42,946 bases of DNA from an uncultured Gammaproteobacteria bacterium (GTDB lineage Bacteria; Pseudomonadota; Gammaproteobacteria; Pseudomonadales; Pseudohongiellaceae), in NCBI GenBank assembly GCA_903837345.1, contig CAILUG010000010.1, forward strand, positions 1 to 42,946, written 5' to 3'. Below the pieces are notes generated by a model. It was not told the DNA's origin. It saw only the letters and a list, made by a program, of their open reading frames with translations, and ran no database searches. Shown piece by piece: positions 1 through 42,946 of this stretch (within the stretch, counting starts at the first letter, position 1; every line of letters starts with the position of its first letter). The translations under genes and the position numbers were made by a program.

Positions 1-824
1 GCCAGCTCCAGGTTCTGGCCCATGCGATTGAGCTCGACGCCCTCGACATACAGCTTGCTCGTCACCATCGCCATGATGTGGCCGCCGAAGAAGGTCTGTG
101 CTGCGTCCTCTGAGGCCTGAACCTTGATGTTGCGCGTCAAGAGGCCGACTTCGCCGCGCTCATCCACGTCGAAGGTGATCTTGCCGAAGTGCATGTAGTC
201 CAGCTTCTTGTCGAGCGTAAGCGTGTTGCCGCTGATGGCGGCAATGGAACGACGCTCGGCTTGGCGGGGATCGTAGTCCGTCGAGGCAAGCACAATCTCG
301 TCACCCTTCTGCCATTGTGCTGCGTTCAGCACTTCGATGGAGGTGGCGCCTGCTTCGGCGGTCTTGGCCAGTTTGGTCCAGGTATTGGTGCGGTTGCCGT
401 GCAGGTTCAGCGTGCCGCCCGAGAGCATGATGCCGCGGTCACCCATGCCCATCATCTGTTCGTCTTTGACGTTGTTGGTGAGGGTGATGGTGGCCTTGTG
501 TGTGTGGGGTTTGGCTTCGGTGCCGATCGCCAGTTCGCCGTGCACCATGATCCACTCAGTGCTCAGCTCCAGGTCGGCCTTGTCGGCGAAGCTGAGTTTG
601 CCATTGATCGTCACACCGCCCAGCGCTGGCGTACTGACGTCAAGAATCACGTCCTTGCCGCTCGCAATCTCTACCTTGTCGCCGGCGGCTGGCACTTTTT
701 TGTTGGGCCAGGTGGCAGGATTGGACCACAGTGCATCCTTGGCCTGGGCGTTAGTGTAGCCACCGAGCAGGAAACACAGTGGCAGGGCTAACGTCAGAAA
801 GGACACGCGAGAATTTATTGTCAT
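1..824 (-). CDS. G8-domain secreted beta-helix protein, copy 1 (3' end outside window)
   Basis: The first 274 codons of a minus-strand gene that runs off the left edge. The ATG at 824 is preceded by GGGAG (spacing about 9) and followed by a signal peptide ending near 'NAQA'. A G8 domain covers roughly residues 32-150 ('LWSNPATW', 'VPAAGD', 'VILDV', 'GKLSF', 'HGELAIGTEAKP', 'GGTLNLHG'). It continues into the 'KGDEIVLASTDYDPRQAE' segment, 'EVGLLTRNIKV' and 'GGHIMAMV'. It is clearly paralogous to the genes at 33760-36456 and 36483-39146, but its signal peptide differs, its first strands are more diverged, and it lacks their conserved leader. Family knowledge: G8 domains occur in CEMIP, TMEM2 and fibrocystin, which are extracellular proteins. 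The substrate is unknown. Confidence 0.9.
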   Translation of the reverse strand, partial: MTINSRVSFLTLALPLCFLLGGYTNAQAKDALWSNPATWPNKKVPAAGDKVEIASGKDVILDVSTPALGGVTINGKLSFADKADLELSTEWIMVHGELAIGTEAKPHTHKATITLTNNVKDEQMMGMGDRGIMLSGGTLNLHGNRTNTWTKLAKTAEAGATSIEVLNAAQWQKGDEIVLASTDYDPRQAERRSIAAISGNTLTLDKKLDYMHFGKITFDVDERGEVGLLTRNIKVQASEDAAQTFFGGHIMAMVTSKLYVEGVELNRMGQNLEL

Positions 825-982
825 GATTTTTGACTCCCGTAGTCGAGCAGATACTGAATAGCTTGGCTCCTTCATCACCAAGCGTAAGCGATTTTAAGTG
901 TAAATACGTGGAAAGAAAGCGGAAGCGGTAAAAGCGGCTGGGACAGCAGCTCTGCTGCTGCCCGTCTACATGGGCGTCAAGT

Positions 983-988
983 TATAAT
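983..988 (+). promoter_or_regulatory. Candidate -10 box
   Basis: A perfect TATAAT 30 bases upstream of the ATG at 1018. No good -35 box lies at the usual distance (the bases there read about GCCCGT), so this is only a candidate promoter for the broken small gene downstream. Confidence 0.35.
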
Positions 989-1017
989 CTTGTTCGACAA
1001 TACCCGGGAGCCCTGTC

Positions 1018-1153
1018 ATGAAATCACCAAAAAGTTTCATCATCACAGCACTATGCTTGCTGGCCGCGTATTGCGTCGTACCAAGGCAGCGGTATAGACA
1101 CTGACATTGTGACAGTGGATTTATCATTACCAACATGGCAAACAGCAGCCTGA
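1018..1153 (+). pseudogene. Remnant of a small exported protein (frameshifted)
   Basis: The ATG at 1018 has a GGGAG ribosome site and opens a signal-peptide-like start ('MKSPKSFIITALCLLAAYC') that stops at 1104 after 28 residues. In the +1 frame from about 1079 the sequence continues as a plausible mature start ('YQGSGIDTDIVTVDL') until TGA at 1151-1153. A signal peptide whose mature part lies in another frame suggests a frameshifted and truncated small secreted protein. No family is recognised. It could instead be a real 28-residue peptide or chance. Confidence 0.35.
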
Positions 1154-1210
1154 CTGAAACGCATCTGATCGCGGCATCAGGTAAAATCCGGAACCCTTTG
1201 GAGATTACTT

Positions 1211-1432
1211 ATGCCACACCAATCTGTATCACAAATCGAAATGCTGCTCGCAGCCTATGCGGCCTTCAACGCACGCAACATTGATGCTGCCCTGGCATTG
1301 ATGACTCCGGACGTTTCCTGGCCGCGCGCGTTCTAAGGCGGTTTTGTCAAAGGGCCGCAGGAAGTTCACGCTTACTGGACAGAGCAATGGGACGAAGTTG
1401 ATCCACTGCCGCCAACCAGTCTTGAAGACTAG
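1211..1432 (+). pseudogene. NTF2-like (SnoaL/DUF4440-type) protein, disrupted by in-frame stops
   Basis: The ATG at 1211, with GGAG upstream, opens a frame starting 'MPHQSVSQIEMLLAAYAAFN', then 'ARNIDAALALMTPDVSWPRAF', typical of the first helices and strand of SnoaL-like small ketosteroid-isomerase-fold proteins. TAA at 1334-1336 interrupts it. The same frame continues with family-like sequence ('GGFVKGPQEVHAYWTEQWDE'), where intact relatives have a GG.. hairpin and 'YW..QW', until TAG at 1430-1432. The last strands of the fold are not found in frame. This is a recently inactivated gene: the frame is intact across the first stop, so that stop looks like a point mutation. The family includes enzymes and many proteins of unknown role. 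Confidence 0.75.
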
Positions 1433-1620
1433 CAAGCCGGACAGCTGTGCGCGGTTCGGCGCAGGAAACGGCATGTGCAGCAATCAAGCTGCCGTCTGGC
1501 CAGAATTGTGGAAAACTCCAGCAGATTCCCGACCCGCAATCCGGTAAAGTATGGTTATCCGCGATTCAGGGAGAAGACCTGCATGTGTGTTGATTCCCCC
1601 AGGCAAGGCTGCACCACACC
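1433..1620 (+). other. Gene-poor stretch with a possible coding remnant
   Basis: No intact gene. One frame stays open from about 1431 to TGA at 1591-1593 and reads like protein ('ETACAAIKLPSGQNCG', then 'PDPQSGKVWLSAIQGEDLHV'), with no convincing start or ribosome site. It may be the tail of a decayed gene. No clear promoter for the PAP2 gene at 1621 was identified. Confidence 0.3.
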
Positions 1621-2328
1621 ATGAACAGTTTTGATGTTGCCATAACCCATTTCCTCAATGGCTTTTCACGGCATTCCGTGCTGTTCGACAACATGATGGT
1701 ATTTTTTGCCGGCAACAATCTGCTGAAAGGCGGCGTGATGGCATCGCTGGTGTGGTGGGCCTGGTTCAATGGCGAAGCACGTCGCCTCCACAATCGCCTG
1801 GTGTTGGCCAGCACGCTGGCTTCCTGCCTGGTCGCGATGGCGTTGGCCCGCCTGTTGGCTTTGTCGCTGCCATTCCGCAACAGGCCGATGCACGAGGAAG
1901 GTCTGGGGTTTTTGCTGCCCGACGGGCTCAAGCCGGAAACACTGGACGGCTGGAGTTCATTTCCCAGCGATCACGCCACCCTGTTCTTCTGCCTTGCCAC
2001 CGGATTGACATTCATTTCCAGGCGACTTGGTATCTTTGCGTTGATCTATAGCTTTGTGGTTATAACATTTCCGCGCTGGTATCTGGGCTTGCACTACCCC
2101 ACCGACAGTATCGCCGGTGCCGTGGTGGGGATAACAATTGCGATACTGGGCAATCGCTATCTGCTGCAAACCGCGCTGTTGCAGAAGATCGTGGGATGGT
2201 CCGAGACCAGGGCCAGCCTGTTTTACCCGGTGTTCTTCCTGTTTACCTGTCAAATTGTCACGATGTTCACTGAAAGCAGGGCGCTGGCCAGAGCGGCGCT
2301 CATCGTTATCCATCGCTTGATGGGCTGA
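1621..2328 (+). CDS. PAP2-superfamily membrane phosphatase
   Basis: A 235-residue integral membrane protein of the type 2 phosphatidic acid phosphatase superfamily, which removes phosphate from lipid phosphates or undecaprenyl diphosphate at the membrane. Motifs visible: 'RNRP' (R88-P89; the usual lysine seven residues before the RP arginine is absent, the residue there being Leu), 'FPSDH' (S116, H118, the proton donor in the family), and 'PRWYLGLHYPTD' (R152, the nucleophile H158, D162). About five or six hydrophobic segments surround these. The ribosome site is weak. The gene lies 14 bases before a PIN-like gene, so the two are probably cotranscribed. Lipid substrate cannot be assigned; undecaprenyl-diphosphate recycling or lipid A modification are both possible. 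Confidence 0.85.
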   Translation: MNSFDVAITHFLNGFSRHSVLFDNMMVFFAGNNLLKGGVMASLVWWAWFNGEARRLHNRLVLASTLASCLVAMALARLLALSLPFRNRPMHEEGLGFLLPDGLKPETLDGWSSFPSDHATLFFCLATGLTFISRRLGIFALIYSFVVITFPRWYLGLHYPTDSIAGAVVGITIAILGNRYLLQTALLQKIVGWSETRASLFYPVFFLFTCQIVTMFTESRALARAALIVIHRLMG

Positions 2329-2342
2329 TTTCCAGGTTGAAA

Positions 2343-3125
2343 ATGAAAACCAATTACGTATTGATTGACTTCGAAAATGTGCAGGTCAAATCGCTGGCGC
2401 TGCTGAAGGGCGACAAATTCGAGGTCAAAGTGTTCATCGGCCCGAAAAACTCCAGGCTGCCGGTAGAGCTGGTGCTGGCGATGCATGATCTCGGCAACCG
2501 CGCCGATTACATACAGCTGGGTGTGTCAGGCGCCAATGCGCTGGATTTCCATATCACCTATTACCTGGGCAAGCTCACGGCCAAACATCCTGAAGGCCAG
2601 TTCCATATCATCTCGAAGGACACCGGTTTTGATTCACTGATCAAGCACCTGCAAAGCAAGGGCATTCATTGCAAGCGCTCGCCTTCGATCGAACAAATGC
2701 TTGGCGTGGGGCCGGCCACACTTGCGGCGGGACATGTGGCTGCACATGTTGCCGGAAGTAAAAAGGAAGACAGCAAAAAACCAGAACCCCGTAAAGCAGA
2801 ACACAAAAAAACCGAACCCAAAAAGCCGGAACCCAGAAAAGCCGCAGCCAAACCGGCCACAGCTGCACACAAACCCAAAGTTGTGCACCCTGCCCTGGTG
2901 GAATCCACCAAACACAACGGCCCGGTCTCTGGCACCATGCAGACCATTATCGACAATCTGCAATCCCGCGGCGCTGCCCGCCCGCGCACCATCAAAACCC
3001 TTACCTCTTCCATCAAGACCTTGCGGCTGAATCTTTCTGATGAGGAAATTGCAGCCACCATTGCGGAATTGCAGGCATTCGGGAAAATCAAAATCAACGG
3101 CGTACAGGTGGCTTACAAACTATAA
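2343..3125 (+). CDS. PIN-like (NYN/PIN_7-type) putative nuclease with basic linker
   Basis: 260 residues from ATG 2343, chosen over an in-frame TTG at 2337 because AGG lies 6 bases upstream of it. Residues 1-115 form a PIN-like fold: 'NYVLIDFENV' carries the first acidic residue, 'GANALDFHI' the central Asp, and 'IISKDTGFDSLI' the third acidic site, as in NYN/PIN nucleases that cut RNA with metal ions. Residues about 135-190 are a Lys/Pro/Glu-rich linker of imperfect EPRK/EPKK repeats. The C-terminus (about 200-260) is helical, looks like a winged helix, and could bind nucleic acid. No antitoxin neighbour is visible, so a free-standing RNA-processing role is more likely than a toxin. Function is inferred from fold only. 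Confidence 0.8.
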   Translation: MKTNYVLIDFENVQVKSLALLKGDKFEVKVFIGPKNSRLPVELVLAMHDLGNRADYIQLGVSGANALDFHITYYLGKLTAKHPEGQFHIISKDTGFDSLIKHLQSKGIHCKRSPSIEQMLGVGPATLAAGHVAAHVAGSKKEDSKKPEPRKAEHKKTEPKKPEPRKAAAKPATAAHKPKVVHPALVESTKHNGPVSGTMQTIIDNLQSRGAARPRTIKTLTSSIKTLRLNLSDEEIAATIAELQAFGKIKINGVQVAYKL

Positions 3126-3147
3126 CCGGCAATTCAGGGAGATCATC

Positions 3148-3567
<420 letters not shown>

Positions 3568-3793
3568 CAGCCCGGTTTCTGTTCAACACAACTGACAGGC
3601 AGCCATTGTGCCGTGCGGGCACTGTATTTTTGGCAAATTTCCTGTAAAAATCGCGCGTCCGGCCTGCCAACGCATGCGCCGGCCACAACACAGAAGCATA
3701 AGGTTCGGTTCAGGATTAAAATGCAAAAAAAGTTAAACTGAACCAGCAGCACCTGACAAGATTCTTCTGACCTTTCACCAAGAGGAGTAGTCC

Positions 3794-3979
3794 ATGAAAC
3801 TTGCAGTAATCGCAACCGCAGCCATGCTTGCATTTGCAACCGTACCAGCCGTTGAAGCCGCCACTGTAACCAGCCACCCCGCCGTGGCCCAGTCCAGTGC
3901 GCATGTATCCAAGGTTGCCCAGAAACACAAAAAAGCCGGCACCAAGCAAAAAACCAAAAAGAAAAAATCGACCACCTGA
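3794..3979 (+). CDS. Small Lys-rich exported peptide
   Basis: 61 residues with AAGAGGAG ideally spaced before ATG 3794. A clean signal peptide ('MKLAVIATAAMLAFATVPAV', cleaved near EA-A) leaves a mature chain of about 38 residues, which is His/Ser/Val-containing at first and ends in a strongly basic tail ('KQKTKKKKSTT'). The composition recalls small periplasmic basic proteins such as Asr-like acid-shock peptides, but there is no sequence match I can claim. It stands alone between a 226-base upstream gap and a hairpin at 4042-4072. Confidence 0.7.
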   Translation: MKLAVIATAAMLAFATVPAVEAATVTSHPAVAQSSAHVSKVAQKHKKAGTKQKTKKKKSTT

Positions 3980-4041
3980 TCCAGTAAATTGAAAGCGCTG
4001 TGGCCACGCTGTGAACATTTGGTTGCAGCGCTTCCGCCCTC

Positions 4042-4072
4042 GCCGTTGTCGGCGCAACCAGACGACAACGGC
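4042..4072. terminator. Hairpin between convergent genes
   Basis: The inverted repeat GCCGTTGTC / GACAACGGC has a perfect 9-bp stem and a 13-base loop. It lies between the plus-strand peptide gene ending at 3979 and the minus-strand gene ending at 4111. No clear U-tract is present on either side, so it is at best a weak bidirectional terminator. Confidence 0.4.
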
Positions 4073-4110
4073 CGATGGCACTCTTGATTACACGCCGCTA
4101 CCTCCACCCC

Positions 4111-5049
4111 TCAAACAAAATACCCCGCCACCGCCATCAACATGATGGCCAGATACAGCCACTTGCCCAGCAGCTTCAGTTTGAACTGAACCAGGTTGGT
4201 GAGCTCGGCGCGTTGCTTGAGCACAAACAATCGCAAGTCACTGTGCAGTGCCCCCGCCGTTTCGGCTGTCGTGAAAAAACTGATGATCTTGTAGTTGCGG
4301 AGTATGCCGCTGGTGGTCAGTACCTGCGCCAGACTGGTGCCATGCTTCTGTATGATGTTGATGGCCATCATATGCTGCTGGCGCAGACGTTTGTCGTCGA
4401 GGGCATCCCTCAGCACGCGCAGCGATTCGACGGCATCGAGTCCGGCTTCCAGGCAAGCAGTCAACAAATTCAGCCAGGAGATTTCAAACAGCTGCCGCAG
4501 CCAGTGGTTGCTGTCTACCTTGCCCGCCGCAAAAACCAGCAGCGGATTGAAGGCGCCACCTATGGAGCGCTCGAGGGTTCTGATCAACAGGAAGCGGTAA
4601 AGAAAAAAGTAGATGGCCAGTTTCACCACCACCTTCGCCACGTAATTCCCGAATGCCAGTTTGCCACCGGCCAGCGCCGGCAACGGCCCCACCACGATCG
4701 CCACCAGCAACACCAGCGACGGATACAGCAGTTTGGCTCGCAGTGAAGATACCTGCTGCAGACGCGCTGAAAAGAAAGTTTCCAGATCTCCCAGCACCAC
4801 ATCCAGTTTGCCGGATGCCTCTCCTACTGACAGCAGTCTGGCTTCCCACGGCGCTATGAGTTTGATGGTGGCCAGAATCGCCGACAGTGGCCGCCCTTTC
4901 TCCAGCATGCGCTGGATCCTGGGAGACTCCCGGCTGAATGCCGGTGGCAGCATATCCGGCCCCAGCATCACCGCCAGCGGCAACGAAGCTTTGTAGCTGA
5001 CAAAAAGCTGGTGATAGAGCTGGGTCTTTTGTTTGAGCGTGTAAGCCAT
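4111..5049 (-). CDS. Orphan type II secretion/type IV pilus F-family (GspF/PilC-like) membrane protein
   Basis: 312 residues from ATG 5049. The start was chosen because the frame upstream overlaps mgtA and has no family-like sequence. Two T2SSF-type helical halves are visible: N-terminal 'QLFVSYKASLPLAVM', 'GRPLSAIL', 'APWEARLLSVGEASGKL', then a hydrophobic span ('LLYPSLVLLVAIVVGPLPAL'), and a second half 'EISWLNLLTACLEAGLDAVE', 'HGTSLAQVL', 'FFTTAETAGALHSDL', ending in a last membrane segment. F proteins are the inner-membrane platform of type II secretion and type IV pili. This one is shorter than the usual 400 residues and has no gspE/pilB or other assembly gene nearby. It sits 26 bases downstream of mgtA in the same direction. 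Confidence 0.75.
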   Translation of the reverse strand: MAYTLKQKTQLYHQLFVSYKASLPLAVMLGPDMLPPAFSRESPRIQRMLEKGRPLSAILATIKLIAPWEARLLSVGEASGKLDVVLGDLETFFSARLQQVSSLRAKLLYPSLVLLVAIVVGPLPALAGGKLAFGNYVAKVVVKLAIYFFLYRFLLIRTLERSIGGAFNPLLVFAAGKVDSNHWLRQLFEISWLNLLTACLEAGLDAVESLRVLRDALDDKRLRQQHMMAINIIQKHGTSLAQVLTTSGILRNYKIISFFTTAETAGALHSDLRLFVLKQRAELTNLVQFKLKLLGKWLYLAIMLMAVAGYFV

Positions 5050-5075
5050 ATTGCAGACAAACCGGACTCTGGAGC

Positions 5076-7838
5076 CTATTGCCACCCATACCGCTTGGCG
5101 TAGAAGGTTTTCATGGCCTGGATCAGCACGACATAGGCGAACAGGATGCCGGCCAGCCAGACGAAGAACATGGATGGCAGTGCCTGCATCTTGAAGTAGC
5201 CCGAGAACGGGCCCATCACGAAGAACACTCCGATTACCATCACTACCAGCGTCATGCCAAGCAGCGGCCATGCGGCCAGACTCTGCACGAACGGAATGCG
5301 GCGGGTACGGATCATGTGCACGATCAGGGTCTGCGACAGCAGTCCTTCAACGAACCAGCCTGACTGGAACAGCGTTTGCTCGGCGACGGTGTTGGCTGCG
5401 AACACATACCACAGCACAACGAAGGTCACGATATCGAACAGCGAGCTCACCGGTCCGAAGAACAGCATGAAACGGCCTATTTCATCGGGATTCCAGCGTT
5501 GCGGCTGCTTCAGCAGCTCTTCATCGACGTTATCGAACGGAATTGCCACCTGCGAGATGTCATAAAGCAGATTCTGTACCAGCAACTGCAGTGGCAGCAT
5601 CGGCAGGAATGGCAGAAACGCACTCGCCAGCAATACCGAAAACACATTGCCGAAGTTGGAACTGGCCGTCATCTTGATGTATTTGAGCATGTTGCCGAAA
5701 GTGCGCCGGCCTTCGACCACCCCCTCCTCCAGCACCATCAGGCTTTTCTCGAGCAGGATGATGTCGGCGGCTTCCTTGGCGATGCCTACTGCCGAATCCA
5801 CCGAGATACCGATGTCGGCAGTGCGCAGAGCCGGTGCATCATTGATGCCGTCACCCATGAAGCCCACTACACTGCCCGCATTCTTCAATACCAGAACAAT
5901 ACGTTCCTTCTGGGTAGGACTCAGCTTGGCGAACACGTTGTATTTGACTGCCGCTTCGGTGAGCTGGGCATCCGTCATGGCCTCCACTTCCGCGCCCAGC
6001 ACCACCCCGCGCTGTTCCAGACCCACTTCACGGCAGATCTTGGCAGTGACCAGCTCGTTGTCACCGGTAAGAATCTTGACTTCAATGCCATGTGCCTTGA
6101 GTGCAGCCAGTGCCGGCGCAGTGGATTCCTTGGGCGGATCCAGGAAGGCGACATAACCCATCAAGGTCATGCCGTTCTCGTCGGCCACACTGAATACCAG
6201 CTTGGAAGTCGGCTCTTCCTTCATCGCCACTGCCACCACCCGCAAACCCTGGCCGTTGAGTTCGGCCGTGGCGGTTTTGATTTCTGCCAGGCGTTCGGCC
6301 GTGAGCGGCACCGCCTTGTCGCCTTCCTGCACCTGCGTGCACACCGACAGCACTTCTTCCAGCGCGCCCTTGCAGATGAGCTCATGGTGATCGTCGCGTT
6401 CCGACACTACCACCGACATGCGGCGGCGCTGGAAGTCGAACGGAATCTCGTCCACTTTTTTGTAGTTGGTGGCAATGCCCAGCTCGCTGTGGACTTCGAC
6501 ATGTTCCAGCACAGCCACATCAAGCAGGTTTTTCAAACCAGTCTGGTAGTGGCTGTTCAGATAGGCCAGTCGCAGCACTTCTTCGGATTTTTCGCCATTC
6601 ACGTCGGTATGGCGTTCGAGAAAAATCTTGTCCTGGGTAAGGGTGCCGGTCTTGTCGGTGCACAGCACATTCATCGCACCGAAGTTCTGGATCGCATCCA
6701 GACGTTTGACGATGACGCGCTTGCGTGACAGCACCACCGCGCCTTTGGCCAGCGTGGTAGTGACTATCATCGGCAACATTTCCGGTGTCAGCCCCACCGC
6801 TATCGACATGGCGAACAGGAAAGCTTCCAGCCAGTCGCCCTTGGTAAAACCGTTGATCAGCAGCACCAGTGGCGACATCACCATCATGAAGCGGATCAAC
6901 AACCAGCTTACGCGGTTGACGCCGTTCTGGAAGGCGGTGGGAGCACGCACAGAGGACGTGACATGCTGCGCGAGCGCGCCGAAATAGGTGTTGACCCCGG
7001 TTTCCAGAATCACCGCCAGCCCGACACCGCTGACCACGTTGGTGCCCATGAACAACAGATTGTCGAGTTCAAGTGCGCTGGCGCTGGCCTTGCGGGCAGC
7101 AGCGAATTTTTCCACCGGCAGCGATTCCCCGGTCATCGCGGCCTGGCTCACGAACAGATCCTTGGCGGTCAGTATCCGCATGTCGGCCGGAATCATGTCG
7201 CCGGCCGACAGCACTATGATGTCGCCAGGCACCAGATCCTTGATAGGGACTTCGACCCGGGTTGACTGTTTGTTCTGTTGGGTGATATCGAAGATTTCAC
7301 CGGCATCGGCCGAGATTTCGTCGGCAGCATCGCGACGCAACACGGTGATGCGGTTGCTCACCATGGCCTTGAGTTCATCGGCGGCCTTGTTGGAGCGCGC
7401 CTCCTGCACAAACCGCATCACCGTCGACAACACCACCATCGCCGAGATGACAACAGTGGCCCGCATGTCGCCGGTCCAGAAGGAAACAGCTGCCAGCAAG
7501 GTGAGCAGCAGATTGAACGGATTGCTGTAGCAGTGCCAAAAGTGCAGCCACCCGGGCACCGGTTTGTCGAGACCGATTTCATTGGGACCGACAGTGCGCC
7601 GGATCGATTCGGCGCGTTCCTCGCTGATACCGTCGATATGCGAGCCCAGCGAAGTGAGCAACTGATCGGTGTCAGCGCCGGATGCCTTGACCAGCCGCTG
7701 CGACAAAGCCGACGGCATCTCGCTGGTGGTCATGTCACGCCGGAACGCATCCCAGATGGCCAGACTGCGGAAATGACGCGCCATCCCGTGCCGGTGCACG
7801 AAGCGGACATACAGGTTTTTCAGGATATTGACTGGCAT
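5076..7838 (-). CDS. mgtA: Magnesium-transporting P-type ATPase (MgtA/MgtB family)
   Basis: 920 residues, the normal length for P3B Mg2+ importers of the inner membrane, which couple ATP hydrolysis to Mg2+ uptake. Landmarks in order: 'FNLLLTLLAAVSF' (first membrane helices, about 108-120), actuator 'TGES' (236-239), 'GLTPEMLPMIV' helix, the phosphorylation loop 'CTDKTGTLT' (D395), 'TGDNE', hinge 'GDGINDAPAL', and the MgtA-like C-terminal helices ('NLLYDISQVAIPFDNVD'). The start at 7838 lies 10 bases after the stop of the AmpG-like gene, so both are probably on one mRNA. This leaves no room for the long Mg2+-sensing leader known from enterobacterial mgtA. Confidence 0.96.
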   Translation of the reverse strand: MPVNILKNLYVRFVHRHGMARHFRSLAIWDAFRRDMTTSEMPSALSQRLVKASGADTDQLLTSLGSHIDGISEERAESIRRTVGPNEIGLDKPVPGWLHFWHCYSNPFNLLLTLLAAVSFWTGDMRATVVISAMVVLSTVMRFVQEARSNKAADELKAMVSNRITVLRRDAADEISADAGEIFDITQQNKQSTRVEVPIKDLVPGDIIVLSAGDMIPADMRILTAKDLFVSQAAMTGESLPVEKFAAARKASASALELDNLLFMGTNVVSGVGLAVILETGVNTYFGALAQHVTSSVRAPTAFQNGVNRVSWLLIRFMMVMSPLVLLINGFTKGDWLEAFLFAMSIAVGLTPEMLPMIVTTTLAKGAVVLSRKRVIVKRLDAIQNFGAMNVLCTDKTGTLTQDKIFLERHTDVNGEKSEEVLRLAYLNSHYQTGLKNLLDVAVLEHVEVHSELGIATNYKKVDEIPFDFQRRRMSVVVSERDDHHELICKGALEEVLSVCTQVQEGDKAVPLTAERLAEIKTATAELNGQGLRVVAVAMKEEPTSKLVFSVADENGMTLMGYVAFLDPPKESTAPALAALKAHGIEVKILTGDNELVTAKICREVGLEQRGVVLGAEVEAMTDAQLTEAAVKYNVFAKLSPTQKERIVLVLKNAGSVVGFMGDGINDAPALRTADIGISVDSAVGIAKEAADIILLEKSLMVLEEGVVEGRRTFGNMLKYIKMTASSNFGNVFSVLLASAFLPFLPMLPLQLLVQNLLYDISQVAIPFDNVDEELLKQPQRWNPDEIGRFMLFFGPVSSLFDIVTFVVLWYVFAANTVAEQTLFQSGWFVEGLLSQTLIVHMIRTRRIPFVQSLAAWPLLGMTLVVMVIGVFFVMGPFSGYFKMQALPSMFFVWLAGILFAYVVLIQAMKTFYAKRYGWQ

Positions 7839-7848
7839 GACCTTTACC

Positions 7849-9165
7849 TTACTGCGCCGCGCGATAACGTTCCAGCAACTTGCCGACCCACACCAGCAGA
7901 CACAGCGCCGGAATCACTGCCACGGTGGTGATGACGAAGAACACCGGCCAGTTGCCGCCCAGTGCATCCACCACATACCCGCTGCCGGCTGCCAGTGTAG
8001 TGCGGCCGAAGTTGGAAAGTGAAGTCATCAGCGAGAACTGTGTGCCGGTGAATGTGCGTGAAGTGAAATAGGAAATGAATGAAATCACCGCCACGGTGGC
8101 AAACGCCTGGCAGAAATTGTCGATCAGCAGCGTTACCACAAACAGCCAGGGCTGCGGCCCCATCACTGCCATCACTGCATACAAAAGGTTTGAGGCTGCC
8201 ATGGCGATCCCGCCCACCATCATGCCGCGAATCACGCCGTAGCGGGTATTGATCAGGGCCCCCATCAACGAGAACACCGCGGTGGAAATCCCGCCCAGGA
8301 ATTTGTTGTAGAACGCAATCTGCCCGGTGCTGAAGCCAAGTTCCACATAGAACACCAGCGACATCTTGCCGAGCATGGCCTCGCCAATGCGGAAGCTGAA
8401 CAGGAACAACAGAATGGCCAACCCGAGTTGCAGGCCGCAGCGCTTGAAGAACTCCACAAACGGCGCCACTGCCGTTTGCTGCAACCACTTCAGCGGAGAC
8501 TGGCTGCTGACCGGTTGCACAGGCCGCGCCACTTCTGCTTCCGCCAACAGCGCTATCAGCACCATCATCACCAGCACCACCAGCGCCAGCACCCGGTAAA
8601 CCACATGCCAGCTCAGCCCGATGGTGGCACCACCCAGGGTCAACGCAAACGCCCCGCCGATAAAGCCGTAACCTGCCCACCAGCCGGCGGTGGCGAGCGC
8701 GGACGCGAACGGCATTTTGCTGTCGAACTCTTCCGGCTTGAACAACAGGATGCGATAGGAATCGATGGCAATGTCCTGGGTGGCAGAAACCGTGGCGATG
8801 CCGAGCGCGCACAACCCGATCAGACCCAATGAGCTGTGCGGATCACACTCCCCCATCGCCAGCAGCAGAATTACCAGCAAGCCCTGACACAGCAAAAGCC
8901 AGCTGCGACGCTGGCCGAAATGGCGCGACAGCACCGGAATGCGCACACGATCAATCAGTGGTGCCCACAACCAGTTCAATGCATATACCGCACTGACACC
9001 GCCGATGAGGCCGATGGCCGAGCGGGTCAAGCCTTCGCTCTTCAGCCACAGCGTCAGCACCGAGCCGTGCAGCACCCACGGAAACCCGCTGGCAAAGCCG
9101 ATCAGCAGCACGACCAGATAGCGACGGTCACGCAGGGGGGCCAGTGAGGCCAGCAGATTTTTCAT
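7849..9165 (-). CDS. ampG: AmpG-family muropeptide permease (MFS)
   Basis: 438 residues with about 12 membrane segments. AmpG imports anhydromuropeptides from the periplasm for cell-wall recycling. Family-like stretches: 'LIGFASGFPWVLHGSVLTLW' near the N-terminus, 'NWLWAPLIDR' after helix 2, and 'SATQDIAIDSYR', which matches the AmpG 'QD..IDAYR' signature. C-terminal helices contain 'QFSLMTSLSNFGRTTLA'. The gene is the first of an apparent operon with mgtA and a GspF-like gene, an unusual combination. It is divergent from the lactonase-like gene at 9345. A broader AmpG-like MFS with another solute remains possible. Confidence 0.8.
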   Translation of the reverse strand: MKNLLASLAPLRDRRYLVVLLIGFASGFPWVLHGSVLTLWLKSEGLTRSAIGLIGGVSAVYALNWLWAPLIDRVRIPVLSRHFGQRRSWLLLCQGLLVILLLAMGECDPHSSLGLIGLCALGIATVSATQDIAIDSYRILLFKPEEFDSKMPFASALATAGWWAGYGFIGGAFALTLGGATIGLSWHVVYRVLALVVLVMMVLIALLAEAEVARPVQPVSSQSPLKWLQQTAVAPFVEFFKRCGLQLGLAILLFLFSFRIGEAMLGKMSLVFYVELGFSTGQIAFYNKFLGGISTAVFSLMGALINTRYGVIRGMMVGGIAMAASNLLYAVMAVMGPQPWLFVVTLLIDNFCQAFATVAVISFISYFTSRTFTGTQFSLMTSLSNFGRTTLAAGSGYVVDALGGNWPVFFVITTVAVIPALCLLVWVGKLLERYRAAQ

Positions 9166-9285
9166 GAAGCAACGTCAGTCAATGCGAAAACCCGGGGGCG
9201 GGACGGCAGGCGGCATTGTACGTGGGGGCAGGCTATGGCAGCCACACGATTATGAGCCTTTCTTGCGGGCCGTTGCTGTCGCGGC

Positions 9286-9331
9286 AAGACAATCCGGCTA
9301 CACTGGGTCTGCTGTTCCAAAGACAATCCGG
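9286..9331. repeat. 12-bp direct repeat in divergent promoter region
   Basis: AAGACAATCCGG occurs at 9286-9297 and again at 9320-9331, centred 34 bp apart, just before the ATG at 9345 and in the region shared with the divergent ampG-like gene. It could be a tandem operator or a small duplication. Confidence 0.4.
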
Positions 9332-9344
9332 GGAAACCACTGCC

Positions 9345-10214
9345 ATGAAAATCAGCAAAAACCTGCTCTGCCTGCCGCTGACTCTGGTTACGCTCTTGTT
9401 TGGTACGCTGCTATTGCCTTTGCAGGCTGACGCGCAAACTGCTGCCAGGCCCAAACTCCGCATGTATCTGTTCGACAACGGCCAGATCAACGGTCTGGAA
9501 GCTTCTGTGTTCAATTTCAAAAAAGAAGAGGTAAAGAGCACCGACTTCGTGGTGGTGAGTGAACTGATCGTGCATCCCACCAAGGGCATCCTGTTGTGGG
9601 AATCCGGCTCGGTGCCCGATGCCAAATTGCCGGCCGATGGTTCGCCCTACCATGAAGGCGTCACCACCGTCACCAAATCGCTGGCCAGCCAGCTGAAAGC
9701 CATTGGCTACAGTTACAAGGACATCAAATATTTCGCCATGTCGCATCTGCATTCCGACCACAGCGGCAATGCCAATTCACTGGCCCATGCCCGTTGGATC
9801 GTGCAGAAGGCCGACCGCGACATGATGTTCGCCGGCAAGGAACAACGCGTGATGGATGCGGGCTTGTTCAGTGAGCTGAAGCATGCCGACACCCTCATCC
9901 TGAACAATGAGGACTACGATGTATTCGGCGACGGCAGTGTGCGCATTATTTCGGCGCCGGGTCACACGCCTGGCCATCAGGTGTTGCTGGTGAATCTGGC
10001 CTCCGGCCCCATTCTGCTGGCTGGCGATCTCTATCATCTGCCGGAAGAGATCACGACTGGCCGCACGCCCACATTCGAATTCGATCCCGCTACCTCCGCA
10101 GTTTCGCGGGCGAAGATCCAGGCTTTGGTGAAAACGACTGGCGCCAAAATGTGGATCGGGCATGACAAGGCGACTCATGCTGCTCTGAATTTTTCTCCCA
10201 AGTTTTACGAATAG
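9345..10214 (+). CDS. Exported MBL-fold hydrolase, N-acyl-homoserine-lactonase-like
   Basis: 289 residues from ATG 9345. GGGGA lies upstream, and the frame before this ATG is not protein-like. A signal peptide ends near 'LQADAQ'. The metallo-beta-lactamase fold shows the two-metal site: 'SHLHSDHSGN' (H134, H136, D138, H139), 'PGHTPGHQ' (H207), 'LLAGDLYHL' (D228) and 'WIGHDKATH' near the C-terminus. This pattern and the 'DNG....' N-terminus are typical of proteins annotated as AHL lactonases, which open the lactone ring of quorum-sensing signals. Unlike cytoplasmic AiiA this protein is predicted to be periplasmic or secreted. The substrate is inferred from the family; another ester or lactone is possible. 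Confidence 0.8.
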   Translation: MKISKNLLCLPLTLVTLLFGTLLLPLQADAQTAARPKLRMYLFDNGQINGLEASVFNFKKEEVKSTDFVVVSELIVHPTKGILLWESGSVPDAKLPADGSPYHEGVTTVTKSLASQLKAIGYSYKDIKYFAMSHLHSDHSGNANSLAHARWIVQKADRDMMFAGKEQRVMDAGLFSELKHADTLILNNEDYDVFGDGSVRIISAPGHTPGHQVLLVNLASGPILLAGDLYHLPEEITTGRTPTFEFDPATSAVSRAKIQALVKTTGAKMWIGHDKATHAALNFSPKFYE

Positions 10215-10264
10215 TTTTTAATCAGCGCACAGCCTCTGGCGCTTTTCTGAACTTCGCTGCAGTC

Positions 10265-10368
10265 GGGCTTCTCCCTGAAGATTACGGGGACACGCACAAG
10301 TACATCCCTGTAGCTCCCTGCGGCCGTCCATGGCCGCAGAGGTCCCCTCCATCTTCAGGGAGAAGCCC
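10265..10368 (+). repeat. Palindromic element A1 (arm type 1)
   Basis: Inverted arms GGGCTTCTCCCTGAAGAT (10265-10282) and its exact complement (10351-10368). Inside are the core TACATCCCTGTAGCT and the stem CTGCGGCC/GGCCGCAG (10318-10325, 10332-10339). The interior is nearly identical to C1 in the opposite orientation. Confidence 0.88.
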
Positions 10369-10456
10369 TCTTCCAGCGCTGTTTGTAAGCGCCAGTGGCT
10401 TCGGATATCTGCGTGTATTCATTTCTGCAGAGATGGATTTTTCACTGAACTCGAGG

Positions 10457-10566
10457 GCCTTGGGCCGATAAGTGCTTATGAAACCGTCTGAGGCCATGGA
10501 TGGCCGAAGCCGAGCCTACAGGGATGTACTTGTGGCGTGTTTCAGAAGTACTTATCGGCCCAAGGC
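10457..10566 (+). repeat. Palindromic element A2 (arm type 2)
   Basis: 21-bp inverted arms beginning GCCTTGGGCCGATAAG (10457-10477, complement 10546-10566, one mismatch). The inside has 'CCATGGATGGCC' followed by 'CTACAGGGATGTA', the same core as A1 read in the other direction. Same arm type as B2. Confidence 0.88.
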
Positions 10567-10614
10567 CATGCGCTCAATTTAATCAACAAATATTAGACAG
10601 GGTCCACAAACAAA

Positions 10615-10640
10615 AACCCCTGCCATCGCTGGCAGGGGTT
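10615..10640 (-). terminator. Rho-independent terminator of the peroxiredoxin gene
   Basis: AACCCCTGCCA / TGGCAGGGGTT, an 11-bp stem with a 4-base loop, followed on the minus strand by TTTGTTTG. It lies 37 bases past the minus-strand stop at 10677. A second short hairpin (TGCCAG/CTGGCA, 10655-10672) lies between them. Confidence 0.88.
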
Positions 10641-10676
10641 CGGGATTGCACACTTGCCAGCCTGGGCTGGCAGTGA

Positions 10677-11261
10677 TTATTTCTTCAGGCCTTGTACTGC
10701 AGCCAGTGACTGCATCACGTTGTCGACCGGCGCCACATTGGCGTCGCCGCCGATGGTGGTAACAATCTTGCCATCCTTGCCGACAATGAAGGTGGTACGT
10801 GAGGCGAAGCCGTGGTTGATTTCGACGCCGCGGGTGTCTTTCATGCCTGCACGGCCTTCACCCACTTTGAGCTGGTAGGACTTGGCAATGGCACCGTCGG
10901 CATCAGAAGCCACCGGCAATTTGCCTGCGCAGTATTCCGGATCTTTGGAGAAATCGTTCAGGCGTTCGATGCTGTCCAGCGATACGCCCACTACCGATGC
11001 ACCGGCAGCGACGAATTTGTCCATGTTTTCAGCAAAGGCATGGGCCTGGGCATTGCAGCCGCCGGTATAGGCGGAAGGATAGAAGTAAACCACGGTCGGG
11101 CCTTTGGCGAGCGATTCCTTCAGTGAATAGGTGAAGGCCTTGCCGGCCAGCGATGCCTGGGCGGTGAACATCGGTGCGGCGGTACCGGAATCAAGAGCAG
11201 CGAATACCGGCACTGCAAATGCCCCTGCTATTAATGTTGAAAGGAGTAATTTTTTCATCAT
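10677..11261 (-). CDS. Exported AhpC/TSA-family peroxiredoxin
   Basis: 194 residues from ATG 11261 (a second ATG at 11258 is also possible; GAGGA lies upstream). A signal peptide ends around 'VPVFAALD', placing the enzyme in the periplasm, where it would reduce peroxides through a cysteine thiol. The active-site signature 'PSAYTGGC' gives the peroxidatic C69 with P62 and T66. A second cysteine, C111 in 'EYCAGKLP', could be resolving. 'GFASRTTFIVGKDGKI' is the usual downstream strand with the conserved Arg. It is divergent from a TlpA-like thioredoxin lipoprotein, a natural reductant partner in the same compartment. It ends at a good terminator and lies next to palindromic repeats. Confidence 0.92.
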   Translation of the reverse strand: MMKKLLLSTLIAGAFAVPVFAALDSGTAAPMFTAQASLAGKAFTYSLKESLAKGPTVVYFYPSAYTGGCNAQAHAFAENMDKFVAAGASVVGVSLDSIERLNDFSKDPEYCAGKLPVASDADGAIAKSYQLKVGEGRAGMKDTRGVEINHGFASRTTFIVGKDGKIVTTIGGDANVAPVDNVMQSLAAVQGLKK

Positions 11262-11403
11262 GGGTCAGTCCTCGCTGGTTATTGTTGGTCATACCTTGGT
11301 CAGAACAGTGGCAGCATCATAGGCTACACTACCTGTATCGACAATGACCGGCTGCGCGGGAAATCCTGACACGGCCGGCAGTGAAAATCTGCAAATAACG
11401 ATT

Positions 11404-11432
11404 TTGACTTGTGGGCATACAGAAAATAAGCT
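11404..11432 (+). promoter_or_regulatory. Candidate sigma-70 promoter of the TlpA-like gene
   Basis: TTGACT (11404-11409), 17 bases, then TAAGCT (11427-11432). The -35 box is good and the -10 box is poor. If it is used, transcription would begin near 11439, which favours the second ATG (11458) of the downstream gene over the first (11446). Confidence 0.35.
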
Positions 11433-11445
11433 GGTCTTTTATCCA

Positions 11446-12015
11446 ATGGCAACCCCTATGAACCTGCGCACCACCCCATTTGCTGCTGTCTGTGTACTGA
11501 TCTTGTTGCTGCAAGCCTGCAGCAAATCCGGCCCGGCCCCTGCCACCTCCACACCACCGGCAGACACGGCTGCCGCAACCACCACCCCCGCCGCGCAGCC
11601 CGAGGCAGCCGCAGCGGAAGCCAAAGCCCCCACGTTCCAGGATCTGAAAGGCAAGGCAGTCGCACTCGCTGACTATCCCGGCAAGAAAATATTCGTGAAT
11701 TTCTGGGCTTCCTGGTGCGCACCCTGCATCAAGGAGATTCCGTCCATCAACCGGGCCGCCACCGCACTGGCCAGCGAGAACTATGTGTTCCTGCTGGCTT
11801 CCGATGAAAGTCTCGATACCATCCAGAACTTCCTGCTCGACCGCGGCTTCACCGGCAATTTCCTCAAGCTCAACGGCTATGTCGGCAGCCTTGGCATTGA
11901 GGTGATGCCAACTTCGGTGCTCTATGATGAGCACGGCAAGGTGGTGCGGGTGTGGCAAGGCGCCTCCGAATGGGATTCCGCCGACATGCTGGCGCAAATT
12001 CGCGGGCAGAACTGA
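11446..12015 (+). CDS. TlpA-like thioredoxin-fold lipoprotein
   Basis: Up to 189 residues; starts at 11446 or 11458 are equally possible and no clear Shine-Dalgarno decides. The N-terminus is a lipoprotein signal with lipobox 'LLQAC', followed by a long Ala/Pro/Thr-rich tether (about 45 residues) and then a thioredoxin fold: 'GKKIFVNFWASWCAPCIKEI' with the CXXC redox pair, 'VGSLGIEVMPTSVLYDEHGK' containing the cis-Pro loop. TlpA/ResA-type proteins reduce disulfides or oxidised partners outside the cytoplasmic membrane. The divergent peroxiredoxin gene suggests that it may recycle that enzyme (inference). Both genes are bracketed by inverted repeat arrays. Confidence 0.9.
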   Translation: MATPMNLRTTPFAAVCVLILLLQACSKSGPAPATSTPPADTAAATTTPAAQPEAAAAEAKAPTFQDLKGKAVALADYPGKKIFVNFWASWCAPCIKEIPSINRAATALASENYVFLLASDESLDTIQNFLLDRGFTGNFLKLNGYVGSLGIEVMPTSVLYDEHGKVVRVWQGASEWDSADMLAQIRGQN

Positions 12016-12082
12016 AATCTTCTTCTCTCTTGATTATTAGCTGACAAGGCTGATTGTCGCAGTTTCTCAGATTTGGCTCACA

Positions 12083-12191
12083 GCCTTGGGCCGATAAGCA
12101 CTTCTGAAACACGCCCCGAGTACATCCCTGTAGCTTGTCTTCGGCCGTCCATGGCCTCAGACAGTTTCAGAAGTGCTTATCGGCCCAAGGC
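12083..12191 (+). repeat. Palindromic element B2 (arm type 2)
   Basis: Perfect 28-bp inverted arms at 12083-12110 and 12164-12191, beginning GCCTTGGGCCGATAAGC. The core is TACATCCCTGTAGCT and GGCCGTCCATGGCC. Confidence 0.9.
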
Positions 12192-12278
12192 TCTCGAGAA
12201 TTGCGCGTAATTCTTCTAATTGAAATGAACACACTCAATTCTTCGAAGTCTCTGGCGCCTCAAACTAAACTTGGAAGA

Positions 12279-12446
12279 GGGCTTCTCCCTGAAGATGGAG
12301 GGGACCTCTGCGGCCAGGGGTGAAGCAACGCGCTTACAAAGCGCAGCTTTGTGCGTTGCTGAACGCCACGGAGCCATGCGGAGTGGCTGGAGGGAAGCTG
12401 GAAACTTTCACTAGCCCGTGTCCCCGTAATCTTCAGGGAGAAGCCC
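12279..12446 (+). repeat. Palindromic element B1 (arm type 1, exchanged core)
   Basis: The arms GGGCTTCTCCCTGAAGAT (12279-12296) and complement (12429-12446) match A1 and C1, and the flanking GGGGAC blocks are kept. The usual core is replaced by an unrelated interior that holds its own hairpin GCAACGC..ACAAAGC / GCTTTGT..GCGTTGC (12325-12359). Confidence 0.85.
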
Positions 12447-12492
12447 GAAAGCACTGAGTACCGCAAGCGCCAGAGGCTGTACACAGAGTCAG

Positions 12493-13536
12493 TTAGTGAC
12501 TTAGCAAAACCAGTTTGTAGAGTTTGTTGTCGGCCACTTTCTCGACCTTGCCAAACCATGCTGCCGCTTTGCGCTCGATCGGGATGAACGAGTTGACGAC
12601 AAACAGCGCTACGCCACCGGCTTTCAGCACCCGCAACGAAGCTTCCAGAAACCGGTCCGTCATGGTCTGCTCAACTTCAAAACCCTGATGGAACGGCGGA
12701 TTGCACAGGATCAGGTCGAAACTGCCGCGCAGCGAAGCGCCGCAGTCGTCGGCCACTACCAGCGCCTGCTGGTCCTGGGCCAGCTGTTGCAGATTGAATT
12801 CGCAGGCGCGGATGGCAGCAGCATTGTTGTCGGTGGCGATCACTTCACGGAAGCCGGCCTGCACCAGTGCCAATGCCAACAGGCCGGAACCGCAACCAAG
12901 ATCAAGGGCACGTTGCTGGCCGGGATTGCCCCGCTGCAGAAGTTTCGGCAGATAACCGAGCAGGAACACACTGCCGGCATCGAAACGATCCCACGCAAAT
13001 ACGCCGGGTTTGCTGTAGACAGCACAGCCCTGCCACTCGCCTATGGTCTGCAGCCCATGATAGTCCCCGCTTTGTAACGGCTCGGCGCGTTCCGACAGTT
13101 TGGTGAACGAATACAAATGCAGGTTGCCATCGCCGCGCTCCAGCGTGACTTCACAATCCCAGGCGGCAGCGGCCCGCCTGGCAAAGGTCTTGATGCCTTC
13201 GCCTTTGTAGCCGGCCAGATGCAGTTCGCCATTCACCGGCAACAACAGCCAGAGCCCCTGCAACACGTGTTCGACCACGCGTTTTTCCTTTGATACACGA
13301 TAGAGTGCGCGACGACAGCCAGCCAGCAACTCGGCGTTCAGCCAGAAGTCGGAGAAACTGCACGGCCAACCCTGGCGGCGGGCACTGGTACAGATATCGA
13401 AGCGGTTGGACAGTGCGCGCGAATCCGGATGTTGCGGCGGCGGCAGCACGGCATCATGTTCATCGAGAATCAGCAGCACCGGCTGCCGGTCGTCGCTTGC
13501 ATGCTGCAGCAATTGCAACAGGGCCTCGTCAGACAT
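12493..13536 (-). CDS. rsmC: RsmC/RlmG-family rRNA (guanine-N2)-methyltransferase
   Basis: 347 residues, close to E. coli RsmC (343), which methylates G1207 of 16S rRNA using S-adenosylmethionine. The N-terminal half is a degenerate methyltransferase-like domain ('VLQGLWLLLPVNGELHLAGY'). The C-terminal catalytic domain has motif I 'DLGCGSG' (212-218), 'ATDNNAAAIRACEFN' and the target-amine motif 'NPPF' (279-282) followed by HQGF. The close relative RlmG (23S G1835) has the same layout, so the rRNA target is not certain. Its start overlaps the stop of rsuA by 8 bases, so the two 16S rRNA modification genes are translationally linked. It ends just beside repeat array B. Confidence 0.8.
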   Translation of the reverse strand: MSDEALLQLLQHASDDRQPVLLILDEHDAVLPPPQHPDSRALSNRFDICTSARRQGWPCSFSDFWLNAELLAGCRRALYRVSKEKRVVEHVLQGLWLLLPVNGELHLAGYKGEGIKTFARRAAAAWDCEVTLERGDGNLHLYSFTKLSERAEPLQSGDYHGLQTIGEWQGCAVYSKPGVFAWDRFDAGSVFLLGYLPKLLQRGNPGQQRALDLGCGSGLLALALVQAGFREVIATDNNAAAIRACEFNLQQLAQDQQALVVADDCGASLRGSFDLILCNPPFHQGFEVEQTMTDRFLEASLRVLKAGGVALFVVNSFIPIERKAAAWFGKVEKVADNKLYKLVLLSH

Positions 13537-14218
13537 TGGCCACTTCCTCGCTGGTCAGTTCGCGCCACTGGCCGCTCTGCAACGATGCATCCAGCGCAAT
13601 ATTGCCGATGGCTTCACGGTGCAGGGTTTCCACGCGATTGCTGCAGGCCGCGAACATGCGTCTGACCTGGTGATAGCGGCCTTCATGCAGTTTCACACGG
13701 GCGCTATGCGTATCGAGAATCTGCAGTTGTGCCGGCAAGGTAGGCTTGGGATCGTCGTTGAGCACAATGCCTGCCGCAAAGCGTTCCACCAGTTCCGGCT
13801 GCAGCGGATGTTTCACGCCTGCCAGATAGGTTTTGTCACAGTGGCGGCGCGGACTGGTCAAGGCATGGCTCCAGTTGCCATCATTGGTCAGCAGCACCAG
13901 GCCAGTGGTGTCGGCATCCAGCCGGCCGGCACTGTGCAGCTCACCGGCCCAAACCCGGGCTATCAGACTGGCCACCAGCGGATGCGACGACTCTTCGGTG
14001 GAACACACATAGCCGAGCGGTTTGTGCAGCATCACATAATAATTGCGCGGCCAGTGCAGCAGCTTGCCTTCCAGCGTTATCCGGTTGGTTGCATTGACCT
14101 GCAAGGAGGAATCACGCACCGGTTGCCCGTCGATCAGCACATCACCGCGATGCAGCAATACTTTCACCTGATTGCGACTGAGTCCGCTGCTGTGGCTGAG
14201 AAAGCGGTCAAGCCGCAT
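13529..14218 (-). CDS. rsuA: 16S rRNA pseudouridine(516) synthase
   Basis: 229 residues from ATG 14218, which matches the family start 'MRLDRF'; an upstream GTG at 14248 adds ten residues and is less likely. An S4-like RNA-binding domain covers about 1-50 ('SRNQVKVLLHRGDVLIDG'). The synthase domain follows with 'VMLHKPLGYVCST', the catalytic 'GRLDADTTGLVLLTNDG' (Asp101), 'SPRRHCDKTYL' and 'EGRYHQVRRMFAA'. These match RsuA rather than RluB/E ('YVCST', 'CDKTY'). RsuA converts U516 of 16S rRNA to pseudouridine during 30S assembly. The gene is between an aldo/keto reductase gene and the rsmC-like gene, which it overlaps. Confidence 0.93.
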   Translation of the reverse strand: MRLDRFLSHSSGLSRNQVKVLLHRGDVLIDGQPVRDSSLQVNATNRITLEGKLLHWPRNYYVMLHKPLGYVCSTEESSHPLVASLIARVWAGELHSAGRLDADTTGLVLLTNDGNWSHALTSPRRHCDKTYLAGVKHPLQPELVERFAAGIVLNDDPKPTLPAQLQILDTHSARVKLHEGRYHQVRRMFAACSNRVETLHREAIGNIALDASLQSGQWRELTSEEVANV

Positions 14219-14255
14219 CGAAGAATTTATATCAGAAGCTTTCGGCACGGGTTAC

Positions 14256-15119
14256 TCAGATGGTTGGCAAGGAGCGCGGCTTGGCCCCGCGCGGAAACGC
14301 CAGGTCGATGGCATCAAGCTCATCCGCATCCAGTTGCAGTGAAGCAGCTGCAGCATTGGCTGCTACATGGGCGAGGTTCACGGTTTTCGGAATCGCAAAT
14401 GTTTCAGGATGGCGGCACAGGAAGGCCAGCGCTATCTGGTACGGCGTCACTGCATATTTGGCAGCCAGCTGTTCCAGCACACTGCCACCCTTGCCGCCAC
14501 GGCTCGGAAAATTGCCGTGACCGAACGGGCTGTAGGCCACCACCGCCACCTCGTTGCGCTGGCACCACGGCAGAACATTGTGTTCGATCGCGCGCTCCTG
14601 CAAGTGGTAGAGCACCTGGTTGCAGGCCAGTTTGCCAGGCCCCACTATCGACAAGGCTTCATCGAGATCATCGACATCGAAATTGCTGACACCAAAGCTG
14701 CGTATCTTGCCCTGCTGTTGCAGCGATTCGAACGCGCCCAGGGTTTCGGCCAGTTTGGTGCGGCCGCGCCAGTGCAACAGGTAACAATCGAGATAATCAG
14801 TGCCGAGCCGTTGCAGTGAATCTTCGCAGGCCTTGAGTGTGTTGCGACGCGACGCGTTGGAGGGCAATACTTTCGACACCAGGAACACCTGCTCGCGCCG
14901 GCCCTTGATGGCCGCAGCCACCAGCCGCTCCGCCGCACCCTGGCCATACATTTCAGCAGTATCAATATGGGTGAGGCCGAGATCGATACCGCGCTGCAAA
15001 GCCGCCACAGCGGTGGGTGCACTGTCTTCCAGCATCCAGGTACCCTGCCCGATTACCGACACTTGCCGGTCGGAACAACCGAAACGGCGAGTCGGGACTT
15101 GAGACTGCAAATTACTCAT
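14256..15119 (-). CDS. Aldo/keto reductase
   Basis: 287 residues with the (beta/alpha)8 fold of NAD(P)H-dependent aldo/keto reductases. The catalytic tetrad is complete: D53 and Y58 in 'HIDTAEMYG', K83 in 'LVSKVLP', H116 in 'LLHW'. Cofactor-side motifs include 'GVSNFDVDDL', 'NQVLYHLQERAIE' and 'AIPKTVN'. It resembles the diketogulonate-reductase-like group of short AKRs. It is a cytoplasmic enzyme with an unknown carbonyl substrate. Its start codon overlaps the stop of the upstream MFS gene (ATGA arrangement, 15116-15119), so their translation is coupled. Confidence 0.92.
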   Translation of the reverse strand: MSNLQSQVPTRRFGCSDRQVSVIGQGTWMLEDSAPTAVAALQRGIDLGLTHIDTAEMYGQGAAERLVAAAIKGRREQVFLVSKVLPSNASRRNTLKACEDSLQRLGTDYLDCYLLHWRGRTKLAETLGAFESLQQQGKIRSFGVSNFDVDDLDEALSIVGPGKLACNQVLYHLQERAIEHNVLPWCQRNEVAVVAYSPFGHGNFPSRGGKGGSVLEQLAAKYAVTPYQIALAFLCRHPETFAIPKTVNLAHVAANAAAASLQLDADELDAIDLAFPRGAKPRSLPTI

Positions 15120-16345
15120 TCAACAGCTCCAGCCTGGTAACGATAGGCAGGCAGCAGGCTCAACAACAGAGCCGAAGCCACCAGCACCCCTGCGGCAGTA
15201 AACAATCCGATATCGTAGTTGCCGAAATGTTGACGCAACCAGGCCAGGCCGGTAATGCCGAGCCCGGAGCCCAGATAGAATAGCGCGAACACCACGCCAT
15301 AGGCCTTGCCGTAAGCCACATTGCCGTAATAACGCTTGATCAGAAACGCCAGAACATCGAATTCGGCACCCAGCAGAAACCCGAGCAGGATTGCGCTGAC
15401 AATCGCCAGTTGCGGATGCAATGCATACAGCACACAAGCGACTGCACCGCCGATGGCCACCGTCTGCATGACGCGTGGTGCAAACACATGATCCATCACA
15501 AAGCCGACTGCGACACGTGCGACCAGCAAAGCGAAACCAAAGACAGTGGTCACAACGGCCCTGGCATCATCCGGTGTCCAACCAGCTTCCGTCAGCAGCG
15601 GCACTTGTTGGCTAACCAGACTGGTGGCGGTAAGTCCCAGCATGAAGAAAGCGATGTTGAGCACGATGAACGATTTATGTTTTGACAGCTCGCCAAAGGG
15701 CAAACCCAAGCTCTTCGCCGTGCTGGCATGCTGCACCGCCTTCTGCTCTGCCGTGGGTTCGCGCAGCAGGAAATACACCAGCGGCCAACTGACACATAGT
15801 ACCAGTGCCGACAAGCCAAGCAGCGCGCCACGCCAGCCGTACGCGGGAATCAGCGCTGCCGTCAACAAGGGCACCAGTGTGCTGCCGAGTCCAATGCCGG
15901 CATTGGCGCAACCGAGCGCAAAACCGAGGCGACGATCGAACCAGCACGACACTGACTGCAAATAGCCAAGTGGCCACAGACCCAGACCCAGCACCGGCAC
16001 CAGTGCCCACAGCAAGTAGTACACAAACAGATTGGCCGGCGTGAAATACAGTGCGGCCAGACTGAGCCCGAACAGCGGGATCGAAGTCAGCACGGTACGG
16101 CGGGGCCCATAGCGATCGACAAACCAGCCTTGCAATGGTGATACCAGCACGATCATGTAAGCGACGATCGTGAACGCCAGTGACACCTGTACGCGGCTCC
16201 AGCCGAATTCTTTTTCAATTGGCTGGATGTAGGCGCTGATGGTGAGCACGGCGATAACACTGGGACCCAGGGCAAGTCCGGCGACAGCGCCGAGCGTGGT
16301 GAGTATGCCGGCACTGGAAACTTCCGAACGTTGCAACTCTTGCAT
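15116..16345 (-). CDS. MFS transporter (oxalate/formate- or monocarboxylate-type)
   Basis: 409 residues and 12 membrane segments from ATG 16345, which has GAGAGGGG well spaced upstream. An alternative ATG at 16390 overlaps the stop of the upstream MFS gene (ATGA) and would add 15 polar residues. 'FGWSRVQVSLAFT' after helix 1 and 'GWFVDRYGPRR' in the loop 2-3 motif are typical of the OFA/monocarboxylate-like MFS branch. The middle loop ('EPTAEQKAV...') is cytoplasmic. The substrate is probably an organic acid anion, by family only. It is coupled to an aldo/keto reductase gene downstream. Confidence 0.85.
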   Translation of the reverse strand: MQELQRSEVSSAGILTTLGAVAGLALGPSVIAVLTISAYIQPIEKEFGWSRVQVSLAFTIVAYMIVLVSPLQGWFVDRYGPRRTVLTSIPLFGLSLAALYFTPANLFVYYLLWALVPVLGLGLWPLGYLQSVSCWFDRRLGFALGCANAGIGLGSTLVPLLTAALIPAYGWRGALLGLSALVLCVSWPLVYFLLREPTAEQKAVQHASTAKSLGLPFGELSKHKSFIVLNIAFFMLGLTATSLVSQQVPLLTEAGWTPDDARAVVTTVFGFALLVARVAVGFVMDHVFAPRVMQTVAIGGAVACVLYALHPQLAIVSAILLGFLLGAEFDVLAFLIKRYYGNVAYGKAYGVVFALFYLGSGLGITGLAWLRQHFGNYDIGLFTAAGVLVASALLLSLLPAYRYQAGAVE

Positions 16346-16386
16346 GTTTCCCCTCTCATTATTTGCCGGTCTGGAGCCGGTGGCGC

Positions 16387-17583
16387 TCATTGTTTCATCA
16401 ACCATGCACACAGCGCCATCGTCCCGACTACCCCGGCACCCAGCCAGAAGGTGCTGGTCAGCGACCAGGTGTCGATGAAATAACCGGCTGCACCCATGCC
16501 GGTACCCAGACCACTGATGATGAACGTCGATGACCAGGTCAACGCTTCCGTTGCATAAAGGGCAGGAGCACGCCGTGTGGTCAGCAAGGTCAGCGAAGTC
16601 AGCGCCGGCGCCACTGCCAGTCCGCCGCAGAAGGCCACCACGATAAATACCGGCAATTGCGGCAGCAGCGCATGCAGCACAAACGGCACGATCAGCACGG
16701 TCAAGGTAATCGCAAACTGCTGTTCCAGTGACTTGTGGCTGCGCCAGGTGCCATAGAGAGCACCGCCCAGCGCGCTGCCAAATCCGTTCAATGCAATCAG
16801 CAATCCCGAAAATCCTGGTGAAGCAATTGCCAGTGCATAGGCCGGATAGCCGACTTCAAACAATCCCAGACAGAAGGTGAGACCAAACCCCAGACAGAAA
16901 TACAGCACCAGGCGGCCGTCAGTCAGCGGCCCCAGCCAGTGACGCTCTCCCCCCTCACCCGGTTGCCAGTGGGACAGCGCGCGCGAATTGATGAACACCA
17001 GGAATGCCAGGAAGTTGCAGACTATTGCCACCACCAGCGCCACACCGGTAGTGGTCAGCGCCACCATCAGCCCGACCAATGCCGGCCCCAGCGTGAAATT
17101 GAGTTCGGTCATTACCGAATCGAGCGCATAGGCCATGCGACGCTCACCGTCGCTGCTGAAACGATGACGCCACAGCGTGCGGGTGAGTATCGTCAATGGC
17201 GGTGGCAACAGACCTGCCAATACTGCAGCAGCCAGCACCCACGGCAATCCCCAATGCCAGCGCGCAGTGAAGAAGACGGCACTGAGCACCAGCGGTTGTA
17301 CCCAGCCGGTAACCAGCAGCGGCAGCCGCGGGCCGATGCGGTCAATCAATCTGCCCAGTACCGGCGCCACCAGCGCCACCGCAATGAAATAAGCGCCCAC
17401 CACAGTGCCGGCCCTGGCGAAATCACCCAGCGTTTCCCGCAAATACAATGTCAACGCCAGTGCCGTCATGCTGATCGGCATGCGTGACAAGGCCGCCACT
17501 GCGAACAGCGCGGCGACATCGGGCAGTTTGAGGAAATCCAGATAGGGCTGATACAGACGGCGCACTGGTCTCTCCACCGTCAT
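16387..17583 (-). CDS. MFS transporter
   Basis: 398 residues from ATG 17583. Extending further upstream would read into palindromic repeat C and is rejected. Twelve membrane segments are apparent; loop 2-3 carries 'GRLIDRIGPR', a form of the MFS A-motif, and 'ALDSVMTELNFTLGPALVG' is the helix 5 region. It resembles the uncharacterised group of small MFS efflux permeases; no substrate can be given. It is the first gene of a tight minus-strand run (two MFS, AKR, rsuA, rsmC-like) in which most junctions overlap. Confidence 0.85.
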   Translation of the reverse strand: MTVERPVRRLYQPYLDFLKLPDVAALFAVAALSRMPISMTALALTLYLRETLGDFARAGTVVGAYFIAVALVAPVLGRLIDRIGPRLPLLVTGWVQPLVLSAVFFTARWHWGLPWVLAAAVLAGLLPPPLTILTRTLWRHRFSSDGERRMAYALDSVMTELNFTLGPALVGLMVALTTTGVALVVAIVCNFLAFLVFINSRALSHWQPGEGGERHWLGPLTDGRLVLYFCLGFGLTFCLGLFEVGYPAYALAIASPGFSGLLIALNGFGSALGGALYGTWRSHKSLEQQFAITLTVLIVPFVLHALLPQLPVFIVVAFCGGLAVAPALTSLTLLTTRRAPALYATEALTWSSTFIISGLGTGMGAAGYFIDTWSLTSTFWLGAGVVGTMALCAWLMKQ

Positions 17584-17679
17584 GCACTCGAAGGGCGGCA
17601 AGAATATGCTGACTCCTAACCGGTGTCGATGCTGACGTATGATGGATGCTTCACTTATTTGATCAGTTTTCAGTGCACA

Positions 17680-17789
17680 GCCTCTGGCGGGGACAGCGTT
17701 CGTCGACACGCCGTGAACCCATCCCTGGGGGCTCGTCTGCAGCCGTCCCTGGCTGCAGACGGTCGCCGAACGCTGTCCCCGCCAGAGGC
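17680..17789 (+). repeat. Palindromic element C2 (arm type 3)
   Basis: Perfect 23-bp inverted arms starting GCCTCTGGCGGGGACAG (17680-17702 and 17767-17789). The inner stem is GTCTGCAGCC/GGCTGCAGAC (17735-17744, 17751-17760) around GTCCCT. Its core is a diverged form of the core in the other elements. Confidence 0.88.
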
Positions 17790-17847
17790 TTCGAAGATTT
17801 GAGCGTGTTCATTTCAACTGAAGGAATTACGAACTGAATTTTGAAGA

Positions 17848-17951
17848 GGGATTCTCCCTGAAGATGGAGGGGACCTCTGCGGCCACGGATGGCCGCAGGG
17901 AGCTACAGGGATGTATTCATGCGTGTCCCCGTAATTTTCAGGGAGAAGCCC
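17848..17951 (-). repeat. Palindromic element C1 (arm type 1)
   Basis: Arms GGGATTCTCCCTGAAGAT (17848-17865) and ATTTTCAGGGAGAAGCCC (17934-17951). The interior is the reverse complement of A1's with few changes, including GAGCTACAGGGATGTA. Confidence 0.87.
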
Positions 17952-17984
17952 GACTGCACTGAACGATGAAAAATCCCGGATGGA

Positions 17985-20516
17985 TTAGCCACCAAACCGA
18001 TACCGCACGCCCAACCAGGCCGTGCGCGGTGCAGCGGGTGCGAAGAAGGTGGAATGTATCAGTGGCCGCTGGCCATCGGCGTTGGCGGGGAATGGGCGGG
18101 ACAGGAAGTTGCCGGTGGCGGTCAATGCGGTGGGTGCGAGCTGGGCAGCAGTGTTGTAGTCGCGACCGAACACATTGTTCACTTGCAGTATTACGCTGAA
18201 GCGCTCGAGCGGTTGCCACTCGGCGCCTGCATTGAACACCGCATAGCCACTGCTGCGGCCCGGGCCCAGATAATAGAGGCCATCAGGTTGATGCAGATTG
18301 TTTTCATTGCCGCGTGCGTAGGAGCCTTCGACCAACGACAGATCCGCATTCACTGCCAAGGTTTTGGCGAGCGGCCATACAGCAAACAACTTCAGCTGCT
18401 GGCGCGGGATCAGCGGAATACGATTGCCGGCCCTGATCATGATCTGGCCTTCGACACCGGGCGTGCCCGCGAGTGCAGAGTCGTTACTGCTGTTGGAACT
18501 GCCATTGAGGTTTTCGGTGCTGCGATAGGTGGCATCGATGAAGCTGTAGTTGGCTCCCACCTTTATGCTGTTCACATCTGCACTGATGCCGGCTTCCACT
18601 CCCTGGCGGCGGGTATAGCCGAAATTCCTGAAATAGCCGTAACCCATGGCGTTATCCGCCACGAACAGGATGTCATCCTTGCTGTCTGTACGAAAAATGC
18701 CGAGATTCCAGCTCAACATGCCAGTGCGGCGCAGTCCGGCTTCTGCGGTGGTTGCCACCACCTGTTTCAGGGGCGGATCACCCGACATGGAATTGGGCAA
18801 TTTGCAGGGAGTCACCGGATCGGCGCAACCGAGTTCAATGGCAGAAGGTGCCCTGCTGCCCTGGTTGAGACCGGCATAGAGAGTAATGCCCTGAGCCAGT
18901 TGATGGGTGAGCCCCAACGCCGGATTGAAACGACTGAACTGGTCATCGCCATTGAGTGAGCCGGCGCTGCCATCAGGTTTGAGCTGATCGCGATTCTCGA
19001 CAGTGGTGCGATTGTAACGGCCCGACACTGTGAGATGTGTGTCAGCCATCAGCTCCATGGTGTCAGTGATAAACACGCTCCAGGTGCTTGTGTGCGCTTT
19101 GAGATCCAGACTGGCGTCATAGGGATTGCCATTGATATTGCCCGCATGCTGGCCATCGGCTATGGCACCCACCCCCGTCACGCCGCGTTCCGGAGTCAGA
19201 TATCCCAGCTCGCGGCTCTGCAGGAAATGCACCTGGCTATGGTCAAACGCAGCTCCGACTATGAACAGGTTGGAACGACTCCGGATGACCTGGTCAGAGG
19301 ACAACTGCAGATTGAAACCCGAATTGTGCTGTTCAGTGTCAGTCTTGTTGAGAAGGCCGTTGCATTTTTCGCCAGGCTCATCATTGAGCAGAGTCTGCGC
19401 AATACAGCGCCATTTCGGGAATGGTGTGTTGGTTGCGTTTTCACCGGCGGCCGGAAAACCACTGTAACCGGCCGCGGCAAGCGCGCTGCGCTCTGCTGCA
19501 GTGGGCTGGTAGACGGCTTGATCGAGCGAATCACCGTTGATGTCCCCGTTGAAAGTATCGGTGTCGATCTTGCGCGCATAGAGGTTGCCGGCCAGCGTCC
19601 AGTTGGTGTCCAGCTTGTGGCTGCCGATCAGGTTTGCCAATACACCGCGATTGCGGGTGATGTCAGGCATTGAATAGACACTGCTGCGATCAGCCGCCAA
19701 CAAACGGAATTCCTGGGTGCCATTGCCGTTGAGATCGTTGTTGGCAATTGCGACTGCAAGATTCACATCGTTTTGTGCATCCTTGAAACCTATTTTGCCA
19801 AACAACTGCCTGACTTCACTCGATGAAGCAACACGCCACCCGTCTTCACTGTAACGATTGCCGGTGACATACCAGTGCAACCCATTGGCGCTGCTGCCAC
19901 CGTACTCGAATTCAAAGGCTTTGCGCTGGAACTGGCCGCCAGACAGTTGAGCTGACGTGCCCGGATCGGTGAGGCCGTCCTTGGTCCGCAAGTTGAGTGC
20001 ACCACCCAGCGTGTTGAGACCAAACAAGGGATTGGAGCCAGGCATCAGCGTGAGTGAATCAATGGCAGTGCGCGGAATCAGATCCCAGCTCACCACATCG
20101 CCAAAGGGCTGATTGAGCCTGATGCCATCCATATAAACCGACATGCCCTGCGGTGTACCGAGCAAGGGCGACGCCGAGAAGCCGCGGAATTCGACATCGG
20201 GCTGGAACGGATTGTTCTGCATGTCGTTGACATTCACACTGCCCAGCATGCGATTCATGAAGCCACCAAGACTGTCGGTGTGGCTGCGTTGCAAGTCATC
20301 GTCAGTCGCACTCTGCACATTGGCAGCGACTTGTTGCAGAGCCATGCCCTGGCCGGGAACAGGGGTAATTACAATCACTTCAGGCAGCGGGTTCTGGGCC
20401 AATGCCGGCAGGCAGCCAAGCACAAGCGCAGCATTGCTCAACGCAACAGCTGCCACATGCACCGCTTTGCCAGTACTGCCCATGCCAAGATTCCGCAATT
20501 TCAAATGGAGCGGCAT
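17985..20516 (-). CDS. TonB-dependent outer-membrane receptor
   Basis: 843 residues from ATG 20516 (a GTG at 20525 is also in frame). The signal peptide ends near 'LPALAQ'. A likely TonB box 'PEVIVITPV' is followed by a plug domain (about 55-170: 'DVEFRGFSASPLLGTPQGMS', 'VYMDGIRLNQPFGDV', 'PGSNPLFGLNTLGGALNLRTK') and a 22-strand barrel ending in the terminal aromatic signature 'TAWLGVRYRFGG'. Such receptors import siderophores, cobalamin, sugars or other large ligands using proton-motive force. The ligand cannot be told. It lies 68 bases downstream of a NarL-type response regulator in the same direction, so the two-component system may control it or be cotranscribed with it. Confidence 0.93.
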   Translation of the reverse strand: MPLHLKLRNLGMGSTGKAVHVAAVALSNAALVLGCLPALAQNPLPEVIVITPVPGQGMALQQVAANVQSATDDDLQRSHTDSLGGFMNRMLGSVNVNDMQNNPFQPDVEFRGFSASPLLGTPQGMSVYMDGIRLNQPFGDVVSWDLIPRTAIDSLTLMPGSNPLFGLNTLGGALNLRTKDGLTDPGTSAQLSGGQFQRKAFEFEYGGSSANGLHWYVTGNRYSEDGWRVASSSEVRQLFGKIGFKDAQNDVNLAVAIANNDLNGNGTQEFRLLAADRSSVYSMPDITRNRGVLANLIGSHKLDTNWTLAGNLYARKIDTDTFNGDINGDSLDQAVYQPTAAERSALAAAGYSGFPAAGENATNTPFPKWRCIAQTLLNDEPGEKCNGLLNKTDTEQHNSGFNLQLSSDQVIRSRSNLFIVGAAFDHSQVHFLQSRELGYLTPERGVTGVGAIADGQHAGNINGNPYDASLDLKAHTSTWSVFITDTMELMADTHLTVSGRYNRTTVENRDQLKPDGSAGSLNGDDQFSRFNPALGLTHQLAQGITLYAGLNQGSRAPSAIELGCADPVTPCKLPNSMSGDPPLKQVVATTAEAGLRRTGMLSWNLGIFRTDSKDDILFVADNAMGYGYFRNFGYTRRQGVEAGISADVNSIKVGANYSFIDATYRSTENLNGSSNSSNDSALAGTPGVEGQIMIRAGNRIPLIPRQQLKLFAVWPLAKTLAVNADLSLVEGSYARGNENNLHQPDGLYYLGPGRSSGYAVFNAGAEWQPLERFSVILQVNNVFGRDYNTAAQLAPTALTATGNFLSRPFPANADGQRPLIHSTFFAPAAPRTAWLGVRYRFGG

Positions 20517-20584
20517 GCTAACCACAGACCAGGACGGCAGACAGGGAAACTTTCCCAGCAGGGAAGAAAAATTTCAAACTCTAC

Positions 20585-21244
20585 TCATGCCTGTCCCCAT
20601 ATCGATGCCAGCCCCTTGCTGATCGCAAATCTCACCAGCTCGGTCGTGCTGCCCACTTGCAGCTTTTCCTTGATGACTGTGAGGTAATTGGCCACCGTCT
20701 TGGTGCTGATGGCCAGTTCGCGGGCGATGTCATCAATGCTGTTGGCCTCGGCAAACAAACACAGCACCTGGAATTCCCGCGCCGACAACGCTTCGATACC
20801 CGACAAACTTTTGACGCCATCCGTGGTGCGTGCCGGTTTGGCAACTTCCGTGTCAATGAAACTGCCTCCACCCGCAATTTGCCGCACTGCAGTTACCAGC
20901 GCCTGGGGTGAACTGTTTTTGCTGATGTAGCCGGCGGCACCTGACTGCATGACATGATCAATCAGCGCCTTGGTTTCATGCATCGTGCACACCAGCACCC
21001 GGCTCTCTGGCCACTGCTTTTGCAGGGTGGCCAGTACCTGGCGTCCGCCCATGCCCGGCATGCTCATATCGAGGATTACCACATCCGGTTTGCTTTCGGC
21101 ATAAAACTTCAGCGCATCTTCCCCATTGGCAGCTTCGGCCACGACTTTGATGTCCGGCAGGTTGTCCACCAGAAAACGGTAACCGGCCCGGGTGACAGCG
21201 TGGTCATCCACCAGCATGACCCTGATTGGAATTGAGGCTGTCAT
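20585..21244 (-). CDS. NarL/LuxR-family response regulator
   Basis: 219 residues. The receiver domain covers about 1-125, with acidic pocket D13-D14, phosphoacceptor D59 in 'VVILDMSMPGMGG' and the conserved Lys in 'GYISKNSS'. The C-terminal LuxR-type helix-turn-helix is at about 155-212 ('LSAREFQVLCLFAEANSIDD', then 'AISTKTVANYLTVIKEKLQV'). Phosphorylation by the partner kinase would let it bind DNA. Its ATG overlaps the stop of the kinase gene (21241-21244, ATGA). The TonB receptor gene directly downstream is a plausible target (inference). Confidence 0.93.
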   Translation of the reverse strand: MTASIPIRVMLVDDHAVTRAGYRFLVDNLPDIKVVAEAANGEDALKFYAESKPDVVILDMSMPGMGGRQVLATLQKQWPESRVLVCTMHETKALIDHVMQSGAAGYISKNSSPQALVTAVRQIAGGGSFIDTEVAKPARTTDGVKSLSGIEALSAREFQVLCLFAEANSIDDIARELAISTKTVANYLTVIKEKLQVGSTTELVRFAISKGLASIWGQA

Positions 21245-22590
21245 GCCATGTCTCCTCCCTGGTTGTCCCGCATACGTGGAAACACCATGCTGAGCCTGAC
21301 GCCGAGACCGGGGCGCGAAAACAATGACAACTGACCCCCCAGCGCCTGACAGCGATCAACCATGCCGCTGATGCCGCGACCCAGCTTCTGCAACTGCGGA
21401 TCAAAACCATTGCCGTCATCGATGATCACTATTTGCAACGATTCACCCGCCTGCATCACCACTTCCACCCGTTTGGCATTGGCATGGGTGGCTACATTGG
21501 TCAGCGCCTCCTGCAGGATACGATAGACATGGATCTGCTTTTCAAGCGGCACTTCCGAAAACGCCGGCGCCACTGTCAATTCACATTTGCAGCCGCCATG
21601 GTTGTCGTTCCACTCCCGTACCATCTGTCGTACGGCTGCTACCAGTCCGAGCTCATCGAGCAGCGCCGGACGCAAGCGGCCAAGCATCATGCGAACCTGG
21701 CCACTCATCGCGGTAGCTATCGCAAGGATTTTTCCGGCCCCCACTTCCAGCGTCGAGTCGCGGTTCCTGGTCTGTTCCTGCAACGACCAGGCAATGGCCT
21801 TGATCGCACTGAGCGACTGGCCCATCTCGTCATGCAGCTCATGGGCCAGATTGCGGCGTTCGGATTCCTGGATATGCAAAGACATCAGCGCCAGCCTTTC
21901 ATTGTCGGCCTTGCTGTTCAGCAAAACCGTCTTCAACTGGTTCACCTTGTCGGTAATCGTCCGCAGCTCCGGCAAGCCGGCTACCGGCAACTGGCCGGTG
22001 AAATCGCCTTGCTCGGCATTGGTGAGGCTGTCGACGATCAATCGTACCGGCGCCAGCCAAAGGCCTATCGTCACATAGAGGATGCCGTTGATGCCAAGCA
22101 ACAGGATCGACAGCACCACCAGAAAGTCCTTGCTGTCCTGCCACGCCTCGCTGATCTCGGCAGCGGCATTGCTGCGTATTACCACTACTTCGTTACTGCC
22201 CTTCGACAGCGCATGGGTACGTTCGACTTCCGGCACTTGCACCAGTCGTACAAACCAGGACGGTGCAGCCAGCTCTGCCGGCACCGTGCCACGGGTGAGC
22301 ACCTGTTCGGAATCACCGACAACGCGGATATCGAGATGACGCACAGCTTCGATATTGTGCAGGCGGTTTTGCATGGCGGCTTTTTCGGTTGCTTCCAGCC
22401 TGACTGAATCCATCGGCAACATGGTGTCCAGCAAATGCCAGGCAAGATCCGTGGCCGATTCCAGTTCATCAAGGACGCGTGTGCGAGCCTGCATTACCTG
22501 ATAACCCACGCCGAGCAGCATGCCAGTCACCATCAGCAGGCTGCACAGGATGATCAAGCGCCGCCGCAGGCTCATGCCACGGTTTTTCAT
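21241..22590 (-). CDS. NarX/UhpB-type sensor histidine kinase
   Basis: 449 residues from ATG 22590, which overlaps the stop of the upstream FAH gene (ATGA). Order: membrane helix about 11-29, an extracytoplasmic sensor region of about 120 residues with no recognised domain, second membrane helix about 155-180, a HAMP-like linker ('APVRLIVDSLTNAEQGDFTG'), a HisKA_3 dimerisation helix with phosphoacceptor His253 in 'HELHDEMGQSLSAIKA', and a HATPase domain ('NVATHANAKRVEV', 'IIDDGNGFD', 'GRGISGMVDR'). This is the class that pairs with NarL-type regulators, and the next gene is one. Confidence 0.92.
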   Translation of the reverse strand: MKNRGMSLRRRLIILCSLLMVTGMLLGVGYQVMQARTRVLDELESATDLAWHLLDTMLPMDSVRLEATEKAAMQNRLHNIEAVRHLDIRVVGDSEQVLTRGTVPAELAAPSWFVRLVQVPEVERTHALSKGSNEVVVIRSNAAAEISEAWQDSKDFLVVLSILLLGINGILYVTIGLWLAPVRLIVDSLTNAEQGDFTGQLPVAGLPELRTITDKVNQLKTVLLNSKADNERLALMSLHIQESERRNLAHELHDEMGQSLSAIKAIAWSLQEQTRNRDSTLEVGAGKILAIATAMSGQVRMMLGRLRPALLDELGLVAAVRQMVREWNDNHGGCKCELTVAPAFSEVPLEKQIHVYRILQEALTNVATHANAKRVEVVMQAGESLQIVIIDDGNGFDPQLQKLGRGISGMVDRCQALGGQLSLFSRPGLGVRLSMVFPRMRDNQGGDMA

Positions 22591-23276
22591 GGCGGGGTGA
22601 TTGCCACTGACAGTTTGCACAACCGGTCTATGCTGAGCTCGATGCGATCGCCAGCGACCACCGGGCCAACGCCGGCCGGCGTGCCCGTGAAAATCAGATC
22701 GCCGGCCTGCAGCGTATAGAGTTTTGACAATTCGCTGATCACTTCATGATTTTTCCAGATCAGGTCGCTGAAATCGGCATCCTGGCGCAGTTCGCCATTG
22801 ACCCGGAGTTTGAGCGAGCCATGGTGGAAGTGACCGCATTCGGCCACCGGCACTATCGGTGAAATCGGCGCCGAACAATCAAAGGCCTTGCCGGTATCCC
22901 AGGGGTGGCCAACCTTGGCCGCCGCCAATTGCAGATCACGCCGGGTCATGTCGAGCCCGGCGGCATAACCAAACACATGCTGCAATGCCTCGCCTGCGGG
23001 GATATTGGCGCCCCCCTTGCCGATTGCGATCACCAGCTCCCCCTCAAAATGCAGGTTGCCGGTGCCCGGCGGGTACGGCATGTGGCCATCAGTGACAATG
23101 GCATCGGCCGGCTTGAGGAAGAAACACACGGAATCGCGCGAAGCCTCGGAACCCATTTCGCGGATATGGGCTGCGTAGTTTTTGCCTACACAATAGATGC
23201 GGTTGACCGGGAACAGCGTCTGCTGCCCGCTGACTGCTACTGCCGGCTGCGGCCGGGCCGGAAAAACGAAGGCCAT
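22587..23276 (-). CDS. Fumarylacetoacetate-hydrolase-family enzyme (FAHD1-like)
   Basis: 229 residues from ATG 23276. The frame upstream of it is Cys-rich nonsense crossing the divergent promoter. Family motifs: 'YCVGKNYAAHIREMG', 'HFEGELVIAIGKGG' with the metal-binding acidic pair, 'GYAAGLDMTRRDLQ', 'KAFDCSAPISPIVP' and 'LIFTGTPAGVGPV'. The short single-domain form is like FAHD1/YcgM, Mg2+ enzymes that cleave acylpyruvates or decarboxylate oxaloacetate. It is coupled by overlap to a sensor kinase gene, which is unusual for a metabolic enzyme, and divergent by 65 bases from malonyl-CoA decarboxylase. The exact substrate is open. Confidence 0.88.
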   Translation of the reverse strand: MAFVFPARPQPAVAVSGQQTLFPVNRIYCVGKNYAAHIREMGSEASRDSVCFFLKPADAIVTDGHMPYPPGTGNLHFEGELVIAIGKGGANIPAGEALQHVFGYAAGLDMTRRDLQLAAAKVGHPWDTGKAFDCSAPISPIVPVAECGHFHHGSLKLRVNGELRQDADFSDLIWKNHEVISELSKLYTLQAGDLIFTGTPAGVGPVVAGDRIELSIDRLCKLSVAITPP

Positions 23277-23341
23277 AAGGAATCCCGTGATAATGAAGTT
23301 TGGACCTATGCTATAACAGCCACAGCAAAGGGAGCATCCAC

Positions 23342-24661
23342 ATGAATACTGGCACCTTGAAGAACCTGCTGCAAAAGCTTTCCAGTTTCGGGCTGGAAAC
23401 ACTGGAACTGTTCAAACCCAGGCATCGGCAGGATTTTACCGCGAGTCTGCAGACCCTGTGCCAGAGCCTGCTGGGTTTGCAGGGGGAAGCAGCCTCGATT
23501 GCCATCGCGGAAGAGATCATCCGCAGCTACCAGCATGCCTCTGCCAGTGACAAAACCGCCTTCTTCAATTATTTGCACGATGGTCTCGCCGCTGATCCGG
23601 TCAAGGTAAATGCTGCGATCAAGTCTTACCAGGCAGCTCCGGGCCAAGCCACACTGCAACTGCTCGCGCGCGCATCCGAATCACCGCGGCTCGATCTATT
23701 GCGTACACTCAACACCGCCCCTGGCGGCACGATGGCGCTGATCAGCATGCGGGAAGAATTGCTGAAGCTGCCCAGGCTCGATGCAATCCGCAACGTGCTT
23801 GATGCAGATTTCGCGCAACTGTTCCTGGCCTGGTTCAACCGCGGCTTCCTGCAGCTGCGCCGCATCGACTGGCAGACCCCGGCCCTGATCCTGGAAAAAC
23901 TGATCGAGTACGAATCGGTGCACGAGATCAAGGGTTGGCCAGATCTGCGCCGCCGGTTGCAGCAGGACCGCCGCTGTTACGGATTTTTCCATCCGGCCAT
24001 ACCCGATGTACCGCTGATTTTCGTCGAGGTGGCCCTCACCCATGGCATCAGCACCAGCATCAAGGAGCTGTTGCAACCTGCCAGCGAAGCCTCTGACCAA
24101 AAACCCTTTGATACCGCAGTGTTCTATTCAATCAACAACTGTCTGTACGGTTTGCGCGGCGTATCATTTGGCAATTTCCTGATCAAGCAGGTGGTGGAAG
24201 ATCTTGGCATTTCCAATCCGCTCATTCGCAACTTTGTCACGCTGTCACCGGTGCCAGGCTTCATGAAATGGCTGGCAGGCAAGCCGGAGTGTCTGGCGCG
24301 CTGCTCCCCGGCCGAACAGGAATCGGTTGCGATCATGCTCAAGAACCCGCTGCCGCAGGACATGCTGCAGAATCATCCGGTACTGTCACTGTTATTGCCG
24401 CGTCTGTGTGCGGAGTATCTGCTCAACGCCAAAAGTCGCCAGAAACCACTGGATGCCGTGGCACGTTTCCATCTTGGCAATGGCGCCCGGCTTGAGCGGG
24501 TCAACTGGCTGGCAGATGCGTCCGCCAATGGCCTGCAACAGAGTGCCGGCATGATGGTGAACTATGTCTATGACAAGGATGCACTCGCGCGCAACCATGA
24601 AGCCTACGAGCAACGCAATGAAATCGTTGCTTCACAGGCGGTTCGCAAACTGATTGCATGA
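23342..24661 (+). CDS. Malonyl-CoA decarboxylase
   Basis: 439 residues from ATG 23342, with AAGGGAG about 9 bases upstream. An N-terminal four-helix-type domain covers about 1-150 and a GNAT-like catalytic domain follows. Family stretches: 'YGFFHPAIPDVPLIFVEVAL', 'LYGLRGVSFGNFLIKQVVED', 'FVTLSPVPGFMKWL', 'ARFHLGNGARLERVNWLAD' and 'MVNYVYDK', which carry the Ser/His/Tyr-type residues known from MCD enzymes. It decarboxylates malonyl-CoA to acetyl-CoA, setting malonyl-CoA levels or using malonate. No malonyl-CoA synthetase or malonate transporter is adjacent. A -10-like TATAAC lies at 23312-23317. Confidence 0.93.
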   Translation: MNTGTLKNLLQKLSSFGLETLELFKPRHRQDFTASLQTLCQSLLGLQGEAASIAIAEEIIRSYQHASASDKTAFFNYLHDGLAADPVKVNAAIKSYQAAPGQATLQLLARASESPRLDLLRTLNTAPGGTMALISMREELLKLPRLDAIRNVLDADFAQLFLAWFNRGFLQLRRIDWQTPALILEKLIEYESVHEIKGWPDLRRRLQQDRRCYGFFHPAIPDVPLIFVEVALTHGISTSIKELLQPASEASDQKPFDTAVFYSINNCLYGLRGVSFGNFLIKQVVEDLGISNPLIRNFVTLSPVPGFMKWLAGKPECLARCSPAEQESVAIMLKNPLPQDMLQNHPVLSLLLPRLCAEYLLNAKSRQKPLDAVARFHLGNGARLERVNWLADASANGLQQSAGMMVNYVYDKDALARNHEAYEQRNEIVASQAVRKLIA

Positions 24662-24723
24662 AACCATGCACTCAAACAAACCCTGACTGGCAGGCCAGGC
24701 AACTTCCAACTATGGGAATCACC

Positions 24724-25152
24724 ATGAAATATGTATATCTGCTTCTGCTCACCACACTGACTTTCAGCCTCGTCCAGGCCGCACCCATTGATGAAGTGCG
24801 GGCAGCCGGCAAATCATGGATGGAAGGCATCAGCAAGGGCGACCCTGACTACATGGTGTCACTCTATGACGAGCATGCCATTCTGCATGGCACCGTGTCG
24901 CCAGTGGTGCGGGAAGGCCACAAACTGATTCGTGAATATTTCGCGGCACTCACCAGCCCGCCTACGATGAATTTTGTAGAGCCACAGCACATCCGCATTT
25001 TTGGAGACGTTGCTGTCAACACCGGCAATTACGAAACCACAATCGGCAACAACCCGCCGGTCAAGCTGCGTTACAGTTTTGTTTACCACAAGGTGGGCGG
25101 CAAATGGCTGATCGTTGATCATCATTCGTCAAGAATGCCCGAGCCGAACTAA
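24724..25152 (+). CDS. Exported NTF2-like protein (SgcJ/DUF4440-type)
   Basis: 142 residues from ATG 24724, with GGGA upstream. A signal peptide ends at 'LVQAAPIDE'. The remainder is a single cone-shaped NTF2-like domain: 'AAGKSWMEGISKGDPDYMVS', 'LYDEHAILHGTVSP', 'REGHKLIREYFAAL', 'DVAVNTGNYE', 'RYSFVYHKVGGKWLIVDHHS'. SgcJ/DUF4440 proteins are small enzymes or ligand-binding proteins of mostly unknown role; export suggests a periplasmic job. It follows the decarboxylase gene by 62 bases and may be cotranscribed. Confidence 0.85.
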   Translation: MKYVYLLLLTTLTFSLVQAAPIDEVRAAGKSWMEGISKGDPDYMVSLYDEHAILHGTVSPVVREGHKLIREYFAALTSPPTMNFVEPQHIRIFGDVAVNTGNYETTIGNNPPVKLRYSFVYHKVGGKWLIVDHHSSRMPEPN

Positions 25153-25197
25153 TCGCCTCCGGCTTGCTCGCAGAGCATGCGGTTATACGTGCCGATA

Positions 25198-25474
25198 TCA
25201 ATGCGCCAGTGTGAAGGAGCCTGTTGCCTGTGTCGAGGCTATGGTGCCCTTCAGCGTCGTGCCGCCGCTGAGTGTAGCCGTCCACTTGTAGCTGTTGCTG
25301 CCCCCGGTTTCCTTGATCGGCAGTGAATACTGGATGGTTGCCACGTTGTCGGTGATCGAGCCAGTAACGGTTGATTGCGAAGTGGTAGTCAACGCGAATG
25401 CGCAGGTTTCAATATACCGCAGCTCAATGCCGTTGGCGCTGACGGTGCCACTCAGACTGCTGCCGGTCTGCTGC
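25198..25474 (-). pseudogene. 3' fragment of an unidentified gene fused to the truncated adhesin
   Basis: An open frame reading 'GQQTGSSLSGTVSANGIEL', later 'GGSNSYKWTATLSGGTTLKG', and stopping at 25198. It has the Ser/Thr/Gly-rich beta-strand style of a secreted or lipoprotein C-terminus. It has no start codon or ribosome site of its own. It begins where the adhesin's tandem-repeat homology ends (about 25474-25475) and lies in a different frame, so the adhesin frame terminates at 25452 inside it. Best read as the tail of another gene joined by deletion or recombination. Confidence 0.6.
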
Positions 25475-28400
25475 CCGTGTAGTTGCTGCCGCTGTTGCCG
25501 TCGGTGACAGTGACGCCACTGGTGGTGACGGTCTTGTTGCCGCTGCCGACATTTTTGTCGGTAAAGGCAAAGCTGCCACCGCTAAGCGTATCGCCACTGA
25601 ACAGCGTGCCGCTGCTGACCACCGCGGTGCCGGCAGCAGTGAGATCGCCGTTGTAAACCCGGCTGACATTGCTGGTGCTGAGCGTGAGTGGTGCGGTGGT
25701 GATACTGACGCTATCGGTGCCACCGGTAAGCGTGTAGTTCGCGGCCAGGCCGCCGTTGCTGCCGTCACCCAGTGCCAGTGAACCCAGCGTGAGAGTTTTA
25801 CCAACGCCGATGTTTTTATTAGCAACGGTGCCAGCACCAGACAGGCTCAAGGTTTCAGTGCCCACCAAAGCCCCTGTGCCCAGCACACTGGCCAGGATGT
25901 TGGCTGAACCATCGTAAACACGGGTGCCGTTAAGACTGACCACATAAGGTGAGATGGTACTGGCGTTATTCGCCGCGTAGCTGACCGTGTAGTTGCTGCC
26001 GCTGTTGCCATCGGTGACAGTGACACCACTGGTGGTGACAGTCTTGTTGCCGCTGCCGACATTTTTGTCGGTAAAGGCAAAGCTGCCACCGCTGAGGCTG
26101 TCACCACTGAACAGCGTGCCGCTGCTGACCACCGCCGTGCCGGCGGCAGTGAGATCGCCGTTGTAAACCCGGCTGACATTGCTGGTGCTGAGCGTGAGTG
26201 GTGCGGTGGTGATACTGACGGTAGCGGTGCCACCGCTCAGCGTGTAGTTGCTGGCAATACCACCGTTGCTGCCGTCACCCAGTGCGAGCGAACCCAACGT
26301 GAGAGTTTTGCTGTTACCGACGTTTTTGTCCACGGTTGTACCGGTACCGGACAGAGTCAGAGTCTCGGTGCCAACCAGGCTGTTGGTGGCAAGCACGGAG
26401 GCGGCAATATTGGAGCTGCCGTTATAAAGACGAGTGCCACTCAAGCTGACCACGTACGGTGAGATGGTGCTGGTAGTGTTGGCCGCATAGCTGACCGCGT
26501 AGTTGCTGCCGCTGTTGCCATCATTAACAGTCACTCCAGCAGTCGTGACAGTCTTGTTGGCACTGCCGACATTCTTGTCGGTAAATGCAAAACTGCCACC
26601 ACTGAGGCTGTCGCCACTGAACAGTGTGCCGCTGCTGACCACCGCGGTGCCAAGCGCAGTGAGATCGCCGTTATAAACCCGGCTGACATTGCTGGTGCTG
26701 AGCGTGAGTGGCGCTGTGGTGATGCTCACTGTATCGGTGCCACCGCTCAATGTGTAATTAGCTGCCAGGCCACCGTTAGTGCCATCCGCCAGTGCGAGCG
26801 AGCCCAGTGTGAGAGTTTTGCCAGCACCGACGTTTTTATTGGCAACGGTGCCGGTGCCAGAGAGGCTCAAGGTTTCGGTGCCCACCAATGTCCCTGTGCT
26901 TAGAACACCAGCCAGAATGTTGGCAGAGCCGTTATAACTACGGGAGCCAGAAAGACTTACGACTTTAGGGGTGACGGTAAGCGCCACATTGTTGAAAATG
27001 CTGGCAGCATAACCGGCGGGTTCCGTGATGTTGGCTTGTGCACTCACGCTGTAGGTGGTGCCACCATTTACCGGCGCAGTGGCAGCAAAGCCGGTTGAAG
27101 TCGCCGCGGCTGTGCCTGTATAGGCATCCTGCAGGAAAACATTGCCATAGGTGGCTGCGTTGACCAGACCGGTTACCACTACTGCAGGAGCCGAACCACT
27201 CAGGTCTGTACCATAGGTTTTGGAGATGTTGCCACCCGTGACACTGACGGTCAGTTGTGGCACCTGGCTGAACAGGTAGTGGCTGGTCAGATCGGTTATG
27301 GATGCTGGTGGGTTGCTGGCATAGGTTTTACCCCATAATGCATGACTACCACTGAGCAAGCCGCCAAACGTATCCAGCGCCGGACTGGTGGAGTACACCA
27401 GCCACGATGAATCGCCTGGTACAACCAGTGCCGCAGCACCGCCATTGTTGATGAAGTTGCTGCCGGCCAGCACGATACCGCCGGCAGTAACAGTGGCGCC
27501 GGCATTGATGGTCATAGGCCCACTGTTCACCAGTTCCAGCATCGGCGAGCCGGTATTGAACGCGCCGACGACAGTAATGCCACCTGTGTTGGCCGTGCTA
27601 CCAATCTTCAACGTGCGCAGATTGTTGCTGGTTACGGCGGTGGTAATGAAACTGGTGCCGCCAAAATCGATGCGTTTCGGTGCAGTGCCAACCGTAATGG
27701 CCATGCCCGCAGTAACGGGCGCTATTGTCAATTTTCCCGAGCCGGCGATGTCGGCGTTGAGGGTTACCTGGTCAGCCGTGATGTTGACTGCGCCATTGGT
27801 AACGATCTGGCTGTTGTTCAGAAAAAATCCGGTGCCTGCATTGAAGCTCATCGTGCCTGAGCCGTTCACACTGGAACCCTCTATCGTCATGCCGCCGGAT
27901 GCCTGCAGAATCGTGACGTTCTTGCTGCCGAAATCCACTACCTCGTTGGTGGCGATGTGGATGGCAGCCGTATCCGAGCTGTGACCAATGAAAAGACCAC
28001 CTGTCGTAGTGATGTTGGCCAGTTGCGCCTGGGTGATGTTGAAGGTGCCGGTGGTACTGCCTATACCGATGGCAAGTGTGTCTGAACTGCCGCGCAAGGT
28101 GACAGTACCGGAACCTGCATTGATAGTGCTGGTGTCAGTGAACGTTGAACCACCGGCAATGCTGATATTGCCGCCACCGGAGATCAGCGGTGAGGCAATC
28201 GTGACCGTTGCTGCCCCCGTCGTCTGGTTGATGGTGATTTTGCCGCCACCAGTATCAATGGGGCCGGCCAGATTGGTGAAGGTGGTGCCTGTACTGCTGA
28301 AAGCTCCACCAAAGGTGGTGACAGGAGCGCCCACCGCAACAGTTGATCCCACACCTGCTGCGGCAAGCGTGACATTCAGCGGTGACCCGGTGCTGCCCGA

Positions 28401-30008
28401 AATATTGCCACCCGCTGCAATGGTAATGGTGCCACCCGTGACTTGACCTGGTGTAAGTGTCAGTGTGGTGATGCCGGCACCTGTGCTTCTGGTAATCGGC
28501 GCAGACACTGTGATTGTGCCCGTTTGTGCCCCCCCGGCGTTGGTGGTCGTGATGTTGACATTGCCGGTTTCGAGTGCAGTTGAAATGGTGCCGGCGTTGA
28601 CGATTGCGGCATCCTGGTTCGGTGAGAAGATTTCTCCAGCGAATGATCCGGTGGTAGCACCGGTGGTGATATCGACATTGCTGGGATCCAGCAACCAGCT
28701 TCCTGCCGCTCCATGCGACGCACTGGTATTCACATTGCCACCTGGTACTTCCAGATTGAGCTTGCCCGAGGTTTCTACGTTGCCGCCTTGCCCTGACAAG
28801 GAGCCGCCACGCGCGCTTATGAATCCCGTAAAGCGGGTGAAATCATCAGACCAGACCACCACGTTGCCACCATCACCGGCTACCAGCGCATCGGCTTTGA
28901 TACTGGCACCAGGCCCTACATAGGTATTGTGTGCGTTTTGAACCAAAGCATTGCTGCCCTGCCTGCTGCCACCAACCAGAACCGTGCCGCCTCCGGCCGG
29001 GCCGGAAGCATTGATGCTGACTTCAAGCAGACCCACGCGTTCACCCAGCAACGCGATGTCGCCACCGCTGGCTGTGGCAGCCGTGCTGGTAGCGGCAATG
29101 TTGCCATTTGCCAACAGGGTGCCGGATTCAGATTGCACTGTGATCCCGCCACCCTGTCCGCCGCTGGCGCTAAGTACACTGTCTGCAGTGAGACTCACAT
29201 CATGACTGGCCCGCAGCACGATTTTGCCGCGTTCATCACGCACCACCTGATCAGCATTGATGGTGCCGCTGTTGTTGAGGGCAGCAGCATAGATGCCGAC
29301 TTGTCCGCTTTGCGCGATGATCTTGCCAAGATTTTCTGCAGTGCTGTCTTCGGCATTCAGTTCCACCCTGAGACCAGGCGTGGATGAATCAAATATTTTT
29401 ACAGAAGTTCCCGCCGCAAGGATCACGTCACCTTGCGGACTGCGGATTACCCCGCTGTTGCTGACTTTGGTGCCGATCAGATAAACATTGCCGCCGGTAG
29501 GCGTTGTGATGCTGCCCTGGTTATCGACTTTGCCTGCAAGCGTATCTACCCGGAAATTGAGCAGTCCGGCACGGAAATCATCATTGCTGAGGTTGAGTGT
29601 TGACGCTACCAGCGAGGCCACATCTACATGCGAATCAGATCCGAACAGGATGCCGGCCGGGTTGATCAGAAAGACCTTGCCATTGGATGACAGGGTTCCG
29701 AAGATACTGGAAGGATCAGGACCCACTACCCGATTCAGCACACTCGACGCAGCACTTTGCTGGACAAAACGCATGGTTTCGCCAGTGCCAATCGAGAAAC
29801 CTTGCCAGTGAATGATAGCGCCGGGGCTGTTGGTGATGCTCAGCAGTTTGCCTTGCGTAACAAAGCCGGCTTCGCCAGCCACGATTACAGGATCGGTGCC
29901 GTTGGCACGCGCATTATGGGCCGCCAAGACGCCGGAAATCGCCAGAGCCAGCGCTTTCAGTTTCGGCGTCATGGTTTTCTGCTTTGCACGGGACTTCGGA
30001 CTTTGCAT
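25452..30008 (-). CDS. Filamentous-haemagglutinin-type (TpsA) adhesin with YDG/MBG repeats, 3'-truncated
   Basis: 1518 residues from ATG 30008 (29972 also possible). After the signal peptide ('ALAISGVLAAHNARA') comes a two-partner-secretion domain (about 35-290) with 'GKVFLINPAGILFGSDS', the NPxG hallmark of haemagglutinin secretion domains. A long Gly/Ser/Thr-rich beta-helix follows, then 170-residue repeats, each of two YDG/MBG-like modules ('VSLSGSRSYNGSANI' type and 'STSNVSRVYNGDLTA' type). The third repeat breaks off at 'NYTG' and the frame ends nine codons later in foreign sequence, so the natural C-terminus is missing. No TpsB transporter is in the window. The TPS domain may still be exported, but surface function is doubtful. 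Confidence 0.85.
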   Translation of the reverse strand: MQSPKSRAKQKTMTPKLKALALAISGVLAAHNARANGTDPVIVAGEAGFVTQGKLLSITNSPGAIIHWQGFSIGTGETMRFVQQSAASSVLNRVVGPDPSSIFGTLSSNGKVFLINPAGILFGSDSHVDVASLVASTLNLSNDDFRAGLLNFRVDTLAGKVDNQGSITTPTGGNVYLIGTKVSNSGVIRSPQGDVILAAGTSVKIFDSSTPGLRVELNAEDSTAENLGKIIAQSGQVGIYAAALNNSGTINADQVVRDERGKIVLRASHDVSLTADSVLSASGGQGGGITVQSESGTLLANGNIAATSTAATASGGDIALLGERVGLLEVSINASGPAGGGTVLVGGSRQGSNALVQNAHNTYVGPGASIKADALVAGDGGNVVVWSDDFTRFTGFISARGGSLSGQGGNVETSGKLNLEVPGGNVNTSASHGAAGSWLLDPSNVDITTGATTGSFAGEIFSPNQDAAIVNAGTISTALETGNVNITTTNAGGAQTGTITVSAPITRSTGAGITTLTLTPGQVTGGTITIAAGGNISGSTGSPLNVTLAAAGVGSTVAVGAPVTTFGGAFSSTGTTFTNLAGPIDTGGGKITINQTTGAATVTIASPLISGGGNISIAGGSTFTDTSTINAGSGTVTLRGSSDTLAIGIGSTTGTFNITQAQLANITTTGGLFIGHSSDTAAIHIATNEVVDFGSKNVTILQASGGMTIEGSSVNGSGTMSFNAGTGFFLNNSQIVTNGAVNITADQVTLNADIAGSGKLTIAPVTAGMAITVGTAPKRIDFGGTSFITTAVTSNNLRTLKIGSTANTGGITVVGAFNTGSPMLELVNSGPMTINAGATVTAGGIVLAGSNFINNGGAAALVVPGDSSWLVYSTSPALDTFGGLLSGSHALWGKTYASNPPASITDLTSHYLFSQVPQLTVSVTGGNISKTYGTDLSGSAPAVVVTGLVNAATYGNVFLQDAYTGTAAATSTGFAATAPVNGGTTYSVSAQANITEPAGYAASIFNNVALTVTPKVVSLSGSRSYNGSANILAGVLSTGTLVGTETLSLSGTGTVANKNVGAGKTLTLGSLALADGTNGGLAANYTLSGGTDTVSITTAPLTLSTSNVSRVYNGDLTALGTAVVSSGTLFSGDSLSGGSFAFTDKNVGSANKTVTTAGVTVNDGNSGSNYAVSYAANTTSTISPYVVSLSGTRLYNGSSNIAASVLATNSLVGTETLTLSGTGTTVDKNVGNSKTLTLGSLALGDGSNGGIASNYTLSGGTATVSITTAPLTLSTSNVSRVYNGDLTAAGTAVVSSGTLFSGDSLSGGSFAFTDKNVGSGNKTVTTSGVTVTDGNSGSNYTVSYAANNASTISPYVVSLNGTRVYDGSANILASVLGTGALVGTETLSLSGAGTVANKNIGVGKTLTLGSLALGDGSNGGLAANYTLTGGTDSVSITTAPLTLSTSNVSRVYNGDLTAAGTAVVSSGTLFSGDTLSGGSFAFTDKNVGSGNKTVTTSGVTVTDGNSGSNYTGSRPAAV
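25475..26940 (-). repeat. 510-bp tandem repeats within the adhesin gene
   Basis: Near-identical units with an exact 510-bp period (landmarks at 26941, 26431, 25921): units 26431-26940, 25921-26430 and a partial unit 25475-25920. Each encodes 170 residues made of two different modules of about 85 residues. The high nucleotide identity shows recent expansion or homogenisation. Confidence 0.9.
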
Positions 30009-30176
30009 GGCGGGCGGAACCAGAAAGAATTGGAAGGAAGCGTGGTTGCCGGCTTGCAAGGTCACATGCCGATAAGCAGCACACGAGCAACCATTGCCAA
30101 CAGGATTGGTAAGGCCAACGGTTAGTCAAACCGGAACCGGATCGAGCGAATGATGCAGGATTGCAGCCGAAAGCTC

Positions 30177-30192
30177 TGTTCGCGAGCGAACA
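30177..30192. promoter_or_regulatory. Perfect palindrome, candidate operator
   Basis: TGTTCGCGAGCGAACA is its own reverse complement over 16 bp, followed by AAAA. It lies in the divergent promoter region, 169 bp upstream of the adhesin start. It could be a dimeric-regulator site or a small terminator hairpin. Confidence 0.45.
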
Positions 30193-30230
30193 AAAGGATG
30201 CGTAGTGATTGATCGTCGACTGTCACCCCC

Positions 30231-30252
30231 AAGCCAGCTGTCCGCATGGCTT
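30231..30252 (-). other. Leader hairpin upstream of the adhesin
   Basis: AAGCCA / TGGCTT stem around a 10-base loop that itself has weak pairing, in the likely 5' leader of the adhesin mRNA. Function unknown. Confidence 0.3.
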
Positions 30253-30485
30253 TCGCGGGCATCAGCAGCGTAAGGAGTCAGAGCGACTGGGCTATTCATA
30301 GCGAAGCGACTTGACCGGCGGATGCAGCCCCTCGGAAGCGGAGGATAGGATAAATGGACAGGCATTCCAAGCTGTGGCCTTGCACCGTCATTGGTGCCGA
30401 TGGCGTCATAGACGCCAACGGGCATCTTACAATAACGTGACCACCGCTGGTCCGTGTAACCAATGTCAAAAACATGGAGAACCTT

Positions 30486-31262
30486 ATGCGTATTGCTGCC
30501 CTCTCATCCGTAATCTGCTCGCTGTTGCTGGCCGCGCAGCCCATGCTTGCCCAGCCCGCCAAAGTTGAATCCAGCGCGGCGGGAAAAGCGGCAATCAGTC
30601 GAGCCGTCCAGAGTGACATGCGAGCCGAGGACAAAGCGCGTGACGCCGAGCGGCATCCGCTGGAAGTGTTGTCGTTCTTCCGCCTCGAACCCAACATGCG
30701 TGTGATCGAGATACTGCCGTTCGGCGGCTGGTTCACCAAAATCATAGGCCCGGTAGTGCGCGATCAGGGCATGCTCTATACGGTGCAGCCTGAGCTCGGC
30801 GCCTACAGTGACGCGCTCGAGCCGACGCTCAAGTTGCCAGGCATGGACAAGGTAGTGAAACTGGACTGGCATGGCCGCGCGCCGCAAGGTCGTAACATAT
30901 TCGTCGGCTCCGGCGCCTGGGATGTGAAGCCGGTCGATCTGGTCGTCACGTTCCGCAACTATCACAACTTCGGCTACGACGATCGCATGAGCATCAACAA
31001 GTCGGCGTTCAATGCGCTGAAATCGGGCGGACTCTTCGGCATTGTCGACCACACGCGCCGTCATATGGAGCCGAACAATCGCGAGAATGGCCGCCGTGTT
31101 GACCCGGTGTTGGTCATCAAGGAAGTGCAGGACAGTGGCTTCGTGTTTGTTGACTACAGTGACGCGAAACGCAGCCCGGAAGATGCACTGCAGCTTGAAG
31201 TCGGCAACCCGCAAGTTACCGGCAAAACCGATCGCTTTACTTTGTTGTTCAAGAAGCCGTAA
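30486..31262 (+). CDS. Exported COG4798-type methyltransferase-fold protein
   Basis: 258 residues from ATG 30486, with GGAG well spaced. A signal peptide ends at 'QPMLAQP'. Typical stretches of this family: 'DAERHPLEVLSFFRLEP', a motif-I region 'RVIEILPFGGWFTKII' (E75), 'FRNYHNFG', 'GGLFGIVDH' and 'RRVDPVLVIKEVQDSGF'. The fold is that of class I S-adenosylmethionine methyltransferases, yet the protein has a signal peptide, and S-adenosylmethionine is not known to be available outside the cytoplasm. Its true reaction is therefore uncertain. It begins a plus-strand run of exported proteins (31326, 31844) and an MFS gene. Confidence 0.82.
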   Translation: MRIAALSSVICSLLLAAQPMLAQPAKVESSAAGKAAISRAVQSDMRAEDKARDAERHPLEVLSFFRLEPNMRVIEILPFGGWFTKIIGPVVRDQGMLYTVQPELGAYSDALEPTLKLPGMDKVVKLDWHGRAPQGRNIFVGSGAWDVKPVDLVVTFRNYHNFGYDDRMSINKSAFNALKSGGLFGIVDHTRRHMEPNNRENGRRVDPVLVIKEVQDSGFVFVDYSDAKRSPEDALQLEVGNPQVTGKTDRFTLLFKKP

Positions 31263-31325
31263 GTTTGCAATCCGGACAGCGATATGCGCTGCGCAACTCA
31301 ACAATAACTCCAGGGAGCAACAGCA

Positions 31326-31817
31326 ATGAAAACAGCACTGACAACAACAGTGAAAACAAAAATAGCCGCCCTTCTCTTGATCGGTTCCACCTCGGTGCTG
31401 GCCGGGCCAGCAGCCAAAGTCGCCGACCTGGGCTGGATGACTGGCACCTGGCAAACCGCCCTTGGCCCCAATACGCTGGAAGAAAACTGGGTGGCGCCTG
31501 CCAATGGCTCCATGGGAACGCTGGTGCGCATGACAGGCGCCAACGGTGTTGCCATGTGGGAAGTCATTACCATTGAAGAGAAAGACGGCTCTCTTTTGAT
31601 GAGTGTGCAGCAGTGGAACAAGGGCTTCGAAGCGCGCTCGCCCACCGCACAAAAACTGGAGCTGGTCGAAATAGACAAGCAGCGCGTCAAATTCAAGGCC
31701 GTCACCGAAGGCAGCATGACTACGCTGCAATACAGCCGCAATGGCGATGTGTTCAGCATCGAGATGGCAGTACCGGCCGGCACTGTCAACAAACTGGATT
31801 TGAAAGCAAAGAAGTAA
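31326..31817 (+). CDS. DUF6265-like exported protein
   Basis: 163 residues with CAGGGAG before ATG 31326. A signal peptide ends at 'GSTSVLAGPA'. The mature part starts 'ADLGWMTGTWQTALGPNTLE' and 'ENWVAPANGSMGTLVRM', the signature of the small beta-barrel family I know as DUF6265 (lipocalin-like 'W..G.W' opening). No enzymatic role is known. It is 63 bases after the methyltransferase-like gene and 26 bases before the next, so probably in the same operon. Confidence 0.8.
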   Translation: MKTALTTTVKTKIAALLLIGSTSVLAGPAAKVADLGWMTGTWQTALGPNTLEENWVAPANGSMGTLVRMTGANGVAMWEVITIEEKDGSLLMSVQQWNKGFEARSPTAQKLELVEIDKQRVKFKAVTEGSMTTLQYSRNGDVFSIEMAVPAGTVNKLDLKAKK

Positions 31818-31843
31818 CCAAATAGCAAACCCCGGGAGCTCCC

Positions 31844-32500
31844 ATGTCTTGTATTCGCCGCGTCACTTTCATCACCAGCCTCCTGTTCGCCACGCTTGTG
31901 CAGGCGCAAGCACCGGCCAACCGTCAACCACCGGAACCACCAGTGCCCTTGCTGTTCAAGGAAGCATGGAAGCCGACACCGACCCCCACTGCAGTGCTGC
32001 TCTCGCAGGCAATGGTGGCCAACCCCGACCTGCAGGTGACTGTCTATGGCCCCGTTGCACCCGACCTGAATGCAGCCAATGGTGAGCCACATATATGGAC
32101 GGGCATGTGCACACCCGCGTGTGGCGTCACCCTGAAGTTGAAGAACAGTTATGCCGATCTCAGCGGCAAGGCCCACATCACGTGGAAGTCGCGCACCTCA
32201 GGCTTCCATCAGATACGCCCGATGGTGAAGCTGGCCGACGGCACCACGCTGGTCGGTAACTTCGCCGACGAAAATGACTTCGAATACCGCCTGGTCGATT
32301 TCCATCTTGCCACCGTGCGTTGGCTGGTGCTGGATACCGCCACGCTCACCACCAAGGGCACACTGTTGCCGACAGTGGATTTGAGCAAAGTGGATGAAGT
32401 GGGCTTTGTCGATCTGACCCCGGGCAGCGGCCATGGGTTTGGTGGCTACTCGTCGCTGGGGTTCATTGAGGTTTATGGGAAGTCGGTGCCGCGAAAATAA
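31844..32500 (+). CDS. Uncharacterised exported protein (beta-sandwich-like)
   Basis: 218 residues with GGGAG before ATG 31844. A signal peptide ends near 'LVQAQAPAN', followed by a Pro-rich stretch ('QPPEPPVPLLFKEAWKPTPT'). The body is rich in predicted beta strands: 'DLQVTVYGPVAPD', 'LSGKAHITWKSRTSGFHQIR', 'VRWLVLDTATLTTKG', 'VDEVGFVDLTPGSGHGFGGY'. Two Cys in 'GMCTPACG' could form a disulfide. The layout suggests a jelly-roll or galactose-binding-like fold, but no family is recognised. It lies between the DUF6265-like gene and an MFS gene, next to the G8 genes. Confidence 0.7.
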   Translation: MSCIRRVTFITSLLFATLVQAQAPANRQPPEPPVPLLFKEAWKPTPTPTAVLLSQAMVANPDLQVTVYGPVAPDLNAANGEPHIWTGMCTPACGVTLKLKNSYADLSGKAHITWKSRTSGFHQIRPMVKLADGTTLVGNFADENDFEYRLVDFHLATVRWLVLDTATLTTKGTLLPTVDLSKVDEVGFVDLTPGSGHGFGGYSSLGFIEVYGKSVPRK

Positions 32501-32555
32501 GCAGTAGCGGGGTAACTTGACAGCCCACCATGGATGCACACGCAAGGGGAACAGT

Positions 32556-33701
32556 GTGAATATTTCCGTAAAGAGCCCACGGGGACGCGCCGCGCTGATG
32601 GTCATGCACTGCGCGGGCATGGTGGACCTGGTAGCACTTTCGGTGTGGGTGGGAGCGCTGATCTCCGCGTATGGCTTTGACGCACAACAGGCCGGTGGGC
32701 TGCCGACGCTGTTTCTCAGCGGCGCGGTGGTGTCGAGCATCACGCTAGCTCCCCGCATTCAGAAGCTGCCTGGCCGTTGGGTGGCCTGCATCGGCTTTGC
32801 AGTCGCGGCGCTGGCATTCCTGATGGCGAGCACCACTGGTGCCTACGCGTTGCTCGCCGGTTTACACGCACTGGCCGGCCTTGCCGTTGGCGCTGCGCTG
32901 AGCGTGACGCACGGCACCATCGCGCGCAGCGCCAACCCGCATCGTCTGTTCGCTGTCGTCGGCGTCGCGCTCGGTGTGTTCGCCGTCATATTCCTAGGTG
33001 CAGCGCCACAACTGATCGCCGCGCAGGGCGGGCCGGCGCTGTTCCACACCTTTGCCGGCATCATGGCGCTCGGCGCCCTGGCGGCCTTGCTGGCCTTTCC
33101 GTCTGCGTCCTCACCAGCTCTGGAGAAGGTGCAAGACGCAGCACACGTGTCGTCGCTACCGAAGGTGGTGTGGTTCGGCATCGTCGGCATCGCCTGCATG
33201 ACACTGATCCAGGCAATGATCTTCAGCTTCCTCGAGAGTGTGGGTATCTACCGTGGCTTCGAACGCGAGGCGGTCAACGGCGTGTTGATCGCACTCGGCC
33301 TCGTCAACCTGCTGCCGGCTGCACTGGCAGCGATGCTCGAAAAACGCATCATGCCGCGCCGGGTGCTGATGACGGGGCCCGCACTGCAAGTGGCACTCGC
33401 CACACTCATCATGGTGTCGCCCACCTTCGGCCCCTATGCAGTGGCAGCCTCGCTGTTCGCAGCAGTGATGATCTTCACGCACACCTTTGCCTTCGGCCTG
33501 CTCGCACGGCTCGATACCAGTGGCCGCGCGCTGGCGGCCACCCCGGCGATGCTGATGATTGGTTCAGCGCTGGGGCCATTTCTCGGCGGCACGCTGATAG
33601 AGCTTGCAGGATACGGGAGCCTTGCGCTGACTGCGGCCTGCCTTGGTGCAGTGGCGATCTTTTGCTTTTCCAGATTGCCTGCCGGTTCGGCTCATCCCTG
33701 A
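32556..33701 (+). CDS. MFS transporter
   Basis: 381 residues from GTG 32556, chosen for AAGGGGAA correctly spaced upstream; ATG 32598 would remove 14 residues. About 12 hydrophobic segments are present. The N-terminal helix begins 'GRAALMVMHCAGMVDLVALS', and 'LAVGAALSVTHGTIARSANP' is the helix 4-5 region. It resembles small sugar/drug MFS permeases (YbfB/YdhP-like), without a substrate signature. It follows three exported-protein genes and is convergent with the G8 gene that ends at 33760, with a shared hairpin between them. Confidence 0.8.
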   Translation: MNISVKSPRGRAALMVMHCAGMVDLVALSVWVGALISAYGFDAQQAGGLPTLFLSGAVVSSITLAPRIQKLPGRWVACIGFAVAALAFLMASTTGAYALLAGLHALAGLAVGAALSVTHGTIARSANPHRLFAVVGVALGVFAVIFLGAAPQLIAAQGGPALFHTFAGIMALGALAALLAFPSASSPALEKVQDAAHVSSLPKVVWFGIVGIACMTLIQAMIFSFLESVGIYRGFEREAVNGVLIALGLVNLLPAALAAMLEKRIMPRRVLMTGPALQVALATLIMVSPTFGPYAVAASLFAAVMIFTHTFAFGLLARLDTSGRALAATPAMLMIGSALGPFLGGTLIELAGYGSLALTAACLGAVAIFCFSRLPAGSAHP

Positions 33702-33707
33702 AAAGCA

Positions 33708-33737
33708 AAACGGCGCAGTGTTGAGGCTGCGCCGTTT
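33708..33737. terminator. Hairpin terminator, copy 1
   Basis: AAACGGCGCAG / CTGCGCCGTTT, an 11-bp stem with an 8-base loop, followed on the minus strand by TTGCTTTT. It serves the G8 gene ending at 33760 and probably also the convergent MFS gene. A nearly identical copy lies at 39227-39256. Confidence 0.85.
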
Positions 33738-33759
33738 CGAAGGTCCTGCAATTACTACA

Positions 33760-36456
33760 TCACCTCTTCACCGTTATGCTGGTTTGCATAAGCGTCGGAC
33801 GCACCGGCGGCTCCGGATCTGCCGGGACTATCAGCTTGACCCACAGTGCGTTATCGCTCTTGAAATACGAGGTCTCGTTCGCCTTGCGCAAAGCATCCAG
33901 GCTGGCTTGCTGCGTGCCGGTGGCTGCGCTGGTGAAACCCGGCAGTTCGAAGATGACCCATGAATCCTTGTTCATCTCACTCAAGCTGAAAGCGACTTCA
34001 CGTCTTTCGGTTTGCACCTTGATCTCGGAGCCGGCGCGCACGGTGCTCTGGTTGCCAACGTGATATTCCTTGCCATTGCGGCTGAGCACCACTGGTGGTT
34101 GCGGTGGAGGTGGGTTGGCAAGCGCTGCGAGAATTCCGCCTGGGGCGGGAGCACCAGCAGCAGGAGCCGCTGCGCCCGGAGCATTGGCAGCACCCGCGCC
34201 AGGCGCACCAGCTGCACCGGGCGCACCACCTGCACCGGGCAGAGCGCCAAGGCCACGGTTACCGCCAGGGGCGTTGAAGTACAGACGTCCGATATCACCC
34301 GTGCACACAGAGGCGTTCCAGGTGGGATGAATCTCACAGGTGCTGTCAGTGGCGACGCTGTCGTTCTCGCCATCGTTGAGCAGCGCATAGGAGTTGGGGA
34401 TGCCGGTCGCCGAGCCGTCCAGATCGTGGATTGCCAGGGTCCGGTACGCTATGCCGCCGCGGTTGTCGTTATCGAACCGGGTATCGATCTTCGGAAAATG
34501 CACGGGCTTGGCATTGACGAATTTCGCACCCTTGATGGTGTTTTCGGTAGTGACCCCGGAGCTCGTGAACAACAGCCAGGAGAGTGCTCCTGATTGGCGC
34601 TGTTTGTTGTCCTGGAAATTCACGAACGTGGTGTTCGCCACGTCAACACGGTAGTCATAGTACTGGTAGCCGTGGATCGGGAAGTCGGGAATCAGGCGCT
34701 TCGGCAGGCTGCGGCCATAGGCTTTTTCCTCCGGCGTGGTGGGGTTGCCGATGTTGTCGGTTTCGCCCACGAACAGCGAATCCTCTACCCTCGAGGTAAA
34801 CGCCTCACGGCCGAAGTCGCCGGACGACATCGTGTAACCAACGGCATTGTCCGCCGTCTTCAGATTCCTGACGACAAACAACTCGCCGCGGCCCCAGAAG
34901 CCGCCATTGCGGTTCTTGTAGGTAAGGAGATTGTCGAAGTGCGTCTCCAGGCTCTTGCTGTTCCGGTCAGCAGGGTTTTCCTTGGGCGCGTACGCGTTGC
35001 CGGCCAACCCGAAGGTGTTGTCCTTGGCGATGTTGCGGTCAAACATGAATCCGTCGAAGTTGGAATGGGCCACATTGTCCCTGAACTCGCGCATCAAGGT
35101 TCGACGCGGCCAGCTGGCCTTGGCGGTATCCGAGTCCAGGAACGCGCCTTGCGGATGCTCGGGTAAGGACAGCCAGAAGCCATTCTCGTCGGAACCTGCG
35201 GCCACATTGCCGATGAACGTGTTGTCCGGGTTGGTGATCCAGTAGGCCGCCACCGTGTTGTCGGAAGGCAGCAGGGTGTCCTTGGCGGCAAAGCTGACTT
35301 GTCGGACTTTCAGGCGATCCTCGTACTTGTAGTCGTTCTCGCCGTTGGCGGCGAGATTGGTCGGCACGCAGGGCTTGGTCATGTGGCACTTGATCTGGAT
35401 CGCCAGGTTGTGCACGAACTCGTTGCCGTGCTCGATGCCGTCTTCCAGGAAGAAGCAGTGGCCGACGATGTTGTAGGTCACGTTGTTTTCGACGCGCACG
35501 TCGTTGGTGCCGTGTATGGTCACGCAGCGGTTGTAGGTGTCATGGATGGACGCGTTCTTGATGTACTGCCCTTTGCCGGCGTCGCCGACCAGATGCCAGT
35601 GAATTGGATAACGCGCGAGCTCCATGTTCTGGCCCATGCGATTGAGCTCGACACCGTCGACATACATGTGACTCGTCACCATCGCCATGATGTGGCCGCC
35701 AAAGGAAGTCTGTTCGGCATCTTCCGAGGCCTGCACCTTGATGTTGCGGGTCAAGAGGCCCACTTCGCCACGCTCATCGACTTCGAAGGTGATCTTGCCG
35801 AAGTGCATGTAGTCGAGCTTCTTATCGAGCGTAATCGTGTTGCCGCTGATGGCGGCGATCGTGCGACGTTCGGCCTGGCGGGGATCGTAGTCGGTCGAAG
35901 CCAGCACAATCTCGTCACCGGCTTTCCATTGCGCCGCGTTCAGCACGTCGATCGAGGTGGCGCCAGCTTCAGCAGTAAGCGCCAGCTTGGTCCACGTGTT
36001 GGTGCGGTTGCCGTGCAGGTTCAGTGTGCCGCCCGAGAGCATGATGCCGCGGTCACCCATGCCCATCATCTGTTCGTCTTTGACGTTGTTGGTCAGCGTG
36101 ATCGTCGCTTTGTGTGTGTAAGGCTTGGCTTCGGAACCGATCGCCAGTTCGCCGTGCACCATGATCCACTCGGTGCGAAGTAGAAGATCGGACTTGTCGG
36201 CAAAACTGAGTTTGCCATTGATCGTCATGCCATTCAGTGCCGGCGGACTGACGTCGAGTACAACGTTCTTGCCGCTGGCAATAGAGACGATGTCGCCCTG
36301 TGCGGGAACCTTGCCGTCAGCCCAGGTGGAAAGGGCCGACCAGTTTCCGCTTTTGACTGCGGTGGATTCAGCATGAGCGCTGAAGGCGAAACCGCAGGTA
36401 ACCAGCAATGAAAGAAACAACGAAACGCTGTGACTTTTTTTGCGATGAGGGCGCAT
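33760..36456 (-). CDS. G8-domain secreted beta-helix protein, CEMIP/TMEM2-like, copy 2
   Basis: 898 residues from ATG 36456, preceded by AGGAG. A signal peptide ends at 'AFSAHAES'. The G8 domain is at about 36-150 ('VPAQGDIVSIASGKNVVLDV', 'HGELAIGSEAKPYTHKATIT', 'GGTLNLHG'). Then come 'AGDEIVLASTDYDPRQAE' (180-196), 'EVGLLTRNIKV' (231-241), 'ARYPIHWHLVGDAGKGQYIK' (281-300), 'RCVTIHGTNDV' (310-320), 'GHCFFLEDG' (332-340), 'AAGSDENGFWLSL', 'NVAHSNFDGFMFD', 'SLFVGETDNIGNP', 'FPIHGYQYYDY' and a C-terminal beta domain. This order matches my memory of human CEMIP/TMEM2, minus their GG domain. Residues about 728-774 are an Ala/Gly/Pro linker found only in this copy. Family knowledge: CEMIP and TMEM2 take part in hyaluronan depolymerisation; activity here is unproven. 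Tandem with copy 3 (26-base gap). Confidence 0.88.
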   Translation of the reverse strand: MRPHRKKSHSVSLFLSLLVTCGFAFSAHAESTAVKSGNWSALSTWADGKVPAQGDIVSIASGKNVVLDVSPPALNGMTINGKLSFADKSDLLLRTEWIMVHGELAIGSEAKPYTHKATITLTNNVKDEQMMGMGDRGIMLSGGTLNLHGNRTNTWTKLALTAEAGATSIDVLNAAQWKAGDEIVLASTDYDPRQAERRTIAAISGNTITLDKKLDYMHFGKITFEVDERGEVGLLTRNIKVQASEDAEQTSFGGHIMAMVTSHMYVDGVELNRMGQNMELARYPIHWHLVGDAGKGQYIKNASIHDTYNRCVTIHGTNDVRVENNVTYNIVGHCFFLEDGIEHGNEFVHNLAIQIKCHMTKPCVPTNLAANGENDYKYEDRLKVRQVSFAAKDTLLPSDNTVAAYWITNPDNTFIGNVAAGSDENGFWLSLPEHPQGAFLDSDTAKASWPRRTLMREFRDNVAHSNFDGFMFDRNIAKDNTFGLAGNAYAPKENPADRNSKSLETHFDNLLTYKNRNGGFWGRGELFVVRNLKTADNAVGYTMSSGDFGREAFTSRVEDSLFVGETDNIGNPTTPEEKAYGRSLPKRLIPDFPIHGYQYYDYRVDVANTTFVNFQDNKQRQSGALSWLLFTSSGVTTENTIKGAKFVNAKPVHFPKIDTRFDNDNRGGIAYRTLAIHDLDGSATGIPNSYALLNDGENDSVATDSTCEIHPTWNASVCTGDIGRLYFNAPGGNRGLGALPGAGGAPGAAGAPGAGAANAPGAAAPAAGAPAPGGILAALANPPPPQPPVVLSRNGKEYHVGNQSTVRAGSEIKVQTERREVAFSLSEMNKDSWVIFELPGFTSAATGTQQASLDALRKANETSYFKSDNALWVKLIVPADPEPPVRPTLMQTSITVKR

Positions 36457-36482
36457 GGCAGATCTCCTGTGTTCGATTATTT

Positions 36483-39146
36483 TTATCGGCTGACCGTTAT
36501 TCTGGCTTGCAGATCCGTTGGGCGAATGATTGGACTGACCGGAGCAGCGGCCACCAGCTTGACCCAGAGGGCATCCCCGCTCTTGAACCAGGCAGTCTCT
36601 TTCGCTGCGCGCAATGCGTCCATGCTCTTCAGCTCCGTCCCGGTTGTTGTTTTGGCAAAACCCGGCAGTTCGAACATGACCCAAGAGCCCTGGTCCATCT
36701 CAGTCAGACTAAGAGTGACTTCCGTCCTTTCGGTTTTGACCTTTATCTCGGTGCCGGCCTTCACAGTGCTCTGGTCGCCGGAGATCTTGAATTCCTTGCC
36801 GTTGCGAACAAGCGCGATGGGCGGCTGCGGAGGACGACGGGCGCGCAGAGCGGCACGTTGGGACTGAACGAGGGGAGTTGCCGGAGCATTTGGACTGAGC
36901 CCACCGATCAAGGCGAAGCGAGCGGTCCGGGATTCGAGATCGACTTTGGCTGGAAATTCTCCTCTGCTGTCCGAGAGATTCAGGCGACCGATATCGCCTG
37001 TGCACACAGCGGCGTTCCAGGTCGGCTGGATCTTGCAGGTGTCGTCGGTGGCGACGCTGTCGTTCTCGCCATCGTGCAGCATGACCTGGGAATTGGGGAT
37101 GCCGGTCACCGAACCGTCCAGGTCGCGGAACGACAGGGTCCGATAGGCGTTGCCGCCGCGGTTATCATTATCGAACCTGGTATCGAAAAGCGGGAAATAG
37201 ACCGGCTTGGCATTGACGAATTTCGCACCCTTGATGGTGCTTCCGGTACTGAGCCCCGCGCTCGTGAACAGCAGGAAGGAAAGCGCGCCTGTCTTGCGCA
37301 CCTTGTTATCCTGGAAATTCACGAATGTCGTGTTCACCACATCATCGCGGTAATCGTAGTATTCGTAGCCGCGGATGGGGAAATCCGGAATGGAAGGCTT
37401 TGGCAGGCTGCGGCCATAGGCGATTTCCTCCGGCGTCTTTGGGTTGCCGATATTGTCGGTCTCACCCACGACCAGCCCATCAATCAGCCGTGAACTAAAC
37501 GGAAGGCTGCCGATGTCGCCAGCGGCCTGCGTCATGCCAATGGCGTTGTCAGCGAATTTCGCGTTGCTGTATACGTAGAGATCGCCCCGGCCCCAAAGAC
37601 CCCCATTGCGGTTCTTGTAGGAGGTCAGGTTCTCGAAGTGTGTCTCCATCACTTCGCTCTCCAGATCGGAAGGATCTGCCAACGGCAGCAACGGAAGGGA
37701 GGCCAGACCGAAGGTGTTATCTTCGTCGATGTGCCGGTCAATCATGAACCCGTCGAAGTTGGAATGGGACACGTTGCCCCTGAATGCGCGCAGCGGCGTT
37801 CGGCGCGGCCATGTATTCAGGCTGGCATCTGAGCCCTGGAACGCGCCATTCGGATGCATCGGAATGGAAAACCAGAAACCTGTCTCATCAGAGCCGGCTG
37901 CCACATTGTCGATGAACGTGTTGTCCGGGTTGGTGATCCAGTAGGCCGCCACCGTGTTGTCTGAAGGCAGCAGGGTATCCTTGGCGGACATGCTGATTTG
38001 CCTCAGGGTCTGGCGATTCCCGCTGATCTCTCCATTGGCGGCGAGATTGCTCGGCACGCATTCCTTGGTGGGATGACACTTGATCTGGATCGCCAGGTTA
38101 TGGATGTACTCGTTGCCGTGCTCGATGCCGTCCTCGAGGAAGAAGCAGTGGCCGACGATGTTGTAGGTCACGTTGTTCTCGACGCGCACGTCGTTGGTGC
38201 CGTGCACCGTCACGCAGCGGTTGTAGGTGTCGTGAATGGAAGCGTTCTTGATGTACTGGCCTTTGCCGGCATCGCCCACCAGATGCCAGTGAATCGGATA
38301 GCGCGCGAGCTCCATATGCTGGCCCATGCGGTTGAGCTCCACGCCCTCGACATACATCTTGCTGGTCACCATCGCCATGATGTGGCCGCCGAAGAAAGTT
38401 TGTGCTGCGTCTTCCGAAGCCTGCACCTTGATGTTGCGGGTCAACAGACCCACTTCGCCACGCTCATCGACGTTGAAGGTGATCTTGCCGAAGTGCATGT
38501 ACTCCAGCGGCTTGTCCAGCGTGATCGCATTGCCCGCGATGGCGGAGATCGTGCGACGTTCGGTCTGACGGGGATCGTAGTCGGTCGAAGCCAGTACAAT
38601 CTCGTCACCGGCTTTCCATTGCGCCGCGTTCAGCACTTCGATCGACGTGGCGCCTGCCTCGGCGGTCTTGGCCAGCTTGGTCCAGGTGTTGGTCACGTTA
38701 CCGTGCAGGTTCAGCGTGCCGCCCGACAGCATGATGCCGCGGTCACCCATGCCCATCATCTGTTCGTTTTTGACGTTGTCGGTGAGCGTGATGGTCGCCT
38801 TGTGCGTGAAGGGCTTGGCTGCGGTGCCGATCTCCAGTTCGCCGTGCACCATGATCCATTCGGTGCGAAGTAGAAGATCGGATTTGTCGGCAAAACTGAG
38901 TTTGCCATTGATCGTCATGCCGTTCAGTGCCGGGGGACTGACGTCGAGTACAACGTTCTTGCCGCTGGCAATAGAGACGATGTCGCCCTGTGCGGGAACC
39001 TTGCCGTCAGCCCAGGTGGAAAGAGCCGACCAGTTGCCGCTTTTGGTTGCGGTGGATTCAGCATGAGCGCTGAAGGCGAAACCGCAGGTAACAAGCAATG
39101 CAAGAAAAAAGGAAACGCTGTGACTGCTTTTGTGAAGAGGGCGCAT
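36483..39146 (-). CDS. G8-domain secreted beta-helix protein, CEMIP/TMEM2-like, copy 3
   Basis: 887 residues from ATG 39146, with the same AGGAGATCT leader as copy 2. The first 75 codons (signal peptide and first G8 strands) are almost identical to copy 2, whereas later parts differ freely. The same landmarks are present: G8 domain about 36-150, 'ASTDYDPRQTE', 'EVGLLTRNI', 'ARYPIHWHLVGDAGKGQYIK', 'RCVTVHGTNDV', 'GHCFFLEDG', 'AAGSDETGFWFSI', 'NVSHSNFDGFMID', 'GLVVGETDNIGNP', 'FPIRGYEYYDYRDD'. The region between helix and C-terminal domain is Arg/Pro-rich rather than Ala/Gly-rich. It is first of the tandem pair and cotranscription with copy 2 is likely. It is predicted to be secreted or cell-surface associated; substrate unknown. 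Confidence 0.88.
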   Translation of the reverse strand: MRPLHKSSHSVSFFLALLVTCGFAFSAHAESTATKSGNWSALSTWADGKVPAQGDIVSIASGKNVVLDVSPPALNGMTINGKLSFADKSDLLLRTEWIMVHGELEIGTAAKPFTHKATITLTDNVKNEQMMGMGDRGIMLSGGTLNLHGNVTNTWTKLAKTAEAGATSIEVLNAAQWKAGDEIVLASTDYDPRQTERRTISAIAGNAITLDKPLEYMHFGKITFNVDERGEVGLLTRNIKVQASEDAAQTFFGGHIMAMVTSKMYVEGVELNRMGQHMELARYPIHWHLVGDAGKGQYIKNASIHDTYNRCVTVHGTNDVRVENNVTYNIVGHCFFLEDGIEHGNEYIHNLAIQIKCHPTKECVPSNLAANGEISGNRQTLRQISMSAKDTLLPSDNTVAAYWITNPDNTFIDNVAAGSDETGFWFSIPMHPNGAFQGSDASLNTWPRRTPLRAFRGNVSHSNFDGFMIDRHIDEDNTFGLASLPLLPLADPSDLESEVMETHFENLTSYKNRNGGLWGRGDLYVYSNAKFADNAIGMTQAAGDIGSLPFSSRLIDGLVVGETDNIGNPKTPEEIAYGRSLPKPSIPDFPIRGYEYYDYRDDVVNTTFVNFQDNKVRKTGALSFLLFTSAGLSTGSTIKGAKFVNAKPVYFPLFDTRFDNDNRGGNAYRTLSFRDLDGSVTGIPNSQVMLHDGENDSVATDDTCKIQPTWNAAVCTGDIGRLNLSDSRGEFPAKVDLESRTARFALIGGLSPNAPATPLVQSQRAALRARRPPQPPIALVRNGKEFKISGDQSTVKAGTEIKVKTERTEVTLSLTEMDQGSWVMFELPGFAKTTTGTELKSMDALRAAKETAWFKSGDALWVKLVAAAPVSPIIRPTDLQARITVSR

Positions 39147-39226
39147 GGTAGATCTCCTGTGCTTGATATTTTTATAGTCGTACTGGGGAAGTTGGGGGAT
39201 TATCAGGTAGGTGATCTTCAAAAGCA

Positions 39227-39256
39227 AAACGGCGCAGTTTTGAGGCTGCGCCGTTT
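39227..39256 (-). terminator. Hairpin terminator, copy 2
   Basis: AAACGGCGCAG / CTGCGCCGTTT with a TTTTGCTTTT tail on the minus strand, 53 bases past the stop of the ABM-domain gene at 39309. The 37-base block matches the one at 33701-33737 with one or two changes. It separates the ABM/MBL operon from the two G8 genes. Confidence 0.85.
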
Positions 39257-39308
39257 ACATCGACCATCTGGATCCCTGCGGTTTTCCACAGCGGATCTTT
39301 CGGCGTTC

Positions 39309-39704
39309 CTACTTCTTCGGACTGACCAGTTGCAGGTAGTCGGCCTGGGGGGCGCCCTCCATCAGCTCACCGAGCTTGGCGAACATCGCCTTTGCCTTGT
39401 CGCTCTGGCCGTGTGCGGCAACGGCGGCCGCATCCTTGTAACGCTCGATGATCACGTAGACGTCCGGATCGCCCGCCATGACCAGCAGGTCGTACTGCAC
39501 GTTGCCGGGTTCGCTGTGCGCCACCTCTTTCTGCATCTCAAGCCAGAAGGCCTTCATTTCCGCGCTCTTGCCGGGCTTGGCCTTGAATTTCACCACCATC
39601 GTATCGGCGTTGGCCGGGCGCGCGGGCGGCCTGCCAGCCTGGGGCTCGGCAGCCATCAAAGGCAGCGTGAGGGCGATGAGAGCAGCGGTCAGGATCAGTT
39701 TCAT
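39309..39704 (-). CDS. Exported ABM-fold (antibiotic biosynthesis monooxygenase-like) protein
   Basis: 131 residues from ATG 39704, with a strong GGAGG site. A signal peptide ends at 'LPLMAAEP'. The mature part is a single ferredoxin-like ABM domain: '[20 protein letters not shown]', '[17 protein letters not shown]', '[18 protein letters not shown]'. ABM proteins include quinol monooxygenases and haem-degrading enzymes; exported members are common but uncharacterised. It is 32 bases downstream of the MBL gene, in the same direction, and closed by a terminator, so it looks like the last gene of that operon. Confidence 0.85.
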
Positions 39705-39736
39705 GTATACCTCCAAAAGGGTTTATAGGGGTGTGG

Positions 39737-41281
39737 TCAGCGAGCGGGTAATGGCACAGCACGATTCACATCGTACTGCACGGGACAACCGAACACGGGA
39801 ACTCCCGCAGTCTGCTGATCCGCACAGAATTTCTGGGCGGCTTCCATCTGTCGCTGGTTGTTCGCACGCGTCACCTCGATGGACAAGCCGCCATTGGGCC
39901 CGTGCACGGCCACGTTGAGCCGCGGATCGATACCGTAGGCCTTGAGGTTTTCGTTCAGTGCACTGGCCCACCAGTTCCAGGTCCACGTGGCATCGCCGAA
40001 GTCACCTTCCATCATGATGCGCGCGGCGGGGAGATAGGCGAAGACGGCGTTGGCCATGTGCGAGTGGCCGAGCACATGGTAGATCTCGAGGCGCTGCGTA
40101 CCGTCGTCGAGCACGAGCTTCTCGTCCACGGGGGTAAACACCAGTGGATGCGGGCTGCGCGCCAGTTCGTCCGGATACAACACAGCCGGCCGCGAGATCA
40201 TCTCGCGGAAGATGGCTTCGTTGCCCCGGTGCGAGATCACCGCGAGGCCGCGCGACACCGCGGCGCGCAGGCCCGCCGTGTGGTCGAAGTGATGGTGCGT
40301 GACGATGAGCTGCGTCACGACTTTCCCGGGCACGAGGCGGTTGGCCGCGTCGATGCGTGCCAGCGTCGCTGCTTCACTGCCATTGGCCTCGAACAACACC
40401 AGGTGATCGCGGAACTCGATGGCCGGGCCGCCGTTGTTATTGCCAACGCGCACGTCCCACACACCCTTGGCAAGTGGCGTGACAGTCACCGCGGGCGGCG
40501 CTGCGACCGGTGTCGGCGCGTTCGCCTGTGCGGCAGGAATCGCGGGCATCTGCCCCGGCCCCACGTTCAGCCGGTACGAATCGACCTGGAACATCAGCGT
40601 CACCTGGCTGCGCCAGTCGATGCGATTCATGAGCCCGTAGGGCAGCATCACGCCGGCTTGCGGGATGTACCCGGTGAACAGCGATGTCACGGCCACGTCC
40701 CCGAGGTTCGCATGCGGGATGACTCGTCTGGTCCATGCCGGCAGGTGCGTCACCGGGTCCACGCCCATCAGTACGGATTCGCCCTCCGCGGTGGTGAACT
40801 GCAGTACGGGCAGGCCCTCTTCCACGCTGACAGCTCCCAGCCGTGCGGCAGGATCGAGCGCGGCAAGCACCGCTGGCAGCGGATGATCGAGCAGGTCAAC
40901 GGTGCCCTGCGGCGCGGAAGTGCGATTCCAGTTCAGACCGAATGGCGCAGCGAATGGGAACATGGGCGCGCGCCGCAGTTGCATCAGGGCTCGGTGCGAC
41001 TTCAGGTCGATGCTGCGCTGTGCATCGGCGATAGCGCGCCACTTGGTGGGCGCGTTCACGTCCGCGGTGATGTTGCCACCACCCTCCATGTAGGCGTCCT
41101 GGCCGAAGCCAGTGTAGATCAGCGTATCGATGCGCTGCAGGCGCTCACGTCCACCCATGGCCGTGGCCACCTGATCCAGCAGGTGCTGGGCTGGCGACTG
41201 TTGCGCACTGGCCGGTGCCATGCCGCTGAAGAACACGGCAAGCACGGCGGCGACGGAGAACGATCGTAATGGGTTTTTCAT
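39737..41281 (-). CDS. Exported MBL-fold metallohydrolase with N-terminal lipoprotein-carrier-like domain
   Basis: 514 residues from ATG 41281, overlapping the stop of the preceding gene (ATGA), with AGGAG upstream. A signal peptide ends near 'APASAQQS'. Residues about 30-240 are a beta-rich domain ('HLLDQVATAMGGRERLQRID', 'LPVLQFTTAEGESVLMGVDP', 'FTGYIPQAGVMLPYG') resembling those fused to many exported MBL proteins. An Ala/Pro linker follows and then the MBL domain: 'VTHHHFDHTAGL' (H329, H331, D333, H334), 'VLGHSHMANAV' and 'MMEGDFGDATW'. This gives a two-zinc hydrolase of unknown substrate. It lies between an uncharacterised secreted protein and the ABM protein. Confidence 0.87.
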   Translation of the reverse strand: MKNPLRSFSVAAVLAVFFSGMAPASAQQSPAQHLLDQVATAMGGRERLQRIDTLIYTGFGQDAYMEGGGNITADVNAPTKWRAIADAQRSIDLKSHRALMQLRRAPMFPFAAPFGLNWNRTSAPQGTVDLLDHPLPAVLAALDPAARLGAVSVEEGLPVLQFTTAEGESVLMGVDPVTHLPAWTRRVIPHANLGDVAVTSLFTGYIPQAGVMLPYGLMNRIDWRSQVTLMFQVDSYRLNVGPGQMPAIPAAQANAPTPVAAPPAVTVTPLAKGVWDVRVGNNNGGPAIEFRDHLVLFEANGSEAATLARIDAANRLVPGKVVTQLIVTHHHFDHTAGLRAAVSRGLAVISHRGNEAIFREMISRPAVLYPDELARSPHPLVFTPVDEKLVLDDGTQRLEIYHVLGHSHMANAVFAYLPAARIMMEGDFGDATWTWNWWASALNENLKAYGIDPRLNVAVHGPNGGLSIEVTRANNQRQMEAAQKFCADQQTAGVPVFGCPVQYDVNRAVPLPAR

Positions 41282-42660
41282 TTGCGTGGCTCCTGACTGA
41301 AGTCGAAGATGTCGTCTTCTGTGGGTTTCTTCATGCCCTGTTCCCAGTACTTTTCCCAGATCTGTGTCCAGGGTCGGCCATACATGTCGGGCACTTCGTA
41401 TTCGATCACGCGTCCCGGCGTCACCGGCGTGGCCGTGCCCTTCAGCGGGTAGATGGTCTGGACGCACTGAACGAACGGAATGGGGGCCACGTCGGCGTCG
41501 GCGAAGTCGGCGCGCTTGTCCATGCGCTGGACGATCCGGATGGGTTCCACCAGCGCTTCGGAATCGTAGAGCACGGCCTCGTGGTTCAGGCCGGTGAATT
41601 TGCCGCTGGCGTCGTGCAGCGGCGTGTAGATCTCGATCGACTGCATCTTCCCCGAATTCTCGAAGGCCGTATGTGAAGTCCAGGCCTGGATGTTCGAGGT
41701 CCAGGTGATGAGCGTGTCGTGGTCCCAGAAGCCGACGGTCTCGCCATACCAGCGCGGTACCTGTTCGCCCAGCCGGGGCACCGGCCCATCCATCTTGAAT
41801 GAGCGCCCCACGTGGATGCTGGTGATGAAGTTCTCCGCCCCGCTCATGAAGATCTGCACCATTTGCGGCGTGACCATCACCTGGCGGTCATAGGCGGCCC
41901 ATTCATGCCAGCGCCGCATGAAGCCCTCGGGCCAGCAGAACTGCGCGGTCCACATGGGCTTGTTCGTATGGCCATGGTGGTAGGTCTCCTGCACCAGGCG
42001 CTGCCGGTACTCAGGGGTCAGCAGCGACAGCACCGTCGGCACCTGCGTGTGGCGCATCGTGATCCAGGTGTCGTTGCCCGGACTGAAGCGAGGTTGGCGG
42101 TAAACCCCGTTCCATTCGTCGGGCAACGTGGCAGGCGTTTTCACGGTGGGCCCGCCATGTTTGCGGGTTTCCTCGAACAGTGCCTCGTAATGCGCCTGGG
42201 CCGTGCGGAAAGGATACGGACTGACGATGGAGCTGCGGGGGTAGTCGCGGTCGCAGTAGCCCCAGGGTGCCGAAGCCGGCATGTTCCTGGCGGCGTCGCC
42301 CGCCGCGCCCACGCCCACCCACAGGTTCTCGATGGCAATGAGGCTGTTGCAGCGGAAGTACCGCGGATCGCTCCACAGCGCGCGGTCGGCATAAAAGTCA
42401 GTGGTAGTGAACAGATCGTGGGGCAGCGGCTTGATGCCGGCCGGCGTCTGCCCTGCCGGCGCTGATCCATTGAAGGCACCGTTGCGCTGCTGGGTGGCGC
42501 CGACCTGAGGAGATGCATTGATGTCGTCGGGCAGCGGCGCGGCGCGCCCCACGCTCCGGTATCCGATATCAGGCAGTTGTTGCGCGCAGAGTGAACCGTA
42601 TGCACCCGGCATCGCGGCGCACAGCAACGCAGAAAAAATCCTGTTGCCGGGAATTTTCAT
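41278..42660 (-). CDS. Uncharacterised secreted protein, 460 residues
   Basis: ATG 42660 is preceded by GAGGGG, and a signal peptide ends near 'YGSLCAQQ'. Characteristic stretches: 'PLPHDLFTTTDFYADRALWS', 'SLLTPEYRQRLVQETYHHGH', 'QFCWPEGFMRRWHEWA', 'MVTPQMVQIFMSGAENFITS', 'VPRWYGETVGFWDHDTLITW', 'ALVEPIRIVQRM', 'VIEYEVPDMYGRPWTQIWE'. I recall homologues in sphingomonads and related proteobacteria, where they are annotated as hypothetical; no function is known to me. Many aromatic residues and His/Trp clusters suggest an enzyme or ligand-binding beta protein. It is first gene of an operon with the MBL and ABM genes, with its own promoter candidate at 42690-42719. Confidence 0.78.
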   Translation of the reverse strand: MKIPGNRIFSALLCAAMPGAYGSLCAQQLPDIGYRSVGRAAPLPDDINASPQVGATQQRNGAFNGSAPAGQTPAGIKPLPHDLFTTTDFYADRALWSDPRYFRCNSLIAIENLWVGVGAAGDAARNMPASAPWGYCDRDYPRSSIVSPYPFRTAQAHYEALFEETRKHGGPTVKTPATLPDEWNGVYRQPRFSPGNDTWITMRHTQVPTVLSLLTPEYRQRLVQETYHHGHTNKPMWTAQFCWPEGFMRRWHEWAAYDRQVMVTPQMVQIFMSGAENFITSIHVGRSFKMDGPVPRLGEQVPRWYGETVGFWDHDTLITWTSNIQAWTSHTAFENSGKMQSIEIYTPLHDASGKFTGLNHEAVLYDSEALVEPIRIVQRMDKRADFADADVAPIPFVQCVQTIYPLKGTATPVTPGRVIEYEVPDMYGRPWTQIWEKYWEQGMKKPTEDDIFDFSQEPRK

Positions 42661-42689
42661 TTAGACGCCCCTCTGCCAAGAACCGGTCG

Positions 42690-42719
42690 AGTATAGGCAA
42701 GAGTATAGGGGGTAGGCAA
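42690..42719 (-). promoter_or_regulatory. Candidate sigma-70 promoter of the 460-residue protein operon
   Basis: On the minus strand TTGCCT, 18 bases, TATACT, ending 30 bases upstream of ATG 42660. A direct repeat GAGTATAGG (42689-42697 and 42701-42709, 12 bp apart) overlaps it, giving a second TATACT and possibly a regulator site. Confidence 0.5.
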
Positions 42720-42756
42720 AACAAAGCGCCTGTTGCGGCAAAGCTAGCCTGAGTTG

Positions 42757-42946
42757 TTAGTGCGCGGTCGCCTTACGCAGGGCGTCGATGCTGTCCTGCT
42801 GCTTTCCGGAGGCCGCGTTGGCGAAACCCGGCAGCTCGAACACGACCCATGAGTCTTTGGCCATTTCACTCAAACTGATGGCAAGTTCCGGTCTTTCGGT
42901 CTTCACACGGATCTCGGTACCGGCGCGCACAGTGCTCTGGTTGGCC
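42757..42946 (-). CDS. G8/beta-helix protein, copy 4 (C-terminal end only; 5' end outside window)
   Basis: The last 63 codons of a fourth paralogue, entering from the right edge: 'NQSTVRAGTEIRVKTERPE', 'ISLSEMAKDSWVVFELPGF', 'DSIDALRKATAH', then TAA at 42757-42759. Copies 2 and 3 continue for about 35-40 more residues after 'DALRKA', including a final strand ('ALWVKL') and a Pro-rich tail. This copy therefore lacks the end of the C-terminal beta domain. No frameshifted continuation is visible downstream. It may be naturally shorter or recently truncated. Confidence 0.82.
   Translation of the reverse strand, partial: ANQSTVRAGTEIRVKTERPELAISLSEMAKDSWVVFELPGFANAASGKQQDSIDALRKATAH

Follow-up and report, generated by a model that had tools for sequence, protein, structure and literature searches.

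The enzyme status of TMEM2 (CEMIP2) and CEMIP is disputed, with PMC10206443, PMC10276149 and PMC10474455 in disagreement by title and abstract, and the location of the TMEM2 active site is an open question (PMC10206443). A window of 42,946 nucleotides from an uncultured gammaproteobacterium (contig CAILUG010000010.1) encodes two adjacent proteins which a preliminary description took for bacterial relatives of CEMIP and TMEM2. The locus raises the question of what these proteins share with TMEM2 and what they lack, and the pair, having no lectin-like domains, may point to where the TMEM2/CEMIP active site lies.

A tandem gene pair and its relation to human TMEM2

Both reading frames lie where they had been placed, at 33760–39146 on the minus strand. 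Their products, P0001 and P0002, are identical at 665 of 886 residues (75%), a GGAG sequence resembling a ribosome-binding site precedes each gene, and the two genes are probably co-transcribed. The parts of the pair are:

33760–36456, minus strand: gene for P0001 (898 aa), with signal peptide, G8/β-helix region, Gly-Ala-Pro linker and C-terminal β domain
36457–36482, minus strand: 26-bp gap between the P0002 and P0001 genes
36483–39146, minus strand: gene for P0002 (887 aa), the tandem paralogue upstream of P0001
36370–36456, minus strand: Sec-type signal peptide of P0001, about residues 1–29, ending AHA (read by eye)
39060–39146, minus strand: Sec-type signal peptide of P0002, about residues 1–29 (read by eye)
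35980–36327, minus strand: G8 domain of P0001 (Pfam PF10162)
38670–39017, minus strand: G8 domain of P0002 (Pfam PF10162)
35053–35706, minus strand: CEMIP_beta-hel of P0001 (Pfam PF24606)
37752–38393, minus strand: CEMIP_beta-hel of P0002 (Pfam PF24606)
35431–35613, minus strand: putative active core of P0001, residues 282–342 (R282, Y283, H286, H288, H305, R310, H315, H333, E338, D339, E342)
38121–38303, minus strand: putative active core of P0002, residues 282–342
33763–34110, minus strand: C-terminal 116 residues of P0001, similar to part of TMEM2 (by order, domain X)
36486–36836, minus strand: C-terminal domain of P0002

The G8 domain proposed for both proteins is borne out by a Pfam search, in which PF10162 scores 108.6 and 105.7 bits in P0001 and P0002, respectively (cut-off 22.9; E 2.5e-31 and 1.9e-30), followed in each by PF24606 (CEMIP_beta-hel) at 268.2 and 269.5 bits (cut-off 27.3; E 7e-80 and 2.9e-80). 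With both models above cut-off and in this order, the two proteins belong to the G8/CEMIP_beta-hel superfamily. The kinship had been read from a series of short motifs, and a motif check finds EVGLL.RNI, FGGHI, YPIH.HL.GD, IHDT..RCVT.HG.N, GHCFF.EDG, N.AAGS.E.GFW and P.WN..VC.G in both proteins. Three others, QAE, AHSN and SLFVGE, read QTE, SHSN and GLVVGE in P0002, while 'YKN..G....G' and 'LP....FPI.G...YD' occur in neither protein in the spelling given, although their residues exist at other spacing. The motif set is not due to chance, because the E-values for G8, CEMIP_beta-hel and TMEM2 are so low.

Indeed, phmmer of P0001 matched human TMEM2 at E 9.4e-87. Eighty-seven distinct full-length family sequences were extracted, of which 69 were aligned with P0001 and P0002 to give 71 members (alignment A2), and in the PDB the profile of these members found human TMEM2 as its only sequence match at E ≤ 10 (E 2.6e-124). 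TMEM2 aligns to P0001 residues 52–164 and 173–727, with 195 of 536 residues (36%) identical in the second stretch. In that stretch 174 columns are at least 97% conserved among the bacteria, and TMEM2 has the identical residue in 112 of them. An AlphaFold2 model (pLDDT 85.5, pTM 0.87), built template-free from bacterial sequences only, has the TMEM2 crystal structure 8c6i_A as its best Foldseek match (E 2.8e-46, TMq 0.73), far ahead of the next (E 1.6e-10, TMq 0.19), and the fold is thus TMEM2-like over the whole length. The proposal that kinship extends beyond G8 therefore holds across the entire β-helix in sequence, profile and predicted structure, and the C-terminal domain also resembles a part of TMEM2. 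Taken alone, the C-terminal 116 residues reach TMq 0.73 and probability 1.00 against 8c6i, but at a weak E of 0.033 that ranks second, the other 49 of the 50 Foldseek matches listed having TMq ≤ 0.44; judging by its order in the chain, the matched part would be domain X. The notion that only G8 is common and the remainder an unrelated β-helix is ruled out by the TMEM2 alignment, the profile match and the Foldseek match. We regard homology to TMEM2, together with the domain architecture, as nearly certain.

What the bacterial proteins lack had also been anticipated, namely the GG domain. In every one of the 71 members the stretch between positions 160 and 180 counts 21 residues, about 175 fewer than in TMEM2, and no ILEI/GG match was found in P0001 or P0002 at E ≤ 10 (ILEI being the Pfam name for the GG or lectin-like domain). 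In the profile alignment of the 71 members we saw no counterpart of the C-terminal lectin-like domain 2; the TMEM2 match ends at chain position 923 of 1301, and just 84–187 residues follow position 731 in the bacterial members.

An invariant core in the β-helix

In the alignment H255, R282, Y283, H286, H288, H305, R310, H315, H333, E338, D339 and E342 (P0001 numbering) are each present in 71 of 71 members. Within this set lies a core, R-Y-x-x-H-x-H / H / E-x3-E, which does not vary among the bacteria and is identical in TMEM2, where by our numbering it corresponds to R546, Y547, H550, H552, H585, E608 and E612. Loss of the acidic and His residues that matter in TMEM2 had been named as a finding that would count against the kinship. 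The His/acidic core of the β-helix is kept, whereas the residues reported from mutagenesis to matter in TMEM2 (R265, D273 and D286) sit in the absent domain. As the homology spans the β-helix and its core is retained, the case of a shared G8 domain with key residues lost does not apply here.

The Tyr, His and Glu residues of the core are also found in far more distant G8 proteins, 21–33% identical, among which nine of 11 loci cover it (six by alignment and three more by tblastn) and Y283, H286, H288, H315, G332, E338, E342 and N350 are present in nine of nine. By phmmer, L132, L180, L182 and L183 gave no match and L181 an N-terminal piece only; on rechecking by tblastn, L180, a second piece of L181 and L182 cover and keep the core, while in L132 and L183 the core region is not reached and these loci are uninformative. 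In a viral contig (L138) the Y-x-x-H-x-H block is unaligned in one pairwise alignment, yet present in the multiple alignment.

In the model, strands 285–291, 312–317 and 333–337 look like successive turns of the helix, and strand positions suggest the conserved His residues would form a ladder on them. We lean slightly towards placing a putative active site at this core, although a conserved core could be structural. In TMEM2 the middle of the helix is covered by two long loops, and of the two acidic residues that hold the catalytic Ca2+ in chondroitinase B and PL6 lyases only one is kept (Niu et al., PMC10206443).

Distribution, copy number and gene neighbourhood

Every one of the 11 genomes from the window's genus (its own included) has family matches, as do four of four of a second genus, g2, as opposed to none of 21 genomes from six other genera of the window's family and one of 21 in the rest of the order; across Pseudomonadota the family is rare (3 of 398 genomes, own included). 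Genus-wide presence and matches in named Erythrobacteraceae isolates rule out eukaryotic contamination. These are not typical phage genes: phage records held no family match, and of the candidate stretches on viral contigs none of two was confirmed in a first scan, one of 27 in a second and two of 14 in a third, the last being distant relatives. Paralogue clades in the tree mix Alpha- and Gammaproteobacteria and Acidobacteria, but as this rests on bins, paralogues and a quick model (71 rows, 11 of them without class label, animal sequences left out) we make no firm claim of gene transfer.

The family is multi-copy, with as many as 12 matches in a single searched genome, and in the literature searched we found no description of it. 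The window's own genome holds eight matching pieces, which would represent at least five genes. Two truncated copies at the ends of the window were absent from the preliminary description:

3–881, minus strand: N-terminal part (293 aa, including G8 by Pfam) of a third copy, truncated at the contig start
about 42763–42942, minus strand: C-terminal piece of another copy, truncated at the contig end

Where the second of these overlaps the end of a copy on contig C31 the letters are identical, so that the two are probably the same gene. In the pieces at the starts of contigs C10 and C38 the break falls at residue 280 both times (ends compared, not joined).

Among scanned neighbours in the window (MFS, MBL-fold, DUF6265 and family-less proteins by Pfam) there is no polysaccharide-utilisation locus or GAG-utilisation cluster, and no partner gene is common across 77 loci. 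The most recurrent neighbour, a 245–392-aa protein in eight of the 77 (seven distinct genes, as L091 and L122 overlap), had no Pfam match in the one member scanned. A protein of the unsaturated-uronyl-hydrolase type (PF07470) is expected downstream of a uronate lyase; the result is mixed, with PF07470 present in seven of 11 carrier genomes (in one of them under the curated cut-off) but absent from G180 and G208, the two carriers that do not belong to the window's family. Of seven plasmid records of the Roseobacter group five were viewed, and four have a glycosyltransferase gene close to the distant G8 gene, one record also having a GH16.

Proposed function and comparison with known systems

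We propose that P0001 and P0002 are lectin-less, secreted β-helix proteins predicted to act on acidic polysaccharide, with a putative active site at the invariant core, a reading to which we give a probability of about 0.6; that they are enzymes acting on a polysaccharide is predicted with the same confidence. Most likely, the β-helix would carry the catalytic site at the invariant ladder, on successive turns mid-helix, and this extracellular or periplasmic site would cut acidic polysaccharide of the uronic-acid type, through either β-elimination (Tyr/His/Arg or metal-assisted) or hydrolysis. The lectin-like domains of the animal proteins would then be separate add-ons that bind and present hyaluronan. 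This agrees with Niu et al. (PMC10206443), who view R265 of TMEM2 as binding rather than catalytic; substitutions of R265, D273 and D286, in lectin-like domain 1, are reported to abolish activity. More tentatively, and with rather less than even odds, the bacterial family may be the minimal CEMIP/TMEM2 enzyme, with the ladder (TMEM2 R546, Y547, H550, H552, H585, E608 and E612) as its active centre, possibly metal-holding, and the lectin-like domain with the activity-abolishing substitutions as a substrate-presenting add-on; purified TMEM2 may then have failed in one study for want of a metal or partner. We found no report of activity for any bacterial member in the literature searched.

It is possible, though distinctly less probable, that these are non-catalytic binding or surface/matrix proteins, whose β-helix and C-terminal domain hold the cell's own or foreign polysaccharide uncut. 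The absence of hyaluronidase activity in purified soluble TMEM2 (Niu et al., PMC10206443) would fit, as would the high copy number and linkers of varying length. However, a polar, charged core kept in 71 of 71 members and at 21–33% identity fits a catalytic or metal site better, and what is absent is precisely the lectin-like domains, with which TMEM2 would most obviously bind. Use as true hyaluronidases for feeding on animal hyaluronan or chondroitin is improbable, as is hyaluronan itself as the natural substrate. Their close relationship to TMEM2, which is reported to depolymerise hyaluronan, speaks for such a role, but the residues reported for TMEM2 activity sit in the missing domain, the genes have no GAG-utilisation cluster beside them, and there is no sign of animal-associated life: judging by the names of the bins and isolates in their record titles, which do not give habitats as such, the best loci would be from lakes, sediment, soil and sea.

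The HxH + H + E pattern is ligand-like, and the ladder could instead bind a metal in a redox- or transition-metal-dependent depolymerase working with periplasmic electron carriers, which we also consider unlikely. Of the 144 ORFs less than 5 kb from family genes, 10 look secreted and carry a CxxCH haem motif, as do eight of 340 in background stretches (p 0.031), but the enrichment is weak, being one of three uncorrected, non-independent tests (all CxxCH ORFs p 0.09, secreted ORFs p 0.60, neither significant) with a near set that draws on four genomes absent from the background. Three clusters turn up repeatedly close to copies, a PQQ dehydrogenase-cytochrome cluster in six of the 77 loci and two small cytochrome c clusters in five each (one member of each scanned by Pfam; one cytochrome cluster comprises four distinct genes as two loci overlap), yet no cytochrome or PQQ protein is among the scanned genes beside P0001/P0002. 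The sTMEM2 crystal model held one Ni2+, its place not given in the text, and a calcium need stated for TMEM2 in PMC10474455 suits a lyase equally.

A soluble bacterial homologue, 36% identical and free of lectin domains, lends itself to production in E. coli and to direct testing, the cross-kingdom comparison singles out seven residues of human TMEM2 for mutation, and a multi-copy bacterial family is brought to light.

Among known systems, the Klebsiella K1 capsule lyase (7W1C) is also a right-handed parallel β-helix, but a remote one (Foldseek E 1.6e-10, TMq 0.19), and chondroitinase B (1OFM, from the TMEM2 paper), of the same fold, is not among the best 50 of 348 Foldseek matches listed; phmmer and profile searches found no sequence relation to β-helix polysaccharide lyases. 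The 'G8 domain-containing proteins' of plasmid records (Vitreoscilla, Planctomyces and the Roseobacter group; some named otherwise) share G8 and a β-helix with the HxH / H / E-x3-E core, but at 21–33% identity and with other C-terminal parts they belong to the wider superfamily and not to the P0001/P0002 family. CEMIP (KIAA1199, HYBID), after which Pfam named CEMIP_beta-hel, contains G8 according to the literature and has a GG domain absent in the bacterial pair, the direct comparison here being with TMEM2. TMEM2 (PDB 8C6I) has a membrane anchor where the bacterial proteins have a signal peptide (read by eye), and an insert of about 175 residues (a small β-sandwich and lectin-like domain 1 with R265, D273 and D286) that they lack, while they carry a Gly-Ala-Pro linker ahead of the C-terminal domain; G8 and the CEMIP β-helix, the whole fold and the R-Y-HxH / H / E-x3-E core are shared by both, and the C-terminal domain may be as well.

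Tandem relatives of TMEM2

Two complete genes of the family, encoding P0001 (898 aa) and P0002 (887 aa), lie next to one another in the window, with partial copies at both of its ends:

33760-36456, minus strand: P0001 gene, complete, adjoining the P0002 gene
36483-39146, minus strand: P0002 gene, complete, upstream of the P0001 gene
3-881: third copy, truncated, at the window start
Window end: C-terminal piece of another copy

The complete genes are separated by 26 bp, GGAG precedes the start of each, and both products, which are 75% identical (665/886), carry an N-terminal signal peptide as judged by eye. The motifs listed for both proteins in the preliminary description are real, with small slips. 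Pfam G8 and CEMIP_beta-hel (PF24606) scores lie far over the cut-offs for both proteins, while neither has an NCBIfam match at E≤0.01. A phmmer search of all PDB sequences with P0001 returned human TMEM2 (CEMIP2, PDB: 8c6i) at E 9.4e-87, nine further matches at E≤1 being tautomerases (E 0.21–0.43) that look like chance, and a profile of 71 bacterial members (69 extracted sequences plus P0001 and P0002) found TMEM2 as its sole match at E≤10 (E 2.6e-124). Identity to TMEM2 is 195 of 536 aligned residues across 173–727. TMEM2 numbering is the 8c6i chain index plus 82; this offset was taken from the description of the construct and verified with Cys554 and Cys750, the unpaired cysteines that Niu et al. 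name (PMC10206443). It is near certain that P0001 and P0002 are real full-core homologues of TMEM2 lacking its lectin domains.

The two stretches matched by the bacterial family lie about 175 residues apart in TMEM2, and it is in this interval that Niu et al. place a small β-sandwich and lectin-like domain 1, in which substitutions of R265, D273 and D286 are reported to abrogate activity (PMC10206443). At this site all 71 aligned members have the same residue count as P0001 and hence no insert, which bears out the earlier claim that the GG domain is absent. As this GG/lectin-like domain was tested and is missing, the proteins are not to be filed as CEMIP proper. The profile match ends at chain position 923 of 1301, so lectin-like domain 2 is without a sequence counterpart. 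An AlphaFold2 model from the 71-row alignment (pLDDT 85.5, pTM 0.87; linker residues 730–781 under pLDDT 50) has TMEM2 as its top Foldseek match (E 2.8e-46, TMq 0.73, 22% identity over 1114 columns), followed, among the best 50 of 348 rows, by K1 capsule lyases and phage tailspikes at TMq about 0.2, which are generic β-helices. Modelled separately, the C-terminal 116 residues (pLDDT 87.1) have TMEM2 at rank 2, with a weak E of 0.033 but TMq 0.73 and probability 1.00, the other 49 of the best 50 of 86 rows having TMq ≤0.44.

Copy number and distribution

Searching the whole assembly with P0001 gave eight pieces on five contigs, six of them at a contig end or within about five bases of one, as expected if repeats break an assembly. 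The end pieces of C10, the contig of the window, and of contig C31 have the same letters across their overlap, so the gene number is below eight; we infer at least five family genes.

PF24606 was found in 16 of 57 related genomes, namely 11/11 of the window's genus (its own included), 4/4 of genus g2, 0/21 in the other genera of Pseudohongiellaceae and 1/21 across the rest of the order, and in 3 of 398 genomes of a phylum sample, again including its own. Scanning the genome collection with a pattern yielded 221 stretches encoding relatives. The 80 best were retained as 77 loci, some of which overlap; their titles include uncultured Gammaproteobacteria, Nevskiaceae, Steroidobacteraceae, Erythrobacteraceae, Caulobacterales, Bryobacterales, other Acidobacteria and more. 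An Altererythrobacter bin, one of seven carrier genomes searched, has 12 matches. A tree of the 71 members requires 13 changes of class label where 3 would be the minimum, a pattern that would fit old paralogues as well as transfer.

Bins titled 'Klebsiella pneumoniae' (L071, a 99,912-base contig) and 'Bordetella parapertussis' (L055) carry family genes, the former title being almost certainly a misnomer. At G208:C4:830004-833226 each of two copies has its CEMIP_beta-hel match broken in two, with the first pair of pieces lying in different open frames, which suggests decaying genes in a tandem array. The fragment at the end of an IMG/VR contig (L125), which is 68% identical to the family, may come from host DNA that was binned as viral.

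Matches occur in 10 of 72,556 plasmid records; the best (Croceibacterium, 65%) has two copies flanking MarR regulator, TonB receptor and DUF6152 genes. Several such proteins in annotated plasmid records are labelled 'G8 domain-containing protein', and with these labels and the Pfam model matches their existence is not new. Among the matches listed in the open literature searched we found no paper on bacterial CEMIP/TMEM2 homologues; in the available text of two reviews of microbial hyaluronidases, CEMIP and TMEM2 are mentioned only as human proteins (2026) and CEMIP solely in the reference list (2024). As far as the literature searched shows, the family's architecture, its copy number and the core it shares across kingdoms appear not to have been described.

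Gene neighbourhoods

No universal partner gene was found across the family loci compared. Recurrent neighbours, typed by a Pfam scan of one member each, include PQQ dehydrogenase-cytochrome fusions, small cytochromes c, tannase-type esterases and a DUF1592/DUF1552/ankyrin set, together with TonB-receptor-like proteins (by eye) and a protein that looks secreted and has no Pfam match. The last, of 294–392 aa and matchless in the one member scanned, lies directly beside a family gene at seven loci (L049, L053, L091, L105, L110, L118, L122; the overlap of L091 with L122 leaves six distinct cases), and a further relative lies some 5 kb from one at L119. The three-gene set of DUF1592/1588/1585/1587, DUF1552 and ankyrin-repeat proteins recurs near family members at L058, L060 and L095. 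Secreted CxxCH ORFs within 5 kb of family genes number 10/144 against a background of 8/340 (p 0.031, uncorrected and non-independent, the near set including genomes G003, G007, G009 and G027, which are absent from the background). Of 11 carrier genomes, 7 have a PF07470 match, which in six is over the cut-off.

The window also encodes a 460-aa secreted-looking protein (41278-42660) with no Pfam or NCBIfam match, a 465-aa relative of which adjoins the second of two family genes at L111, and, at 25452-30065, a large exoprotein that has a TPS domain and six YDG repeats; a scan of ten proteins neighbouring the latter revealed no partner transporter.

On Roseobacter-group plasmids glycosyltransferase genes lie near a distant G8 gene in four of five records viewed (of seven found), a hint that members of the wider superfamily take part in processing exopolysaccharide. 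A Leisingera plasmid (L181) has a distant G8 gene annotated as two overlapping coding regions (3001-4181), and a second G8 gene beyond it.

A putative active core shared with TMEM2

H255, R282, Y283, H286, H288, H305, R310, H315, H333, E338, D339 and E342 (P0001 numbering) are present in 71/71 members. Nine of 11 distant G8 loci span this region, six covered by multiple alignment (one same-order genome, Vitreoscilla, Planctomyces, Antarctobacter and two viral-collection contigs) and the others by tblastn (Salipiger, Leisingera and Rhodobacteraceae S2214). All nine keep Y283, H286, H288, H315, G332, E338, E342 and N350, position 282 is R or K, and H255 is retained in eight; one viral contig, L138, does have the Y-x-x-H-x-H block, although its pairwise alignment shows it displaced. 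In the AlphaFold2 model strands 285–291, 312–317 and 333–337 look like one face of successive turns, so that H286/H288, H315 and the E338 region would be stacked. The best reading, to which we give a probability of roughly 0.6, is a putative secreted β-helix enzyme that would act on polysaccharide and whose site would lie at the conserved R-Y-x-x-H-x-H / H / E-x3-E ladder. All 12 invariant positions are identical in TMEM2, and the bacterial loop 356–400 aligns with the first of two long loops over the middle of the TMEM2 helix.
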